Assembly: GCA_026390775.1 (NCBI GenBank)
Contig: JAPLFF010000007.1
Span: 496,001 to 560,000 of the forward strand
Length of the DNA: 64,000 nucleotides
DNA from: Ignavibacteriales bacterium
GTDB taxonomy: Bacteria > Bacteroidota > Ignavibacteria > Ignavibacteriales > Melioribacteraceae
Direction: 5' to 3'
Every line of letters starts with the position of its first letter. Position 1 is the stretch's first letter. The position numbers were made by a program, and so were the translations under genes. Shown here piece by piece: positions 1-64,000 of this stretch. Below the pieces are notes generated by a model. The model made no database searches. It was not told where the DNA came from and saw nothing but the letters and a program-made list of their open reading frames with translations.

Positions 1-35
1 GCAAAATATGCCCGCGTGTTTTTTTCTTTGTCCAT
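1..35 (-). CDS. Start of a leftward gene, cut by the window edge
   Basis: On the minus strand an ATG at 35-33 opens a frame reading MDKEKNTRAYF that runs off the left edge. Only eleven codons are visible, with a weak purine-rich stretch (GAAAG) upstream. No function can be assigned. It would be divergent from the cupin gene at 195, making 36-194 a shared promoter region. It could equally be a chance frame. Confidence 0.3.
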   Translation of the reverse strand, partial: MDKEKNTRAYF

Positions 36-194
36 AATTTTTCTTTCAAAAAAGAGGCTGAAAGATAATATTTTTTTTGATGTGTGAATGAATATTATTT
101 ACTAATTCTAATTTTCTGAAAAAGGAATTAGAGATTAAAAATTTTGTAACTTTCTATCAAAGTTGTAAAACTTTTTGCGGGACTAGATGATTAG

Positions 195-515
195 ATGAAC
201 GCACTTAAAAACATATTTGAAAATCTTCCGAAAGAATTGAGAGAAGAGTATTTCGAAGAAATTATATCTACAAAAGATTTTAAACTCGAAAGAATAATTT
301 CGGAAGGTCATACTTCCCCACCTAATTTTTGGTATGATCAGGACAAGAATGAATTTGTTATTCTTCTCAAAGGGAAAGCAAAATTAAGCTTTGATGATGG
401 AAATAATTTTGAACTGAAGCCCGGTGATTATTTAATTATTCCGGCTCATCAAAAACATAGAGTTGATTGGACAGATCCCAATCAAAAAACTTTTTGGTTA
501 ACAATACATCACTAA
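195..515 (+). CDS. Small cupin-domain protein
   Basis: A 106-residue protein made of a single cupin barrel. The central part has the cupin 1 pattern (FVILLKGKAKLSF followed by LKPGDYLIIPAHQKHRVDWT): the GxxxLxF strand, the PGDxxxIPAxxxHxV strand and metal-ligand-type histidines near the end. Members of this family bind a metal or small ligand and are often enzymes or sensors; nothing here identifies the ligand. The ATG at 195 has no strong ribosome site. The gene lies 6 bases before the next gene, so the two may be co-transcribed. Family assignment is good; function is unknown. Confidence 0.75.
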   Translation: MNALKNIFENLPKELREEYFEEIISTKDFKLERIISEGHTSPPNFWYDQDKNEFVILLKGKAKLSFDDGNNFELKPGDYLIIPAHQKHRVDWTDPNQKTFWLTIHH

Positions 516-521
516 TGAATT

Positions 522-1070
522 ATGATTAGAGAAATATTTTTTACAATTATACTGCTTGTTGTTCTCACCGCTTCTACTAAAGCGCAAATTCAATCGCCAA
601 GTTTAGGAGGCTCTTTACATATTGGAAACATCAGCGGAAATTCACCATCAATTTCAAGTTTGGGCGGATCTGTTGTTTTTGATTTCTATCCTTGGTTCGA
701 AAATGTAGTTTCTTTCCGTGCATCATTCACTTATTCACAAATGGTAGAAAAATTTCTGCCGGAAAACCGTTCCGGAAAGTATTATCCTTTCTTAAAAATT
801 TTTTCGCTAAAAGGATTTTCTCAGCAATACATTTCTTTTCCAATTTATATTGAAGAAGGAGCCGGATTAATTTATCTCAATGATAGAACATTTAGCGATG
901 TAAATATTTGGGAAGTCGGCGTTGGCTTTAGTGCATTAGCCGGTTATGATTTTCGAAAAAATAACTTGAACGGTTTTTCTCTCAGCTTGGGCATGGATTA
1001 CGGAGTAACTTTCACTCATACAACTGCAAATTATCTTTTAGTTTTCCTTCAAACTCAGTATTACTTTTAA
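522..1070 (+). CDS. Secreted or outer-membrane protein of unknown function
   Basis: 182 residues. An N-terminal signal peptide is visible (MIREIFFTIILLVVLTAS, then TKAQ as likely cleavage region). The mature part has alternating hydrophobic/aromatic strands (for example NVVSFRASFTYSQM, SLSLGMDYGVTF) and ends in an aromatic residue (LQTQYYF), as in many outer-membrane beta-barrels that end in Phe. It resembles the generic outer-membrane beta-barrel proteins of Bacteroidota-like genomes. It follows the cupin gene by 6 bases and converges on the aromatic-biosynthesis gene, which ends 7 bases downstream. No specific function is recognised. Confidence 0.65.
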   Translation: MIREIFFTIILLVVLTASTKAQIQSPSLGGSLHIGNISGNSPSISSLGGSVVFDFYPWFENVVSFRASFTYSQMVEKFLPENRSGKYYPFLKIFSLKGFSQQYISFPIYIEEGAGLIYLNDRTFSDVNIWEVGVGFSALAGYDFRKNNLNGFSLSLGMDYGVTFTHTTANYLLVFLQTQYYF

Positions 1071-1076
1071 GAATCA

Positions 1077-3149
1077 CTACAACTTATACAGATCTCTCAT
1101 CAACTCTTCGAACTGCTGAAAGTACAATGCTTGTTCCGGATCGCTTAAAGCATTTGGCGGATCAGGATGAAACTCGATCATAATTCCATGTGCACCAACA
1201 ATCTTTGCCGCTTTTGCCAATGGAATAACTTTGTTCCGTTCGCCTACTGCATGCGAAGGATCAACTATAACCGGAAGATGAGTTAACTCTTTCAATACCG
1301 GAATAGCACTTAAGTCCAAAGTATTTCTTGTAGCAGTTTCAAATGTTCTAATTCCTCTTTCACACAACATTACTTGTCTGTTCCCCTGCGATAAAATATA
1401 TTCCGCCGCATTGAGCAGTTCATCTATTGAAGCCATCAATCCCCGCTTAAGCATAACAGGCCTGTGAGATTTACCAACTTCTTTCAACAAAGCAAAATTC
1501 TGCATATTGCGTGCACCAACCTGAAGTATATCTGCGGTCTTTGCAACTTCAACTACATGTTCGGTATCAAGAACTTCGGTAATAACCGGCATCTCATAAT
1601 ATTTACCGGCATCAGTTAAGAATTTTAAAGCATCTAGGCCTAATCCTTGAAAACTGTAAGGAGAAGTTCTTGGCTTAAAACATCCGCCACGTAAAATTTG
1701 TGCACCGTTTTCTTTTGCTTCAAGTGCGCATTTTAAAATCATCTCTTCCGATTCTACAGAACACGGACCAGCGATTACTATAAAATTATTTCCTCCAATA
1801 ACAACATCTTTAACTTTGATGATCGTATCATCACTTTTGTATTCCCGGCTAGCAAGTCGGTAACTTTTTGATTTTGATTTCTTCGTCGGCTGAATTTCTG
1901 TTTCTGTTTTTTGTTCGTTTGGTGCAGATTCAGAATGTTCATTTAAAATATTCAGATATTCTAATTTTGTCCGTTCAAGTTCTTGCGATGGATAACTTCC
2001 CAACACTTTCATAAACCTTGTGTGCTGTCCTAATTCATCTAAAACTTTTTGAACCAACTCACTTGTAATGTTTCCTTCAAAATCGAGATAGAACATTTCT
2101 TCCCAAGGATTTCCAATGATTGGTCGGGATTCAAGTTTTGTTAAATTCACATTAGATTTTCGAAATACATTTAACGCTTCAACAAGAGAACCGGGAGTGT
2201 GCGATGTTGCCATAACAATTGATGTCTTGCATGGAATACGGAAATCAACTTCATTTGGTTTACGCGAAGCAACTAAAAATCTTGTAAAATTTTCCGATTG
2301 GTTTGCGATATCTGTTTTCAAAATTTTTAGCCGAAAAAGTTTTGCTGCTTCTTCACTTGCAATAGCCGCGTATGAAGAATTACCTTCTTCCTTAATTTTC
2401 TGAACTGACATAGCGGTATCATCAAAATATTCAATGGATACATTAGGAATCGTTTCTAAAAATTTACTGCATTGAGCTGCCGCTTGATAATGAGCATAAA
2501 CTTTTTTGATTTTTCTAAACGAAATCTCTTCACTTGCAACCAAACAATGTTTCACTTGAAATTTTTCTTCACCAACAATTGATAAAGTTGTATGAAGAAG
2601 AAGATCATACACTTCATTGATCCCGCCAGACGTAGTATTTTCGATTGGCAATACTGCAAGATCGGCTTCACCTTTTTCAACAGCATCAACTACTTCATCA
2701 AATCTTTTCTTAGATACAAAATGCAGATCGGCATTGCGATGAGTAAAATATTTTTGCGATGCGAGATAACTGTAAGATCCTTCAATACCTTGAATAGCAA
2801 CTGTAATAGTTTTTTTCTTTTCCCCTTTTCTGTTCAATTTTGTTTGAACATAATTTTGCTGAAGCCGAACGGAGTCTTCAATTATTTCATAAAAAACTTT
2901 TGTAAGAAAATGGGAATCTAATCCTTCTTTCTTACCGATCTTAATTAAACGATTTAATAGTTCCGATTCTCTTTGCTGGTCTCTTATTGGTTTTTGAGAG
3001 TTTTCTTTTGCTAGAATAACTTCTCTGCTCAACATTCTTCTGTCTGCCAGCAGTTTTATCAGCTCGGAATCCAACTGATTAATCTTTTCTCTTAATTTCG
3101 AAATATTCTCTTTTTTCTTTTTTCTCATCTTTATATTCAGTTTTCTCAA
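1077..3149 (-). CDS. Trifunctional chorismate mutase / prephenate dehydratase / DAHP synthase
   Basis: A 690-residue fusion of three shikimate/phenylalanine enzymes. Residues about 14-100 form an AroQ-type chorismate mutase helix bundle ([20 protein letters not shown]). Residues about 113-300 are prephenate dehydratase with the catalytic TRF motif ([11 protein letters not shown]). Residues about 305-385 are a phenylalanine-type ACT regulatory domain with the ESRP motif. After a charged linker, residues about 440-690 are a type I-beta DAHP synthase ([34 protein letters not shown]). All key motifs look intact. The protein would carry out the first shikimate step and two steps from chorismate to phenylpyruvate. 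The ATG at 3149 gives MRKLNIKM; the second Met (residue 8) is an equally possible start. The gene is monocistronic on the minus strand. Confidence 0.9.
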
Positions 3150-3310
3150 ATTGTGGGTCGAAGGTATAAATTTTTTTACGTTAAAAAAAATTGATTTACG
3201 TTTATTGATTGATTAGATATTAAATAGTTGCTAATTTTGAATTGGATATAAATCTCCGTTATTCAGTAATTCATAAACCTCAATTTAGTTTATCATATAG
3301 GAGGTTATTT

Positions 3311-4213
3311 ATGGTAAATCAATCCCGCCGCAACTTTTTAAAGACAGCCGCACTTGTTGGAACAGCAGTTACCGGATTATCATCAAAGACAAAAGCAGCA
3401 CCAAAGAATATTTTATCTGAAGATCGAATGGGTGTGTTAGTTGATACCACAGTGTGTATCGGATGCCGTAAATGTGAATGGTCTTGTAAAATTGCTCACA
3501 ATTTGGAAACTCTTTCTATTGAAGCTTATGATGATAGAAGTGTTTTTAAAACAATGAGACGACCCGGTTCTAAAGCATTAACGGTTGTAAATGAATATAA
3601 GAATCCTGATGAGGAAAAATTTCCGATCAATGTAAAAGTACAATGTATGCATTGCGATCATCCGGCATGCGTCTCTGCGTGCATAGTTGGTGCTTTATCG
3701 AAACAAGAAAACGGATCGGTAATTTGGGATACAGACAAATGCATCGGCTGCCGTTATTGTATGGTTGCATGCCCATTTCAAGTTCCGGCATTCGAGTTTG
3801 AGAATGCATTAAAACCTGATATTAAAAAATGCGATTTCTGCTACGAACGGACTAAAGAAGGAAAACTTCCTGCTTGCACGGAAATTTGTCCTGTTGAAGC
3901 CATAACTTACGGAAGAAGAGAAGATCTTGTTAAAGCGGCACATCAAAAAATTAAAAACTATCCCGATCGTTACATCAATCGTGTGTTTGGTGAATATGAA
4001 GTCGGTGGAACTTCATGGATCTATTTAGCAAATACAGAATTTGAGAAATTGGATTTTCCGAAACTCGGAAAAGATCCCGCACCCGGAGTTAGTGAAGCAA
4101 TCCAGCATGGAATCTTCGCTTACTTTGTTCCGCCCGTTGCCCTTTATGCATTACTCGGCGGAGTTATGTGGATCAATAAAAATAAAAAGAAATCCGAGAA
4201 TGAGGAGATATGA
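3311..4213 (+). CDS. Tat-exported four-cluster ferredoxin subunit (HybA/CbcU-like)
   Basis: 300 residues. I place the start at ATG 3311 because an AGGAGG ribosome site lies just before it and the protein then begins with a twin-arginine signal (SRRNFLKTAALVGTA). A longer frame from a TTG at 3242 is unlikely. Four cysteine groups typical of HybA/DmsB/PsrB-type electron-transfer subunits are present: CIGCRKCEWSC, CMHCDHPACVSAC, CIGCRYCMVAC and CDFCYERTKEG...CTEIC. The C-terminus has one membrane helix followed by lysines (about residues 270-290), so the protein should be anchored with its clusters in the periplasm. The NrfD subunit follows directly and the 13-haem cytochrome after that, the same set as in Cbc4 (CbcSTU) or Hmc-like complexes. 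It probably passes electrons between the quinone subunit and the cytochrome. Confidence 0.88.
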   Translation: MVNQSRRNFLKTAALVGTAVTGLSSKTKAAPKNILSEDRMGVLVDTTVCIGCRKCEWSCKIAHNLETLSIEAYDDRSVFKTMRRPGSKALTVVNEYKNPDEEKFPINVKVQCMHCDHPACVSACIVGALSKQENGSVIWDTDKCIGCRYCMVACPFQVPAFEFENALKPDIKKCDFCYERTKEGKLPACTEICPVEAITYGRREDLVKAAHQKIKNYPDRYINRVFGEYEVGGTSWIYLANTEFEKLDFPKLGKDPAPGVSEAIQHGIFAYFVPPVALYALLGGVMWINKNKKKSENEEI

Positions 4214-4215
4214 TT

Positions 4216-5454
4216 ATGGAAGATTTCAAACCAACACTAATGAAAAAAAAATATTTTACTCCTGTTGTTATTGGATTAGCCGTTTTAGTCCTAAACGGAG
4301 TAATGTTCTTACTTGCTCGATTCATTTTCGGAATTGGTTCAGTAACAAATCTTGATAATCAACATCCGTGGGGAATTTGGATCGGTCTTGATGTTGCAGC
4401 CGGAGTTGCACTTGCAGCGGGCGGATTTACTACTGCTGCATTAGGTCACATCATGCACAAAGATCAATATCATACAATTATTCGTCCTGCACTTTTAACT
4501 GCGGCACTTGGTTATACTTTTGTAGCCGTAAGTGTAATGATAGATCTCGGACGTTACTATTATATCTGGCATCCACTTGTTATGTGGAACGGAAGTTCTG
4601 TCCTTTTTGAAGTTGGTATATGTGTTATTATTTACTTGTTTGTACTATATATTGAATTCTTACCAATAGTCTGCGAGAGATTTATTGGAAGAGTAAAACT
4701 TCCGGGATTGTTGAAATCATTAAATAATCCAATTGATAAAGTTTTGCGAATCCTTGATAAAGGATTAGAAAAAACAATGTTCATTTTCATTATTGCGGGC
4801 GTTGTGCTTTCTTGCTTGCATCAATCATCTCTTGGAACGTTGATGGTAATTGCCGGACCGAAGATGCATCCGCTTTGGCAAACACCAATTCTTCCTTTAC
4901 TTTTTTTACTCTCTGCTGTTTCGGTTGGATTGCCAATGGTAATCATGGAATCATTAATAACATCAAAATCTTTTGGTTTAAAACCTGAGATACATATTCT
5001 TTCTAATCTTGGAAGTATGGTTGCACCTCTGCTTGGAATTTATCTAGCATTCAAAATCGGTGATATGATGATTCGCCAAACATTTGTTTACTTAACTACA
5101 TTTAGTGCCGCAAGTGTAATGTTCACTGTTGAATTATTATTCGGTGTGATCATTCCTTTAAGAATGTTTATGTCAAGACAAGTAAATAAATCACCGCTTG
5201 GATTATTAATTGCTTCGTTTCTTGTTATCATGGGAGTATTTCTGAATCGTCTGAATAACTTTTTAGTTGCTTACACTCCGCCGTATGAAGTTCATTCTTA
5301 TTTCCCTTCCATCGGAGAAATTTCAGTTACAGTCGGTTTCATTGCATTCGAAATTCTCTTGTTCAGAATTGCAGTAATGATTTTCCCGATTGTAAGTGTA
5401 CCTAATACATCAGCACAACGAACAAAATATTCGATCCGCGGAGGTGCACAATGA
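4216..5454 (+). CDS. NrfD/PsrC-family quinone-interacting membrane subunit
   Basis: About 412 residues with roughly ten membrane helices and the NrfD/HybB pattern (NQHPWGIWIGLDVAAGVALA near the N-terminus). This family holds the quinone site in Psr, Hyb, Hmc, Qrc and Cbc complexes. Two starts are possible: ATG 4210 overlaps the previous stop, but ATG 4216 has a better distance from GAGGAG (4202-4207), so I chose 4216. The downstream cytochrome gene overlaps it by 4 bases (ATGA), so translation is coupled. No molybdopterin or hydrogenase catalytic subunit is encoded nearby, which argues for a quinone:cytochrome oxidoreductase. The direction of electron flow cannot be read from sequence. Confidence 0.88.
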   Translation: MEDFKPTLMKKKYFTPVVIGLAVLVLNGVMFLLARFIFGIGSVTNLDNQHPWGIWIGLDVAAGVALAAGGFTTAALGHIMHKDQYHTIIRPALLTAALGYTFVAVSVMIDLGRYYYIWHPLVMWNGSSVLFEVGICVIIYLFVLYIEFLPIVCERFIGRVKLPGLLKSLNNPIDKVLRILDKGLEKTMFIFIIAGVVLSCLHQSSLGTLMVIAGPKMHPLWQTPILPLLFLLSAVSVGLPMVIMESLITSKSFGLKPEIHILSNLGSMVAPLLGIYLAFKIGDMMIRQTFVYLTTFSAASVMFTVELLFGVIIPLRMFMSRQVNKSPLGLLIASFLVIMGVFLNRLNNFLVAYTPPYEVHSYFPSIGEISVTVGFIAFEILLFRIAVMIFPIVSVPNTSAQRTKYSIRGGAQ

Positions 5455-6584
5455 AAATGAAAATATTTATTTTGTTTTTTTTCTTTTTATTAGTTATTAA
5501 TGCTCAGACTAAGAAGCAAGTTCATCCGAATCTTAATGGTATAACTTGTAAAACTTGTCATTCATGTGATATTCCAACAAAAGAAAATCCTTGTGTGATA
5601 CCTTGCCCGCGCGCGAAAATGGTTTCCATTGATCAATCACCTGAAGAAGGTCCTTCGGTTTTAACAATAGATAAATTTAAAAAACAGACTGATATTTATA
5701 GTCCTGTAATTTTTTCACACCGGTTACATGCAGAAATGAGCGGTATGTCCGGCGGTTGTAAAATGTGTCATCATTACAATCCACCTGGTCAAGTGATCGG
5801 ATGTTCCGATTGTCACGAGCTAATGCGTAAACGTACAGATGTAAGTAAGCCCGATCTTAAAGGCGCATATCATCGTCAATGTATGGAATGCCATCGCACA
5901 TGGAGCGGAAAAGTTGATTGTGAATCTTGCCATACTTTAAATGGTACATCACAAAACATAAAAGCACAAACGTTAACTGAAAAAAGTTCAAAGCGTGTTC
6001 ATCCTAAAATTATTGCGCCAACAACTTTAAAATTCGATACTCCTAAAGCATCCGGTAAGATGGTTACTTTTTATCATTCGCAACATGTTGATTTATTTGG
6101 ATTGGAATGCCAAAGTTGCCATACAAATGAAAGTTGTGCGAAGTGTCATACAAAAAATAAAACTTCACTTTTAATAACTAAAACGACTGAGCAGAAACAC
6201 GCAGTTTGTTCCAGCTGTCATAACACAAAACAAAACTGCGGTGATTGCCATTCCAATTCTGTTAAAGAAGGATTTAATCACGCAATAAAAACCGGATTTG
6301 ATATTACCAAGTTTCATGGAAAAGTTTCCTGCAATACTTGCCATACTGAAAAAGGAAAATTCACCGGTCTTAATTCAGAATGTATTAATTGTCATGGTAA
6401 ATGGACTCAGGAAAATTTCCAACACAAAGTTACCGGTGTTATTCTAGATGAAACGCACTTAACATTGGAATGCAAAGACTGTCATCAAGAAAAGAATTAT
6501 TCTAAACCAATTTGCACCAATTGTCACGAAGATAAATCATTCCCTAAAAATGTTCCGGGAAAATTAATTAAGAAGAACGGATGA
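5451..6584 (+). CDS. 13-haem periplasmic c-type cytochrome
   Basis: 377 residues with a signal peptide (MKMKIFILFFFFLLVINAQ) and 13 CxxCH haem-attachment motifs from CKTCH near residue 33 to CTNCH near residue 358. Many additional histidines, such as FSHRLHAEM and FYHSQHVD, are typical of bis-His ligation in the cytochrome c3/HmcA class. A CVIPC group near residue 48 lacks the following His and is not a haem site. Overlaps at both ends (ATGA) with the NrfD gene and the sensor kinase gene. It is the likely periplasmic electron carrier subunit of the 3311-6584 complex, comparable in role to CbcS or HmcA. The partner cytochrome is unknown. Confidence 0.9.
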   Translation: MKMKIFILFFFFLLVINAQTKKQVHPNLNGITCKTCHSCDIPTKENPCVIPCPRAKMVSIDQSPEEGPSVLTIDKFKKQTDIYSPVIFSHRLHAEMSGMSGGCKMCHHYNPPGQVIGCSDCHELMRKRTDVSKPDLKGAYHRQCMECHRTWSGKVDCESCHTLNGTSQNIKAQTLTEKSSKRVHPKIIAPTTLKFDTPKASGKMVTFYHSQHVDLFGLECQSCHTNESCAKCHTKNKTSLLITKTTEQKHAVCSSCHNTKQNCGDCHSNSVKEGFNHAIKTGFDITKFHGKVSCNTCHTEKGKFTGLNSECINCHGKWTQENFQHKVTGVILDETHLTLECKDCHQEKNYSKPICTNCHEDKSFPKNVPGKLIKKNG

Positions 6585-8458
6585 TACTTACTAGAAAAAT
6601 ATTTGGGAAGATCAGCTTAAAACTAATTGGCGTAGTTAGTGTAACTGCAATTTTAATAATTGGAGTTTATTCATATTTCAATGTCACATCACAAAGTGAT
6701 GTTTTACTTGCCGAAGTTGAGCGTCATGCAAATCAATTAAGTGAATCGGTAAAAAACTCGACACGTTATGTAATGTTATTGAATCAACGTGATCATATTC
6801 AAGAGATGATCAACAGAATCGGAAAAGACCCGGCGATTGATAACGTTCGCATCTTAAACAAAGAAGGTGAAATAATTTACTCTGCTCATCCTGATGACAT
6901 CGGCAAGATGCTGGATAAACAAGCAGAGAGCTGTTATGCATGTCACGCAGAAAATAAAGCATTGGAAAAATTACCCATTCAACAGCGGACAAGGATTTTC
7001 AAAACACACTCCGATTCATCACGCATCCTTGGAATAATTAATCCTATATACAATGAGAAATCATGTTACCAAGCTGATTGCCATGCACATTCTGCAAATG
7101 CCAAAGTTCTTGGTGTTCTCGATATAACAATTTCACTTTTAGATGTTGATGAGCAGATACATCAAAATGAAATCCGTGAAATATTATTTGCAGTTATTGC
7201 AATTACTGCTATTGGATTCATTATCGGGTTTTTTGTAAAACGCTGGGTTGATCATCCGGTTAGAGAATTAGTAAATGCAACAGATCAGGTAGCCGCCGGT
7301 AATTTGAATTACATCATTAAAAATCTAAGTTCTGATGAATTAGGAACGCTGGGGAAATCATTCAATAATATGATCAAGAAGCTTGATGAGACAAGTCAAC
7401 AATTATATCAATCAACCAAAATGGCTTCACTTGGACAATTGGCTGCAGGCGTTGCACACGAAATAAATAATCCTCTTACCGGAGTTCTAACCTACAGCAG
7501 TTTTTTGTTGAAACGGACAAAAGACAATCCGCAAATGCAGGAAGACCTTAATGTAATTGTACGCGAGACTTTGAGAAGCCGTGAAATTGTTAAAGGGTTA
7601 CTTGATTTTGCACGGCAGTCAACACCAAAGAAAAGTTCTATTGATGTAAACGATATAATTAATCATGCCATTGCGGTTGTAAACAATCAACTAAAACTGA
7701 ATAAAGTAAATCTTGTAAAAGAATTCGATCCATCGCTTCCAAAAATTACAGCTGATGCAAATCAGATTCAGCAAGTTTTCTTAAATCTATTTGTAAATGG
7801 CATTGATGCAATCGGTCAAAACGGCGGAACACTAACTGTGAAAACTTCGCAAATCAGTTTATCTCCAAGAGGAATTACACAGATCAAAAGTGCAGTGTGT
7901 GCAAAAACTCATAGTCTGATTGATGCAGAACATAAAATCGGAGGAATGCCATCACTGAGAATAAAAATTAAATCTAACAGTAATGAAGGATTTGTCAACA
8001 TAGATCCGGTTTACGGAAGTCATCGTCACTACTTTGGAATTGCATACGATAAAAACAGCAGTGTAAATCTTGCTTGCCCGGTTTGCGATATTTCATTTTT
8101 AGATAAGAATAGTAAATGCCCAAAGTGCGACGGACCGATTTATAAAATTCAAATACCAAATCAAGGATTTCTTGAAGGATGTGCTTCATTCAAAGATGAT
8201 TGGCAAAAATGGGATTTTGTTGACCGAGCCGGTGAGAAAAAATTTGTTGAAATAAATGTAACAGATTCCGGCTGCGGAATTCCACCTGAAAACTTAAATA
8301 AAATCTTTGAACCTTTTTTTACAACAAAAGGTCAGCGTGGAACCGGACTTGGTCTTTCCGTTATTTGGGGAATCATTGATAATCATAACGGATCCATTAC
8401 AGTTGAAAGTAAAGTCGGCATAGGCACAACATTTTCGGTTCGATTACCTCAACAATGA
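6581..8458 (+). CDS. Haem-binding sensor histidine kinase with zinc ribbon inserted in ATPase domain
   Basis: 625 residues. A membrane helix (about 10-32) is followed by a periplasmic domain with a CYACH haem motif (Cys118) and a second Cx4CH motif (CYQADCH, Cys162), then a second membrane helix (about 200-220), HAMP, and an HisKA domain with H-box GVAHEINNPLTGVL. The ATPase domain has its N-box (FLNLFVNGIDAI) and G-boxes (VTDSGCGIPPENL, GTGLGLSVIWG). Between them lie about 130 extra residues (nt about 7845-8245) containing a CPVC...CPKC zinc ribbon (Cys499/502/513/516). The gene overlaps the cytochrome gene by 4 bases, so it is part of that operon, and two receiver proteins follow. A redox or haem-ligand sensor for the respiratory module is the likely role. 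The insert is not part of the standard kinase fold and its purpose is unknown. Confidence 0.9.
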   Translation: MILTRKIFGKISLKLIGVVSVTAILIIGVYSYFNVTSQSDVLLAEVERHANQLSESVKNSTRYVMLLNQRDHIQEMINRIGKDPAIDNVRILNKEGEIIYSAHPDDIGKMLDKQAESCYACHAENKALEKLPIQQRTRIFKTHSDSSRILGIINPIYNEKSCYQADCHAHSANAKVLGVLDITISLLDVDEQIHQNEIREILFAVIAITAIGFIIGFFVKRWVDHPVRELVNATDQVAAGNLNYIIKNLSSDELGTLGKSFNNMIKKLDETSQQLYQSTKMASLGQLAAGVAHEINNPLTGVLTYSSFLLKRTKDNPQMQEDLNVIVRETLRSREIVKGLLDFARQSTPKKSSIDVNDIINHAIAVVNNQLKLNKVNLVKEFDPSLPKITADANQIQQVFLNLFVNGIDAIGQNGGTLTVKTSQISLSPRGITQIKSAVCAKTHSLIDAEHKIGGMPSLRIKIKSNSNEGFVNIDPVYGSHRHYFGIAYDKNSSVNLACPVCDISFLDKNSKCPKCDGPIYKIQIPNQGFLEGCASFKDDWQKWDFVDRAGEKKFVEINVTDSGCGIPPENLNKIFEPFFTTKGQRGTGLGLSVIWGIIDNHNGSITVESKVGIGTTFSVRLPQQ

Positions 8459-8476
8459 TATTTCAAAAAATATTTG

Positions 8477-9268
8477 ATGAAAGAACAAACTAACATATTA
8501 ATCATTGATGACGAAGAAGTAGTTATAAGTTCGATCTCAAAGATTGCAACATTGGAAGGATATTCAGTTGATTCTGTTCTAGATGCTTTTTCTGCACTGC
8601 AAAAAATTTCATCATTAAAATATAATCTCATCATTTGCGATATTATGCTTCCCGGAATGGACGGGTTTCAATTTCTAGCGGAACTCGAATCTAAACGGAT
8701 TGATACACCAGTTATAATGACGACAGGTTATTCGACAATTGAAAATGCCGTTAAATCACTTTACACCGGAGCGATTGAATTTATTCCCAAACCATTTACA
8801 GTTGATGAGATGATAAGTGTTATACGGCGTGGTATCAAATACAGTGCTCTTATGAAATTAAAAAGATTAAATAATGATTCAATTTTACTTGTTCCATGTC
8901 CGGCAAAATATTATCGCTTGGGTTATTCGGGTTGGATGAATAAAGATAACGACGGATCAGTTCTTATCGGCGCAACAGATTCTTTCATAAAAACAATTGA
9001 TCAAATAAAAAAAATTGAGTTACTCAGTACAAATGAAAAATTAACTCAGGCAACACCGGCTGTAAAGTTTGAAACCGAGGATGGTTTAGTCCACCAACTA
9101 TATTCCGTTATAAGCGGAATCATTTTAGCCGGTAATGAAAGATTGATTAACGAACCGGAGTTATTGGAGAAAGATCCTTATTTCGATGGATGGATTTACA
9201 GGATTGTTCCAACAGAACTTGAATATGAAATGAAATTATTAATTCCATGCAGTTCAGATAGATCTTAA
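8477..9268 (+). CDS. Response regulator with degenerate GcvH-like domain
   Basis: 263 residues from ATG 8477 (a TTG at 8474 is in frame; neither has a clear ribosome site). Residues about 5-125 are a receiver domain (ILIIDDEE, phospho-Asp in CDIMLPGMDG, Lys in FIPKPF). The rest, about 140-255, resembles glycine-cleavage H protein: a GATDSFIKTIDQIKKIEL strand set, a hairpin ending LYSVISGII, and the C-terminal INEPELLEKDPYFDGW pattern followed by IYRIVP. The position where GcvH has its lipoylated lysine falls near Gly203-Leu204, so the lysine is absent. There is no DNA-binding domain. It follows the haem kinase by 18 bases and is followed by a second receiver-GcvH-like protein. The probable output is protein-protein, not transcriptional. 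Confidence 0.82.
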   Translation: MKEQTNILIIDDEEVVISSISKIATLEGYSVDSVLDAFSALQKISSLKYNLIICDIMLPGMDGFQFLAELESKRIDTPVIMTTGYSTIENAVKSLYTGAIEFIPKPFTVDEMISVIRRGIKYSALMKLKRLNNDSILLVPCPAKYYRLGYSGWMNKDNDGSVLIGATDSFIKTIDQIKKIELLSTNEKLTQATPAVKFETEDGLVHQLYSVISGIILAGNERLINEPELLEKDPYFDGWIYRIVPTELEYEMKLLIPCSSDRS

Positions 9269-9292
9269 GTTTATTAATTAAGGAGAATAATT

Positions 9293-10447
9293 ATGCCGCT
9301 CTTCATTTTAGCAGTAATCATTTTTATCATCGCCGATGTAATAATAAGATACGCGATCAAGATCGTAAATGAAAAGAAAACTCGCAAAGAGAGAGAAACA
9401 ATACTTGAAGAAAGTGTGAACATTGATTTCAGCAAAGAAGCTGTTTCTCTCAAGCGTGTTGAAGTAACAAATCCAAAAGCAAAAATTTTATGTGTTGATG
9501 ATGAGAATGTGATACTGGATAGTTTCCGAAAAATATTAGTTCTTGATGGTTATACAGTTGACACCGTAAGCTCCGGTCCGGAAGCAATAAATTTAATTAA
9601 ATCTCATCACTATGATTTTGTTTTTACGGATTTGAAAATGCCTGAAATGGATGGTGTTGAGGTAACTAAAACGGTTAAATTTTTACGGCCGGATATAGAT
9701 GTAATAATCATTACCGGTTATGCTACAGTTGAAACTGCTGTTGATTGTATGAAACTCGGTGCGCTCGATTATGTTCAAAAACCATTTACCGAAGATGAAC
9801 TTCTTGAGTTCACAAAAAAATCTTTGATCAAGAGACAAGACCGAATCCAAAAGCAATTAAAACCGCGTGTACATATTACTCATCTTAACGAAAATGAAAA
9901 ATTAAATGTTGGCGAATTTGCAATTCCAGGCGGCGTTTTTATTTCGGAGGGACATTGTTGGGCAGGCATTTCTCAAGAAGGAGCTGTTAGAATTGGTATA
10001 GATGATTTTGCAAAAAAATTAATCGGTAAAATTGATGATATCGAGTTTCCTAATCTTGGAATGGCAATCGCAAAAGGACAACCATTATTCAGTATTAAAC
10101 AAGGGAAAAAATCAATTCAATTTAATTCACCGGTTAGCGGACAAGTTGCAAAAGTAAATTTGGATCTTGGTGATAGCCTGGATGCGCTTGATTATTCCAC
10201 TTATGAAAAAAATTGGATCTGTGTTATTGATGCGGATAAATTAGATTCTGAATTAGCACAACTCAAAATCGGAAAGAACGCGGTTAACTTTTATCAAGAT
10301 GAAATAGAGAGATACACAAAGCGTATCAAAGACTTTATTAAGAACGGAGATGATAAAAAAGATAACTTTGAACTTTACTGGGGTCAACTGCAAAACTTAG
10401 AAGAAAAAGATTGGTACATAATAACCGGAGAGTTTTTTAAGAAATAA
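9293..10447 (+). CDS. Membrane-anchored response regulator with GcvH/lipoyl-like domain
   Basis: 384 residues with a good AAGGAG ribosome site. An N-terminal membrane helix (PLFILAVIIFIIADVIIRY) is followed by a charged stretch, then a receiver domain at about 63-185 (ILCVDDEN, phospho-Asp in FTDLKMPEMDG, VQKPFTEDE). Residues about 205-330 look like GcvH: GHCWAGISQEGAVRIGIDDF, a GKIDDIEFPNLG strand, and the lipoyl hairpin KQGKKSIQFNSPVSGQVAKV. Counting back from SPVSG, Lys272 aligns with the lipoylated lysine of GcvH. Last gene of the 3311-10447 operon, with a terminator directly after it. A receiver tied to the membrane and fused to a lipoyl-like domain is unusual; a role in thiol redox signalling is inference only. 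Confidence 0.85.
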   Translation: MPLFILAVIIFIIADVIIRYAIKIVNEKKTRKERETILEESVNIDFSKEAVSLKRVEVTNPKAKILCVDDENVILDSFRKILVLDGYTVDTVSSGPEAINLIKSHHYDFVFTDLKMPEMDGVEVTKTVKFLRPDIDVIIITGYATVETAVDCMKLGALDYVQKPFTEDELLEFTKKSLIKRQDRIQKQLKPRVHITHLNENEKLNVGEFAIPGGVFISEGHCWAGISQEGAVRIGIDDFAKKLIGKIDDIEFPNLGMAIAKGQPLFSIKQGKKSIQFNSPVSGQVAKVNLDLGDSLDALDYSTYEKNWICVIDADKLDSELAQLKIGKNAVNFYQDEIERYTKRIKDFIKNGDDKKDNFELYWGQLQNLEEKDWYIITGEFFKK

Positions 10448-10465
10448 TATTTTAATACTAGTATT

Positions 10466-10499
10466 AAGGAGAAGTTCGCCCTTCTCCTTTTTTATTTTT
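10466..10499 (+). terminator. Rho-independent terminator
   Basis: A 9-bp stem AAGGAGAAG / CTTCTCCTT (10466-10474 and 10481-10489) with a six-base loop is followed by a T-rich run. It closes the Fe-S/NrfD/cytochrome/sensor operon and separates it from the large cytochrome operon that starts at 10714. Confidence 0.85.
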
Positions 10500-10713
10500 G
10501 AACATTGACAAAGTCCTATGAACTGAATATTTTTGATCAGACATTAATGTCTTTTATCTGGTATTTTAATTTGATTGCTCAATTTTCAATAAAATTTTGC
10601 AGAATCCAAAGTGTTTTCCGTTGCTCTCATTAACTTACCAAAAATACTATTTGCAATAATAATTAAGTATAAGTTTTGTTAGTTAAAGAGTAATTCATTT
10701 ATAGAATATTTTT

Positions 10714-12705
10714 ATGAAAAATCTTATTACACTTCTCTTTCTAACTTTGATTCTACTAACTTCTGTTTTTGCACAGAGTAAAGATGATCAAGTTTGTCTT
10801 GATTGCCATGGAGATAAAACACTAACTACAACTCGCAATGGAAAACAAGTTTCTCTTTTTGTTAATGGCAAATCTTTTGCTGGTTCTATACACGAAGAAA
10901 TTAGTTGCACCGGCTGCCACTCCGATGTAGATTCTAATAATCTTCCTCATTCCGAAAAATTGAGTAAAGTTAATTGTGCAACTTGCCATGAAACTCCGGT
11001 TGCACATTACGAAAGAAGTCTTCACGCAGAAGCATTAAAAAAAGGTTTAACATTAGCGCCTACTTGTGTTTCTTGCCATAGCAAACATGAAATACTCACT
11101 TCTAAAAATGTGAATTCCAAAACATATGTGATGAATATTCCGGCACTTTGTGGACAATGTCATAAAGAGGGAACACAAGTGTCATCCTTAGTTAATCCAG
11201 AAGAAAGAAAAGTTTTAAGCGATTATTCAGAATCAATTCATGGTGAAGGATTATTTAAGAGAGGGTTAATTGTAACAGCAGTTTGCACTAGTTGTCATAC
11301 ATCTCACGATATTCTTCCGCACACAAATCCCTTATCAACTATTAACCGAAACAACATTGCAAAAACATGTACACAATGCCACAGACAAATAGAACAAGTT
11401 CATACAAAAGTTATACGCGGTTCTCTTTGGGAAAAACAACCGAATAAAATTCCCGTTTGTATTGATTGCCACGCCCCGCACAAAGTTCGCAAAGTTTTTT
11501 ATGATGATAGTTTTCCTGATGATAAGTGCATGAAATGTCACGGACAAAAAGAATTAACTAAAATTGTAGATGGTAAATCTGTTTCGCTTTATGTTAATTA
11601 TGATCAATTTAAAAGTTCTGCACATACTAATAATTCTTGCATCAAATGTCATACAAACATTAGTAATTCAAAAAATCCAGTCTGCTTGAATAGCGGGAAA
11701 GTGGATTGCTCTATCTGTCACACTGCACAAGTTGATGATTACAATATTAGTTTACATGGACAAAAACATTTTCAAGGAGATAAAACCGCTCCGTACTGTG
11801 TGGATTGCCATACAAGCCATAATGCACAATCTAAGAAAAGTACGACATCTCCAACATTTGCACGGAATGTTCCTGAACTGTGCGGTAAATGTCATCGTGA
11901 AGGAAAAAATATTGCTACAGCTTTGGATGAAAGTAAATTAGGAATTGTTGCAAACTATAGAGAAAGTATTCACGGTAAAGGTTTACTTCAAAGCGGATTG
12001 CTTGTCACGGCAACCTGTGTTAATTGTCATTCTAGTCACAGGGAATTACCTAAGAAAGATCCGCGTTCTACAGTAAATCCAAACAACATTGCTACTACCT
12101 GTGCTCAATGCCATCTTGGTGTTTATGAAGAATTTAAGAGCAGCATTCACAGTCCAGATGTTACAAAGACAGATCAAAAACTTCCGGTTTGTAATGACTG
12201 TCACCGTTCACATGAGATCAATAGAGTTGATCTAAGCGATTTCAGAACTCAAATAATAAGTCAATGCGGAAAGTGCCACGAGAAAGTTTCGGAAACATAT
12301 TTTGATACTTTCCACGGTAAAGTTTCCAAACTTGGTTCAATCCGTGCTGCTCGTTGTTATGATTGCCACGGTGCACATAATATTCTTCCGGCAAGCAATC
12401 CTAAATCAAAATTAAGCAGGCATAATATAATTGAGACCTGTCAAAAATGTCATCCAAACTCAAATAGAAAATTTGTTGGATATTTAACTCACGCTACTCA
12501 TCATAACCGTGATAAATATCCTTATCTGTTTTATACTTTCTGGGCAATGGTTTTTCTTTTAGTTGGAACATTTTCTTTCTTTGGTATTCATACTATAATG
12601 TGGTTTACTAAATCATTAAGGGAAAAGAAGAGACATAAGATCGAAAAGAAAAAAGTTATTGAAAATTCTCAACCTATTGAGGAAGACTACGAAAGACATG
12701 ATTAG
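10714..12705 (+). CDS. 19-haem c-type cytochrome with C-terminal membrane anchor
   Basis: 663 residues: signal peptide (ending VFAQ near residue 21), 19 CxxCH motifs, and one C-terminal membrane helix (about 605-628) followed by a basic cytoplasmic tail. Haem motifs 1-8 and 9-16 form two matching eight-haem blocks. The distance from motif 1 (nt 10795) to motif 9 (nt 11527) equals that from motif 8 (11458) to motif 16 (12190), 732 bases, so this is an internal duplication plus three further haems. The cytochrome b gene follows 54 bases later, so the pair probably forms a membrane quinol:cytochrome complex. Membrane anchoring on the periplasmic face is deduced from the signal peptide and tail. 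The exact family name is uncertain. Confidence 0.9.
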   Translation: MKNLITLLFLTLILLTSVFAQSKDDQVCLDCHGDKTLTTTRNGKQVSLFVNGKSFAGSIHEEISCTGCHSDVDSNNLPHSEKLSKVNCATCHETPVAHYERSLHAEALKKGLTLAPTCVSCHSKHEILTSKNVNSKTYVMNIPALCGQCHKEGTQVSSLVNPEERKVLSDYSESIHGEGLFKRGLIVTAVCTSCHTSHDILPHTNPLSTINRNNIAKTCTQCHRQIEQVHTKVIRGSLWEKQPNKIPVCIDCHAPHKVRKVFYDDSFPDDKCMKCHGQKELTKIVDGKSVSLYVNYDQFKSSAHTNNSCIKCHTNISNSKNPVCLNSGKVDCSICHTAQVDDYNISLHGQKHFQGDKTAPYCVDCHTSHNAQSKKSTTSPTFARNVPELCGKCHREGKNIATALDESKLGIVANYRESIHGKGLLQSGLLVTATCVNCHSSHRELPKKDPRSTVNPNNIATTCAQCHLGVYEEFKSSIHSPDVTKTDQKLPVCNDCHRSHEINRVDLSDFRTQIISQCGKCHEKVSETYFDTFHGKVSKLGSIRAARCYDCHGAHNILPASNPKSKLSRHNIIETCQKCHPNSNRKFVGYLTHATHHNRDKYPYLFYTFWAMVFLLVGTFSFFGIHTIMWFTKSLREKKRHKIEKKKVIENSQPIEEDYERHD

Positions 12706-12759
12706 ATTTTAAAATTGTTAAATTAATTATTAAACATAAAACAGAAAGAAAGTAGATAT

Positions 12760-13611
12760 ATGATTGAACCATTGAACACAAATAAAAAATATTACGAACG
12801 ATTTGATGCATACTCAAGATTTCTACACATACTTGTGATCACCAGTTTTATCTCTCTTGCATTGACAGGAATGATTATAAAATTTTCCGGAATCGGAATC
12901 TTTCAAACAATTTCCAAAATGATGGGTGGTTATGCTGTAACCGGATTTATCCACAGAGTTGCAGCAGTAGTAACTTTTATTTATTTCTTTCTACACATCG
13001 GATATCTCTTCCGCAAAAAAAAGAAAAAAGGAATTTCATACGCTTCCTTTCTTATAGGAGAAAATTCTTTAGTCCCAAATAAAAATGACTTTAAAGAATT
13101 AATTGCTACGATGAAATGGTTTGTTGGAAAAGGTCCGCGTCCGCAGTACGGGAGATGGACTTATTGGGAAAAGTTTGACTATTGGGCTGTGTTCTGGGGT
13201 GTTGCTATTATTGGTTCAAGCGGATTGATATTATGGTTCCCAGAATTTTTTACAAATCTTGGTCTTCCCGGAACTTTTATAAATATTGCAACAATAATTC
13301 ACAGCGATGAAGCTCTGCTTGCTGTTGGATTTATATTCACATACCATTTTTTCAATACTCATTTTAGACCGGATAAATTTCCGATGGATACGGTTATCTT
13401 TACCGGGAAAGTAAGTCTTGATGAATTGCAAGAAGATCGTCCGCGTGAATATGAAACTATAATGCATGATCCTGAATTGCAGAAAAAGTTAGGCGGTCCG
13501 CCGCCGGTATTTTTAAGCAGAGCCGCAAGGATATTCGGTTTTACTGCTTTAACAACAGGAATAATTCTAGTTCTACTGATTATTTATTCTATGATTTTCT
13601 TGTATCAATAA
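12760..13611 (+). CDS. Di-haem cytochrome b (HydC/FdnI-like membrane subunit)
   Basis: 283 residues with about five membrane helices. Histidines on helices fit b-haem ligation: FLHIL near residue 23, FIHRVAAVV, FFLHIGY and the late helix TYHFFNTHFRP. The sequence matches the formate dehydrogenase gamma/HydC group of quinone-reactive cytochromes b. It is a paralogue of the C-terminal half of the next gene's product: both have a YW-rich segment ending ILWFP, and both have a late His-containing helix followed by a PM motif. It lies between two multihaem cytochrome genes in one operon and probably pairs with the 19-haem protein upstream. Confidence 0.88.
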   Translation: MIEPLNTNKKYYERFDAYSRFLHILVITSFISLALTGMIIKFSGIGIFQTISKMMGGYAVTGFIHRVAAVVTFIYFFLHIGYLFRKKKKKGISYASFLIGENSLVPNKNDFKELIATMKWFVGKGPRPQYGRWTYWEKFDYWAVFWGVAIIGSSGLILWFPEFFTNLGLPGTFINIATIIHSDEALLAVGFIFTYHFFNTHFRPDKFPMDTVIFTGKVSLDELQEDRPREYETIMHDPELQKKLGGPPPVFLSRAARIFGFTALTTGIILVLLIIYSMIFLYQ

Positions 13612-13632
13612 AATTCTATTTACGGAGTTGTA

Positions 13633-16062
13633 ATGTTTTCTTTTCCCAAAAAATTAATTGTGATCGGTTTTTCTTTTTCCTTAATTCTTTTTTTTAATCA
13701 AACAATGGGTGCTCAAGATTTCAAATGCGCCGATTGCCATGAAAATGTAATTCAAAAATCAGTTCATAATGATGTTATTAGCTGCCAGGATTGTCATCAG
13801 AATATTAAAGATGAAAGTCATGTTGAGAAAAAAAAATATCAAAAAGTTAAATGTGAAACTTGTCACGAAGAATATTCAGATTTAGTAAAAAGCGATATAC
13901 ATCATCGCTTAAAAGGAAAAGTAAAAAATCCTCCCGATTGTAAAAAATGTCATGGCACTCACGAAGTTCAAACTCCACCAAAAGAAAATAAGTTAAAAGT
14001 AAAAGAATATTGTTCTAAGTGTCATACAAGTTTAGTGCTTGCCAATCCTTATCACTCAAAATCTGTTGAAGGAAATAAATGTATTAGCTGTCATAAACAA
14101 AACGGTTACATCAAACTAACTCAATCTGTTCATAAAAATTTAGAATGCGCGGATTGCCATAATTATATTTCGAATAATCTTGGTAATCATCCAAAGAATG
14201 TAGGCGCTACTCAAAAAGCTGATTGTTACTTGTGCCATTCTGCAATTGCGAAAGAACATAGAGAAAGCATTCACGGAATTTCGTTAAATGAAGGAATTGA
14301 TGAAGCCGCAATGTGCTGGAATTGTCATGGCTCGCATGATATTCAGAAAGTTAAAGATCCTAAAAGTTTAGTGTACCCAAAAAATCTTGGTGCTACTTGC
14401 GGCATCTGTCATGATAATCCAAAACTTGTTGAAAAATTTTCTTTCAGTATAAAAAATCCTGGACTTCTCTTCTCACAATCAGTTCACGGAATGTTGGTCG
14501 CAAAAGGAAGATTGGATGCTGCTAATTGCAGTATTTGTCATGGTGTTCATGATATTAAAAACAAAGTGCAACCGGGTTCAAAGATTTCATCATTTAATGT
14601 CCCGCAGACTTGCGGTCAATGCCATGCAGAAATTGCCTTTGAATATGAACAGTCTATTCATTGGATCAGAGCAAAAAAAGGAGTCCGCGAAGCTCCGGTT
14701 TGTAATGACTGCCATAACGAACACAGTATACATGCTGTTAATACTGTAGATAAAAAGTTAGAAGCAAAAAAACTTCAGCAAAAAACCTGTATGATCTGTC
14801 ACGAAGATCCCCGCATCGTCGAAAGATTCGGCGGGTCAGGCGGACAAGCAAAACAATATGAGGACAGCTATCATGGTTTAGCAGTGATGCGTGGTGATAA
14901 AGACGCAGCTATGTGTGTAGATTGCCACAGTGTCCATAAAATTTTGCCAAAGAATAATCCAGAATCAACAGTTAATGTTGCAAACATAACTGCCACATGT
15001 AAAAAATGTCATTCGAATGCAACCGAAACATTTTCAAAAAGTTATTCTCACAAAACATTAGATAAAACTGCTTCCAAAGTTGAAGATGTAGTTTCAACAA
15101 TTTATTTCTGGCTTATCGTTTCTGTTATCGGCGGAATGATTCTTCACAACTTAATGATCTTCATTTTTGAAGTAAGAAAAAAACGCAAACATTTAAAAAA
15201 TGAAATAACTATTCCGAGATTTACAAAGAATGAAGTTGTTCAACATTATATATTATTGATTTCATTTATTACTCTTTCTGTTACAGGCTTCGCTTTGAAG
15301 TATCATGAAAGTTGGTGGGCTGATTTGTTAAGGACATTTGGATTGAATGAAACTGTCCGCCAATATACACATCGTACTGCAGCAGTAGTAATGATTGTAG
15401 CGGGAGTTTATCATCTCTTTTATTTGTTCTTCACACCACGCGGTCGAGATATTTTAATAACCCTACTTCCACGTATGAGTGATTTAACTGAAGCAAGAGA
15501 CAACATTCTTTATTACCTCAAACTAAAGAAAGAGCGTCCCAAATTTGATGCTTATGATTACACAGAAAAAGCTGAGTACTGGGCACTTATTTGGGGTACA
15601 ATTGTTATGGGTGCAACAGGATTCATACTTTGGTTCCCCACTATTGTTGGAGATTGGGCTCCTGTATGGTTAATAAAAGTTAGTGAGTTAATACACTTTT
15701 ACGAGGCGATCCTAGCAACATTAGCAATTGTAGTATGGCATTGGTTCTTTGTAATCTTCCATCCGCATGAATATCCCATGAGTGTTACTTGGATCGATGG
15801 AAAAATGTCTCTTCACACTTACCGACATCATCATGAACGACACTTTAGAAGAGTTCTTCTTGAGTGGAAAGAATTCAAAAGCGGAAAACGTGATCTTAAA
15901 AAAGTAAGTAATACTACAAATCTTTTCATCTCTGCTTTTGAAAAGAAAGGCCTAATACCCGATACAATACTTCAGCACGAAATAGATAACGATCCTGAAC
16001 TTAGGGTCTGGTTGGAAGAAAAACTTCAACCCAAAGAGAAAAAAGTTGAAGAAAAGAAGTAA
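13633..16062 (+). CDS. CbcL-like fusion: 16-haem cytochrome c plus cytochrome b
   Basis: 809 residues. After a signal peptide (ending TMGAQ) come 16 CxxCH motifs, from CADCH near residue 32 to CKKCH near residue 457. A membrane helix at about 490-515 leads into a HydC/FdnI-type cytochrome b domain (about 530-735) with His in EVVQHY, QYTHRTAAVV, VYHLFYLFF and VWHWFFVIFHPHEYPM. The tail is cytoplasmic and charged. The architecture, multihaem c fused to di-haem b, is that of Geobacter CbcL, an inner-membrane quinol oxidase used in extracellular electron transfer, but with more c-haems than I recall for CbcL. It is located 21 bases after the stand-alone cytochrome b. Role by analogy: moving electrons from menaquinol to periplasmic cytochromes. 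Confidence 0.9.
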   Translation: MFSFPKKLIVIGFSFSLILFFNQTMGAQDFKCADCHENVIQKSVHNDVISCQDCHQNIKDESHVEKKKYQKVKCETCHEEYSDLVKSDIHHRLKGKVKNPPDCKKCHGTHEVQTPPKENKLKVKEYCSKCHTSLVLANPYHSKSVEGNKCISCHKQNGYIKLTQSVHKNLECADCHNYISNNLGNHPKNVGATQKADCYLCHSAIAKEHRESIHGISLNEGIDEAAMCWNCHGSHDIQKVKDPKSLVYPKNLGATCGICHDNPKLVEKFSFSIKNPGLLFSQSVHGMLVAKGRLDAANCSICHGVHDIKNKVQPGSKISSFNVPQTCGQCHAEIAFEYEQSIHWIRAKKGVREAPVCNDCHNEHSIHAVNTVDKKLEAKKLQQKTCMICHEDPRIVERFGGSGGQAKQYEDSYHGLAVMRGDKDAAMCVDCHSVHKILPKNNPESTVNVANITATCKKCHSNATETFSKSYSHKTLDKTASKVEDVVSTIYFWLIVSVIGGMILHNLMIFIFEVRKKRKHLKNEITIPRFTKNEVVQHYILLISFITLSVTGFALKYHESWWADLLRTFGLNETVRQYTHRTAAVVMIVAGVYHLFYLFFTPRGRDILITLLPRMSDLTEARDNILYYLKLKKERPKFDAYDYTEKAEYWALIWGTIVMGATGFILWFPTIVGDWAPVWLIKVSELIHFYEAILATLAIVVWHWFFVIFHPHEYPMSVTWIDGKMSLHTYRHHHERHFRRVLLEWKEFKSGKRDLKKVSNTTNLFISAFEKKGLIPDTILQHEIDNDPELRVWLEEKLQPKEKKVEEKK

Positions 16063-16192
16063 TTTTTGCAAACATTGAAAGTTGCCAATTAACTCAAATT
16101 GGGCTATATTCAAATAGGATTTTAATGTTCTTTTATTTAATAATGATCAAACTAACTCCAAATCAACAATAATAATTGAAGGAGAGATTAAA

Positions 16193-16741
16193 ATGTTACA
16201 CAAAAAAGCTGTTCTTTTCTGTTTCATCTTGGCTGCATACTTGGTTCTTCCAATAAGCACATCACAAGCACAACCTTACGGTTATGAAGGTGCTCAAGTT
16301 TGCGGTATGTGTCATAAAACTGAAAAACAAGGCCAACAATTAAAAATTTGGTCTGAAAGTAAGCATGCACAAGCTTATAAGGCACTTCTAAGCGATAAAT
16401 CAAATGAAATCGCTATGAAAAAATACAACAAGAAAGCTGTTGATGCACCGGAATGTTTGAAATGCCATGTCTCCGGTTATAATGTTGATAAAGCTTTAAT
16501 CGGTGCAAAGTTCAAAGTTGAAGACGGAGTTCAATGCGAAACATGCCATGGACCTGGTTCAGGTTATAAAACGATGGCTGTTATGAAGAAGAAAGATGAT
16601 GCAAAGAAAAAAGGTTTAATGATTCATGATGATGGCGCAAAATTCTGCAAGACCTGCCACAATTCCGAAAGTCCTTTTTTCAAAGATTTTAAGTATGATA
16701 AAATGTGGGAAAAAATTGCTCATTCAATTCCGAAAGGATAA
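16193..16741 (+). CDS. Four-haem periplasmic cytochrome (c554-like)
   Basis: 182 residues with a signal peptide (cut near TSQAQP) and four CxxCH motifs: CGMCH, CLKCH, CETCHGPG and CKTCHNSES. The order and the CHGPG and CHNSES contexts match the cytochrome c554/c'-type family (cytochrome_C554 domain). A strong GAAGGAGAG ribosome site precedes the ATG. A 130-base gap separates it from the fusion gene, so it may also have its own promoter. As a small soluble carrier placed between the inner-membrane genes and the outer-membrane genes, it is a natural candidate for the periplasmic shuttle. No CxxCK or other catalytic haem site is present, so a nitrite reductase role is unlikely. Confidence 0.87.
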   Translation: MLHKKAVLFCFILAAYLVLPISTSQAQPYGYEGAQVCGMCHKTEKQGQQLKIWSESKHAQAYKALLSDKSNEIAMKKYNKKAVDAPECLKCHVSGYNVDKALIGAKFKVEDGVQCETCHGPGSGYKTMAVMKKKDDAKKKGLMIHDDGAKFCKTCHNSESPFFKDFKYDKMWEKIAHSIPKG

Positions 16742-16762
16742 TACATATCTACAGGGCGAAAA

Positions 16763-18028
16763 ATGAAAAAAATATTTTTTTTAATTTTTGTATGTCTACC
16801 GTTATTGATTCCCGCCCAGAATCTTAACGGTAGATTTTCTTCTTCCTTCTACACATTTGAAAGATTTGACACCACAAAAACTTCCGATACTTTTCTAAGA
16901 ACATTTCAAGCACTTACACTTAATCTTAATTATAAAGATTTCTCAATTAGAACTCGAACGAACTTCGAAACTAATATTGGAAAAGGATTAGATAATGATC
17001 CGAGATTGAGATTTTACAATCTATACCTTGAAGCTCGTAATATTCTTGAAATGTTCACTCTGAAATTTGGCAGACAACCATTGTTTACTCCTGTTGCCGG
17101 TGGATTGTTTGACGGTGTTAATATAAAATTTAAATACGCTAATGCATCGTTAAGCGGTTTTTACGGTGGAAATGTTCCTGCGTATCAGAAGTTAGAACTT
17201 ACTAATGATTTAAAGAATGATTATGTCTTGGGCGGCAAATTCGACATATATTTTCTAGATCATTTTACTTTTGGTTTAAACTACATTGATAAGAATTTTA
17301 AAGCGGCAGATTATAATACTCTAAGATTAAATTCAGATTACAATCTTGTTAATGTTCTTATTGAGCAAAAATCTAATCAGTATAAATTCTTATCTGCTGA
17401 TGCTTCATACAATTTAAACGGCTTATTGAATATTGACACTCGTTATCAATATGATGTTAATTTTATGACTACATCAAAATTTGAAATTAGCGGCCGGGTT
17501 CAGGCTACAGATCAATTAGGTATTGATGTTTATTATAATTTTCGCGAACCAAAAATCAGATACAATTCTATTTTTTCTGTTTTCAATTACGGCAATTCAC
17601 AAGAAATTGAAGGTGGAGTTGATTACAAGATTTCCGAATCATTTTCTCTCTTTGGAAAATTCGGAAATGTTACTTATGAAGATGAAAATTCTCAACGTTT
17701 AACAATCGGCACTAACACAAAGTTTGGAAGTTTCAGTTATAGAAAAACACTTGGATACGCTGGTGAACTCGATGCAATTTCTGCTTACACAGCATACTCT
17801 TTTGCTGATGGATTTTTTACTCCGTCAGTTGGAATTGCATATACTTCTTACAAATTATCAAAAGATGCTGAGACAAATAACATACTTTCTTTTTTAGGCG
17901 GATTTAATTTAAGACCTTGGACAAATTATTCATTCGATCTTCAAGGACAATATTTTAACAACAAGATTTACAAGAATGATTTTAGAATTATGTTCAAAGT
18001 AAATCATTGGTTTAATACTAATTTCTAA
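16763..18028 (+). CDS. Outer-membrane beta-barrel, probable porin of a cytochrome conduit
   Basis: 421 residues with a signal peptide (MKKIFFLIFVCLPLLIPAQ) and a mature part of many short amphipathic strands rich in Tyr/Phe/Asn (FSIRTRTNFETNIG, LSGFYGGNVPAY, FSYRKTLGYAG). It ends in WFNTNF, with the terminal Phe expected of a barrel. Six bases separate it from a 14-haem periplasmic cytochrome gene, and a multihaem lipoprotein gene follows. That gene order is the hallmark of porin-cytochrome conduits such as MtrCAB or OmbB/OmaB/OmcB. I cannot show homology to MtrB itself; the conduit role rests on context. Confidence 0.8.
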   Translation: MKKIFFLIFVCLPLLIPAQNLNGRFSSSFYTFERFDTTKTSDTFLRTFQALTLNLNYKDFSIRTRTNFETNIGKGLDNDPRLRFYNLYLEARNILEMFTLKFGRQPLFTPVAGGLFDGVNIKFKYANASLSGFYGGNVPAYQKLELTNDLKNDYVLGGKFDIYFLDHFTFGLNYIDKNFKAADYNTLRLNSDYNLVNVLIEQKSNQYKFLSADASYNLNGLLNIDTRYQYDVNFMTTSKFEISGRVQATDQLGIDVYYNFREPKIRYNSIFSVFNYGNSQEIEGGVDYKISESFSLFGKFGNVTYEDENSQRLTIGTNTKFGSFSYRKTLGYAGELDAISAYTAYSFADGFFTPSVGIAYTSYKLSKDAETNNILSFLGGFNLRPWTNYSFDLQGQYFNNKIYKNDFRIMFKVNHWFNTNF

Positions 18029-18034
18029 CAGATT

Positions 18035-19240
18035 ATGAAGATAAAATATTTTTACGCTGCCCTAGCACTTTTAATAATTTCTTTTTTAACCATTGCGGCG
18101 ATCAATTCCAGTGGTGGTGATGAACCCGTAAAGACAAATAAAGACGTAATAAAATTTTCGCATAGTTTTCATAAAGATATTGCAGATTGCGCAACATGCC
18201 ATACCAATGTAGGCGAAAGTACATCACTAAATACACGTCTGCTTCCGGAAAAATCTGCATGTGCAACTTGCCACGATGTTAACGATGATAAAAATTGTGG
18301 TCAATGTCATTACGGCGAAAAGTATGAACCGCTGATTCAGAAAAAAGCAGAGATGATCTTCAATCACCAAGCTCATTTAACTAATGAAAAATTAGCTTGC
18401 GAAAACTGCCACAAAGGATTATCTGATGTTGCTTATAGTTTTGAATCGGCGAATTATAAACCATCAATGGAGATTTGTACTGACTGCCATAATGGACGAA
18501 CTGTTGCTATCAATGATTGCGAATCTTGTCACATATCAACTGCCAATCTGATTCCAACTGATCATAAAGAAGTTTCATTTTTACGTTCGCACAAATTCAA
18601 TGCGTTAAAAGAAAACTCTAAGTGCCAAATGTGTCATGATAATTCATTTTGCGAATCATGCCACGCTTCAACAACAATGATAACTGAGAATAATTCATCA
18701 CGAAATTTTGTTACACCTTATTCACCGCATAAATTTATTGACAACACCAAACAGCAAAATATTACCCGCGTTCACGATCTTAATTATCGCTACACACATG
18801 GAATAGATTTAAAAGGTAAATCAGCCGAATGTCAGACTTGCCATCAAACAGAAACTTTTTGTGCTACATGTCATGAATCGAAAGGCGGAGATTTTGCTTT
18901 AGAAGGTACTGTACCTGTATCTCACAAAATGCCGAACTTTGTGACAATTGGAGTGGGAACCGGCGGCGGTCAGCATGCTTTATTAGCAAGAAGAGATATT
19001 GAAAGTTGCGCTGCTTGTCATGATCTACAAGGTGCTGATGCAAATTGCATTCTTTGTCACACAGATAATGACGGTGTTAAAGGGACAAATCCAAAAACTC
19101 ATGCTATTAACTTTATGAGCTCAGAAGAAGGAGATTGGCATAACGACCGCGGCTCGGTCTGTTATTCTTGTCATACTGATGCTAATGCTCACCCCGGCGG
19201 TGTTAGAGGAGTTGGATTCTGTGGTTATTGTCATCGTTAA
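18035..19240 (+). CDS. 14-haem periplasmic cytochrome (conduit inner cytochrome)
   Basis: 401 residues with an N-terminal hydrophobic signal (FYAALALLIISFLTIAAI) and 14 CxxCH motifs, from CATCH near residue 52 to CGYCH at the very C-terminus (ends FCGYCHR). Extra histidines such as FSHSFHKD and FNHQAHL fit bis-His ligation. Several motifs are spaced by ten residues or fewer, typical of cytochrome wires. It lies between the barrel and the lipoprotein cytochrome genes. Functional inference: the periplasmic or barrel-embedded cytochrome, equivalent in position to MtrA or OmaB. Confidence 0.9.
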   Translation: MKIKYFYAALALLIISFLTIAAINSSGGDEPVKTNKDVIKFSHSFHKDIADCATCHTNVGESTSLNTRLLPEKSACATCHDVNDDKNCGQCHYGEKYEPLIQKKAEMIFNHQAHLTNEKLACENCHKGLSDVAYSFESANYKPSMEICTDCHNGRTVAINDCESCHISTANLIPTDHKEVSFLRSHKFNALKENSKCQMCHDNSFCESCHASTTMITENNSSRNFVTPYSPHKFIDNTKQQNITRVHDLNYRYTHGIDLKGKSAECQTCHQTETFCATCHESKGGDFALEGTVPVSHKMPNFVTIGVGTGGGQHALLARRDIESCAACHDLQGADANCILCHTDNDGVKGTNPKTHAINFMSSEEGDWHNDRGSVCYSCHTDANAHPGGVRGVGFCGYCHR

Positions 19241-19264
19241 TTAATTTAACCTCTGGGAAAGAAT

Positions 19265-20440
19265 ATGAGATATTCAAAATTTTATTTAATCTTAATTGCT
19301 ACAATCGGATTGATATTCTATTCATGCAGCGATATAAAAAATGATCTTACTGCCCCATCAAAAATTTCTGTTCATGATGTAAACGTCCTAAACCCAGTTT
19401 CATTGAACTTTCACGGTGCAACTGTTAAGGAAAAAGGATTAGAAAGCTGTAAACAATGTCATGCAGCAAAATTCGATGGTGGTACAGCTAAGAAGAGTTG
19501 TGCTACAACCAATTGTCATCCAAATATAGCTGTTCATCAGGACGGAATTAACAATCCAACTTCAACTAACTATCATGGAAAATATATTGCTGATAAAAAA
19601 ATTCTTATGAGCGATTGTAATCAATGCCATGGCGATAATTATGCCGGCGGAACTGCAAGCCCGGCTTGTACAAATTGCCACACAAAAATTGCTGCTCATA
19701 AAAATGGAATTAGTGATCCTGCTTCTTCAAATTTTCATGGAAAATTTATTGCTTCCTTAAATTGGGATATGAGTAAATGTACTGAGTGTCACGGAAATAA
19801 TTATGCAGGCGGCATTGCTAGTCCTTCATGCAATACGTGTCATACAAATCTCGGCGGTCCCGAAGCTTGTAATACGTGCCATGGTGATTTTAATAATCCT
19901 AATTTAATCGCACCGCCAGTTGATAGAAATAGAAAAACAGACGTAACGCTTGCAAGTGTTGGTGCTCATTCTTCTCACTTAATTAACTCAAAGATCGGTA
20001 CTGTTAAATGTTCTGATTGTCATGTTGTTCCAACTGCATTAAATTCACCAGGACATATTGATGCGACTTCAAAAGCAGAAGTAATTTTAACAGCCAAGTA
20101 TTCCGATTATCAAGTTAGTACCGGAATATATGATCCTAACACAAACAAATGTTCTAATACATATTGTCATGGAAATTTTTCGTTTTCTAAAGCAACTTCA
20201 CAATGGGCATTTGCTTATACAGCAGATAATATGGAAGGAGAAAACTTCCAACCGACCTGGAATAAAGTTGATGGAACTCAAGCTGCTTGCGGTACCTGCC
20301 ATGGCTTACCGCCACGAGGACATATGGATGCTGATCTAAAGGGCTGCGGCACTTGCCATACAGGTGTTGTTGATGATCATGGAAGAATAATTGATAAGAC
20401 AAAACACATGAACGGAAAAATTGACGTATTCGGAAATTAA
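19265..20440 (+). CDS. 11-haem lipoprotein cytochrome, probable cell-surface terminal reductase
   Basis: 391 residues. The N-terminus has a lipoprotein signal (TIGLIFYSC, lipobox Cys about residue 21). Nine CxxCH and two longer Cx4CH motifs (CATTNCH, CSNTYCH) give 11 likely haems. Residues about 45-205 contain three repeats, each with a tyrosine/phenylalanine-HGK element, CxxCHG..YAGGTASPxC and an H(K/Q)xGIxxP element. The Cx4CH motifs and GGTA/GGIAS repeats resemble OmcB-type CxxxxCH/CxxCH surface cytochromes of metal reducers. It is the last gene before a strong terminator. Surface exposure is inferred from the lipid anchor and the conduit context. Confidence 0.88.
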   Translation: MRYSKFYLILIATIGLIFYSCSDIKNDLTAPSKISVHDVNVLNPVSLNFHGATVKEKGLESCKQCHAAKFDGGTAKKSCATTNCHPNIAVHQDGINNPTSTNYHGKYIADKKILMSDCNQCHGDNYAGGTASPACTNCHTKIAAHKNGISDPASSNFHGKFIASLNWDMSKCTECHGNNYAGGIASPSCNTCHTNLGGPEACNTCHGDFNNPNLIAPPVDRNRKTDVTLASVGAHSSHLINSKIGTVKCSDCHVVPTALNSPGHIDATSKAEVILTAKYSDYQVSTGIYDPNTNKCSNTYCHGNFSFSKATSQWAFAYTADNMEGENFQPTWNKVDGTQAACGTCHGLPPRGHMDADLKGCGTCHTGVVDDHGRIIDKTKHMNGKIDVFGN

Positions 20441-20453
20441 CTTTATAAATCTT

Positions 20454-20497
20454 AAGCCCCGCTTCTCGACTACGTTCGGGTTGCGGGGCTTTTTTAT
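20454..20497 (+). terminator. Strong rho-independent terminator
   Basis: A 9-bp G+C-rich stem AAGCCCCGC / GCGGGGCTT (20454-20462, 20483-20491) is followed by TTTTTATTTTT. It ends the cytochrome operon 10714-20440. The remainder of the gap to 20720 is AT-rich and must hold the promoter of the haem operon, but no convincing promoter motif stands out. Confidence 0.92.
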
Positions 20498-20720
20498 TTT
20501 TACCATATCCCGCAATTAAAAAAAATCACAGTCTTCCAAAAATGATAATTGTTACTACGGATTTTGAAATGAAATAATTTTTATCACAATTAACTTTGAA
20601 TTATCGAAATTAATGTCCTTTACCACAGAAAATCAGTTAATAATTTCATAAATTTCGCCCTCAAAATATTAGCTATGGCACAATATTCGTAGTAGTTTCG
20701 AACAATTAGAATAGATAATA

Positions 20721-21545
20721 ATGCTACAACCGATTGACTTTTTAAACATACTATTACCAATTCTCTACGCATTAGTTTTTGCAGCATATACCTATGATTT
20801 TTTTACAGAGAAAAAATTTGTAAGTAATTCGAAAAGAATTATTCTTTTTGTTACGCTAATCCTTCACGCGCTTTATTTAATCTCGCGCACAATTGAATTT
20901 GATCATCCGCCAATAACAAGTAAGTTTGAAATATTCTCTATCATAGCATTCTCGATCGGATTTTCATATTTCATTCTTGAATTGTTAACCGACATCAGAG
21001 GAACCGGAGCTTTCATAATATTATTTTCACTCGTATTCCAAATAGCATCTTCACTTTTTATCGAACATAATTTTGTTGTTCCGGAGGTTCTTAGAAACCG
21101 TCTTCTCGGACTTCATGTTATTAATGCGCTATTGGGATATTCCGGGATAACAATTTCGGCAGTTTATGGATTATTATTTATTCTATTATACAAAAATTTA
21201 AAAGCAAACAAGTTTGGTCTGATTTTTAATAGGCTTCCGAGTTTAGAAATATTAGAAAAACTCAGTTATTATTCTGCTGTAATCGGTTTTATTCTTCTTA
21301 CGATTGCAATTATTATTGGAATAATTTGGTTACCTAACGCATTTCCTAGTTTTAGTTACTTTGATCCAAAATTGATTGGAACATTTTTTGTGTGGATAGT
21401 ATACGGAATAGGAATATTAAGAAAACTTTTCGGAAACTTTTATGGTAAGAAGGTTATACTTTTTTCGTTAATTGGATTTGTTGTTGCAATAATGTCTTTG
21501 ATTATAACAAACACATTAGGAAAAACGTTTCACTCGTTTTATTGA
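20721..21545 (+). CDS. hemX: HemX-like membrane protein (CcsA family)
   Basis: 274 residues with about eight membrane helices, of the cytochrome c assembly (CcsA/HemX) family. The tryptophan-rich haem-binding signature of true CcsA/CcmC is degenerate here (SYFDPKLIGTFFVWIVYGIG), which favours HemX over a haem lyase. In Bacillus, hemX sits next to hemA and affects glutamyl-tRNA reductase level; here it is also directly before hemA, 9 bases away. It is the first gene of the haem operon. Its molecular role is not settled in any organism I know of. Confidence 0.8.
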   Translation: MLQPIDFLNILLPILYALVFAAYTYDFFTEKKFVSNSKRIILFVTLILHALYLISRTIEFDHPPITSKFEIFSIIAFSIGFSYFILELLTDIRGTGAFIILFSLVFQIASSLFIEHNFVVPEVLRNRLLGLHVINALLGYSGITISAVYGLLFILLYKNLKANKFGLIFNRLPSLEILEKLSYYSAVIGFILLTIAIIIGIIWLPNAFPSFSYFDPKLIGTFFVWIVYGIGILRKLFGNFYGKKVILFSLIGFVVAIMSLIITNTLGKTFHSFY

Positions 21546-21554
21546 AAGCTTAAA

Positions 21555-22883
21555 ATGAATTTAGTCGGTATATCAATAAATCATAAGACTTCCCCTTTAG
21601 AACTTCGAGAAGCGCTTCATTTTAATCACAACGAAATTATTGCGTTCATTCCGCGATTAAAAAATTCATTATTCTCCGAAGGTGTTGTTATTTCAACTTG
21701 CAACCGAACTGAAATCTTTGGTTTTCCTAAAGATTATGAAATTAATCTCTCGCCTGTTATCAATGAATTAATTCAATTCAAGATGGTTAAAGGAATTCAG
21801 CAAGAACATTTTTTAAAATTTTTTTCTTGCGGTGCTGTAAGACATCTATTTTCTGTTGCTTCAGGAATTGATTCAATGATTATCGGTGACAGCCAAATAT
21901 TAGGGCAAGTAAAAGAAGCATTTGAAATTTCTGAAGATTTAGATTTTGCGGGCACATCACTTAGAAAGATATTCGATAGCGCAATCAAAACGGGCAAACG
22001 TGCAATTAAAGAAACTAAAATCGGCGAAGGTGCCGTAACCGTCAGTTATGCTGCAGTTCAAGTAGTGGAAAAGATCTTTTCGAACTTAGATAAAAAATCT
22101 GCACTTGTAATCGGTGCCGGAGAAACCGGTGAGCTTGCAGCGGTGCATCTTAGAGATAAAAATATTGGTAAGTTAGTTATTTCAAATAGAACTATTGAAA
22201 GAGCAGAAAAATTAGCCGAGAAAGTTCACGGTGAAATCATCCCATTCCAGTTTCTTAAAGAGCGGCTCCACAACTTTGATATTATCATTAGTGCAACAAG
22301 TTCTGATAATTTTATTATTTCATATGAGGATATTAAATCAGCCATAAAAAAAAGAAAAAAATCTCCCGTTGTTTTGATGGATATTGCAGTACCGAGAGAT
22401 ATTGATCCGGATGTAAAAAAAATCGAAAATGTTTTTTACCATGATATGGATTCACTGAAGATCATAGTTGATCAGAACTTACAGAAACGAAAAGAGCAAG
22501 TTCCTTTAGTACGTAAAATAATTATGGAAGAGATGATCGGATTTTTCGGCTGGTTTAACACGCTTGGTGTTGTTCCTACTATAAAAGCGATGCGGTCATT
22601 TTTCGAAGAAATCCGAAATGATGAATTGGAAAAAATAAAAAACAAAGTAAGTAAAGAGGATTTTATTAAGATTGAAGATATGTCTAGAAGAATGATGGGA
22701 CGAATTTTGCATAACCCAACTGTAAAATTACGGGAGTTTGCAGAGACCGGTGCTAATATTAAAGAAGTTACTGCACATACAATGATTCTTAAAGAACTTT
22801 TCAATCTCGGTGAAGTTCCGTCAAACGGAAAAGAAATTAATGAAGAAGAGAATAAAGCGGATAGTATCAATGAAAAAGAATAA
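21555..22883 (+). CDS. hemA: Glutamyl-tRNA reductase
   Basis: 442 residues. Makes glutamate-1-semialdehyde from glutamyl-tRNA, the first step of the C5 haem route. The N-terminus MNLVGISINHKTSPLELRE and the catalytic cysteine context VISTCNRTEIFG are diagnostic. An NADPH-binding region follows (ALVIGAGETGELAAVHL) and a C-terminal dimerisation helix region is present (MGRILHNPTVKLRE). The end overlaps the start of hemC by 14 bases. Length is close to the family norm, with a charged C-terminal tail. Confidence 0.97.
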   Translation: MNLVGISINHKTSPLELREALHFNHNEIIAFIPRLKNSLFSEGVVISTCNRTEIFGFPKDYEINLSPVINELIQFKMVKGIQQEHFLKFFSCGAVRHLFSVASGIDSMIIGDSQILGQVKEAFEISEDLDFAGTSLRKIFDSAIKTGKRAIKETKIGEGAVTVSYAAVQVVEKIFSNLDKKSALVIGAGETGELAAVHLRDKNIGKLVISNRTIERAEKLAEKVHGEIIPFQFLKERLHNFDIIISATSSDNFIISYEDIKSAIKKRKKSPVVLMDIAVPRDIDPDVKKIENVFYHDMDSLKIIVDQNLQKRKEQVPLVRKIIMEEMIGFFGWFNTLGVVPTIKAMRSFFEEIRNDELEKIKNKVSKEDFIKIEDMSRRMMGRILHNPTVKLREFAETGANIKEVTAHTMILKELFNLGEVPSNGKEINEEENKADSINEKE

Positions 22884-23814
22884 ACTGATTATTGGTTCGA
22901 GAGGAAGTGATCTTGCACTTTGGCAGGCGAAGTTTATTAAAAAAGAACTTGAACGAAAAAATAAGAACCTTTATGTCGAAATAAAGATCATCAACACAAA
23001 AGGTGATAAAATTCTTGATGTTGCTTTATCCAAGATCGGTGATAAAGGTTTATTCACTAAAGAACTTGAGAATGAATTACTTAAAGGGTCGATTGATATT
23101 GCAGTACACAGCTTAAAAGATCTTCCCACAATTTTGCCTGAAGATTTAAAACTTGCCGCTGTTACAAAACGTCATTCTGTTGAAGATGTTTTGATCGCAC
23201 GGAAAAAAGGAACAACAATTAAAAAATTGCCTGAAGGTGCAATTGTTGCTACAGGTTCATTAAGAAGAAGTTCACAACTTCTTCACATCAGACAGGATAT
23301 TAAAATCGAAGAACTTCGCGGTAACGTTCCAACAAGAATAAAAAAACTTCTTGAATCAGGTTGGGATGCAATTATACTAGCGCGTGCAGGTGTTGAAAGA
23401 TTAAAACTAAATAAACATATCTCTTCCATCATTAACACTAAAGATATTTTACCGGCTGTCGGACAAGGTGCGCTGGGGATTGAAATCCGGAGTGATAATA
23501 AATTTGCGGAAATGATGCTGAAAAAAATCCATCATGAAAAAACATATATAGCAGTAACTGCAGAACGTTCTCTGCTCAAAGAATTAGAAGGCGGATGCCA
23601 AGTTCCCATTGGTGCTTATGCTGAAGTAAAACCTAATGGTTTATACCTCGATGCTGTTGTTGCATCAATTGATGGTTCTATTACTTATAGAAAAAAAATC
23701 CGCGGTGCAAAAACCAATCCGGAAAAGCTTGGTAAAAAGTTAGCCGATGATCTGCTCAAAGCCGGTGCTGATGTAATATTAAATAATATTTTTAATAGGT
23801 CGCGTGTAAAGTGA
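22870..23814 (+). CDS. hemC: Porphobilinogen deaminase (hydroxymethylbilane synthase)
   Basis: 314 residues from ATG 22870, chosen because MKKNKLIIGSRGSDLALWQ is the usual N-terminus; an upstream in-frame ATG at 22810 would add a lysine-rich extension lying inside hemA. Condenses four porphobilinogens. Visible motifs: KDLPT, the arginine-rich ATGSLRRSSQL, LRGNVPTR and the dipyrromethane cofactor cysteine in EGGCQVPIGAYA. Overlaps hemA by 14 bases and hemD by 4. Confidence 0.97.
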   Translation: MKKNKLIIGSRGSDLALWQAKFIKKELERKNKNLYVEIKIINTKGDKILDVALSKIGDKGLFTKELENELLKGSIDIAVHSLKDLPTILPEDLKLAAVTKRHSVEDVLIARKKGTTIKKLPEGAIVATGSLRRSSQLLHIRQDIKIEELRGNVPTRIKKLLESGWDAIILARAGVERLKLNKHISSIINTKDILPAVGQGALGIEIRSDNKFAEMMLKKIHHEKTYIAVTAERSLLKELEGGCQVPIGAYAEVKPNGLYLDAVVASIDGSITYRKKIRGAKTNPEKLGKKLADDLLKAGADVILNNIFNRSRVK

Positions 23815-24596
23815 AATCACTTAAAAACAAGACAATCCTTGTTACTAAGAAAAAAGCAACCGTTGAAAAATATTTTTATCAGTTAAAAGATGAAGGTGCG
23901 AATATTATTTATTTCCCCACAATCAAGGTTATTCCTAAATACGATTCTTCCGAGTTAACAGATGCAATAAATCGCTTTGCAGAATATGATTATTTGATTT
24001 TTACTTCTTCAAACGCAGTAAAAGTATTGGCAGAAATTATCAAAAGTAGTTCACTCGATTTAACAAATATTAAAATAGCTGCGGTTGGAGAAAAAACTTC
24101 TGAAGAATGTTCTACGAATGGAATTAATGTAGATATCTTACCGGATGAATTCAGTTCTAAAGGACTGATAAAAACTTTCTCCAAATTCGATCTTAACGGA
24201 AAAAAAATATTTATTCCTTGTTCGTCACTTTCTAATGAAGATTTAAAATTTGGGTTAATGGAGTTAGGAGCTGAAGTTGACTTAGTTAATGTGTATGGTG
24301 TTGTTCCGAATGATCTTTCTGAGTTAACAAAAGAATATGAAGAAATTATAAGTCGGCAACCTGATATATATATATTTACAAGCCCTTCATCGTTTAATAA
24401 TTTTATTAGATTAATGAACATTACAAACGTCGCCGATTATTTTAAAAATAATATTATTTGTTCGATCGGTTTTACAACAGAAAGCGCAATTAAGAGTTTC
24501 GGACTTACAGTTCATATTGTTCCAAAAATGTTTTCCCTACAAGGAATTTCTGAAGCGATATTAAAATATTTCAAACTTACGGTTAATATGGTTTAA
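23811..24596 (+). CDS. hemD: Uroporphyrinogen-III synthase
   Basis: 261 residues from GTG 23811, which overlaps the hemC stop (GTGA). Closes the linear tetrapyrrole to uroporphyrinogen III. The family is poorly conserved; supporting marks are the N-terminal KTILVTKKKA, DYLIFTSSNAVKVLAE, IAAVGEKTSEEC, the second-half IYIFTSPSSFNNFI and CSIGFTTESAIKSFG. Position between hemC and hemE makes the assignment firm. Confidence 0.93.
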   Translation: MKSLKNKTILVTKKKATVEKYFYQLKDEGANIIYFPTIKVIPKYDSSELTDAINRFAEYDYLIFTSSNAVKVLAEIIKSSSLDLTNIKIAAVGEKTSEECSTNGINVDILPDEFSSKGLIKTFSKFDLNGKKIFIPCSSLSNEDLKFGLMELGAEVDLVNVYGVVPNDLSELTKEYEEIISRQPDIYIFTSPSSFNNFIRLMNITNVADYFKNNIICSIGFTTESAIKSFGLTVHIVPKMFSLQGISEAILKYFKLTVNMV

Positions 24597-24607
24597 CGGA
24601 GGATTTT

Positions 24608-25654
24608 TTGACTAAGCTTAAAAATGATTTATTTCTAAGAGCATGTAAAAGAAAAAAAGTTGAGCGCACACCGATTTGGATTATGCGTCAAGCGGGAAGA
24701 TATTTACCCGAGTATCGGGCCGTACGCAAAAAAGTTGACTTTATAACAATGTGCAAAACACCGGAACTTGCCGCTGAAATAACAATTCAACCTGTTGATA
24801 TTATTGGCGTTGATGCAGCAATAATTTTTTCGGATATACTTGTAATTCCCGAAGCAATGGGAATGAAATTAGAAATGATCGAAAGTAAAGGACCAAAACT
24901 TTATAATCCGATCAGAAGCATTAGTGATATTAATCGTTTAAGAAAAATTGATCCTTCAAAAGATCTAAAATATATTCTTGATGCAGTCTCGCTAGCAAAA
25001 AAAGAATTGAATGGACGCGTTCCTTTAATAGGATTTGCCGGCTCACCTTGGACTTTAATGACATACATGGTTGAAGGAGGCGGTTCAAAAAGTTTTTCTG
25101 AAATTAAAAAATTTATTTACAACGATCCAAAATCAACTCACATTTTGCTTGATAAAATTGCAGATGCTGTTGCCGAATACCTTTCCGCCAAGATTGAAGC
25201 CGGCGCTGATGCCGTTCAGATCTTTGATACTTGGGGTGGATTGCTTTCTCCTGCTGACTTTGAAGAGTTTTCGTTAAGATATATTGAAAAAATTATTTCA
25301 CAGGTAAAACGTAAAGATGAGCCTGTGATTGTGTTTGCAAAAGGAGTTCATTACAAATTAAATAAGCTGGCAAATTGCGGTGCGGATGTAATCGGTCTTG
25401 ATTGGACTATGGAACTTGGAAAAGTTAGAAGTAAGATTGGCAACAAAGTTGCTTTGCAAGGTAATCTTGATCCGACAATATTATATGGTGATAAAGAGAA
25501 GATCAGAAATGAAGCAGTGAAAGTTTTGAAATCGTTTGGTAAAAATAACGGTCATATTTTCAATCTTGGTCACGGCATTTTGCCGAATGTAAAATCGGAG
25601 AACGCAAAATTTTTAGTTGATGTTGTAAAAGAAGAGAGTAAAAAATTTCATTAA
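24608..25654 (+). CDS. hemE: Uroporphyrinogen decarboxylase
   Basis: 348 residues from TTG 24608 with a CGGAGG ribosome site. Converts uroporphyrinogen III to coproporphyrinogen III. Diagnostic MRQAGRYLPEYRAVR near residue 25, IIFSDILVIPEAMG, the GFAGSPWTLMTYMVEGGGS loop and NLGHGILPNV near the C-terminus. Lies 11 bases after hemD. Confidence 0.97.
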   Translation: MTKLKNDLFLRACKRKKVERTPIWIMRQAGRYLPEYRAVRKKVDFITMCKTPELAAEITIQPVDIIGVDAAIIFSDILVIPEAMGMKLEMIESKGPKLYNPIRSISDINRLRKIDPSKDLKYILDAVSLAKKELNGRVPLIGFAGSPWTLMTYMVEGGGSKSFSEIKKFIYNDPKSTHILLDKIADAVAEYLSAKIEAGADAVQIFDTWGGLLSPADFEEFSLRYIEKIISQVKRKDEPVIVFAKGVHYKLNKLANCGADVIGLDWTMELGKVRSKIGNKVALQGNLDPTILYGDKEKIRNEAVKVLKSFGKNNGHIFNLGHGILPNVKSENAKFLVDVVKEESKKFH

Positions 25655-25691
25655 ACTTTCGAAGTGATTCTTTCCTTTATAAGGATTTAAA

Positions 25692-27068
25692 ATGTTTAAC
25701 ATAGATCTTCAATTAATTAAAAAATACGATCGCCCCGGACCGCGATACACAAGTTATCCAACCGCTCCGCATTTCAATTCATCATTTACGAATGAAAAAT
25801 ATCTCGATGAAATAATCCGCACAAACAACGAAGTTAATCCTCCCGATCTTTCTCTTTATTACCATCTTCCATTTTGTGATACGCTTTGTTATTTCTGCGG
25901 ATGCAACATGATTATCACACGAAATCGTGATCGCATTCAAGAATATATAAAGTATTTAAAAAATGAAATTGATCTGTTAAGAACATTTATTAAAACCGAT
26001 CGCAAAGTTGTTCAGCTTCATTGGGGCGGCGGAACACCAACTCATCTTAATCCGGATGAAATTATTGATCTTGTTTTATTCATAAATAAAAGTTTTGAAA
26101 TTTGTTCTAATGCGGAAGAAGGATGCGAGATTGACCCGCGCGGATTAACTAAGGAACATCTTGAAGCGTTACGAAGTGGCGGATTCAACCGTATCAGCAT
26201 GGGTGTTCAGGATTTTAATGATAAAGTTCAGAAAGCTGTCAACAGACTTCAACCGGAAGAAATGACAAGACAAGTAGTTTCATGGGTAAGAGAACTTGGT
26301 TTTAAAAGTATCAATCTTGATTTGATGTACGGACTTCCGTTTCAATCACTTGAGACATTTGAGAAAACTCTAGATGCGACGATAAATATTTCCCCCGACC
26401 GGATAGCTGTATTTAATTATGCCCATGTTCCGTGGATGAAAAAACATATGGCTCTGATCAAACCGGAAGATTTGCCAACGCCGGAAGAAAAACTTCAAAT
26501 TCTAAAAATGACGATCGAAAAACTTACAAGCGCAGGATATGTATTTATAGGCATGGATCATTTTGCCCAACCGGACGATGAACTTGCTGTTGCTCAAAGA
26601 AATAAAAAATTGTACCGCAACTTTCAAGGTTATAGTACACATGCGGGAACTGATTTGTACGGAATGGGTATCACAAGTATTAGTCAAATAGGAAAATTAT
26701 ACTCACAGAACTTGAAGAAAGAGCGGGAATATTTTGATGCTTTAAATAATGAAACACTACCGATAGAACGCGGTGTTTATTTAACAGAAGATGATATTCT
26801 TCGCCGTCATGTTATTACAAAAGTTATGTGTGATTTTGAACTTGACTTCAAATCTGTAGATAAACAGTTCAATATTGAATTTGAAAAATATTTCAGTTTT
26901 GCGCTTGATGGAATGCAAGAGTTTATTGATGACGGACTTGTAAAGATTAAGAATAGAAAATTAGTAGTCACACAAATGGGACGGCTGCTCATTCGAAATA
27001 TTGCTATGAACTTTGACAGATATCTAGAACGAAAAGAAGATAATGCCAAATATTCAAGAACGGTTTAA
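25692..27068 (+). CDS. hemN: Oxygen-independent coproporphyrinogen III oxidase
   Basis: 458 residues. Radical-SAM enzyme; the cluster motif CDTLCYFCGCN near residue 61 is the HemN-specific CxxxCxxCxC form. Further marks: RPGPRYTSYPTAPHF, HWGGGTPTHL, GLPFQSLETFEKTL and YSTHAGTDLYGMGITSI. It allows haem synthesis without oxygen. No oxygen-dependent hemF is in the operon, consistent with an anaerobic lifestyle. Confidence 0.97.
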   Translation: MFNIDLQLIKKYDRPGPRYTSYPTAPHFNSSFTNEKYLDEIIRTNNEVNPPDLSLYYHLPFCDTLCYFCGCNMIITRNRDRIQEYIKYLKNEIDLLRTFIKTDRKVVQLHWGGGTPTHLNPDEIIDLVLFINKSFEICSNAEEGCEIDPRGLTKEHLEALRSGGFNRISMGVQDFNDKVQKAVNRLQPEEMTRQVVSWVRELGFKSINLDLMYGLPFQSLETFEKTLDATINISPDRIAVFNYAHVPWMKKHMALIKPEDLPTPEEKLQILKMTIEKLTSAGYVFIGMDHFAQPDDELAVAQRNKKLYRNFQGYSTHAGTDLYGMGITSISQIGKLYSQNLKKEREYFDALNNETLPIERGVYLTEDDILRRHVITKVMCDFELDFKSVDKQFNIEFEKYFSFALDGMQEFIDDGLVKIKNRKLVVTQMGRLLIRNIAMNFDRYLERKEDNAKYSRTV

Positions 27069-27088
27069 TTTCCTAAAAAATAAATTTT

Positions 27089-27895
27089 ATGCTGCTTGAT
27101 GATATTACTATAAAGCCGATCGGAAAAATACATTCTAAACTTTCCCATCGATACGAAACTCCAAGACAAGGAGTTTTAGCCGGCAAAGAAATTTCCGTAA
27201 TTGAATTGATTCCAAAAAATAATTTTCAACAGGCATTAAAATTCTTAGATGGATTTGAGAGGATTTGGGTTTTATATCAATTTCATTTAAACAATAATTG
27301 GAAACCGTTGGTTAACCCTCCAAGACATATAAGAAAGAAAGTTGGAGTTTTTGCAACAAGAGCTCCGTATAGACCAAATCATATTGGAATGAGTTGTGTT
27401 AAATTAGAAAAGATTGAAGGACTAAAAATTTTTATTTCCGGATCAGATATTCTTGATGGTTCTCCTGTTATAGATATTAAACCCTACCTTCCTTATTCGG
27501 ATTCATTTCCTGATGCCGAAACCGGTTGGGTTGTAAATGATATTGAAAATATTTACAAAGTCGAATTCAAAACAAAAGCAAAGAAACAGTGCGTCTGGTT
27601 AAATGAAAATGCTGAAATAAATTTAGAAAGTTTTACAAGACTTCAGCTTGAGTTCAATCCGACTGATGCAACGAGAAAAAGAATTTCTATACTTAATACT
27701 AATGATGACACCCGATTTGTGTTAGCTTACAGAACTTGGAGAATCAATTATAAAGTTGATAAGAAAAAGGTAATTGTTTTAAGTATTAGCTCCGGTTACT
27801 CAAATGTTGAAATGAAAAATATTTTAAATGATAAGTACGGAGATAAAGAAATTCACAAAATGTTTGCGAAGAATTTTAGAGATAGGAAAAATTAG
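27089..27895 (+). CDS. trmO: tRNA (N6-threonylcarbamoyladenosine37-N6)-methyltransferase TrmO/TsaA
   Basis: 268 residues. The first 150 residues match TsaA/YaeB (PIGKIHSKLSHRYETPRQG, FERIWVLYQFH, GVFATRAPYRPNHIGMSC, DILDGSPVIDIKPYLPYSD), the SAM-dependent methyltransferase of t6A37 in tRNA. The C-terminal part (RLQLEFNPTDATRKRI onward) fits the longer bacterial type. It is sandwiched between hemN and hemH, sharing one base with hemH, so it is co-transcribed although unrelated to haem. Confidence 0.9.
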   Translation: MLLDDITIKPIGKIHSKLSHRYETPRQGVLAGKEISVIELIPKNNFQQALKFLDGFERIWVLYQFHLNNNWKPLVNPPRHIRKKVGVFATRAPYRPNHIGMSCVKLEKIEGLKIFISGSDILDGSPVIDIKPYLPYSDSFPDAETGWVVNDIENIYKVEFKTKAKKQCVWLNENAEINLESFTRLQLEFNPTDATRKRISILNTNDDTRFVLAYRTWRINYKVDKKKVIVLSISSGYSNVEMKNILNDKYGDKEIHKMFAKNFRDRKN

Positions 27896-28854
27896 TGCGA
27901 AAATTTGCCGTAGTATTATTTAATCTTGGAGGCCCGGATTCAATTAAAGCAATTGAACCGTTCTTATATAATCTTTTTTGCGATCCGGATATTTTTAATT
28001 TGCCGTTCGGACAAAAGTTGTTTGCAAAATTTATTTCGAGCCGGAGAGCTCCTAAAGTTGCCAAAGAATACAAACTGATCGGCGGCAAATCGCCAATAAA
28101 TGAGTGGACAGAAAAACAGAGAGCAATGCTCGAAGTTAGCCTTCGGAATAATTATGAATCAATTGATGTTTACACTGCCATGCGTTACTGGAATCCGCTG
28201 ACAAAAGAAGTTGTAGCTAATATAGAAAGCAAAAATTATGATAAGATAATTTTGCTTCCTCTTTATCCGCATTATTCGATCACCACTACCGGTTCTTCAT
28301 TTAATGAGTGGAACCGCCATTACAAAGGCGATAGAACAAAGTTAATTTTTGTAAATGATTATTATATTAATCCAAAATACATTGAAGCAATTAATCAGCG
28401 AATTGATGAAACTATTTTACATTTTCCAGAGAGAGTGAGAAACGATATCCAAATAGTTTTTAGTGCGCATGGTACACCAATAAGTTTGGTAAAAAAAGGG
28501 GATTTATATAGTAAACATATTAAACAGACTGTCGAAGCGGTATTGAAACTTAGAAAACATTCCCACGATCATCACTTATGTTTTCAGAGTAAAGTTGGTC
28601 CTATGAAATGGCTGGAACCTGCAACTAACAGAATGATAGAAGAACTCGCTTCTCAAAACAAAAAATATTTATTGATCGTACCAATCAGTTTCGTTTCAGA
28701 TCATGTTGAAACTTTATTCGAACTTGATATTGAATATAGACACGTTGCCGAAAAAGTTGGCATTGAAAATTATATTGTCATGAAAGGATTAAATGACTCA
28801 CAACTGTTTATCGAAGCATTATCTGACATTGTAAAAACAAAACTCAATGAATAA
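27895..28854 (+). CDS. hemH: Ferrochelatase
   Basis: 319 residues from GTG 27895. Inserts ferrous iron into protoporphyrin IX. Visible: VVLFNLGGPDSIKAIEPFL at the N-terminus, YPHYSITTTGS, the catalytic histidine in FSAHGTPISLV, and FQSKVGPMKWLEPAT. The length is usual for the bacterial enzyme. It overlaps trmO by one base and hemG/Y by 8 bases. Confidence 0.96.
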   Translation: MRKFAVVLFNLGGPDSIKAIEPFLYNLFCDPDIFNLPFGQKLFAKFISSRRAPKVAKEYKLIGGKSPINEWTEKQRAMLEVSLRNNYESIDVYTAMRYWNPLTKEVVANIESKNYDKIILLPLYPHYSITTTGSSFNEWNRHYKGDRTKLIFVNDYYINPKYIEAINQRIDETILHFPERVRNDIQIVFSAHGTPISLVKKGDLYSKHIKQTVEAVLKLRKHSHDHHLCFQSKVGPMKWLEPATNRMIEELASQNKKYLLIVPISFVSDHVETLFELDIEYRHVAEKVGIENYIVMKGLNDSQLFIEALSDIVKTKLNE

Positions 28855-30247
28855 TAAAAAGAAAATTACAATACTCGGTGCCGGGATTTCCGGATTAGCA
28901 ACAGCATACTGGCTTAACAAAGACGGATTTGATGTTCAGATACTTGAAGCCAATAGCAAACCCGGCGGATCTATGGAAACTTCTTTAGAGAATGGTTTCC
29001 TTGTTGACTACGGACCGAACAGCGGATTGGAAACAACACCTTTAATTCGGCAGCTTGTTGATGAAATTGGTTTATCCAATGGAATGGTTTATGCGAATGA
29101 ATCTTCCAACAAAAGATATATTCTTCGTAATGGTAAATTACATGCGCTTCCCACTTCCCTGCCTGCTTTAATTAAATCAAATTTATTTTCTTTGAGAGGA
29201 AAAATTCGATTAGCGTGCGAGCCATTTATCGGAAAATCCAATGACGGTTATTATCAAAGCATTGCAGAGTTTGTCCGCAGAAGACTTGGTCAAGAGTTTC
29301 TTGATTATGCAATTGATCCTTTTGTAAGTGGTGTATTTGCCGGCGATCCGAATAAGCTGAGTGTAAAATCTGCTTTCCCAAAATTATACCGTCTGGAAGA
29401 AGTTTACGGCGGACTTGTTAAAGGGATGATCAAGGGTGCGCGTGAAAGAAAGAAGCGAGCTGAACAGTCAAAGCAAAATGCAAAAATGTTCTCGTTCATC
29501 AATGGTATGCAGTCTTTTCCAATTGCTATTGCTAAAAAACTGGAAGGAAAAATATTATACGGATCGAGAGTAAAGAATGTAGAACGTAGAGTGCAGAGTG
29601 TTGAATCTGAAAATGGAAAATGGAAAGTTGCTTTTGAAAAAGACGGAAAGGTTCATGAAATAATTTCTGACTATGTATTATCTACCATTCCGGTTTACGA
29701 AGCTTCTAAAATATTTCCTGAATTAGATCATGAATTTAAAAAGCATGCTGATGATATTTATTATCCGCCGGTGATGGTTCTATATTTAGGATTTAAGAAA
29801 GAACAAATTAGTCAACCGCTTGATGGCTTTGGTTACTTAATTCCATCTAAAGAAAAGAAAATATTTCTTGGTGCAATTTGGAGTTCAACAATTTTTCCAA
29901 ACCGTTGTGTAAAAGATAAAGCTGCATTTACTCTATTCGTCGGCGGCGCTCGTTCACCTCATCTATTCGATATGGATAAAGGAGAGCTTACAAATAGAGT
30001 GCTCAACGAATTTAAGGAGATTATGAAAATAAGCGGTGACCCGATTTTTGTTAATTCAAAAATTTGGCAAAAGGCTATTCCGCAATACAATCTCGGTTAC
30101 ATTGAACACGAGAATTTTTTTGATAGATTTGAGAATATGAATCCGGGAATATTTCTAAGCGGTAATTACCGAGGCGGAATCTCTGTAGGAGACTGCGTAA
30201 AGAATTCGGAAACAGTTTATAAGAAAATAATTGCAAAAATAAATTGA
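28847..30247 (+). CDS. hemG: Protoporphyrinogen oxidase, HemY-type flavoprotein
   Basis: 466 residues. FAD-binding [13 protein letters not shown] and [12 protein letters not shown] at the N-terminus; C-terminal FAD contact [13 protein letters not shown]. This is the FAD-dependent HemY/PPOX fold, despite the common label hemG; it is not the small flavodoxin HemG. The eukaryote-like form uses oxygen, so its pairing with the oxygen-independent HemN is of note. It overlaps hemH by 8 bases and lies 7 bases before hemB. Confidence 0.95.
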
Positions 30248-30254
30248 GGTTTAT

Positions 30255-31238
30255 ATGGCTACTTATCCCACAAAACGATTACGAAGATTAAGATATAATC
30301 CGACTGTACGCGATTTGGTCCGCGAAACAGTATTAACAAAAAATGATTTGATCTATCCACTATTTGTTGTTCCTGGTAAAAAAATAAAGAACGAAGTCCG
30401 CTCAATGCCTGGCGTATTTCAAATGTCAGTTGATGTTGTAGTTGAAGAATGTAAAGAAGTTGAACGGCTTGGAATTCCTGCTGTAATTCTTTTCGGAATA
30501 CCTGATCATAAAGATGAAGTTGGGTCAGGTGCATACGATCCGAATGGAATTATTCAACAAGCTGTCCGCGCAATTAAAAAAGAAACAAAAAAACTTTTAG
30601 TCATTACTGATGTTTGCTTATGCGAATATACTTCTCACGGTCATTGCGGAGTTTTACAAGGTGAAAAAATATTGAATGATGAAACAGTTGAACTACTTGC
30701 GAAAGAATCAGTTTCTCATGCTGAAGCCGGTGCCGATATCATTGCCCCATCTGATATGATGGACGGACGCATTGGTGAGATCCGAAAAGCATTGGACAAA
30801 AAAGGATTTATTGAAATTCCCATCATGAGCTATGCAGTTAAGTATGCTTCAGGTTTCTACGGACCATTTAGAGATGCTGCAGAATCAACTCCTGCTTTCG
30901 GTGACCGAAGATCACATCAAATGGATATTGCGAACTCTGATGAAGCATTGAGAGAAGCCGAAAGCGATATTGAAGAAGGTGCAGATATTATTATGGTTAA
31001 ACCCGCTGGAGCTTATCTTGATATTATTTGGCGTGTAAAAGAAAAATTCGGTATGCCGACCGCTGCATATCAAGTTAGCGGAGAATATGCAATGATAAAA
31101 GCCGCCGGAAGAAATAATTGGATTGATGAACAGCGCGTTATGATTGAATCGTTAACTGCGATTAAACGTGCCGGTGCTGATATGATATTAACTTACTTTG
31201 CGAAAGATGTAGTGAAGTACTTAGACAATATTAAGTAA
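30255..31238 (+). CDS. hemB: Delta-aminolevulinic acid dehydratase (porphobilinogen synthase)
   Basis: 327 residues. Joins two 5-aminolevulinates into porphobilinogen. The cysteine-rich metal site [13 protein letters not shown] indicates the zinc-dependent type; Schiff-base lysines lie in [15 protein letters not shown] and [27 protein letters not shown] is the usual N-terminus. In the operon it comes after hemG/Y although it acts early in the pathway. Confidence 0.97.
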
Positions 31239-31248
31239 CAATCTCTGT

Positions 31249-32556
31249 ATGGATAATAATTCTAAAGAACCGGAAATAATTGTTAATAAGCCCACAGAAA
31301 ATACCGCTGATGAAAAACAATTAACTCCGGGAAAACAACGATTAAGCTGGCAAGCTACCTTTGCAGCCTTACAGCACCGCAATTATCGCTTGTGGTTCAT
31401 CGGGCAAATTATTTCATTGTTCGGATCTTGGATGCAAATGACCGCACAAGGATTTTTTATTTATGAATTAACCCACTCCCCTGCTTTTCTTGGTTTTGTA
31501 GGATTTGCAAACGGTATTCCTACATGGCTCTTTATGGTTTACGGTGGAGTAATAGCAGATCGTTTTTCAAGAAGAAAAATTATGATTGCAACTCAAACCA
31601 TAATGATGTTTCTCGCTTTTATTTTAGCTGCATTAACATTCACACATACAGTAGAGCCATGGCACATTCTTATATTAACATTTGGTTTAGGAGTTGCAAA
31701 TGCTTTCGATGCACCTGCTCGTCAAGCTTTTGTAAATGAGTTGGTTTCAAGAGAAAATTTATTAAACGCTATTGCTCTTAATTCAATGATGTTTCATACT
31801 GCTGCCGCAGTGGGACCTGCTGTTGCCGGAATAACTTATGCGGTATTGGGTCCGGGCTGGTGCTTTATAATTAACGGTATTTCATTTTTAGCAGTTATTT
31901 ATAATTTACTTATTATGAAATTCCAACCGATCCAGAAAAGAGTTGCTAACAAATCTGCATTCAAAGAATTACAAGATGGTTTACAATATTTGAAATCTCA
32001 AAAAACAATTCTTCTAATAATGCTGGTAGTTTCTTTTTCCACATTCTTTGGATTAAGTATAACAACATTATTTCCAGCATGGGCAGTTGGAATTTTACAC
32101 GGTGGTGCGGCCACGAATGGTTTTCTGCAAACAGCAAGGGGGATAGGTGCAGTTCTCTGTTCTTTATTTATTGCTTCCTTTAGCCGATATATTGTTAGAG
32201 GGAAAATATTAACAACTGGATTAATTTTACTGCCTATTTTTATGTTTTTATTTTCCTTAAATAATTCATTTATAATTTCATCTATGATCTTAGTTGGGGT
32301 AGGGGCAGCGATCATTGCAACAAATAATTTAGCAAATGGATTAACGCAAACATTAGTCTCCGAAGAATACCGTGGACGAGTTATGGGTGTTTACAGTTTT
32401 AGTTTCTTTGGCTTTATGCCGCTTGGTGCTCTCTGGATTGGAATGCTGGCAGAACATTTCGGATCTCCAATGGCAATACTTTTAAACTCAATAATACTTT
32501 TTATTTTTGTTGCAGTTGTTTGGTTTTACGCTCCTAAGTTGAGAAAAATAATTTAA
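31249..32556 (+). CDS. MFS transporter (EntS/MFS_3-type) in the haem operon
   Basis: 435 residues with about twelve membrane helices. A hydrophilic N-terminal tail of some 30 residues is followed by FAALQHRNYRLWFIGQIIS and the loop 2-3 motif GGVIADRFSRRK, typical of the EntS/MFS_3 exporter group. It starts 11 bases after hemB and ends 28 bases before hemL, so it is embedded in the haem operon. Substrate unknown; a role in exporting tetrapyrrole or iron-related compounds is only a guess from location. Confidence 0.88.
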   Translation: MDNNSKEPEIIVNKPTENTADEKQLTPGKQRLSWQATFAALQHRNYRLWFIGQIISLFGSWMQMTAQGFFIYELTHSPAFLGFVGFANGIPTWLFMVYGGVIADRFSRRKIMIATQTIMMFLAFILAALTFTHTVEPWHILILTFGLGVANAFDAPARQAFVNELVSRENLLNAIALNSMMFHTAAAVGPAVAGITYAVLGPGWCFIINGISFLAVIYNLLIMKFQPIQKRVANKSAFKELQDGLQYLKSQKTILLIMLVVSFSTFFGLSITTLFPAWAVGILHGGAATNGFLQTARGIGAVLCSLFIASFSRYIVRGKILTTGLILLPIFMFLFSLNNSFIISSMILVGVGAAIIATNNLANGLTQTLVSEEYRGRVMGVYSFSFFGFMPLGALWIGMLAEHFGSPMAILLNSIILFIFVAVVWFYAPKLRKII

Positions 32557-32583
32557 TTCGAGAATTGATATTCAAGAGGAAAT

Positions 32584-33873
32584 ATGAATTTAAGTAAAAG
32601 TGAAAAACTTTTTGAAGAAGCAAAAAAATATATTCCGGGTGGAGTAAACTCACCGGTACGTGCGTTTAAATCCGTTGGCGGAACTCCGCGTTTTATTACA
32701 AAAGGAATCGGTTCTAAAATATTTGACGCAGACAATAATGAATATATTGATTACATCGGAAGCTGGGGACCGCATTTGTTCGGACATAATCCTTCATTCA
32801 TTAAAAAAGCATTATTAAATGCAATTGAGAACGGAACAAGTTTTGGTGCACCAACTGAAATAGAAATCAAAATGGCAAAACTTATTTCCGAACTCGTTCC
32901 TTCAATCGAAATGGTGAGAATGGTTAACAGCGGAACAGAAGCAACTATGAGCGCCATTCGTGTTGCTCGCGGTTATACAGGTAAAGAGAAAATTATAAAG
33001 TTCGAAGGATGCTATCACGGCCATGGCGATTTCTTTTTGATTAAGGCCGGAAGCGGCGCGTTAACTTTTGGTGTTCCTACAAGTCCTGGCGTAACTAAAG
33101 GAAATGCAGCTGATACACTTGTTGCCGATTTCAACAATATCAACTCAGTTAAAAAATTAGTTCAGCAAAATAAAAGTGAAATTGCATCAATCATTATCGA
33201 AGCTGTTGTGGGAAATATGGGAACAGTCCGTGCTGATGATTTATTTATCAAAGAATTACGTTCGATATGTGATGAAGAAAAAATTGTTTTGATCTTCGAT
33301 GAAGTAATGACTGGATTCAGATTAGCCAAAGGCGGCGCACAAGAAATTCTCGGAGTTAAACCGGATCTTTCCACATTCGGGAAAATAATAGGCGGCGGTC
33401 TTCCGGTTGGTGCTTTTGGCGGTAAAAAAGAAATTATGGAAATGGTTTCACCGAGCGGACCGGTTTATCAAGCGGGAACTTTAAGCGGTAATCCATTAGC
33501 AATGAATGCCGGTTATGCGGCACTCATATATATAAAAAACAATCCGGACATTTATAAAACTCTCGAAGAAAAATCATTTTACCTTGAAAACGGAATCAAT
33601 GAAGGAATAAATTCTATTGGGAAGAAATTTCAATTCAATAGAGTCGGATCAATGATGACATTATTCTTCACCGAAGAAAAAGTAACCGATTTTAATTCTG
33701 CCGTAAGATCTGACACAAAGCTTTATGGAAAATATTTTCATGAAATGCTGAACCGCGGAATATATTTACCGCCGGCTCAATTCGAAGCTTTGTTTGTTTC
33801 AACTGCCCACACAAAAGAAGATTTGGATAAGACCATAAAAGCTAATTACGAATCATTGAAGGCAATAGTCTGA
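32584..33873 (+). CDS. hemL: Glutamate-1-semialdehyde 2,1-aminomutase
   Basis: 429 residues, AAGAGGAAAT ribosome site. PLP enzyme that makes 5-aminolevulinate. Marks: IPGGVNSPVRAFKSVGG, MVNSGTEATMSAIRVARG, FEGCYHGHGDFFL, the PLP lysine in STFGKIIGGGLPVGAFGGK, and QAGTLSGNPLAM. Last of the haem genes; with hemA it confirms the C5 route. A radical-SAM gene follows directly. Confidence 0.97.
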   Translation: MNLSKSEKLFEEAKKYIPGGVNSPVRAFKSVGGTPRFITKGIGSKIFDADNNEYIDYIGSWGPHLFGHNPSFIKKALLNAIENGTSFGAPTEIEIKMAKLISELVPSIEMVRMVNSGTEATMSAIRVARGYTGKEKIIKFEGCYHGHGDFFLIKAGSGALTFGVPTSPGVTKGNAADTLVADFNNINSVKKLVQQNKSEIASIIIEAVVGNMGTVRADDLFIKELRSICDEEKIVLIFDEVMTGFRLAKGGAQEILGVKPDLSTFGKIIGGGLPVGAFGGKKEIMEMVSPSGPVYQAGTLSGNPLAMNAGYAALIYIKNNPDIYKTLEEKSFYLENGINEGINSIGKKFQFNRVGSMMTLFFTEEKVTDFNSAVRSDTKLYGKYFHEMLNRGIYLPPAQFEALFVSTAHTKEDLDKTIKANYESLKAIV

Positions 33874-33896
33874 GCTTCATTCCATCATACATAAAA

Positions 33897-34874
33897 TTGT
33901 TTCAAAACGGAGAGTTGAAAGAAAGAGCTGAAAAAGTTTTTCAAATTCTCGAATCATGTAAAAGCTGTCCGCACAATTGTAGGGTTGACCGCACACGCGG
34001 TGAATATGGAATTTGTCAAAGTTTGGAACTCCCGATTGTTTCTTCATACACCGCACACTTTGGTGAAGAACCTGTATTATCTGGAACAAAAGGTGCGGGA
34101 AATATTTTCTTCGGTAATTGTAACATGAGGTGTATCTTCTGTCAGAATTTTGAAATCAGTCAGAATTGGAAAGTTGAAAGAGAACATGAGATTTCATCTG
34201 AGAGACTTTCCGATATTATGATCGAGCTTCAAAAAAGAAATTGCCATAACATTGGATTGGTTTCTCCAACTCATTTCTCAGCCGTAATATTAAGATCAAT
34301 TTGTTTGGCAATAGAGAAAGGATTATTTCTTCCTATCATCTACAACACTAACGGATATGATTCTGTTGAAATATTAAAACTTTATGATGATGTAATTGAC
34401 ATTTATTTACCGGATTTGAAATATGGAGATAATCAATCGGCAAAAACTTATTCAAAGATTGATAATTATTTTGATGAATCTAAGAAAGCAATTAAAGAAA
34501 TGTTCAATCAAGTTGGTGATGAATTGGTTTATGAAGAAGATGTTGTTGTGCGGGGACTAATAATTCGTCATCTTGTTCTGCCAAATGGATTAGCAGAATC
34601 GGAAAAAGTTTTCAAGTTCATCGCAGAAGAGTTGAGCCCGAATGTTCACGTATCGTTAATGGCTCAGTATTATCCTTCCAACAAAGCATCGAATGATATT
34701 TTAATTAACCGAACGCTTAGCGAATCGGAATATGAAAAAGCCTTAGAACTAATGGATAAGTACGGCTTACACAACGGATGGATACAGGAAATGGAAAGTT
34801 CGGAAAGCTATCGTCCGTATTTTAATGAGGGTAGAGAAAATCCGTTCAAGAATCAAATCATTCCAATCTATTAA
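33897..34874 (+). CDS. Radical-SAM protein, PflA-like family
   Basis: At least 325 residues. The SAM cluster motif is CNMRCIFCQN near residue 79, preceded by two cysteine pairs (CKSCPHNCRV, YGICQS), as in the COG1313-type PflA-like proteins. The TTG 33897 start has no clear ribosome site. Upstream codons in the same frame read SFIPSYIKL, which resembles the usual N-terminus of this family, so the real start is probably CTG 33870 overlapping the hemL stop. Substrate unknown. The 3' end overlaps the convergent acyl-CoA ligase gene by 17 bases. Confidence 0.85.
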   Translation: MFQNGELKERAEKVFQILESCKSCPHNCRVDRTRGEYGICQSLELPIVSSYTAHFGEEPVLSGTKGAGNIFFGNCNMRCIFCQNFEISQNWKVEREHEISSERLSDIMIELQKRNCHNIGLVSPTHFSAVILRSICLAIEKGLFLPIIYNTNGYDSVEILKLYDDVIDIYLPDLKYGDNQSAKTYSKIDNYFDESKKAIKEMFNQVGDELVYEEDVVVRGLIIRHLVLPNGLAESEKVFKFIAEELSPNVHVSLMAQYYPSNKASNDILINRTLSESEYEKALELMDKYGLHNGWIQEMESSESYRPYFNEGRENPFKNQIIPIY

Positions 34875-36768
34875 TAATTGTTCTGTTTTGATGATTACAA
34901 ATATTTTTCCCTTCTTGAGAATATAAATAATCAATTCTGTTTTTATAAAACTCCGCAATCTTACTGCGAACAATCTTTAATGTACTGTTCATAAATTTAT
35001 TCTGTTCGGTAAAAGCTTCACCAAGCAAAGCTATTGCTGAAGGGATCCATCTTTCGGGAAATTGATTGCCATAAATTCCGTCGGATTTAAATTTTGCTAT
35101 TTCATTCCCAAGCATTCGAAGAACGGTAGTTTGTCCTTCTACTGAATGATGAGATAAATTATTTTCCTTCAGCCATTTTAATAAATTTTCTTTGTTCGGT
35201 ACTATCAGTGCAATTGTGTAGGGTGACTGATTATTATATAACATAATTTGATCAATGAATTCTGAGCTTTCTGTTAGAGCTTCCTCAATTCCTTCGGGAC
35301 TATATTTTTCTCCATCACCGCTGATTAACAAACTTTTAAATCTGCCGAGCACATATAGAAATCCATCCTCATCTAAATATCCTAAGTCGCCTGTATAAAG
35401 CCAGCCGTTTTTAATTGTTTCTTTACTAGCTTGTTCATTCTTCCAATAACCTACCATAACATTTTCTCCCTTTACAACAATCTCCCCTTTTTCACCAACT
35501 GGAAGTTCTTTACCGTCTTCATTACAAATTCTGATTTGCAGATCTTTAACAATAAATCCAGATGAACCAAGTTTATGCTTTGCCGGAACGTTGGCAGAAA
35601 TAACCGGCGCAGCCTCAGTCAAGCCATAACCTTGAAACATTGGAATACCGATCGCATAAAAGAAGTGCTGCAGCTCTATATCCAACAAAGCACCGCCACC
35701 AATAAAAAATTCCAACCTACCGCCGAAACCGTTTCTGATCTTACTAAAAAGAATTTTATCATAAAGTTTGTAAATCGGTTTTAGAAATATGTTTTTACCA
35801 TTTCCTTTATTCCAGCCGTTTGCGTTATAAGTATAGGCAATTTTAAGAGCGTTGTTAAAAAGTTTTTCTATTGCTTTTCCTTTTTCATGAATTCCTTTTT
35901 CAATATTCTTTCTGAAATTTTTTGCAAGTGCAGGAACACTTAATAAAAATGTTGGTTTTATTTCTTTGATATTCTTGGAAACATTCTTCAAAGTTTCTAA
36001 AGGAGTTCTCCCTTGTTGAACAGAAGCCATACTTGCACCATTTTTCATTAAGGTGTAAATCCCGGCAGTATGTGCAAATGCATGATCCCATGGCAGCATT
36101 AAAAGTGAAGTATAATATTCCGGAATCGGCAGCAATGCTGAAGACTGTTCAATGTTTGAAGTATAATTGCGGTGGGTTAAAATAATTCCTTTGGGATCGG
36201 CAGTTGTGCCGGAAGTGTAACATATATTAGCAAAATCATTTTCCGAAATGGATTGCCATCTTTCATCAAATTCTTTTCTAGATGATGAAAGTATTCTAAT
36301 CCCATTTTTAATTATATCGTCAATAAGAATTTCATCCGAATCCAATTGATCAAGTTTATCCAGTAATATTGTTTTTTCTAAATCAGGTAAATCGTTTTTT
36401 ATTTTTCTGATTTTTGAAACATGATTTTGCGAGACAATAACTAGTCTGCATCCCGAGTGAGCCAATCTAAATTTCAGATCGGATAGTTCTTCTACTTTAG
36501 TCGAAATTGGAACATTAATTGCACCTGTGAACAAAACACCAAGCTCACTAGCTACCCAGTAATTTCTTCCTTCGGAAATCAGCGCAATCCGATCTCCTTT
36601 TTTTATTCCATAATTAATTAACCCTGCGGCAATTCCGTGAATCAGTTTCTGCATTTCATTGTAAGTAGTTCCAACATAACCTTCCCCACGGTTTTCCAAC
36701 ATTAAAATATTGTTAGAAAATTTTTCTACACTTTCTTCAAATAACATTGGAAGAGTTCTTTGTTTCAC
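34858..36768 (-). CDS. Long-chain acyl-CoA synthetase (AMP-forming)
   Basis: 636 residues from GTG 36768 with AGGTG upstream. Activates fatty acids to acyl-CoA through an acyl-adenylate. AMP-binding motif CYTSGTTADPKGIILTHRN, A5-type FQGYGLTEAAPVIS, A7/A8 YTGDLGYLDEDGFLYVLGR and FKSLLISGDGEKYSPEGIEE are all present. N-terminal TYNEMQKLIHGIAAGL fits the FAA1/FadD group. Transcribed alone on the minus strand, converging on the radical-SAM gene. Confidence 0.93.
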   Translation of the reverse strand: MKQRTLPMLFEESVEKFSNNILMLENRGEGYVGTTYNEMQKLIHGIAAGLINYGIKKGDRIALISEGRNYWVASELGVLFTGAINVPISTKVEELSDLKFRLAHSGCRLVIVSQNHVSKIRKIKNDLPDLEKTILLDKLDQLDSDEILIDDIIKNGIRILSSSRKEFDERWQSISENDFANICYTSGTTADPKGIILTHRNYTSNIEQSSALLPIPEYYTSLLMLPWDHAFAHTAGIYTLMKNGASMASVQQGRTPLETLKNVSKNIKEIKPTFLLSVPALAKNFRKNIEKGIHEKGKAIEKLFNNALKIAYTYNANGWNKGNGKNIFLKPIYKLYDKILFSKIRNGFGGRLEFFIGGGALLDIELQHFFYAIGIPMFQGYGLTEAAPVISANVPAKHKLGSSGFIVKDLQIRICNEDGKELPVGEKGEIVVKGENVMVGYWKNEQASKETIKNGWLYTGDLGYLDEDGFLYVLGRFKSLLISGDGEKYSPEGIEEALTESSEFIDQIMLYNNQSPYTIALIVPNKENLLKWLKENNLSHHSVEGQTTVLRMLGNEIAKFKSDGIYGNQFPERWIPSAIALLGEAFTEQNKFMNSTLKIVRSKIAEFYKNRIDYLYSQEGKNICNHQNRTIINRLE

Positions 36769-36841
36769 TTTTTCACCTATATATTTTGCAATTTTTATTT
36801 GCTTAAAAAGTAATTGGAAATTTACACATCGAAATGCAGAT

Positions 36842-36870
36842 AAAAAAAATCCCCTTACGATAAGGGGATT
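36842..36870 (-). terminator. Rho-independent terminator of the minus-strand gene at 36897
   Basis: Read on the minus strand, AATCCCCTTA / TAAGGGGATT pair around a short loop and are followed by a run of T. It lies directly past the stop of the 212-residue outer-membrane protein gene and before the acyl-CoA ligase promoter. Confidence 0.88.
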
Positions 36871-36896
36871 GTGTGTCTAATTTGTTTAAGTGAAAA

Positions 36897-37535
36897 TTAA
36901 AAATAGAATCTAAAACCAACGCGCATAAGCAATCCGCTCATATCATAACTTCGTTCAAAGGTATGTCTTGTTCCTGTATTAGCATCTAAAACATTATACT
37001 GCCAGCTTGGTGTTGAAGAGTGATAAGAAATTTCTGCAATGGCATCCGATCTCTTTCCAAGTTCATACATAACACCAAATCCTAAACGCCAGCAGAAATC
37101 AAAAGCACCTTGGAATTTATTATCGTTTGGATTTGTGTAATCCCGATAGAAAACCAAAAGGACTTCCAAACCTGCAGCGCCTGTAACAAATGCCCGTGTG
37201 CGTTCTGCAATAAGCCAATTGCCTGTAACACTTCCCATCAATGGAATTGAATGAAGATTTGTTTTTGCGCGCAATTCATTAAGCGTGCTGTTTGGACCAT
37301 AGACATCGTTTATCTGGTTAACAAATTTTTGATCCACATAATTCTTATTAAACCAATCAGCGCTCCAGCCAACAAAAAAATTATCATCTATGATCCACCC
37401 GCCTTCATAGCCAAGTATAAAACCGGATTCTGTAGCAGACGGACTGAATAATCCGGCTTTTATTGTTCCAAATTTTGTTTGTGCCGATAGAATTACCGGA
37501 ATCAAAACAATGAACAAATAAATTATTTTTCTCAT
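36897..37535 (-). CDS. Outer-membrane beta-barrel protein, function unknown
   Basis: 212 residues with a clear signal peptide (MRKIIYLFIVLIPVILSAQ). The mature part has glycine/aromatic-rich strands (FGTIKAGLFSPSATESGFIL, GYEGGWIIDDNFFVGWSADW, CWRLGFGVMYELG) and ends LLMRVGFRFYF with a terminal Phe, as in small OmpA/OmpX-like barrels. It has its own terminators on both sides, so it is monocistronic. No specific family recognised. Confidence 0.7.
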   Translation of the reverse strand: MRKIIYLFIVLIPVILSAQTKFGTIKAGLFSPSATESGFILGYEGGWIIDDNFFVGWSADWFNKNYVDQKFVNQINDVYGPNSTLNELRAKTNLHSIPLMGSVTGNWLIAERTRAFVTGAAGLEVLLVFYRDYTNPNDNKFQGAFDFCWRLGFGVMYELGKRSDAIAEISYHSSTPSWQYNVLDANTGTRHTFERSYDMSGLLMRVGFRFYF

Positions 37536-37671
37536 TTCATTTCTCGCCTTTTAGTGACCGAATACAAAGACAACTTAAGTGCCAGTAATATCTTTCTAAT
37601 TGCTCTTATTTGGATGTATTAAAATAAATTTTGTTCTACTAAATAAACAGTAAGATTTTTTTAATAGACAT

Positions 37672-37707
37672 AAAAAAACCCAACCTCTTAATGAAGTTGG
37701 GTTTTAA
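37672..37707 (-). terminator. Terminator after the ccm operon (works on both strands)
   Basis: A stem AACCCAAC / GTTGGGTT with a short A/T loop and T-runs on both sides. On the minus strand it follows the ccmF stop at 37726 by about 20 bases and is followed by a TTTTTTT run. Confidence 0.88.
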
Positions 37708-37725
37708 TTTTTCATGTATTTAATA

Positions 37726-40119
37726 TTAGACTAAAGATTCTTTCGACCTTCTAAACGAAGCTATAATAAATCCAGTAACCATCGTAAGAACACCAATCCA
37801 TACCAAACTAATAAATGGTTTTACACTAGCATCAACAGTTAAAATTTCTTTTGGTGTTGTTGATACTGACTGCCCTTTACTAATTGATGAGAATAATAAA
37901 CTTACCTGAGCATTTGTTGCATTCATAGACGCAATGGAAATTTTCAAATCAGCATCTTTTAATTCAGCATGAAAATATGTAGGACCTTGTCCTTCATTTT
38001 CCATATAAGGTTCAACTTTGTATTCTTTGCCTTGATAAGCAACAGTCATATCAACACCGATTCTGAATTTAGCACCGCTTGACATTGCAGACATATCTTT
38101 TGGAAGAACAAATTTATTAAAAGTAATTTCTCTACCTTCGTAGGAAACTTTATCACCACCTTTCATTGTGGCAGGCGTTCCTTGCGGATTTTCTTGATTA
38201 TCAGAATAACTTACAGGAGCTACATAAAAATCTTTTGTAAGTCCTACTAAAATATCCGGCTCGCGCATTAAACTGTTGTTAAACTCTGCAATGAACATAA
38301 TGGGAGAAACAATACGGACGTTGTTCCCATCTTTTACCTCAATGTTCATATGATACTTTTTACCGTTATCAAAAGTTGTGTATCCTGTAAATGTTAATTC
38401 ATGACCAAGTACATTTACCTTTTGACCTTTCACCAAATCAACCTGCTTTTGTTGCGAATGACCGGCAGTAGCAAGTACGCCTATTAAGAATAAAGAGATA
38501 CCAATGTGGGCAACATAAGCACCAAGATGTGATTTCTTTCCTCTAAATATCTTATAAGCTATTTCTGAGTTAACAAAAAATGCAAATGAAGAAGAGAGAG
38601 TTAAGATGATCAACATCAGTTGATGAACTCCGCCAATGAAAATAACTAACAGTGTTAAAACAACTGTGGCAATAACGGCAAATTGTGATTGCTTCCATAA
38701 CTGTTTGCCTTCGGTATGTTTCCATTTTAATAAAATGCTCGTTCCATTCAGGAACCCGATGATGATAGCAATTGGAAGATTCAATTCATTATAAAAACTT
38801 GTTTGTACCGTTGTGCCGAAAATTGGGGCTGATGTTCCAACAGCAATTATAATTGCAGAAGCTATCAAAGCAACAGAGCCGGTGAACAAAGCAAGTTCTC
38901 TCGATAAAATATTTTCTTCAAAAGAAAAATGTTCGGTAAGAAATTCCCATCTGTAAACAATTCCGCCAATTCCAATAATAGCAAAGAATGCAAGGAAGAT
39001 TATTAAGAAGAGATAAACAGCCATGCCCGGTTCTGCAAATGAATGTACAGATGCATCACCAAGAATTCCGCTGCGTGTTAAGAATGTACTATAAAGAACC
39101 AGAACGAAAGTCATAATGCTTAATATCAAATTTGTTTTTACAAACCTGCTGCCTCCGCCTTTTTCTTGAGTTTTCTTCTGCACTAAAATTGTATGAATTG
39201 ATGCAACACCAACAATCCACGGAATTAAACTTGAATTTTCAACCGGATCCCATCCCCAATATCCGCCCCAGCCAAGAATGCTGTAAGCCCAGTAACCGCC
39301 AAGCATAATTGCTAATCCAAGAATACATGTCCCGGCAAGAATCCATGGCATTGCTTGTTTAACCCAATCGCGATATTCATTTTTTAGAATTGCTGCAAGT
39401 GCAAATGAAAACGGAACTGCAGACATTGAAAATCCAATAAATAAAATTGGCGGATGAATCTGCATCCAAAAATTTTGAAGCAGCGGATTTAATCCTTTCC
39501 CTTGAATAATAAAATCATTAACGGAAATATTATTGGAAACTAAAACCGCATGTAGTTCTTTTCCCATCTGAACAAATTGTTTGTTTGCTTGCGGATCGCT
39601 GAAAATAAAACTTTGAAGAGCAGGTAAAGAAAGAAATGCTTGATTAATATTTTTCAAATCTATAAAATCATTATCCATCCAGATAAAATTGAATGGGGAT
39701 TTAAGAAGCGGACTTACCATGATTAATAAAAATGAAAGTACAAGAGAAAAAGTCATCATTACTCTTGGTTCAAGGTCTCCTCGTTTTGAAGTGTAATCCA
39801 ATAGAACCAATCCGATAACAGCAGTAAAAAAAGTCCATAGCATGAAACTGCCTTCCTGTCCGGCATAAAAAGTGGACATGAGTAATCCGGTTGGAAGATC
39901 GCTTCCGCTGTAATTATAAATATATTTGTATTGATACTGATGAGTTAATACCGCATAAAGCAGCAATGCAGCAGAAGCAATTACCATAATTGCTGTCGTA
40001 TGAAAACCAATCCGTGCTAAAGATAATGTATTTTGATAACCTCGGTAGGTTAGATAATACATTACAACCGTAAACACTCCGGCTATTAAACCCAGAGTGA
40101 GTAAAATATTACCGATCAT
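37726..40119 (-). CDS. ccmF: Cytochrome c maturation haem lyase CcmF
   Basis: 797 residues with many membrane helices. The tryptophan-rich haem-handling motif (ILGWGGYWGWDPVENSSLIP) lies near residue 280, and the N-terminal MHYQYKY/EGSFMLWTFF-like region fits CcmF/NrfE. The C-terminal part is a large soluble domain (LVKGQKVNVLGHELTF onward) and a final membrane helix. It attaches haem to CxxCH apocytochromes in the periplasm, which the window encodes in large numbers. GTTAGGAGATTTT precedes the ATG; ccmE lies 21 bases upstream. Confidence 0.95.
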   Translation of the reverse strand: MIGNILLTLGLIAGVFTVVMYYLTYRGYQNTLSLARIGFHTTAIMVIASAALLLYAVLTHQYQYKYIYNYSGSDLPTGLLMSTFYAGQEGSFMLWTFFTAVIGLVLLDYTSKRGDLEPRVMMTFSLVLSFLLIMVSPLLKSPFNFIWMDNDFIDLKNINQAFLSLPALQSFIFSDPQANKQFVQMGKELHAVLVSNNISVNDFIIQGKGLNPLLQNFWMQIHPPILFIGFSMSAVPFSFALAAILKNEYRDWVKQAMPWILAGTCILGLAIMLGGYWAYSILGWGGYWGWDPVENSSLIPWIVGVASIHTILVQKKTQEKGGGSRFVKTNLILSIMTFVLVLYSTFLTRSGILGDASVHSFAEPGMAVYLFLIIFLAFFAIIGIGGIVYRWEFLTEHFSFEENILSRELALFTGSVALIASAIIIAVGTSAPIFGTTVQTSFYNELNLPIAIIIGFLNGTSILLKWKHTEGKQLWKQSQFAVIATVVLTLLVIFIGGVHQLMLIILTLSSSFAFFVNSEIAYKIFRGKKSHLGAYVAHIGISLFLIGVLATAGHSQQKQVDLVKGQKVNVLGHELTFTGYTTFDNGKKYHMNIEVKDGNNVRIVSPIMFIAEFNNSLMREPDILVGLTKDFYVAPVSYSDNQENPQGTPATMKGGDKVSYEGREITFNKFVLPKDMSAMSSGAKFRIGVDMTVAYQGKEYKVEPYMENEGQGPTYFHAELKDADLKISIASMNATNAQVSLLFSSISKGQSVSTTPKEILTVDASVKPFISLVWIGVLTMVTGFIIASFRRSKESLV

Positions 40120-40140
40120 AAAATCTCCTAACTGCTACTC

Positions 40141-40530
40141 TTACGAGTTAGCTTTTTGTCCAGCTTGATCTTGATACTTTGATGGGCACTTAGTGAGAAT
40201 ATCAGATGCGTGAAAATTTCCGTCATGATATTTGCCGGTTACAACAACACTTGTTGAAGATTCAAAATTATTTGGTATTGCACCATGATAAATAACTTTC
40301 ATCATGTTGCCTTCCGGATCTTTCATGTAAAAAGAAAAAAGATTATTTGTTTTATCTATTTCATAATTTCTTTCTTTAACCCAACTTCCGGTTGCTTTTA
40401 CTGTTTTACCGTTCTGCATAAGTTTCGCAAAACTGCTTTCGTACTGAACATTAGTTTGTGTAAATAAATAAACCATCACAGCAAGAAATACAATTATGAT
40501 AGCTCCGCCGAACATATATTTATTTTTCAT
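40141..40530 (-). CDS. ccmE: Haem chaperone CcmE, cysteine (CxxxY) variant
   Basis: 129 residues: one N-terminal membrane helix (GGAIIIVFLAVMVYLF) and a soluble OB-fold domain with TGSWVKERNYEID and VVVTGKYHDGNFHASDILTK. Classical CcmE binds haem through a histidine in an HxxxY motif. Here the matching site is CPSKY, i.e. CxxxY, as in the variant 'system I*' described for archaea and some sulphate reducers. It lies 4 bases downstream of ccmD and 21 bases before ccmF. Delivers haem from CcmC to CcmF. Confidence 0.92.
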   Translation of the reverse strand: MKNKYMFGGAIIIVFLAVMVYLFTQTNVQYESSFAKLMQNGKTVKATGSWVKERNYEIDKTNNLFSFYMKDPEGNMMKVIYHGAIPNNFESSTSVVVTGKYHDGNFHASDILTKCPSKYQDQAGQKANS

Positions 40531-40534
40531 TGAA

Positions 40535-40669
40535 TTATTTCTCCTTTAATTCTTTTTCGATCGCTTTAAGTCGCTTATCTGTATTAAGAAGGAATAAAAA
40601 TATTCCTGTCCATACAACAAGAACTATAGCCAATACAATGTATATTGAATTTTTTTCTAGGAATTCCAC
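40535..40669 (-). CDS. ccmD: CcmD-like small membrane protein
   Basis: A 44-residue frame from GTG 40669 to the stop at 40535, reading V-EFLEKNSIYIVLAIV followed by more hydrophobic residues and then a charged tail with KRLKAIEKELKEK. A single membrane helix plus a basic/acidic coiled tail between ccmC and ccmE is exactly what CcmD looks like. A GGAAGGCGG ribosome site precedes the GTG; a TTG five codons upstream (40684) is the alternative start. CcmD helps release haem-loaded CcmE from CcmC. Confidence 0.87.
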   Translation of the reverse strand: MEFLEKNSIYIVLAIVLVVWTGIFLFLLNTDKRLKAIEKELKEK

Positions 40670-40691
40670 TAGTCCGCCTTCCAATTTTACC

Positions 40692-41414
40692 TCAAATTAA
40701 TTTTTTAGAAAGATTTTCTTTAATAATTATTGCCCTGGATCTGATTTTCCACATCCAGAAATAAAGAATTGTAAATGCAGCTAACGATGTGAAAAATACT
40801 AACCGCATATTACCATTCATCTTAAAATCTACAACCGGACTTGTTCCCTGAACTATTTTACCTGTATTAGGATCAACTTCTAGCGAACCGGGATGTAGGC
40901 CCAACATTATTCTTGGCATGATGAAAATAAAAAAAGGCACAGTTAAAAAAGCTATTATTGAATAAACGGCTGAAAGACGCGCACGTTTATCTTCATTCTC
41001 AATTGCAGAACGAAGAGCAAACAGTGAGCCGTAAATCAATAATAGAATGAAGATGCTTGTTTCCCGCGGATCCCAATTCCAAAATGTTCCCCAATTAAAT
41101 TTTGCCCAGATTGATCCTGTAACGGTTGCAAGCACGCAGAAGACCATTCCAATTTGTAATGATGCGGCTGATTTTGCATCGTCATCTAAATTTTTCTTTC
41201 GCAGATACCTAACACCATAAACCATTGCCATTAAAAATGCCAGCACAGAAAGCCAAGCTGTAGGTATATGAAAGAAAATTATTTTTGCCTTTTCGCCGAG
41301 ACCCGGTATTATTGGAAACTGCATCCAACCTTGAGGGTGTTCAACTATTGGGAATGAAATTCCGGTAATTATAACAAAGCACATCAGGATAAAAAGAATT
41401 ATTTTCCAAATCAT
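40692..41414 (-). CDS. ccmC: Haem exporter/handling protein CcmC
   Basis: 240 residues, six membrane helices. The tryptophan-rich motif KFNWGTFWNWDPRETSIFIL sits between helices, with flanking periplasmic histidines (IFFHIPTAW, LGLHPGS). This is the CcmC form of the family, which loads haem onto CcmE. First gene of the minus-strand ccmC-D-E-F operon; the expected ccmA and ccmB are not adjacent and are absent from the window. It is divergent from the phosphatase gene at 41588. Confidence 0.94.
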   Translation of the reverse strand: MIWKIILFILMCFVIITGISFPIVEHPQGWMQFPIIPGLGEKAKIIFFHIPTAWLSVLAFLMAMVYGVRYLRKKNLDDDAKSAASLQIGMVFCVLATVTGSIWAKFNWGTFWNWDPRETSIFILLLIYGSLFALRSAIENEDKRARLSAVYSIIAFLTVPFFIFIMPRIMLGLHPGSLEVDPNTGKIVQGTSPVVDFKMNGNMRLVFFTSLAAFTILYFWMWKIRSRAIIIKENLSKKLI

Positions 41415-41587
41415 TATTACGCTTTCTGATGATAAAAAAATTGAGTAATTAATAAATTACGATTCAAAAATAGGCAATTGAGTCTTGATATTCAAAGATG
41501 TAAAATGATATTCAATAATGTTAATTTAATCTAACTAAATAATGTTGAAATCGTCTTAATAAGTAGAAAAATCAATATATAAAACCA

Positions 41588-42688
41588 TTGTCTAACTCAA
41601 ATCCAATAAAAAGATTATTCGATCTCTACACGAGCGATCTCAGTGCGGAGGAAATAAATCGCTTAATAAAACGCGATGCCGGAGAGGTGTATGAATTTTT
41701 TGCCAAGGATATTCCAAAACCAAATCCTTCAAAAAATAAAATTATCCGTGGATTTATTTTAGTAAGAAGTTTATTCAACGCTTTTTTGTTAAAACTAACA
41801 CCTGCAAGAAGAATATTTTATTTAGCAGCTTTGTTATTTTTTATTGTGGGATACTCTCAGCCATCGCCTGCTTATTTGCTGCTCTCTTTTTTAATTTTCA
41901 ATCTACTTATAGCTTTTGAACTGGCAGATAAACTTTCTGCCAAAAACGAACTTGATGTTGCACGCAAGATTCAATTCGATTTAATACCAAAACATTCTTC
42001 AACTATTTTCAATTACCAGATCGTTTCTTACTACGAACCTGCCCGTGAGGTTGGAGGAGATTATTTCGATGTAATTGAATCGAACGGACGATACTATATA
42101 GTGGTTGGAGATATTTCCGGTAAAGGAATGGCTGCCGCTCTTTATATGGTTCGTGTTCAATCTATCATTTATTTATTGCTCGATAGTTTTTCTGATGTTA
42201 GAAATCTGATAATAAATATCAAAAAATATTTTTCTAAATCATTACGGAGAGAATATTTTCTTACACTATCAATTGCTTCTATTGAAAAAGACGGCAAGAT
42301 AAATTTTGCACGTGCCGGTCATCCCCCAGCTTTGTGGTTTAAGTATGATAAAAAAGAATTTGAAGTTGTTTGTCCCAACGGAATTGGTATTGGATTAAAT
42401 GATAAAGGTGTTTTCGAAAAAACATTAGAAGAATTTTCTTTTCAACCGGGAGAGAAAGATATTGTCTTTTTCTATACTGATGGCGTAAACGAAGCAATGA
42501 ATATTCTTAGAGAACAATTCGGCGAAGAAAATATTAAACGAATAATTAAAAATAATTGTGATAAATCAGTAGAAGATATAAAGAGTGCCTTACTAAATGC
42601 TGTTACTAATTTCCGTGGTACTGCAAATCAGAATGATGATTTAACTTTTGTAATTTTGAAAGCTACTCATTCTGAAGATAAATCTTAA
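41588..42688 (+). CDS. SpoIIE/RsbU-type protein phosphatase
   Basis: 366 residues from TTG 41588. Two membrane helices (about 78-115) are followed by a PP2C-type SpoIIE catalytic domain: DVARKIQFDLIPKHS, YEPAREVGGDYFDVIE, VGDISGKGMAAALYMVR, ARAGHPPALWF and VFFYTDGVNEAMN. Such phosphatases dephosphorylate anti-anti-sigma factors in partner-switching pathways. An RsbW-like kinase is encoded 2 kb away at 44231. The 3' end overlaps the convergent Sel1 gene by 26 bases. Confidence 0.92.
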   Translation: MSNSNPIKRLFDLYTSDLSAEEINRLIKRDAGEVYEFFAKDIPKPNPSKNKIIRGFILVRSLFNAFLLKLTPARRIFYLAALLFFIVGYSQPSPAYLLLSFLIFNLLIAFELADKLSAKNELDVARKIQFDLIPKHSSTIFNYQIVSYYEPAREVGGDYFDVIESNGRYYIVVGDISGKGMAAALYMVRVQSIIYLLLDSFSDVRNLIINIKKYFSKSLRREYFLTLSIASIEKDGKINFARAGHPPALWFKYDKKEFEVVCPNGIGIGLNDKGVFEKTLEEFSFQPGEKDIVFFYTDGVNEAMNILREQFGEENIKRIIKNNCDKSVEDIKSALLNAVTNFRGTANQNDDLTFVILKATHSEDKS

Positions 42689-44198
42689 ATTCTTCATCAT
42701 CGGGTCTTAATTCATCATACATTCTTTTAAGTGAATTGTAAGCTGTTTCACTTCCCCTCTGAGCAGCGTGACGGTAATATCTAATAGCTGTTGGTTTATT
42801 CTCTTTAACACCGATTCCCTTTTCATAACATAAAGCAAGTGCGGTTTGTGCAAGTATAGATCCTTCATTTGCGATGTTGTGCAATGTTGTAATATCATCA
42901 GTAAAATTTTTTACAACTGTTGAATCAAACAAATTACTCATGATAATTCTAATTGAAGCTTCTTTGCTTCCAAGTGCTTTGGCTGTTTCCCAATATTGAA
43001 TAGCTTTATCTCTGTTTCTTTCCACCATTTTTCCTGTTGAATATAAAAGTCCAAGCTCGATCATTGATGAAATATGTTTTTTCTCAACAGCTTTCTTAAG
43101 AAAATCTAACGCTTGTTGATTTGACATTTGGTTATCGAATCCAAGAGCTGAAATACCGGCCCATGCATACATTGTGTTTGGATCTTCGCGATTTATTTTT
43201 TCTTTCAACATTCCAAATAATTCTTTTGATTGAATCATTGTAAATAAATATTCTCCGGCTTTCATTGAACCAAGCCGGTAAGCTCGTAAATAATTAACTG
43301 CGGCAAGTATTAAGTCTTTTTCAAATACAGTTCCCCGTTCGTAACCTTTTCCGATAATCATTAAAGCTTCCGGGCTACCACTTTCCGCTGCAAATTTTAA
43401 TAGACTTATTGCACTTGAATCTTTTGGCATTGATTCTTGCGGCAGTTCATCTAATCCTAAAAATCTTTTTAGCTCCGAAGGTTTTTTCTTAAGAACCACT
43501 GAAATGACATCTTCTTTTTTATCCTTTCCCTTTTGTTCATCGAAATCATAAAAATCTAAATCCCAATTAGGATCAATTACAGATGCCATTTCATCAATTC
43601 TTTTAGCTTGTTTTTCATTTGAGATAGAAGCAGAATCAATTGTGGGAGTAAAACCGCTTTTCAGTAATTGCTGCAAAGCTTCCTTTGCCGGAATGTAATT
43701 AGCTTCTGCAGAAAGCATAAAATATTTGTAAGCAATATTTAAATTTTTATTTATAGTCAGATTATCGGTATAGATTAATCCAGTAGCAAATTGAGCTTCC
43801 GGTAATCCGGCAGAAGCGGCGCTCATAAAATTTTGATAAGCTTCAAATGGATTCCATGGAACACCTATTCCATTATAAAGCATTATTCCATAATTAAATC
43901 TGGCGGATGGAAGATTTTGATCAACCGCTTTACGGATCCAATAAATTGCTTTCACTGTATCAGCCGGAAATCCGTTACCCAACAAATAACGTAATCCTAA
44001 TTCGTGCTGAGCAAAAGGATCGTTACGATTAGCTTCAGTTACTAATAGATAACCGGCTATTAATGAGTAAGAAGGATATTTTGCTTTGATGATAGGATAT
44101 TTACGCGGAGCGTTTTCTTTCAAAGCTTGACTGCGTGTAGAATCTTGAGCAAATAGAGAAGTTGATATGATTAAAAATAGAAATATAAAATAGCGCAA
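42663..44198 (-). CDS. Secreted Sel1-repeat protein
   Basis: 511 residues from TTG 44198 with a signal peptide (MRYFIFLFLIISTSLFAQ). Contains many Sel1/TPR-like repeats, e.g. AQHELGLRYLLGNGFPADTV, ARFNYGIMLYNGIGVPWNPF, IELGLLYSTGKMVERNRDKA and QTALALCYEKGIGVKENKPT. Repeats fall into an N-terminal and a C-terminal group separated by a charged segment near 200-255. Such proteins are adaptors in the envelope. It lies 32 bases downstream of the RsbW-like gene, so the two may be co-transcribed. Confidence 0.88.
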   Translation of the reverse strand: MRYFIFLFLIISTSLFAQDSTRSQALKENAPRKYPIIKAKYPSYSLIAGYLLVTEANRNDPFAQHELGLRYLLGNGFPADTVKAIYWIRKAVDQNLPSARFNYGIMLYNGIGVPWNPFEAYQNFMSAASAGLPEAQFATGLIYTDNLTINKNLNIAYKYFMLSAEANYIPAKEALQQLLKSGFTPTIDSASISNEKQAKRIDEMASVIDPNWDLDFYDFDEQKGKDKKEDVISVVLKKKPSELKRFLGLDELPQESMPKDSSAISLLKFAAESGSPEALMIIGKGYERGTVFEKDLILAAVNYLRAYRLGSMKAGEYLFTMIQSKELFGMLKEKINREDPNTMYAWAGISALGFDNQMSNQQALDFLKKAVEKKHISSMIELGLLYSTGKMVERNRDKAIQYWETAKALGSKEASIRIIMSNLFDSTVVKNFTDDITTLHNIANEGSILAQTALALCYEKGIGVKENKPTAIRYYRHAAQRGSETAYNSLKRMYDELRPDDEEFKIYLQNE

Positions 44199-44230
44199 AA
44201 TCTTTCCGATGTATTGTACTCGTTAATTTG

Positions 44231-44647
44231 TTAGATGAGCCACTTCTTTAAGAAGAAATAATTTTTCCCGTCCTTAGTGTAATATTTCATTTCATCCATT
44301 AGTTGTTCAATAATGTAAAGACCCATTCCGCTCTCCGGTAAATTGTTAATATCCTGCGGGTCAAAGTCGAGTTTTGAAATAGTTAAATTTTCTCTTGGCT
44401 GCCCATTATCAATAATAGCGATCTCAAAATAATTGGTTTCTTTTTTTACTATAAGATCAATAAACTTTGTGTCATCATTTTTATACGAATGTTTGATTAC
44501 ATTATTAAGAGCTTCAGTTAAGCAGATTTCAACTGCATTACTTATATGCCGTTCAATACCATGTAGTTCCAGAAAAAAACGAATCTGTTTATTAACTAAT
44601 GTAACATTTCCGTAATCGCTATTAATATGGAAACTTTGTTCAACCAC
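44231..44647 (-). CDS. RsbW/SpoIIAB-like anti-sigma factor kinase
   Basis: I place the start at GTG 44647 (VVEQSFHINSDYG) after an AGAGG site, giving 139 residues; an upstream TTG at 44701 is in frame. GHKL ATPase motifs: N-box CLTEALNNVIKHSY, G1 IIDNGQP, G2 ESGMGLYIIEQLMD. It is the HATPase_c_2 type that phosphorylates anti-anti-sigma factors or binds sigma factors. The STAS partner is not nearby, but a SpoIIE phosphatase gene is at 41588. Confidence 0.88.
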   Translation of the reverse strand: MVEQSFHINSDYGNVTLVNKQIRFFLELHGIERHISNAVEICLTEALNNVIKHSYKNDDTKFIDLIVKKETNYFEIAIIDNGQPRENLTISKLDFDPQDINNLPESGMGLYIIEQLMDEMKYYTKDGKNYFFLKKWLI

Positions 44648-44811
44648 TGATTCACATCCTCTTTTACTTTGGCAATATAAAAAAGTGTGATATAAGTCCA
44701 AAGTCTAAACAAGGATGAAATTTATTCAAGTAGGACAACGTGATATAATTACCGAGCGACCGGAACTACAAACTGAGTATTTGTGTAAATGAACTTTTCA
44801 AGTACTGGATA

Positions 44812-45012
44812 CTATTTTTTAACATTCGGATCAACTTTACAAGTAGATAACCCGAACGGAAGATAAAGCGGGCACCTGCCAGTCGATGCTGAAAAAAGCA
44901 GAATAACCCCTAATAAACCCCACCAACTTTGAAATAAAATACCAAGTGCAATTATTACTAAGCCAAGCACTAAACGTAAGACTTTATCAAAGTCTCCAAC
45001 ATTCTTTTTCAT
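44812..45012 (-). CDS. DUF2892 small membrane protein
   Basis: 66 residues. MKKNVGDFDKVLRLVLGLVI opens a two-helix membrane protein, continuing with a Trp-Trp-Gly turn and the cysteine pair in STGRCPLYLPFGLSTC. This is the DUF2892 (YgaP membrane domain-like) family; function unclear. AGGAG precedes the ATG. Confidence 0.85.
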   Translation of the reverse strand: MKKNVGDFDKVLRLVLGLVIIALGILFQSWWGLLGVILLFSASTGRCPLYLPFGLSTCKVDPNVKK

Positions 45013-45099
45013 ATTAACTCCTAATTGTTAACTATACGATGCAATAAGCTGAGAAAAGATTCCAACATAATGCTATACATTTTTAGATAATAGACATAA

Positions 45100-45124
45100 G
45101 AAAGACGCCGCGAGGACGTCTTTT
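45100..45124 (-). terminator. Terminator after the GNAT gene
   Basis: Stem AAAGACG / CGTCTTT with a nine-base loop lies just past the stop of the minus-strand gene at 45129, with T-rich sequence on its minus-strand exit side. Confidence 0.75.
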
Positions 45125-45128
45125 AATA

Positions 45129-46256
45129 TTATATTGATTTTTTATAACACCTTCTCCGTTTGTGTAATCTGTTTTCGAAGAACCGCCATTGAGCTTGAAT
45201 CTTAGAATTTTCTTCCAGTTCACGGTTGGTCTCCACTTTTTGGATTTTATTTCGAACAAAGACATTATACATTTCATTAATCAGCATTGCATTTACACCT
45301 TTATTCTGTAACTCCGGACGAACAGCAGTTAAATACAAATCAACATTAGGATTATTCTTCATCGCCCTTAAAATATGAATGAATCCGAATGGGAATAATT
45401 TTCCTTTACTTTTTTGAACAGCAACGGAAAGTGAAGGCATTGTAATGCCAAATGCCGCAACTTTATTATTGTGGTCTAAAATTATTGGAACATAACCTGG
45501 TTTTATAAATCCAAAATATGCTTTAACATACATGTCAATCTGTCTGTCAGTTAATTCAACAAAACCAAAAAGATTTTTATAAGCTTTATTTATCAAATAA
45601 AAAATTTCTCTGGCATAAGGAAGCATCTCCTTTGCTTTTTTAACTTTTAGAATGTGAAGATGATTTCTTTCTGCTACTGCATCAGCAATCCGCGAAACTT
45701 TTTCCGGTCCGGAAACAGTTGGATCAAAATTTACTAAGAACTCAATCCAATCCGCATCTTTTTCAAAACCAAGTTTCTCAATATGTTTTTTGTAATAAGG
45801 ATGATTGTAAATTGAGCCGAAAGTACTAAGTTCATCAAATCCTTCTATCAGCATTCCTTCGCCATCAAAATCTGAGAAACCAAGTGGGCCATGAATTTTA
45901 TTCATTCCTTTTTCTTTAGCCCAATTAATAACAAGTTCGATTAATTTCTGTGATACTTGTTCATCATCAATAAAATCAATCCATCCAAATCTTGCCGATT
46001 TTTGATTCCACTTTTCATTGTATTTGTGATTAACTATCCCCGCAATCCTTCCAACAATTTTATCATCTTTATAAGCAAGCCAATATTTTGCTTCGCAAAA
46101 ATCAAATGCGGGATTTTTATCTTTTCTCAATGTTTTAAGTTCATCGAAGATCAGCGGTGGAACCCAATATTTATTCTCTTTGTAAAGGGAGAATTGGAAT
46201 TGAATAAATTGTTTTAGCTCACTTCTCGTATTTACTTCTTTTAGAATTATGCTCAT
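45129..46256 (-). CDS. GNAT-like N-acetyltransferase family protein
   Basis: 375 residues. N-terminal part SELKQFIQFQFSLYKENKYWVPPL and AKYWLAYKDDKIVGRIAGIV resemble a GNAT fold; GPLGFSDFDGEGMLIEGFDE and YLTAVRPELQNKGVNAMLI continue it, the latter as the acetyl-CoA-binding region. This matches the larger hypothetical acetyltransferases (YghO-like). Substrate unknown. Monocistronic, with a terminator at 45100. Confidence 0.8.
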   Translation of the reverse strand: MSIILKEVNTRSELKQFIQFQFSLYKENKYWVPPLIFDELKTLRKDKNPAFDFCEAKYWLAYKDDKIVGRIAGIVNHKYNEKWNQKSARFGWIDFIDDEQVSQKLIELVINWAKEKGMNKIHGPLGFSDFDGEGMLIEGFDELSTFGSIYNHPYYKKHIEKLGFEKDADWIEFLVNFDPTVSGPEKVSRIADAVAERNHLHILKVKKAKEMLPYAREIFYLINKAYKNLFGFVELTDRQIDMYVKAYFGFIKPGYVPIILDHNNKVAAFGITMPSLSVAVQKSKGKLFPFGFIHILRAMKNNPNVDLYLTAVRPELQNKGVNAMLINEMYNVFVRNKIQKVETNRELEENSKIQAQWRFFENRLHKRRRCYKKSI

Positions 46257-46464
46257 TAATAACTCTTGTTTATTTGTTTATTACTAAAATATTTAGCGGA
46301 ATCAGTTCAAGAATAAGAAAAATTTATTAAATGAATTTAAGTAACACATCAAATAACAGGAAGAATAATTCAAACTGAAGTTTGCTTGCTGAAAATATAA
46401 TGAATTTATAATCTCAATAAAATATTTACTGACTTAAGATAACATTTTTAATTTGGAAGTGAAG

Positions 46465-46493
46465 TAATAAAAAAGACACTCAACCGAGTGCTT
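46465..46493 (-). terminator. Orphan terminator behind the T9SS remnant
   Basis: On the minus strand CACTC-GGTT-GAGTG (46490 to 46477) is followed by TCTTTTTTATT. It sits about 25 bases beyond the stop of the gene remnant at 46517 and would have been that gene's terminator. Confidence 0.65.
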
Positions 46494-46516
46494 CATGAAA
46501 GAGGATTATAAAAAAA

Positions 46517-46672
46517 TTATTTTACCAATAATAACTTTTTCACTTCAATATAATTTCCGGCTTCTAATTTATAGAAGTAAGCACCGCTCGGAAGATATGA
46601 TTCGTTAAATGTAACTTCCTTAGCAAGCATATCATAAACACGCAGATGTACATACGCTCTTTGCAGGGAGGT
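46517..46672 (-). pseudogene. Remnant of a secreted protein: T9SS sorting domain C-terminus
   Basis: The minus strand reads RAYVHLRVYDMLAKEV, then continues TFNESYLPSGAYFYKLEAGN and YIEVKKLLLVK before a stop at 46519-46517. This is the second half of a T9SS type A sorting domain (VYDxLGxEV, LxSGxYFYxLxAGxFxxxKKMxLxK). The usual NYPNPFNP part and the whole passenger protein are missing, and in-frame stops lie just upstream near 46685. No start codon serves it. It is therefore the 3' stub of a lost gene, still followed by its terminator. The rest of the gap 46257-46784 is AT-rich with nothing else recognisable. Confidence 0.8.
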
Positions 46673-46784
46673 TTGCAGTTAGTGTTAGTGAAAATTAAAA
46701 AAATCTTATAAAAAGAAATGGAATTATTGTTAAATAATTTATGTTAATATTGAATTAAGACTATCTGCCTCAACAAGGAATTAT

Positions 46785-47456
46785 ATGAAAATTATTGTAA
46801 AACTATCTTTGTTATCATTATTAATTTTTCTTGGTTGTAATTCAAACATGAAAAACAATTTATCAACAGCTGAAGTTAATGCTCAACCAAAAATTGAGGA
46901 TAAAATGAATGATCAAAATAAATATGAAGTTGCAACTTTCGGAGCGGGATGTTTCTGGTGCACGGAAGCTGTATTCCAAAGATTAAAAGGAGTTGTAAAA
47001 ATTGAAAGCGGTTACAGCGGCGGAACCGTTCCCAATCCTTCTTACGAAGCTGTCTGTACCGGAAAAACCGGACAAGTTGAATGCACACAAATAACTTTCG
47101 ATCCAAAAATAATTTCTTACAAAGAACTGCTGGAAGTCTTCTGGAAAACTCACGACCCAACAACACTTAATCGTCAAGGTCACGATTCAGGCACTCAATA
47201 CCGTTCAGTAATTTTTTATCACAATGACGAACAGAAACAGCTTGCCGAAAAATACAAGAACGAATTAGAGTCGGCTAAAATATGGAGCGATCCGATAGTA
47301 ACAGAAATAAGTCAATTCAAAAAATTTTATAAAGCAGAAGATTATCATCAAAATTATTACAACCAAAATGGCAATCAGCCGTATTGCAGTTTTGTGATAA
47401 CACCGAAGATCGAAAAATTCAAAAAAGTTTTTGCGGATAAGTTGAAGAAAGAATAG
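46785..47456 (+). CDS. msrA: Peptide methionine-S-sulfoxide reductase, lipoprotein form
   Basis: 223 residues. Catalytic motif [18 protein letters not shown], then [39 protein letters not shown] and [10 protein letters not shown]: an intact MsrA. It reduces methionine-S-sulfoxide. The first 20 residues are a lipoprotein signal ([10 protein letters not shown]), so this copy should act in the envelope, not the cytoplasm. No msrB is adjacent. Monocistronic. Confidence 0.94.
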
Positions 47457-47555
47457 CACGCAGATTGAATTGATTAAACAGATTTGAACAGATAAAAAAA
47501 TTTTTCTGTAATAACTAAATTAAAGTTTTCAGCAAGTCAAGTTGGTTTAGGGGAT

Positions 47556-48971
47556 TTATTTAAGTAAAACCATTTTACCGCCTATTACTTTTCGATTATG
47601 CATTATTAAATAAAAATAAATTCCGGAAGAAACTTCTTTTTCAAAATCATTCTTACCGTTCCACATAACAAAATGTTCACCGGCATTTTTTTCTTCTCTT
47701 AATAACTCTCTTACTTTTTCTCCAAGTGAATTGTAAATAATAATTGAGACGTTTTCACGTTGGGGCAGAACAAAATTTATTGTTGTGTTCGGATTAAATG
47801 GATTAGGGTAATTTCCTTTTAACAAAAAATCAGTTGGTAATACTTTTTCATCTTCTACATCCGTATAACTTCCCGTTATTTGGTGAAGATAAACATAAGG
47901 CGAATCTATTATCGGAGTCCCTCTGAGCTTTACATCTTTTATGTTTAAGGCATAGATTCTCTTTTCTTCTTTGATCGAAAAAATAAATAAAGAATCGTTT
48001 TTAACATGGGCGAATAAAATACCTTCTTTATCAAAATTATATGTTGAACCGATATTACCGATTACAACTTGTTTATTTGCGAAAGAATATGAATTAAGGT
48101 CAAGATTTTCTTTTACCAATTTCCCGCTTTCGATATAATATAGATTTCCATTTACGAACCTCCACGTAAGCCATATCGGAACTGTTATATGATCTCCTGC
48201 GGGTTTCAATCTTTTCATAATAGTAATCTTATTATTTTCAAATGAACACAAATGGAAAATTCCCCAAATATCTTCTTGAACCAAATATAAATTGTTGGAT
48301 ATATAATTAATCTTTGAGGCATTCATGTTGTGAATACTACTACTATCACTAATGTTTATTCTTTTATTGAGTTGTAGCTCCGGAGAAATAGAAAGATCTT
48401 CGAGATAAAAACTGAAAGTATATGGATGTGGTCCCTCGAGAACAACCAAATCTTGACCATCCACCTTACCAACAAAGTGAATTAAAGTATTATCATTAAC
48501 TTTTTGAAATTGGTATAATGAATCGTTCCTTAAAAAAACGGCAGCGCCCCTTCTGCCATAATAAATCCATGCACCTGTAGAAGTCTTTCTTATTTGCGAG
48601 TCAAAATAATAATACGAATCAAGTGCATCGTAACCAGGATGATCTGCAAACAATAAACGGCTGCTTCCGGTGGCTGCATTATACAAATGCCCGTTAATCC
48701 ATGGATAATGATAAACTCTGTCCGCACCAGAACTATTAAATAGTAAATATGTCGTGGAATCATGGACAAAAACATTTGAACAACCTGTTGAATAAGTCTC
48801 ACCTGAATCATTTCTACTAACCCAATTCCATAGAGTATCGCTTAAATCAATGTTTGGTTTTGTAAAACTTATCCGTAATAAATTTCCTCTAGTCTCTTGA
48901 ACCTGGCTATACTGAATTCCTTGCAAAAAAAATAGGATAAATAATGCAATTACGACAACAATTTTTTTCAT
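47556..48971 (-). CDS. Secreted protein with T9SS type A sorting domain
   Basis: 471 residues with a signal peptide (MKKIVVVIALFILFFLQGIQ). The body of about 360 residues has beta-propeller-like repeats (LYLVQEDIWGIFHLCSFENN, GNLYYIESGKLVKENLDL) but no family I recognise. The final 90 residues are a complete T9SS type A domain: LKGNYPNPFNPNTTINFVLP, IYNSLGEKVREL and SGIYFYLI followed by a KMVLLK end. It should be exported by the type IX system and fixed to or released from the cell surface. The gene is monocistronic. Confidence 0.85.
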   Translation of the reverse strand: MKKIVVVIALFILFFLQGIQYSQVQETRGNLLRISFTKPNIDLSDTLWNWVSRNDSGETYSTGCSNVFVHDSTTYLLFNSSGADRVYHYPWINGHLYNAATGSSRLLFADHPGYDALDSYYYFDSQIRKTSTGAWIYYGRRGAAVFLRNDSLYQFQKVNDNTLIHFVGKVDGQDLVVLEGPHPYTFSFYLEDLSISPELQLNKRINISDSSSIHNMNASKINYISNNLYLVQEDIWGIFHLCSFENNKITIMKRLKPAGDHITVPIWLTWRFVNGNLYYIESGKLVKENLDLNSYSFANKQVVIGNIGSTYNFDKEGILFAHVKNDSLFIFSIKEEKRIYALNIKDVKLRGTPIIDSPYVYLHQITGSYTDVEDEKVLPTDFLLKGNYPNPFNPNTTINFVLPQRENVSIIIYNSLGEKVRELLREEKNAGEHFVMWNGKNDFEKEVSSGIYFYLIMHNRKVIGGKMVLLK

Positions 48972-49178
48972 TGTGAACCCCCTGCTTTACAAAATTAAGA
49001 TGTACACTCTTAGTATAGAAAAACAGATTTTGAACAGATATTAATTATAAAATACTGCGATTTTAATTTGAAGGAAAGTGGAATAATCCGGGTGAAAAAA
49101 TAGATTCAAAATATTCTTTGAGTCATTGATCTAATCGGACTATTTTACTTATATAAAATCTTTTCACAAGGTGAAAAA

Positions 49179-51458
49179 ATGAAAAAGCTTCATTTATTTT
49201 TTATTGCTGCTCTTTTCTCGTTTAGCTTCTTATCAGCACAAACAGAACAATCAATTCAACTTAAGGACGGATGGAAATTCAAGGTCGGTGATAATTTAGA
49301 TTATGCAAAACCAGGATATGATGATGGTCAATGGAAAGGAATTCAAGTTGATAAAATTTGGGAACAGCAAGGTTACGATCCACTAGATGGTTATGCTTGG
49401 TTTCGTATTAAGATTTTTATTCCTTCTTCATTAAAAAATAATTCATTCTTAAAAGACAGTTTGAAAATATTTCTAGGTAAGGTGAACAATTTTGATCAAT
49501 CATTTATCAACGGAAATATTTTCGGCATCAACGGAAAAAATGTAAGTGCAACTACAATTATTGATACAAGCTTTCTTAATGCGCCAACAATACTTTGGGA
49601 TTACAACCGCCGTTATACTCTTCATGTAAATGATCCAAGAATTTTGTGGGATAAAGAAAATGTAATAGCTGTTCGTGTTTTTGATCAAGGCGGACAAGGA
49701 GGAATTTACACCGGTAATGCCGCAATTAGTATGGTTCATATCAGCGAGTATTTATCGCTTGATTACCAGCAAGTTCCCTTTCTCTTTAAAAATAAAACCG
49801 CTTCAAAATCATTAACAATAAAAAATACTTCCGATAAGCTCATAATTAGCGGAAAGTTTATCATCCGCGCAGAAAACAAATTGAACAAAGAAATTATTTA
49901 TGAAAAATCCTCAGAAATTAAACTCAAGCCAAACGATTCACGGAAATTTGATTTCAGTTTGATGAATCAAGATCAATCAAGTTATGTGAATTACATATTT
50001 GAATTTGCTCACAACAAAGAACAAACTACTTTTAAGGAAGAAACTCCATACATATTAACTTTAGCGCAATCTCAAAAACCAAAGATTAACGGTGCTAAAG
50101 TTTACGGACAACGATCGAACAAACCTTTTCTCTACACAATAGCTGCAACCGGTGTGAGACCAATGATGTTTGATGCAGTCAATCTTCCAAAAGGATTATC
50201 AATAGATAAAAAAACCGGAATTATTGCAGGAAAAGTTTCCGACAAAGCAGAATACAATGTAACACTTGTAGCAAAAAATAAATTTGGTTCAGCAAAGAGC
50301 AAATTAAGAATTGAAATAGGTGATAAACTTGCTCTCACTCCGCCAATGGGATGGAACAGTTGGAACGTTTGGGGATTAACTGTTGACCAGGAAAAAGTTT
50401 TAGCTTCGGCAAAAGTTTATAAAGAAAAAGGATTGATGAATCACGGATGGACTTTTATTAATATTGATGACGGTTGGGAAATTGTCGGTAACTCACCTGA
50501 TCCCAAACGTGCTGCGGACGGAAATATTTTATGCAATTCTAAATTTCCAAATATGAAAGCACTTGGCGATAGTCTCCATTCACTCGGACTTAAATTCGGA
50601 ATTTATAGTTCGCCGGGTCCACTTACGTGCGGCGGTTATACCGCAACATATCAGCATGAACTTCAAGATGCAAAATCGTTTGCTTCTTGGGGTATTGATT
50701 ATTTGAAATATGATTGGTGTTCATACGATAATATTGCAAAAGACACTTCGCGCGCCGAGAGGATTAAACCATACATAATTATGCAAGAAGCTCTGCAAAA
50801 AATTGACCGTGATATTGTGTACAGCTTGTGCCAATATGGAATGAGCAAAGTTTGGGAATGGGGTGGAAGTGTTGGAGGAAATTTGTGGCGCACAACCGGC
50901 GATATTAACGACACATGGCAAAGTTTAAGTGATATTGGATTCAGTCAAATTGAAAATGCAAAATATGCTAAACCAGGTAACTGGAACGATCCCGATATGC
51001 TTGTTGTTGGCTGGGTTGGTTGGGGACCAAGTCTGCATCCGACAAAATTAACTCCCGATGAGCAATACATACATATCAGCATGTGGAGTTTACTCTCTGC
51101 TCCGCTTCTCATCGGTTGCGATCTTACAAGACTGGATGATTTTACTCTGAACTTATTAACAAATGATGATGTACTTGCAATAGATCAAGATCCGCTTGGA
51201 AAGCAGGCAACACCAAAAATCATCAAAGATAATATTCAAGTTTGGGTAAAGGACTTGGAAGACGGAAATAAAGCAATTGGGATTTTTAATCTTGGAAGTG
51301 AATCCAAAAAATATTCCTTAGATTTTTCGGAGATTGGAATAAAAACAAACTCAAAGGTTCGTGATCTATGGCGGCAGAAAGATTTAGGAAAGTTCAAAGA
51401 GAAATTTGAAACTCTTGTTCCTTCACACGGTGTAGTGCTAATAAAATTATTTGAATGA
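49179..51458 (+). CDS. Secreted multidomain alpha-galactosidase (GH27)
   Basis: 759 residues with a signal peptide (cut near LSAQTEQ). Residues about 25-190 form a jelly-roll like the sugar-binding domain of GH2 enzymes (YDDGQWKGIQVDKIWEQQGY). A beta-domain follows, then an Ig-like He_PIG module (about 305-385: NLPKGLSIDKKTGIIAGKVS), and residues about 387-759 are GH27 (LTPPMGWNSWNVWG, INIDDGWE, YLKYDWC with the nucleophile Asp, WRTTGDINDTW with the likely acid/base Asp, NDPDMLVVG). It removes terminal alpha-galactose or related sugars. No other glycan genes are nearby. Confidence 0.92.
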   Translation: MKKLHLFFIAALFSFSFLSAQTEQSIQLKDGWKFKVGDNLDYAKPGYDDGQWKGIQVDKIWEQQGYDPLDGYAWFRIKIFIPSSLKNNSFLKDSLKIFLGKVNNFDQSFINGNIFGINGKNVSATTIIDTSFLNAPTILWDYNRRYTLHVNDPRILWDKENVIAVRVFDQGGQGGIYTGNAAISMVHISEYLSLDYQQVPFLFKNKTASKSLTIKNTSDKLIISGKFIIRAENKLNKEIIYEKSSEIKLKPNDSRKFDFSLMNQDQSSYVNYIFEFAHNKEQTTFKEETPYILTLAQSQKPKINGAKVYGQRSNKPFLYTIAATGVRPMMFDAVNLPKGLSIDKKTGIIAGKVSDKAEYNVTLVAKNKFGSAKSKLRIEIGDKLALTPPMGWNSWNVWGLTVDQEKVLASAKVYKEKGLMNHGWTFINIDDGWEIVGNSPDPKRAADGNILCNSKFPNMKALGDSLHSLGLKFGIYSSPGPLTCGGYTATYQHELQDAKSFASWGIDYLKYDWCSYDNIAKDTSRAERIKPYIIMQEALQKIDRDIVYSLCQYGMSKVWEWGGSVGGNLWRTTGDINDTWQSLSDIGFSQIENAKYAKPGNWNDPDMLVVGWVGWGPSLHPTKLTPDEQYIHISMWSLLSAPLLIGCDLTRLDDFTLNLLTNDDVLAIDQDPLGKQATPKIIKDNIQVWVKDLEDGNKAIGIFNLGSESKKYSLDFSEIGIKTNSKVRDLWRQKDLGKFKEKFETLVPSHGVVLIKLFE

Positions 51459-51552
51459 ACCTTTTAAGCTTATTCTGATTTATTTCTTAAAAAGTTTATT
51501 GTTATATTTGTACAGATAGTTTTTAACATTGTAAGATTTGCAGAAAAATTAG

Positions 51553-51588
51553 AGGACTTACATTTTAGATAATTGTAAGTCCTTTTTT
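51553..51588 (+). terminator. Terminator of the alpha-galactosidase gene
   Basis: Stem AGGACTTAC / GTAAGTCCT (51553-51561, 51575-51583) followed by TTTTTTGTT. It lies between the GH27 gene and typA. Confidence 0.85.
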
Positions 51589-51662
51589 GTTGACCATTCA
51601 TCATACTGTTAGTTTAAAAACATATCGAAATCAATTACCATATTTTAACAATTGGAGAAGTA

Positions 51663-53471
51663 GTGAAAGGAATTAGAAACATTGCTATTATAGCGCACGT
51701 AGATCACGGCAAAACAACATTAGTTGATCAAATATTAAAACAGTGCAGCGTTTTCAGAAAAAACCAAGTAGTGCGGGAAAGATTCTTAGATTCAAACGAT
51801 CTTGAGCGGGAACGAGGAATAACCATCCTTGCAAAAAACATCAGCATTCCATTCAAAGATTATAAAATTAATTTGATTGACACACCCGGTCATGCTGATT
51901 TTGGCGGTGAAGTTGAACGCGTTTTGAAAATGGCAGATGGTGTATTGCTTCTTGTTGATGCATTTGAAGGACCAATGCCGCAAACAAGATTTGTTCTTGA
52001 AAAAGCTTTAGCTCTTCATTTAAAACCTATAGTCGTTATCAATAAAATAGACAGAACTGATAATCGTCCGGTAGAAGTACTTGACGAGATTTATGATTTG
52101 TTCATAGATTTAGATGCACACGAGGACCAACTTGGTTTTCCGGTAATCTATGCAAGTGGAAGAGAAGGTTGGGCAGTAAAAGATTTAAAAGATCCGCGCA
52201 CAAATATCAGTCCCCTTTTAGATTCAATAATTAATGATCTCCCTTCACCTCCTGTACTAGAAGGTACAACTCAGATTCAAGTTACTTCGCTCGATTATAG
52301 TGATTATGTAGGAAGAATTGGAATCGGCAGAGTTTTCAGAGGAACATTAAAACGGGAAGAAAAATTATCTATCATAAAAAGAGACGGTTCAATTCGTGAT
52401 ACTGTTCCAAAACAAATATTCGTTTTTGATGGTCTTACTAGAACTGAAGTTGATGAAGTTCAATGCGGAGACATTTGTGCAATCGTTGGAATTGAAGATA
52501 TAGATATTGGCGATACAATCTGTGATGCACTAAATCCTGAACCGCTTGAAATTATTTCGATAGATGAACCGACCATTAGCATGACTTTCACCGTTAATAA
52601 TTCTCCTTTTTACGGAAGAGAAGGAAAATACGTTACGTCGCGTCAACTAAGAGACAGACTTTATAAAGAATTAGAACACAACGTTTCTCTCAAAGTGCAA
52701 GACACAGCCTCACCGGATTCTTACAAAGTTTCCGGCAGAGGAATATTACATCTTTCAATATTAATTGAAAATATGCGCCGTGAAGGATATGAACTTCAGA
52801 TTCGCGAACCGAAAGTAATTTACAGAGAGATCAAAGGAAAAAAGGCAGAGCCTATCGAAGTTCTTGTTGTTGATGTTCCTTCAGAGCTTGCCGGAAAAGT
52901 TATTGAACTTGTTGGTCAACGCAGAGGTGAATTATTAAAAATGGAATCCAAAGGAAATTTGAATAAACTTGAATTTCATATTCCAACAAGAGGAATTGTT
53001 GGTCTGCGTACAAAAGTTTTAACTGCAACTTCTGGTGAAGGAATAATGCATCACAGATTTTTTCAATATGAATATTTTAAAGGCGCAATAAACAAAGTTA
53101 CAAGCGGTGTACTGATCTCTATGGATGAAGGGCCATCTACAGCTTATGCCATTGATTCTCTTCAGGATAGAGGTAAATTTTTTATTGATCCGGGTGACAT
53201 TGTTTACAAAGGACAAATAATCGGCGAGCATACTAAAGAGAATGATATTGAAGTTAACATACAACGTGGGAAAAAATTATCAAACATGCGCGCTTCGGGA
53301 TCGGATAAAGCTGTTAAAATAACCCCGGCAATAAAATTCTCTTTGGAGGAAGCTTTGGAATATATTTCTGAAGATGAATTGGTTGAAGTTACGCCAAAAT
53401 CAATTCGTTTAAGAAAATTGCATTTAGACGCAAATGACAGAAAAAGATATAATCTTGGAAAGACTATTTGA
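51663..53471 (+). CDS. typA: Ribosome-associated GTPase TypA/BipA
   Basis: 602 residues from GTG 51663 with TGGAGAAG upstream. Translational GTPase motifs: [14 protein letters not shown] (G1), [11 protein letters not shown] (G2), [11 protein letters not shown] (G3), NKIDR (G4). C-terminal [20 protein letters not shown] and [20 protein letters not shown] are TypA-specific. It aids ribosome assembly and stress adaptation. The length is normal. Confidence 0.97.
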
Positions 53472-53506
53472 TATAATCAAAAAGTCATATACTTTTAGGG
53501 TATTAA

Positions 53507-53530
53507 ATTCTTACTATAGTTGGTAAGAAT
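53507..53530 (+). promoter_or_regulatory. Hairpin in the leader of the cold-shock gene
   Basis: ATTCTTAC / GTAAGAAT pair with an eight-base loop, 30 bases before the csp start and 35 after the typA stop. It could be a weak typA terminator or a structured leader of the cold-shock mRNA; sequence alone does not decide. Confidence 0.45.
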
Positions 53531-53560
53531 GTTTTAACATCAAAAGGAGAGCAACACAGT

Positions 53561-53764
53561 ATGGCAAAGGGAACAGTAAAATGGTTCAACGACAAAAAAG
53601 GGTTTGGTTTTATTACTCCAGAATCTGGACCAGACGTTTTTGTTCATCATTCTGCAATTCAATCTGATGGATTTAAAACTCTAGCTGAAGGCGATAAAGT
53701 AGAGTTTGAAATCGTCGATGGGCCAAAAGGTCCGGGAGCAGCTAACGTTAAGAAAATAGACTAA
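53561..53764 (+). CDS. csp: Cold-shock protein (CspA family)
   Basis: 67 residues, one cold-shock domain with both RNA-binding motifs, KGFGFI and VFVHHSAI. N-terminus [25 protein letters not shown] ribosome site. An RNA chaperone; C-terminal [10 protein letters not shown] is usual. Followed by a strong terminator. Confidence 0.96.
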
Positions 53765-53805
53765 TCTTTTTCAGAACTTAACAAATAACTATCCAGTGAT
53801 TTTCC

Positions 53806-53838
53806 AAAGAGGCAGACATAAAAGTTTGCCTCTTTTTT
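53806..53838 (+). terminator. Terminator of the cold-shock gene
   Basis: Stem AAAGAGGCA / TGCCTCTTT with a T-run of about nine, 42 bases after the csp stop. Confidence 0.88.
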
Positions 53839-53917
53839 TTTATTCCAACAATTGTTTCTTGACAGCGAATAGAATTATTCGTTTTTTGCTATAAGATAAT
53901 TTTGAGAGATATCTGAA

Positions 53918-54640
53918 ATGAAAAAATATCGAAACAAATCTCCTGAAGAAGTAATTAAGTTAGTAACAACAGAAATTATTGAACGCGCAATCAAACTTGG
54001 AAGTAAAAAAAAACGATCTATATATATTAGTATTACTTCGGGCGGAAAAGGGACAGACGTCCTTACACTTAATCCAAAAACAAATGAAGGCAAAATTAAT
54101 TTAGAAAAATTTTTTACTCCCATTCGAAGACACTACACTTTTTCCGGATTAGGCTCTCCCGAAGAACCTAACGCAATTCATTGGCGTTCACTAAACCTTC
54201 CGTTTGGCAGGAGAACACTTTTAACATTTCAAGTGGCGATTTCTTTTTTATTAAAAGGTACTCCAATAAAAAATAAATTTTATAAATGGATGGGCGCACA
54301 CATCGGGAAAGGTGCAGAAATTATGCAGATGACTTGGTTAGATCACTTTCGGCCTGAATTAATTTTCATTGGTGATAACACTCTCCTCGGTGCATACACT
54401 CAATTAACAGTTCACGCTTACGAAGGTGCGGGTAAATTTCGGTACGGATTAATTGAGATTGGCAATAATTGTAAATTGGGCGCCGGAACCGGTATGGGAC
54501 CGATTCAAATTGAAGATAATGTTAGAACACTTCCGGGTACAACACTATCACCATATTTCTCTGTTATCAGATCCGGTTCGGTTGTAGGATGGAATCCTCC
54601 GAATGTGAAGGAATTAAAACCGAAAGATGATAAGAAATAA
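53918..54640 (+). CDS. Hexapeptide-repeat transferase-like protein
   Basis: 240 residues. The C-terminal 140 residues form a left-handed beta-helix of the LbetaH acyltransferase type (KWMGAHIGKGAEIMQM, LIFIGDNTLLGAYTQLTVHA, EIGNNCKLGAGTGMGPIQIE). The N-terminal 95 residues are a separate basic/beta domain (KKKRSIYISITSGGKGTDVL) that I do not recognise. Substrate unknown. Converges on the ABC-F gene with a 17-base gap. Confidence 0.75.
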   Translation: MKKYRNKSPEEVIKLVTTEIIERAIKLGSKKKRSIYISITSGGKGTDVLTLNPKTNEGKINLEKFFTPIRRHYTFSGLGSPEEPNAIHWRSLNLPFGRRTLLTFQVAISFLLKGTPIKNKFYKWMGAHIGKGAEIMQMTWLDHFRPELIFIGDNTLLGAYTQLTVHAYEGAGKFRYGLIEIGNNCKLGAGTGMGPIQIEDNVRTLPGTTLSPYFSVIRSGSVVGWNPPNVKELKPKDDKK

Positions 54641-54657
54641 ATTATTGTATGAATTAA

Positions 54658-56538
54658 TTAACTGTTATTAATTTTTTCCAACTCTTCCCACCGATCAAAC
54701 AATTTTTTTATTTTCGTTTTAGCTTGTTCTAATTGTGTATTGAGTTCGTTTGTTTGTGCTGCATACTTATCATAAAAATCCGGCGAAGAGAATATTCCCT
54801 CAATTCTTTCTATTTCATTTTCTGTTTTTATGATTTCTTCTTCGATAGTTTTTAACTCTTTAGATTCTTTCCAAGTTAATTTTTTTGTTTTTGGTTTTAC
54901 ACGAGGATCATCTTTTTTCTCTTTTACTTCTGGAGTAAGATTATTTTTTATACGTGTTTTTCTTTTCTCGATATAATAATCATAATCACCCTCACTGAAA
55001 TAAGTCTCTCCGTTTCCTTCAAATGCAAGAATTCCATTACAAACACGATTCAGAAAATATCTATCATGACTAACAACAACTACGCATCCCTCAAAAGAGA
55101 TAAGCGCTTCTTCTAAAACACGCAGAGTAGGCAGATCAAGATCATTTGTTGGTTCATCAAGAAGTAAAAAATTCCCGCCGTTTTTTAAAATCCTCGCCAA
55201 TGTAAGCCGGCTTTTTTCTCCTCCGGAAAGTCTTCCGACTTTTGTATTAATTCGATCATCAGAAAAAAGAAACCGTCTAAGATATGTCCACACACTTATT
55301 TCCGTTTTACCAAACTTAAGTGTTTCACTCCCTTCGCCTATAGCTTCAATTACAGTGTCATCATCATTTAATAATAACCTTGCTTGATCAACGTAATTGA
55401 ATTCTGTTTTTTCTCCGGTATCAATTTTACCAAACGTCGGCTGAAGAATTCCTAAAATAATTTTGAGCAGTGTTGTTTTTCCAATTCCATTTTTACCAAT
55501 TATACCTAATTTTCTTCCGGGTATAAAATTAAAGTTCAATCCATTGAACAGAATTCTTTCACCAAGTTTAATACCGACATTTTTTAGCTCAACGACTTTA
55601 TTGCCTAATTTCTCGCTGGGAGGGATAATTAGTTCAACATCGAGTTCAACTTCGGTGTTTTGTTGTGAAGCAACTTCGTAAAAATTATCGAGCCGGCTTT
55701 TTGCTTTTGTCCTTCTTGCACGCGGACCACGTTTAACCCATTCAAGTTCGCGCCGTAAGAAATTTCGCCGTTTCTGTTCTTCAATTTCTTTTACTGTTTG
55801 TCTTTCCGTCTTGTTAATTAAGTAGTCGGTGTAATTACCTTGATGTGAAAAAAATACCCCTGAAGCAAGTTCAACAATTCTGTTTGCAATGCTATCTAGA
55901 AAATAACGATCGTGCGTTACAAAAATACATGTGCCTTTGTAGTGCGAAAGAAAATCTTCGATCCATTCAATTGAATCGGTATCAAGATGGTTGGTTGGTT
56001 CATCAAGAATTAGTAAATCGGGTTGAGAAATTAAAGCACGGCATAAAGCAACACGCCTCTTCTCACCGCCGGATAATGTTGCAACAACTCTTCCAGGTTC
56101 GGGTGCGTGCAATGAATTAATAAGCAGATCAATTTTTCGTTCTAGATTCCAGCCATCGAGTTGTGAAATTTTTTCTTCTAGAATATGTCTTTTCGATGAA
56201 TCATGCGATAGATTTTCATACTCGTGTATTAATTCAATAATACGTACAGCGCCATCTAAAATATTATCATGAACTTTTTTTGTCTCATCAAGAGTAAATT
56301 CTTGTGATAGAAATCCAATTACAAGATCTTTCTTCTTAGCAATTTTACCGGTATCGGGAACTATAACTCCGGATATAACTTTTAGAAATGTGGATTTCCC
56401 CGCTCCGTTTCTTCCCACTAATCCAATGCGGTCACCTTCGTGAACACTTAGCGAAGCTTTATCTAAAACTATTTGTTCACCATAATGAACTTCAAGTTCA
56501 AGTGCAGACAGGATTACCGGGTTAATATTATTTTCCAC
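54658..56538 (-). CDS. ABC-F ATPase, Uup-like
   Basis: 626 residues from GTG 56538. Two ABC domains without membrane parts: Walker A GLVGRNGAGKSTFLK and GIIGKNGIGKTTLLK, signatures LSGGEKRRVAL and LSGGEKSRLTL, Walker B LLILDEPTNHLDT and LLLDEPTNDLDL. After the second domain there is a charged linker and a C-terminal coiled coil (about 560-625), the Uup arrangement. ABC-F proteins act on ribosomes or, for Uup, also on branched DNA. Confidence 0.92.
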   Translation of the reverse strand: MENNINPVILSALELEVHYGEQIVLDKASLSVHEGDRIGLVGRNGAGKSTFLKVISGVIVPDTGKIAKKKDLVIGFLSQEFTLDETKKVHDNILDGAVRIIELIHEYENLSHDSSKRHILEEKISQLDGWNLERKIDLLINSLHAPEPGRVVATLSGGEKRRVALCRALISQPDLLILDEPTNHLDTDSIEWIEDFLSHYKGTCIFVTHDRYFLDSIANRIVELASGVFFSHQGNYTDYLINKTERQTVKEIEEQKRRNFLRRELEWVKRGPRARRTKAKSRLDNFYEVASQQNTEVELDVELIIPPSEKLGNKVVELKNVGIKLGERILFNGLNFNFIPGRKLGIIGKNGIGKTTLLKIILGILQPTFGKIDTGEKTEFNYVDQARLLLNDDDTVIEAIGEGSETLKFGKTEISVWTYLRRFLFSDDRINTKVGRLSGGEKSRLTLARILKNGGNFLLLDEPTNDLDLPTLRVLEEALISFEGCVVVVSHDRYFLNRVCNGILAFEGNGETYFSEGDYDYYIEKRKTRIKNNLTPEVKEKKDDPRVKPKTKKLTWKESKELKTIEEEIIKTENEIERIEGIFSSPDFYDKYAAQTNELNTQLEQAKTKIKKLFDRWEELEKINNS

Positions 56539-56585
56539 TTTGCCTTAAGATAATTGATGGGGAATAAAAAATCTGTAGGTTTTCC

Positions 56586-57596
56586 TCAGCTTCGATGATT
56601 TTCAACATATTTATTTATCTTATCAATCATTTTTTCTTTTTGATCATTATCAAGAAAGCTAGCTTGAAAAGAATTTTTTGCAAGATTACAAACTTCTTCT
56701 TTCGATAAATCTAGAGCCTGTGCAATTGCTGAATAATTTTCATTTACATATCCGCCAAAGTAAGCCGGGTCATCAGAATTTATTGTAACCAAAAGATTTT
56801 TTTGAATCATTTTTTTCAACGGATGTTTTTTAAGATCATCAACAACTTTCAATTTTAGATTTGATAACGGACAAACTGTTAGCGGCATTTGTGATTTAAC
56901 CAATTGATCAATCAGATTGTTATCATCCATTGAATTATTACCGTGGTCTATTCTGGAAACATTAAGATGTTCCAAGGCTTCCCAAACATAATTTGCCGGA
57001 CCTTCTTCTCCGGCGTGAGCTACAGTAAGAAAGCCTTCACGGAGTGCCATGTTAAATACATTTTTAAATTTTGATGGAGGATTTCCTACTTCAGCGGAGT
57101 CCAATCCGACCGCAATAATTTTATCTTTGTGAGGTAATGCCTCTTGCAGAGTTTTAATAGCAGAGTCTTCATCTAGATCTCTAAGGAAACACATAATTAG
57201 TTTTGCGGAAATGCCAAAATCATTCTCGGCATCCGTCAAAGCTTTATGAATACCGTTAATCACCGTCTCAAATTTAATTCCTCTATTAGTATGTGTTTGG
57301 GGATCAAAGAATATTTCACAATGGAGGATATTCTGCGAAGAAGCTTTTTCAAGATAGGCCATGGTCATCTCATAAAAATCTTCTTCTGTAAGAAGAACTG
57401 CGGCACCTTCATAATAAAGGTTTAGAAAATCTTGTAAATTATTGAAATGATACGCCTTTTTTAATTCATCAACTGATTTGTATTTAATTTCTATTTTATT
57501 CCGTTTAGCAATTTTAAACATCAACTCGGGGTTTAAAGTCCCCTCTATATGAAGATGCAACTCTGCTTTGGGTAAACCGTTGATAAATTTTATCAT
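56586..57596 (-). CDS. Adenine/adenosine deaminase (ADE subfamily likely)
   Basis: 336 residues. Metal-site HxH in KAELHLHIEGTL near residue 12, then HCEIFFDPQTHTNRGIKFE, MCFLRDLDEDSA, GLDSAEVGNPPSKF, TVAHAGEEGPANYVWEALE and SDDPAYFGGY. The FFDPQTHT and GLDS.EVGNPP signatures are those of the adenine deaminase branch (Aah1/PA0148-like) of the adenosine deaminase family, so adenine is the likelier substrate. Monocistronic and divergent from the tRNA region. Confidence 0.88.
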   Translation of the reverse strand: MIKFINGLPKAELHLHIEGTLNPELMFKIAKRNKIEIKYKSVDELKKAYHFNNLQDFLNLYYEGAAVLLTEEDFYEMTMAYLEKASSQNILHCEIFFDPQTHTNRGIKFETVINGIHKALTDAENDFGISAKLIMCFLRDLDEDSAIKTLQEALPHKDKIIAVGLDSAEVGNPPSKFKNVFNMALREGFLTVAHAGEEGPANYVWEALEHLNVSRIDHGNNSMDDNNLIDQLVKSQMPLTVCPLSNLKLKVVDDLKKHPLKKMIQKNLLVTINSDDPAYFGGYVNENYSAIAQALDLSKEEVCNLAKNSFQASFLDNDQKEKMIDKINKYVENHRS

Positions 57597-57715
57597 TTGT
57601 ATTTCGTTTGTTATTGTTTAATTAAAAATAACTTCGTAAAAAAATTCTAGAGATTATAATGTAAAATTTTGATGATGAATTTGATGAAATATGTAAAGAA
57701 TTACAACCCCGAAAA

Positions 57716-57746
57716 TAAAAAGCCCTAAATAAGATTTAGGGCTTTG
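57716..57746 (-). terminator. Orphan hairpin terminator in the intergenic gap
   Basis: AAAGCCCTAAAT / ATTTAGGGCTTT with a three-base loop. On the minus strand it is followed by TTTATTTT, a good terminator, but no gene ends here on that strand. On the plus strand the exit is less T-rich. Confidence 0.7.
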
Positions 57747-57857
57747 TCTTTTGGCTCCGCGGTTCCGACAAGTCGGAATCTTTTCTCTATTGAGTTATGG
57801 TGGGTTAATCTTTTCTGCGAATTTTTGAAGAACCGATATAGTATTTACCGACCAGAC

Positions 57858-57886
57858 TTGACAAACCTTGATCAATAATCTATTTT
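57858..57886 (+). promoter_or_regulatory. Promoter of tRNA-Asn
   Basis: A consensus -35 TTGACA (57858-57863), a 17-base spacer and a TATTTT -10 (57881-57886) place the transcript start just ahead of the tRNA at 57914. Confidence 0.65.
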
Positions 57887-57913
57887 TACGCACCAATTTT
57901 AGATAATAAAAAT

Positions 57914-57985
57914 TCCGCGGTAGCTCAATGGTAGAGCATGCGGCTGTTAACCGCAGGGTTGCAAGTTCGAGCCTTGCCCGCGGAG
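57914..57985 (+). tRNA. tRNA-Asn (GTT)
   Basis: Cloverleaf: acceptor TCCGCGG / CCGCGGA, D-arm AGCTCAATGGTAGAGC, anticodon arm TGCGG-CTGTTAA-CCGCA with anticodon GTT, T-arm GCAAG-TTCGAGC-CTTGC, discriminator G. CCA is not encoded. Own promoter upstream and terminator downstream, so a single-gene unit. Confidence 0.97.
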
Positions 57986-57991
57986 CTACTC

Positions 57992-58019
57992 AATCCCGAT
58001 GGTGAATCGGGATTTTTTA
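57992..58019 (+). terminator. Terminator of tRNA-Asn
   Basis: AATCCCGAT / ATCGGGATT with a short loop and TTTTT run, seven bases past the tRNA. From here to the next gene at 58359 the sequence is AT-rich and holds only the promoter/leader of the response regulator (ribosome site TAAGGAG near 58347). Confidence 0.92.
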
Positions 58020-58358
58020 TTTTAAAAAATATTTTCTCTTTCATTTCTATTTTACACAAAATGATAATCTTAAGAAGTTTTTCACCTAGAAGTTTTAGTC
58101 ATCCCTAATAAAATATTGAAATAAGTAGAAAATCACTCTCATACTTAGGAATCGAGGTTATATCTCATTAAAAAAGTAATAAATCTAAAAGATATTTACA
58201 TCCAATCCCTCCAAACTGTATGGCACGTAATATGTCATTACATTTTATCAAAATAAATTATCAAGAGTTAAGGACTAACAATCTATTATCTTTTTGAATA
58301 AATGATTTAGTAAATGACGTATTGTTTTAATTATAATAAATAGGTAAGGAGTAGGACA

Positions 58359-58742
58359 ATGGCCATAATAGTTATAATTGATGATGATCCCGATATTCTT
58401 GATGCAAGCAGTTTGGTTTTGAAATCGAAAGGTTACAATGTTTTAACAACAACTAATCCCAATGATGGTTACAAACTTATTAAAGAAAAAAAACCAGATT
58501 TAATTATTCTAGACGTAATGATGGATGAGCCTGATGATGGGTTTTTCTTAGCTCAAAAACTTAGAAAAGAAAAAGTTACCACACCGATATTAATGTACAC
58601 TTCAGTCTCAAAAGCAATTGGAATGGATTTTGGCAAAAACGAAATGGTTCCTGTAGATGACTTTGTAGAAAAACCGATTTCGCCAGAAGAACTTGTTGAA
58701 AAAGTAACTGCATTATTGCAAAAAGCTAAGGAGAAAAAATAA
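58359..58742 (+). CDS. Receiver-only response regulator of the hydrogenase operon
   Basis: 127 residues, a single receiver domain: IVIIDDDPDILDASSLVL, phospho-Asp in ILDVMMDEPDDGF, Thr in LMYTSVS, Lys in FVEKPISPEEL. No output domain. Its stop shares a base with the start of the NuoE-like gene, so it is firmly part of the hydrogenase operon. It may work by protein contact, as CheY-like regulators do; cognate kinase unknown, the kinase gene at 62644 being a possible partner. Confidence 0.92.
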   Translation: MAIIVIIDDDPDILDASSLVLKSKGYNVLTTTNPNDGYKLIKEKKPDLIILDVMMDEPDDGFFLAQKLRKEKVTTPILMYTSVSKAIGMDFGKNEMVPVDDFVEKPISPEELVEKVTALLQKAKEKK

Positions 58743-59215
58743 TGTTAGTTCTAGAAAAAAATGCTATGACAGACGAGATTGAAAGATTAGTTGATAAATT
58801 CGGTAATGACCGATCATCTCTTTTACCAATTCTACAGGAAATTCAGAAAAAACATAAACACATTCCGGATTATGCTCAACAAGAAATCGCACGCCTGCTT
58901 GATATTCATCCTGTTGAAATCTACAGTATAATTTCTTTTTACTCATTCTTAAATACAAAACCTAAAGGGAGAAATATTGTACGGCTGTGTCAAACTATAA
59001 CATGCGATTTAGCTGGAAAAAAATCAGTTGCTAATGCAATTGAACGTGAACTTGGAATAAAATTCGGTGAAACTACCAAGGACAATAAATTTACACTAGA
59101 GTATGTGAATTGTCTTGGAATGTGCGATCAAGGTCCGGCATTATTAATCAACGAAAGAGTTTATTCGAAAATTAATTCTGAAAAAGCTGTGCAAATTCTG
59201 AAAGTGGTGAAATGA
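58742..59215 (+). CDS. NuoE-like [2Fe-2S] subunit of the hydrogenase (HydC/HndA type)
   Basis: 157 residues. Thioredoxin-like ferredoxin of the 24-kDa complex I family: N-terminal helical part ILQEIQKKHKHIPDYAQQEI, HPVEIYSIISFYSFLN, and the four cluster cysteines in RLCQTITCDLAG and VNCLGMCDQGPALLIN. Passes electrons between the flavin subunit and the rest. Overlaps the response regulator by one base and the NuoF-like gene by 4 bases. By gene order it corresponds to HydC of electron-bifurcating hydrogenases. Confidence 0.92.
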   Translation: MLVLEKNAMTDEIERLVDKFGNDRSSLLPILQEIQKKHKHIPDYAQQEIARLLDIHPVEIYSIISFYSFLNTKPKGRNIVRLCQTITCDLAGKKSVANAIERELGIKFGETTKDNKFTLEYVNCLGMCDQGPALLINERVYSKINSEKAVQILKVVK

Positions 59216-60414
59216 TGGAAAAGATAAATAGAAAAGGTGCTGTTTTGTTTTCCGAATACAAAAAGGGTGAAGGAATTAAAAAAGCAATTTCACAATCACG
59301 AGAAGATATTCTATTTGAAATTCGCGATTCTAAATTAAAAGGGCGCGGCGGTGCAGGATTCCCAACTGCAACAAAGTGGACCTTAGTTTCCGCCGCATCA
59401 TCAGAAGAAAAATATATTATATGTAATGCAGATGAAGGAGAACCCGGAACATTTAAAGATCGTGTACTTCTTCTTGAATATCCGGAATCAGTTTTTGACG
59501 GAATGGTTATAGCAGGATATGTAATTGGCTCTAAAACCGGAATAGTTTACCTGCGTGGTGAATATGAATACATGAAAAAGTCTCTTGAAGATTATTTGGA
59601 AAGTATGAGAAAAGATAATCTGCTTGGGAAAAATATTCAAGGCAAGAAAGGATTCGACTTTGATATAATAATTAGAATGGGAAGCGGTGCATACGTTTGC
59701 GGTGAAGAAACTGCATTAATTGAATCACTTGAAGGAAATAGAGGTGAAGCACGAAATCGTCCTCCATTTCCGGTTACAACAGGATTCTTAGGCAAACCAA
59801 CAACAGTTAATAATGTAGAGACTCTCGCATCAGTTGCACACATTATTACAAAAGGCGGTGAATGGTTTAGAAAATATGGCACAGATAAATCAACGGGCTC
59901 AAAATTATTTTCTGTTTCTGGTGATTGTGAAAAACCGGGAGTATATGAATTGCCTTGGGGAACTAAAATTTCAGAACTATTGAAATTAGTTAGTGCAAAA
60001 AATACAAAAGCAGTTCAAATAGGTGGAGCTTCTGGCGTATGTATTCCTAAATCTCAATTTGAACGTACTCTTGCATATGAAGATATACCAACTGGTGGTT
60101 CGATAATTATCTTCAATGAAAGCAGAAATATGCTTCACGTTCTAAAAAACTTTATGGAATTCTTTGTTGAAGAATCTTGCGGTCAGTGTACGCCATGCAG
60201 AATTGGAAATGTAAAATTATTAGAAGGCGTAGAATTGATTGAAAATTCAAAATATACATTTTCTTATATCAATCAATTAAAAGAACTGGGACATTCAATG
60301 CAGGTTTCATCGAAATGCGGATTAGGACAATCAAGCCCAAACTCATTCATCTCAATCATAGAAAACTTTAAGGAGGAGATATTGAACGGTAACGGAGGGA
60401 ATAATGGAAAGTAA
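59212..60414 (+). CDS. NuoF-like NADH/FMN subunit of the hydrogenase (HydB type, short)
   Basis: 400 residues, ATG 59212 overlapping the previous stop. Glycine-rich NADH/FMN loops KGRGGAGFPTATKW, NADEGEPGTFKDR and GSGAYVCGEETALIESLEG, and the [4Fe-4S] motif ESCGQCTPCR near residue 325. Longer HydB/HndC proteins have an N-terminal [2Fe-2S] thioredoxin-like domain and a C-terminal two-cluster ferredoxin; both are missing here. It shares 11 bases with the catalytic subunit gene. Likely NAD(H) site of the complex. Confidence 0.92.
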   Translation: MMEKINRKGAVLFSEYKKGEGIKKAISQSREDILFEIRDSKLKGRGGAGFPTATKWTLVSAASSEEKYIICNADEGEPGTFKDRVLLLEYPESVFDGMVIAGYVIGSKTGIVYLRGEYEYMKKSLEDYLESMRKDNLLGKNIQGKKGFDFDIIIRMGSGAYVCGEETALIESLEGNRGEARNRPPFPVTTGFLGKPTTVNNVETLASVAHIITKGGEWFRKYGTDKSTGSKLFSVSGDCEKPGVYELPWGTKISELLKLVSAKNTKAVQIGGASGVCIPKSQFERTLAYEDIPTGGSIIIFNESRNMLHVLKNFMEFFVEESCGQCTPCRIGNVKLLEGVELIENSKYTFSYINQLKELGHSMQVSSKCGLGQSSPNSFISIIENFKEEILNGNGGNNGK

Positions 60415-62320
60415 GGAGATCTTAAGAGCGCCGGGTAGTCAAAAAGCATTAGTGATTGAGAAACCAACAGACCTGACTACTATTGGCGGTACCGTTACTG
60501 TTGAAATAAATGAAAAAAAGATAACTGTTCCACTTGGTACAACAATACTGGAAGCATGTAAAATGTCGGGAATCAGTATTCCAACATTATGTCATCATGA
60601 AGATTTATGTGTTGCCGGAGTTTGCAGAATATGTGTTGTTGAAGTTGAAGGTATGAGAACACTTCAAGCATCTTGCGCTTTTCCAATTACAGCTCCGATG
60701 AAAATAAAAACTTCTACTCCTATGGTAAGAAAAGCACGCAGACATATAATTGATCTTTTGTTAAGCGAACATTATGGAGAATGTTATTCATGTTTTAAAA
60801 ACGGCAAGTGTGAACTGCAATCTCTCGCTAAAGATTATGGTGTAGATAGTTATACATTCGGTCACGTTAATAAACCAAAATATGAAACTGATAATTCTTC
60901 ATACTCAGTAATTCGGGATATGAGTAAATGCGTTCTTTGTAAACGCTGTGTAAGAACGTGTATTGATCTTCAGGAAGTTGGAGTACTTGAAGCTGTAGAT
61001 CGCGGAGATAAAACTCATATAAGCACATTTTTAGATAAACCTCTTAGTGATGTAATATGTATCAATTGCGGTCAATGTATTAACCGCTGTCCAACTGCTG
61101 CGCTTCGTGCAAACGATCCTTCAGATGAGATATGGGATGCAATTGATGATCCAAAGAAACATGTAGTAATTCAAACTGCACCATCTCCTCGCGCAGCTAT
61201 TGGAGAAGAATTTGGTTTGGGCGCAGGTCATTCTATGACACGTGAAATGAATACAGCTTTGAGAAGAATTGGTTTTGATAAAGTGTTCGATACAAATTTT
61301 ACAGCTGATCTTACTATCATTGAAGAGGGGACAGAATTAATTATTCGTTTATACAAAGCGATGGTACAAAAAGAAAATGTTGCACTGCCGCAATTTACAT
61401 CATGTTCTCCGGGCTGGGTAAAATTTATTGAGCATTATTATCCTGAGTACCTTGATAACCTCAGTTCAGCAAAATCTCCGCAGCAAATGTTCGGTACTTT
61501 GATAAAAACATTTTATGCAAAGAAAGCAGGAGTTGATCCGGCTGATGTCGTCTCTGTTGCTGTAATGCCGTGCTCTGCAAAGAAATTTGAATGCAATCGT
61601 CCTGAAATGAATAGCAGCGGTTTTAAAGATGTTGATTACGGTTTAACCACGAGAGAACTTGCACGAATGATTCGTGAAGCCGGGATTAATTTACCCGAGA
61701 TGCCGAAGAGTGATTTTGATAATCCGTTTGGTGAAGCATCAGGTGCAGGATTAATCTTTGGTGCAACCGGTGGAGTTATGGAAGCAGCAATTCGTTCTGT
61801 TGTTGAATTTGTTCTCGGTAAAAAAGCGGAAGATATTTTTGAAAGAGCAAACATTATTCCTCTACGTGGATTTGATGGTGTAAAGTATATGGAAATTCCT
61901 ATAGGATATAAAGTCGGTCCCGTTCCGGAAATAATTAAACATCTCGTTCCTAATTGGGATTGGCTCAAAGGTGCAACTTTGAAATTAGCAGTTGCTCACG
62001 GAACAGCTAATGCTAAAAAGATTATGGATAATATAAAGGCCGGAGGAAAATTCTCCGAATGTCATTTCATAGAGTTTATGGCTTGTCCAGGCGGATGTCT
62101 TGGCGGAGGCGGCCAGCCGATTCCTACAACACCTGAGATCCGTAAGTTAAGAGCAAAAGCAATTTATGCTGAAGATGAATCTCTGGAACTTCGTAAATCT
62201 CATGAGAATCCTCATGTAGTTCAGATCTACAAAGAATTCTTAACAGATGGACCTTGTGGACATTTATCACATAAATTGTTACATACGCATTATATAAAAC
62301 GCGGCAGATATATAGCGTAA
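60404..62320 (+). CDS. hydA: [FeFe] hydrogenase catalytic subunit HydA
   Basis: 638 residues. From the N-terminus: plant-type [2Fe-2S] domain (CHHEDLCVAGVCRICVVEV), His-ligated cluster (HYGECYSCFKNGKC), two [4Fe-4S] motifs (CVLCKRCVRTC, CINCGQCINRC), then the H-cluster domain. H-cluster motifs are intact: L1 FTSCSPGWVKF, L2 AVMPCSAKKFE, L3 EFMACPGGCLGGGGQP. With the NuoE and NuoF partners this fits group A3 trimeric NAD-linked or bifurcating hydrogenases. The maturases HydEFG are not in the window. Confidence 0.95.
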   Translation: MESKEILRAPGSQKALVIEKPTDLTTIGGTVTVEINEKKITVPLGTTILEACKMSGISIPTLCHHEDLCVAGVCRICVVEVEGMRTLQASCAFPITAPMKIKTSTPMVRKARRHIIDLLLSEHYGECYSCFKNGKCELQSLAKDYGVDSYTFGHVNKPKYETDNSSYSVIRDMSKCVLCKRCVRTCIDLQEVGVLEAVDRGDKTHISTFLDKPLSDVICINCGQCINRCPTAALRANDPSDEIWDAIDDPKKHVVIQTAPSPRAAIGEEFGLGAGHSMTREMNTALRRIGFDKVFDTNFTADLTIIEEGTELIIRLYKAMVQKENVALPQFTSCSPGWVKFIEHYYPEYLDNLSSAKSPQQMFGTLIKTFYAKKAGVDPADVVSVAVMPCSAKKFECNRPEMNSSGFKDVDYGLTTRELARMIREAGINLPEMPKSDFDNPFGEASGAGLIFGATGGVMEAAIRSVVEFVLGKKAEDIFERANIIPLRGFDGVKYMEIPIGYKVGPVPEIIKHLVPNWDWLKGATLKLAVAHGTANAKKIMDNIKAGGKFSECHFIEFMACPGGCLGGGGQPIPTTPEIRKLRAKAIYAEDESLELRKSHENPHVVQIYKEFLTDGPCGHLSHKLLHTHYIKRGRYIA

Positions 62321-62372
62321 TTATATTCAAAGGAGTTCAATATATTGAAACCTTACATTTGAAAGTGATGAA

Positions 62373-62567
62373 ATGACAGAAGATCAAAATGATAATTCGC
62401 ATTGGAAGCTTGGAATAATTTATTTTAATCCTAAGAATGAAAAAGTTTTTGTTCCAAAACGAATCGGGATAGGTTGGACAATAAATTTTGCAACTTGGCA
62501 GGCAAAATTAATATTAGCTACCTTTATTGTGATTATCCTTGTCGCAATAATAAAACCATTTCATTAA
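62373..62567 (+). CDS. DUF5808-like small membrane protein
   Basis: 64 residues. WKLGIIYFNPKNEKVFVPKR followed by GIGWTINFATWQAKL and one C-terminal membrane helix (ILATFIVIILVAII). The pattern WKLG.xYFNP...VPKR.G.GWTxNF is that of DUF5808 proteins. Function unknown. Lies between hydA and the sensor kinase, 52 bases after hydA; possibly co-transcribed. Confidence 0.78.
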   Translation: MTEDQNDNSHWKLGIIYFNPKNEKVFVPKRIGIGWTINFATWQAKLILATFIVIILVAIIKPFH

Positions 62568-62643
62568 CCAAGATTTTATTTTTACTTTTTCTATATATTT
62601 ACAATAGAATGATGTAAGGAAACAATAACATTACTTAATAGAT

Positions 62644-64000
62644 ATGCTACCTCTTGTACCAGATTGGGCTCAACATTATGGGGAATTTTGGAGAGCTGTT
62701 AGAGTTCGTAATCTATGGTTCATTAGACTCCGGTATTTCGCCGCATTAATACTTTGTGGTTTTTTTCTCGTTGGTGAATTTCTTCTTGATCTTAATTTTT
62801 CCAAGGATCAGATTATTGCAATTCTCAGCATTTCCTTCCTAATTCTAATTTACAATATCATACTTCATAAATTTCAAAATTATGCAGGAAACGATCCTAA
62901 TAAATTCAATTGTCTGCATCTATCACTGATTCAAATGATTCTCGATCTTACATTTCTAATGATACTGGTTTATTATACAGGATTGATCGAATCGCCACTT
63001 TATTTATTTTTTATTTTTCACATGATTATTGGAAGTATGGTTCTCCCGGGATATATCGTTTATTTAGCTGCGGGATTGATCAGTTTTTCTTTTACTATTC
63101 TTGCATTATTCGAAAGATTACATTCTATAAAAAATCATTTCATTTCCGGACTTTCGGTTGGTTCACACCTTCATACATTAACTTATGATATACTCTTCAT
63201 AATTATTTTCACTCTAATGCTTTTTATTTCTGTTTACATAGCCAACAGAATAGCTCATCAACTGTACAGAAGGGAACAGCAATTACGAACATCACTTGAA
63301 AAACTAAATGAAGCGGAGATTGCAAAACAAAAATATACTATTGGTATAGTCCATGAGATTAAAACACCAATTGCCGCTGTACGTTCAATTTTAGACATAA
63401 TTCACAAAGGATTTGTAGGATCGATAAGCGATGAGGTAGATCGAAAAATTGAAAGGGCGGAACTTAGAACAGAAGAAGCACTTAAACTTATCAACGATAT
63501 TGTAAAAATTTCAAAAGTAAAATTACTTGAAATAAAGTTGACTGATGATATTAATTTAGATGAATTTATTGCTAAGGTTATTGATAATTTCATGGAATCC
63601 GCTAAAGATAAATCCGTAAACATTTTTTATAAAAATAAAAGTGGCAAGCTGTTAGTCATAAAATCTGATAAAATTTTATTTGAACTATTAATTTCTAATC
63701 TCATTGCAAATTCTATTAAGTATGTTGATGAGAATGGAGTTGTAGAAGTTAATGTGAATGATTTGGGTGAAAATTTTTCTATTGAAGTTTGCGATAATGG
63801 GATTGGTATTCCGCAAGAAGAGTCAAAAAAAATATTCGAGCAATTTTACCGGGCTTCCAACATTGATAAAAAAGTTCATGGGGGCACTGGAATGGGATTA
63901 GCGATAGTTAAAGAAATTGTTGAAAGGTTGGGTGGAGTAATTAAAATAACTAGCCCATCGCCATTAGCAGAAGAAGGTAAACCTGGTAGCAAATTTGAAA
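62644..64000 (+). CDS. Membrane sensor histidine kinase (runs off the window)
   Basis: An open frame from ATG 62644 to the window end, 452 residues seen. Residues about 25-210 hold about six membrane helices (LRYFAALILCGFFLVGEFLL onward), then a short coiled segment, HisKA with H-box IGIVHEIKTPIAAVRSIL, and HATPase with ISNLIANSIKYVDE, EVCDNGIGIPQEES and GTGMGLAIVKEIVERLGG. No extracellular sensing domain of size, so it may sense within the membrane. Located next to the hydrogenase operon, which has a lone receiver protein. Confidence 0.9.
   Translation, partial: MLPLVPDWAQHYGEFWRAVRVRNLWFIRLRYFAALILCGFFLVGEFLLDLNFSKDQIIAILSISFLILIYNIILHKFQNYAGNDPNKFNCLHLSLIQMILDLTFLMILVYYTGLIESPLYLFFIFHMIIGSMVLPGYIVYLAAGLISFSFTILALFERLHSIKNHFISGLSVGSHLHTLTYDILFIIIFTLMLFISVYIANRIAHQLYRREQQLRTSLEKLNEAEIAKQKYTIGIVHEIKTPIAAVRSILDIIHKGFVGSISDEVDRKIERAELRTEEALKLINDIVKISKVKLLEIKLTDDINLDEFIAKVIDNFMESAKDKSVNIFYKNKSGKLLVIKSDKILFELLISNLIANSIKYVDENGVVEVNVNDLGENFSIEVCDNGIGIPQEESKKIFEQFYRASNIDKKVHGGTGMGLAIVKEIVERLGGVIKITSPSPLAEEGKPGSKFE

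Follow-up and report, generated by a model that had tools for sequence, protein, structure and literature searches.

Response regulators with a GcvH-fold domain, mostly without the lipoyl lysine, in an operon for an Hmc-like electron-transfer module

The window, a 64,000-nucleotide stretch of DNA from an Ignavibacteriales bacterium, carries at 3242-10447 six genes that overlap by a few bases or are separated by gaps of 15 and 24 bases. They encode, in this order, an HmcB/HybA-like protein, an HmcC/HybB-like NrfD protein, a cytochrome, a sensor kinase and two response regulators, which we call RR1 and RR2 (Table 1). The start of the HmcB-like gene is probably the in-frame ATG at 3311, which lies behind AGGAGG. 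A hairpin downstream of RR2 may end the unit, although terminator-like patterns are not commoner in the region than expected from shuffled sequences (5 found, 5.0 expected). With the NCBIfam equivalog models, HmcB scored 316.9 against a cut-off of 420 and HmcC 267.3 against 550; with the Hyb models, HybA reached 254.1 and thus only just missed the cut-off of 263, and the HybB-type model gave 343 against 450. These strong scores below the cut-offs indicate a module related to the Hmc, HybA-HybB and Qrc-type NrfD modules, but not a proven member of those complexes. Upstream, on the minus strand at 1077-3149, a single 690-aa open reading frame combines by eye chorismate mutase, prephenate dehydratase and DAHP synthase. 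Behind the operon, at 10714-20440, a long series of genes encodes multihaem cytochromes, accompanied by membrane proteins of the cytochrome b561 type; the genes beyond 16741 in this series were identified by eye.

Table 1. Features of the operon and its 3′ end (positions in the window).
Feature	Position	Strand	Evidence
HmcB/HybA-like 4Fe-4S protein with twin-arginine signal	3242..4213	+	NCBIfam, Pfam
HmcC/HybB-like NrfD-family integral membrane quinone subunit	4210..5454	+	PF03916, 1e-20
Multihaem cytochrome, 13 CxxCH	5451..6584	+	motif count, domain search
Sensor histidine kinase (HAMP, HisKA, HATPase)	6581..8458	+	Pfam
ATPase-domain insert of the kinase, rich in Cys (C440-C534, including CPxC...CPxC)	7898..8182	+	alignment
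RR1: receiver (residues 8-117) and GcvH-fold domain (residues 151-256), D at the lipoyl-lysine place	8474..9268	+	Pfam, model
RR2: membrane-anchored receiver with non-canonical GcvH-fold domain, 384 aa	9293..10447	+	Pfam, structure model
RR2 N-terminal hydrophobic helix (about residues 2-24), then basic residues; predicted anchor	9296..9364	+	sequence, model
RR2 receiver domain	9485..9808	+	PF00072, residues 65-172, 2.3e-30
RR2 GcvH-fold domain	9947..10297	+	Pfam GCV_H PF01597, residues 219-335, 2e-17
Lys272 codon AAA, first K of GKKS, at the lipoyl-lysine place	10106..10108	+	alignment to solved GcvH
Terminator-like hairpin with T tail	10466..10489	+	pattern search

The sensor part of the kinase contains two haem motifs, a CxxCH (C118, C121, H122) and a Cx4CH (C162, C167, H168), whose cysteines and histidines do not vary in any of the 64 aligned rows. 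The insert in its ATPase domain lies by eye between the N-box and the D-box; it occurs in 52 of the 64 rows, including the window, and is missing from 12. Judged by eye, the insert (C440, H444, C534) resembles a zinc-ribbon or rubredoxin-type site.

RR2 was assigned to the response regulators by its match to the receiver model and by the presence of the acidic pair, the phospho-Asp and the Lys; the corresponding residues D69, D70, D113 and K163 are invariant in an alignment of 54 rows. In the AlphaFold2 model the N-terminal helix spans residues 2-41. The N-termini of the relatives look alike by eye in an alignment of 71 rows, and the receiver side of the protein would be cytoplasmic. The GcvH part scored 63.7 bits with the Pfam model (cut-off 22.2), which places it in the GcvH fold superfamily, but it remained below the NCBIfam gcvH cut-off (TIGR00527, 60.5 versus 115.85 bits). 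Searched alone, it found solved GcvH chains (3hgb, 2.5e-12; 3ift, 2.8e-12; 1dxm, 6.6e-12). The model, calculated from the 54-row alignment, reached a pLDDT of 83.7 and a pTM of only 0.60, so the relative placement of its domains is uncertain. Foldseek matched it to solved GcvH structures with a TMt of 0.78-0.91 (3hgb, 1.7e-10, TMt 0.80; 3ab9, TMt 0.91) and to receivers as well. In VIA-align all 50 rows were receiver matches, which cover the receiver part and not the GcvH part. In plasmids, tblastn gave no match at E 1e-20.

These results bear out much of a preliminary description made from the sequence, which had read the open reading frame as a membrane-anchored receiver fused to a GcvH-like domain and had pointed to its pairing with a haem kinase and a quinone module. 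The domains were found by Pfam, and the neighbouring genes are recognizable by Pfam, NCBIfam and the haem motifs. That description had suggested comparing a structure prediction with GcvH and had named a model unlike GcvH as an argument against it; the model resembles GcvH. The second half of the description, namely that RR2 may carry lipoate on Lys272 and take part in dithiol redox signalling, fared differently, as shown below.

The gene directly upstream, which had been overlooked in the preliminary description, encodes a second fusion of the same kind. RR1 matched GCV_H with 4.5e-15 in Pfam, and no membrane anchor was seen in it. Its model has a pLDDT of 93.6, and the best GcvH match in Foldseek was 3a8i_E (1.3e-10, TMt 0.88). 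At the lipoyl-lysine place, 55 RR1 rows show D in 34, N in 8, E in 7, K in 2 and A, S, H or a gap in one each; these are 55 of 58 aligned rows, one canonical GcvH row and the non-RR1 rows from L051 and L080 having been left out. Position -3 is E in 18 of the 55. The place is thus mostly acidic or Asn in RR1 relatives and varies freely in those of RR2, a sign of differing constraint.

To describe the conservation of Lys272 in RR2, orthologues were defined as matches of at least 44% identity that reach residue 290. This gave 70 sequences and, with the window, 71 rows; two further copies of the window's own genome were omitted, near-copies were retained, and a set thinned at 80% identity holds 57 rows. 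As the preliminary description had stated, Lys272 aligns with the lipoylated lysine of solved GcvH proteins. Among the 71 rows, however, this column contains K in only 12, next to N in 13, S in 10, G in 8, T in 6 and other residues. After thinning, K remained in 6 of 57 rows, and in variability the column ranks fifth among the 131 of the domain. The canonical GcvH control has E at -3, V at -1, K and S at +3 in 32 of 32 rows. The RR2 family therefore lacks the strict conservation of the lysine that would be expected of a lipoyl carrier. The E-x-V-K signature is also lost: position -3 is K in the window, K or R in 57 of 71 rows and E in a single one. Two other places for a relocated lipoyl-lysine, K269 and K273, were considered and rejected, as both columns are basic but not strictly Lys; the invariant K242 was rejected as well, since it lies in a short helix (238-244) of the model, outside the hairpin.

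Lipoyl redox signalling, in which a dithiol on Lys272 would exchange a redox signal with the quinone/haem module, could draw on three observations. In the model the lysine has the expected position, flanked by two beta strands; it is present in 11 of the 19 rows of the clade that includes the window; and the genome, which the preliminary description had proposed to search for lipoate ligases, encodes LipA (384.8 bits, cut-off 310.25) and two LplA/LipB-type enzymes. These enzymes show that lipoate can be made and attached in this organism, but not that RR2 receives it, and they are explained by the separate canonical GcvH that the same genome carries. All but one of the 12 K rows belong to that 19-row clade, and its other 8 rows have N, T or R. 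The clade comes from a tree built without column 272, on which six changes of this column are required in total. Within the clade, Lys is encoded by AAA or AAG and the other residues by AAT, ACA, ACT or AGA. The genes contain 29-41% GC, and drift from one codon to a neighbouring one would therefore suffice to produce the pattern. It is unlikely that this sub-clade has regained lipoylation. Moreover, the Glu at -3 is replaced by K (10) or R (2) in every one of the 12 rows with Lys272, and in the partner RR1 the window's residue is D, with K confined to 2 of 55 rows. We consider lipoyl redox signalling very improbable, and as far as can be judged from sequence, lipoylation is not supported as the function of the RR2 family.

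The domain is nevertheless well conserved elsewhere. Invariant in the 54 rows are G214, H221, W223, G230, G235, D237, D238, K242, P253, P280, G283, N289 and G327. RR2 thus shares with GcvH (PF01597/TIGR00527) the fold and the His, Trp, Gly, Pro and Asn scaffold residues, but differs from it by the missing conserved lipoyl-Lys and E-x-V-K and by the fused receiver and membrane anchor. Other conserved positions are not those of canonical GcvH: K242 is present in 71 of 71 RR2 rows, where canonical proteins have G, S, R or E; the place of the invariant D237 is T in 32 of 32 canonical rows; and C310 occurs in 67 of 71 rows, as opposed to I, V or F. Retention of these residues suggests that the fold seems to be kept for a role other than lipoate carriage. 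One such role might be a thiol switch, with a Cys310 disulphide sensing redox in place of lipoate. We regard this as improbable in spite of the conservation of C310, because it is the sole Cys among the invariant or nearly invariant columns (C222 occurs in 28 of 57 rows), because 8 stand-alone proteins of the family have no Cys at this place (alignment A3) and because C310 may be a mere core residue.

We examined the gene neighbourhoods of RR2 relatives in other genomes. Of 548 confirmed relatives, 80 were kept, which correspond to 78 distinct loci; the 74 loci L004-L077 form the RR2 set, four distant loci (L078-L081) being excluded. Both Hmc-like genes were found at 57 of the 74, many of the remaining loci being short, and a kinase with CxxCH at 64. 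These 74 include two loci (L034, L067) that show RR2 homologues only and one (L022) that shows only RR1 and RR2. In the phylum of the window, all 99 of 99 genomes gave a GcvH match, and among the matches listed, larger non-canonical forms occur in genomes of the window's class. Receiver-free GcvH-like proteins of two kinds were found in this class; one is anchored in the membrane and about 220 aa long, the other has Cys motifs and a length of about 260-290 aa. At four loci (L113-L116) HmcB-like and HmcC/NrfD-like genes lie between these two forms, and genes for a CxxCH kinase and a receiver protein come next. The Cys-motif region of one such protein (L113:6509-7354) gave no credible match in Pfam. 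In three other proteins with Cys motifs (L199:5797-6723, L203:5997-6917 and L206:4694-6693), repeated Cys-rich segments precede the GcvH part, by eye of the kind CxWM.AGV....C......C..C.

For comparison with canonical GcvH, we took 20 loci each from Desulfobacterota and Acidobacteriota, a single one from each genome, chosen among the non-canonical matches listed with the highest scores. Genomes that also carry the non-canonical kind supplied 20 canonical GcvH loci as a control, 16 of them in the window's phylum and 4 in Desulfobacterota. HmcB-like and HmcC/NrfD-like genes were both present at 25 of 40 non-canonical loci and at 0 of 20 canonical ones; the first figure is not unbiased, as the query was derived in part from proteins beside HmcB/HmcC-like genes and the 40 loci were top-scoring. 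A CxxCH kinase was found at 22 of 40 versus 0 of 20 loci. The lipoyl place held K in 5 of 67 non-canonical domains (including one in L200, a match of 4e-04 without a residue at this place, scored as not K); at the canonical loci it held K in 21 of 21 domains (including one weak match of 4e-04). The other 15 of the 40 lack one or both Hmc-like genes; one of them, L199, adjoins a large Hdr-type flavoprotein, as does L255, a locus outside the sample that is also without Hmc-like genes. Some of the non-canonical loci without Hmc-like genes have no recognized neighbours. Three Desulfobacterota open reading frames of 972-990 aa carry a non-canonical GcvH-like domain at the end; the two that were scanned with Pfam combine Fer4, FlpD (MvhD), molybdopterin-binding and GCV_H domains. 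In two of these three FlpD-type fusions the lipoyl place is K.

A tree of 162 GcvH domains, calculated by a quick method, places canonical and short proteins on one side of a branch, with K in 36 of 36; among the 126 GcvH-like domains on the other side, K was found in 12. The canonical/short group was set by name or by a length below 160 aa, and not by the lysine. RR2-type fusions (23 rows, SH-aLRT 96) lie inside the stand-alone membrane-anchored forms, and RR1-type domains form a separate group (14 rows, SH-aLRT 99) nearer to the canonical side; the tree has long branches, and SH-aLRT is its only support measure. By parsimony the receiver label changes twice, which makes two receiver fusions the simplest account. 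Of the 162 rows, 158 are different, some control-locus proteins having entered twice, and matches with fewer than 70 aligned positions were dropped. Among the 32 canonical rows, 14 were added by name and the others came from the control loci. The receiver rows stem from 16 sources of the first scan, including the window, and from later loci. Type labels were assigned by pattern rules, under which two RR1-type rows came out as TM-type.

RR1 and RR2 could be response regulators whose output, a GcvH fold that has ceased to carry lipoate, is a docking module that controls a membrane electron-transfer complex. We favour this reading tentatively and rate it slightly below an even chance; the docking, its target, the direction of the effect and its control by phosphorylation are all points that we infer. 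The haem kinase would sense the redox state of the periplasm or the quinone pool via its two c-type haem sites and would phosphorylate RR1 and RR2. Phosphorylation might then alter the binding of the GcvH-fold domains to the cytoplasmic face of the HmcC/NrfD-type complex of the operon, by which electron flow or complex assembly would be adjusted directly and not via transcription. The docking model is suggested by the loss of the lysine and the E-x-V-K signature while fold and scaffold residues are retained, by the invariant catalytic residues of the receiver and by the linkage of RR2 and the non-canonical loci to Hmc-like genes and a CxxCH kinase. It also agrees with the stand-alone membrane-anchored proteins that flank HmcB/HmcC-like genes in the window's class and with the domain tree, on which receiver-fused domains form two groups apart from each other. 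In glycine cleavage, GcvH docks successively on its partner enzymes; for a docking role the fold would thus not have to acquire anything new. On the other hand, the 15 of 40 non-canonical loci without the full Hmc-like pair speak against docking, as do the lysines found in the window's clade (11 of 19 rows) and in two of the three FlpD-type fusions.

The gene linkage would also suit assembly factors or ordinary transcriptional regulators. If the GcvH-like domains helped to build the multihaem/Fe-S/NrfD complex, with the receivers linking its assembly or maturation to the redox state, the same linkage would be expected, and the stand-alone forms paired around HmcB/HmcC-like genes would find an explanation. 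The fusion to FlpD and Fer4 rather suggests a lasting part of a complex than a passing helper, and we think that an assembly function is rather unlikely. The domains might instead serve as a signalling relay only, mediating receiver dimers or binding the kinase or another regulator, with transcription as the final output. Response regulators do adjoin stand-alone GcvH-like genes, and for the single one scanned, that of L255, Pfam gave a sigma-54 activator output. RR1 and RR2 are devoid of a DNA-binding domain in Pfam, however, and the domain occurs receiver-free beside or within electron-transfer proteins. A mere relay is thus unlikely. The occurrence beside NrfD modules in some genomes and in fusion with an MvhD-type protein in others is how a docking part would behave. 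Taken further, the lipoate-free GcvH fold could be a general docking module for electron-transfer complexes of the membrane and the flavin/Fe-S kind, and its fusion to receivers, probably twice, would let a haem two-component system throttle a quinone/cytochrome complex without transcription, through binding at the membrane that depends on phosphorylation. This wider proposal is possible, but we hold it with more doubt. If the docking model is true, respiratory complexes in several phyla would be under post-translational two-component control.

A precedent for a response regulator that acts on a respiratory complex by contact may be seen in mycobacteria, where Rv3143 was reported to interact with NuoD and has been proposed as a component and modulator of complex I (PMC9274095, as far as the accessible part of that paper goes). 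The same part mentions no GcvH domain, and the likeness to RR2 is drawn from the description of the protein. Similar to the RR2 family, LbpA of sHdr sulphur oxidation is a GcvH-like protein encoded beside electron-transfer genes; in contrast to that family, these lipoyl carriers retain the lysine strictly, in 95 proteins according to the portion of PMC6067878 that was available. The preliminary description had remarked that a lipoyl or GcvH-type domain has no established role as a response-regulator output. In agreement with this, our literature searches gave no paper on such an output, subscription journals and a review of output domains lying mostly outside their reach. Nor did they, in mostly open literature, give a description of non-canonical GcvH-like proteins that accompany electron-transfer complexes. 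In their accessible parts, PMC5701242 deals with the canonical H protein and a different regulator, PMC5492636 makes no mention of Hmc, NrfD or glycine cleavage, and PMC3333781 makes none of GcvH, glycine cleavage or Hmc.

The more interesting finding is this mostly lysine-less, non-canonical GcvH-like family, tied to electron-transfer complexes and including receiver fusions. Since the family scores as GcvH in Pfam and most of the members examined lack the lysine, wrong annotation as glycine cleavage H protein is likely. At two of the excluded distant loci (L078:6010-7633 and L080), receiver proteins are encoded next to genes that by eye resemble those for complex I (Nuo)-type subunits; one of these proteins ends in a weak GcvH-like match (7.7e-07). 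Two short and divergent paralogues of GcvH, at L122:14513-14971 and L122:2900-3346, retain the lysine, within ESGK and EAAK, and are possible further lipoyl carriers.
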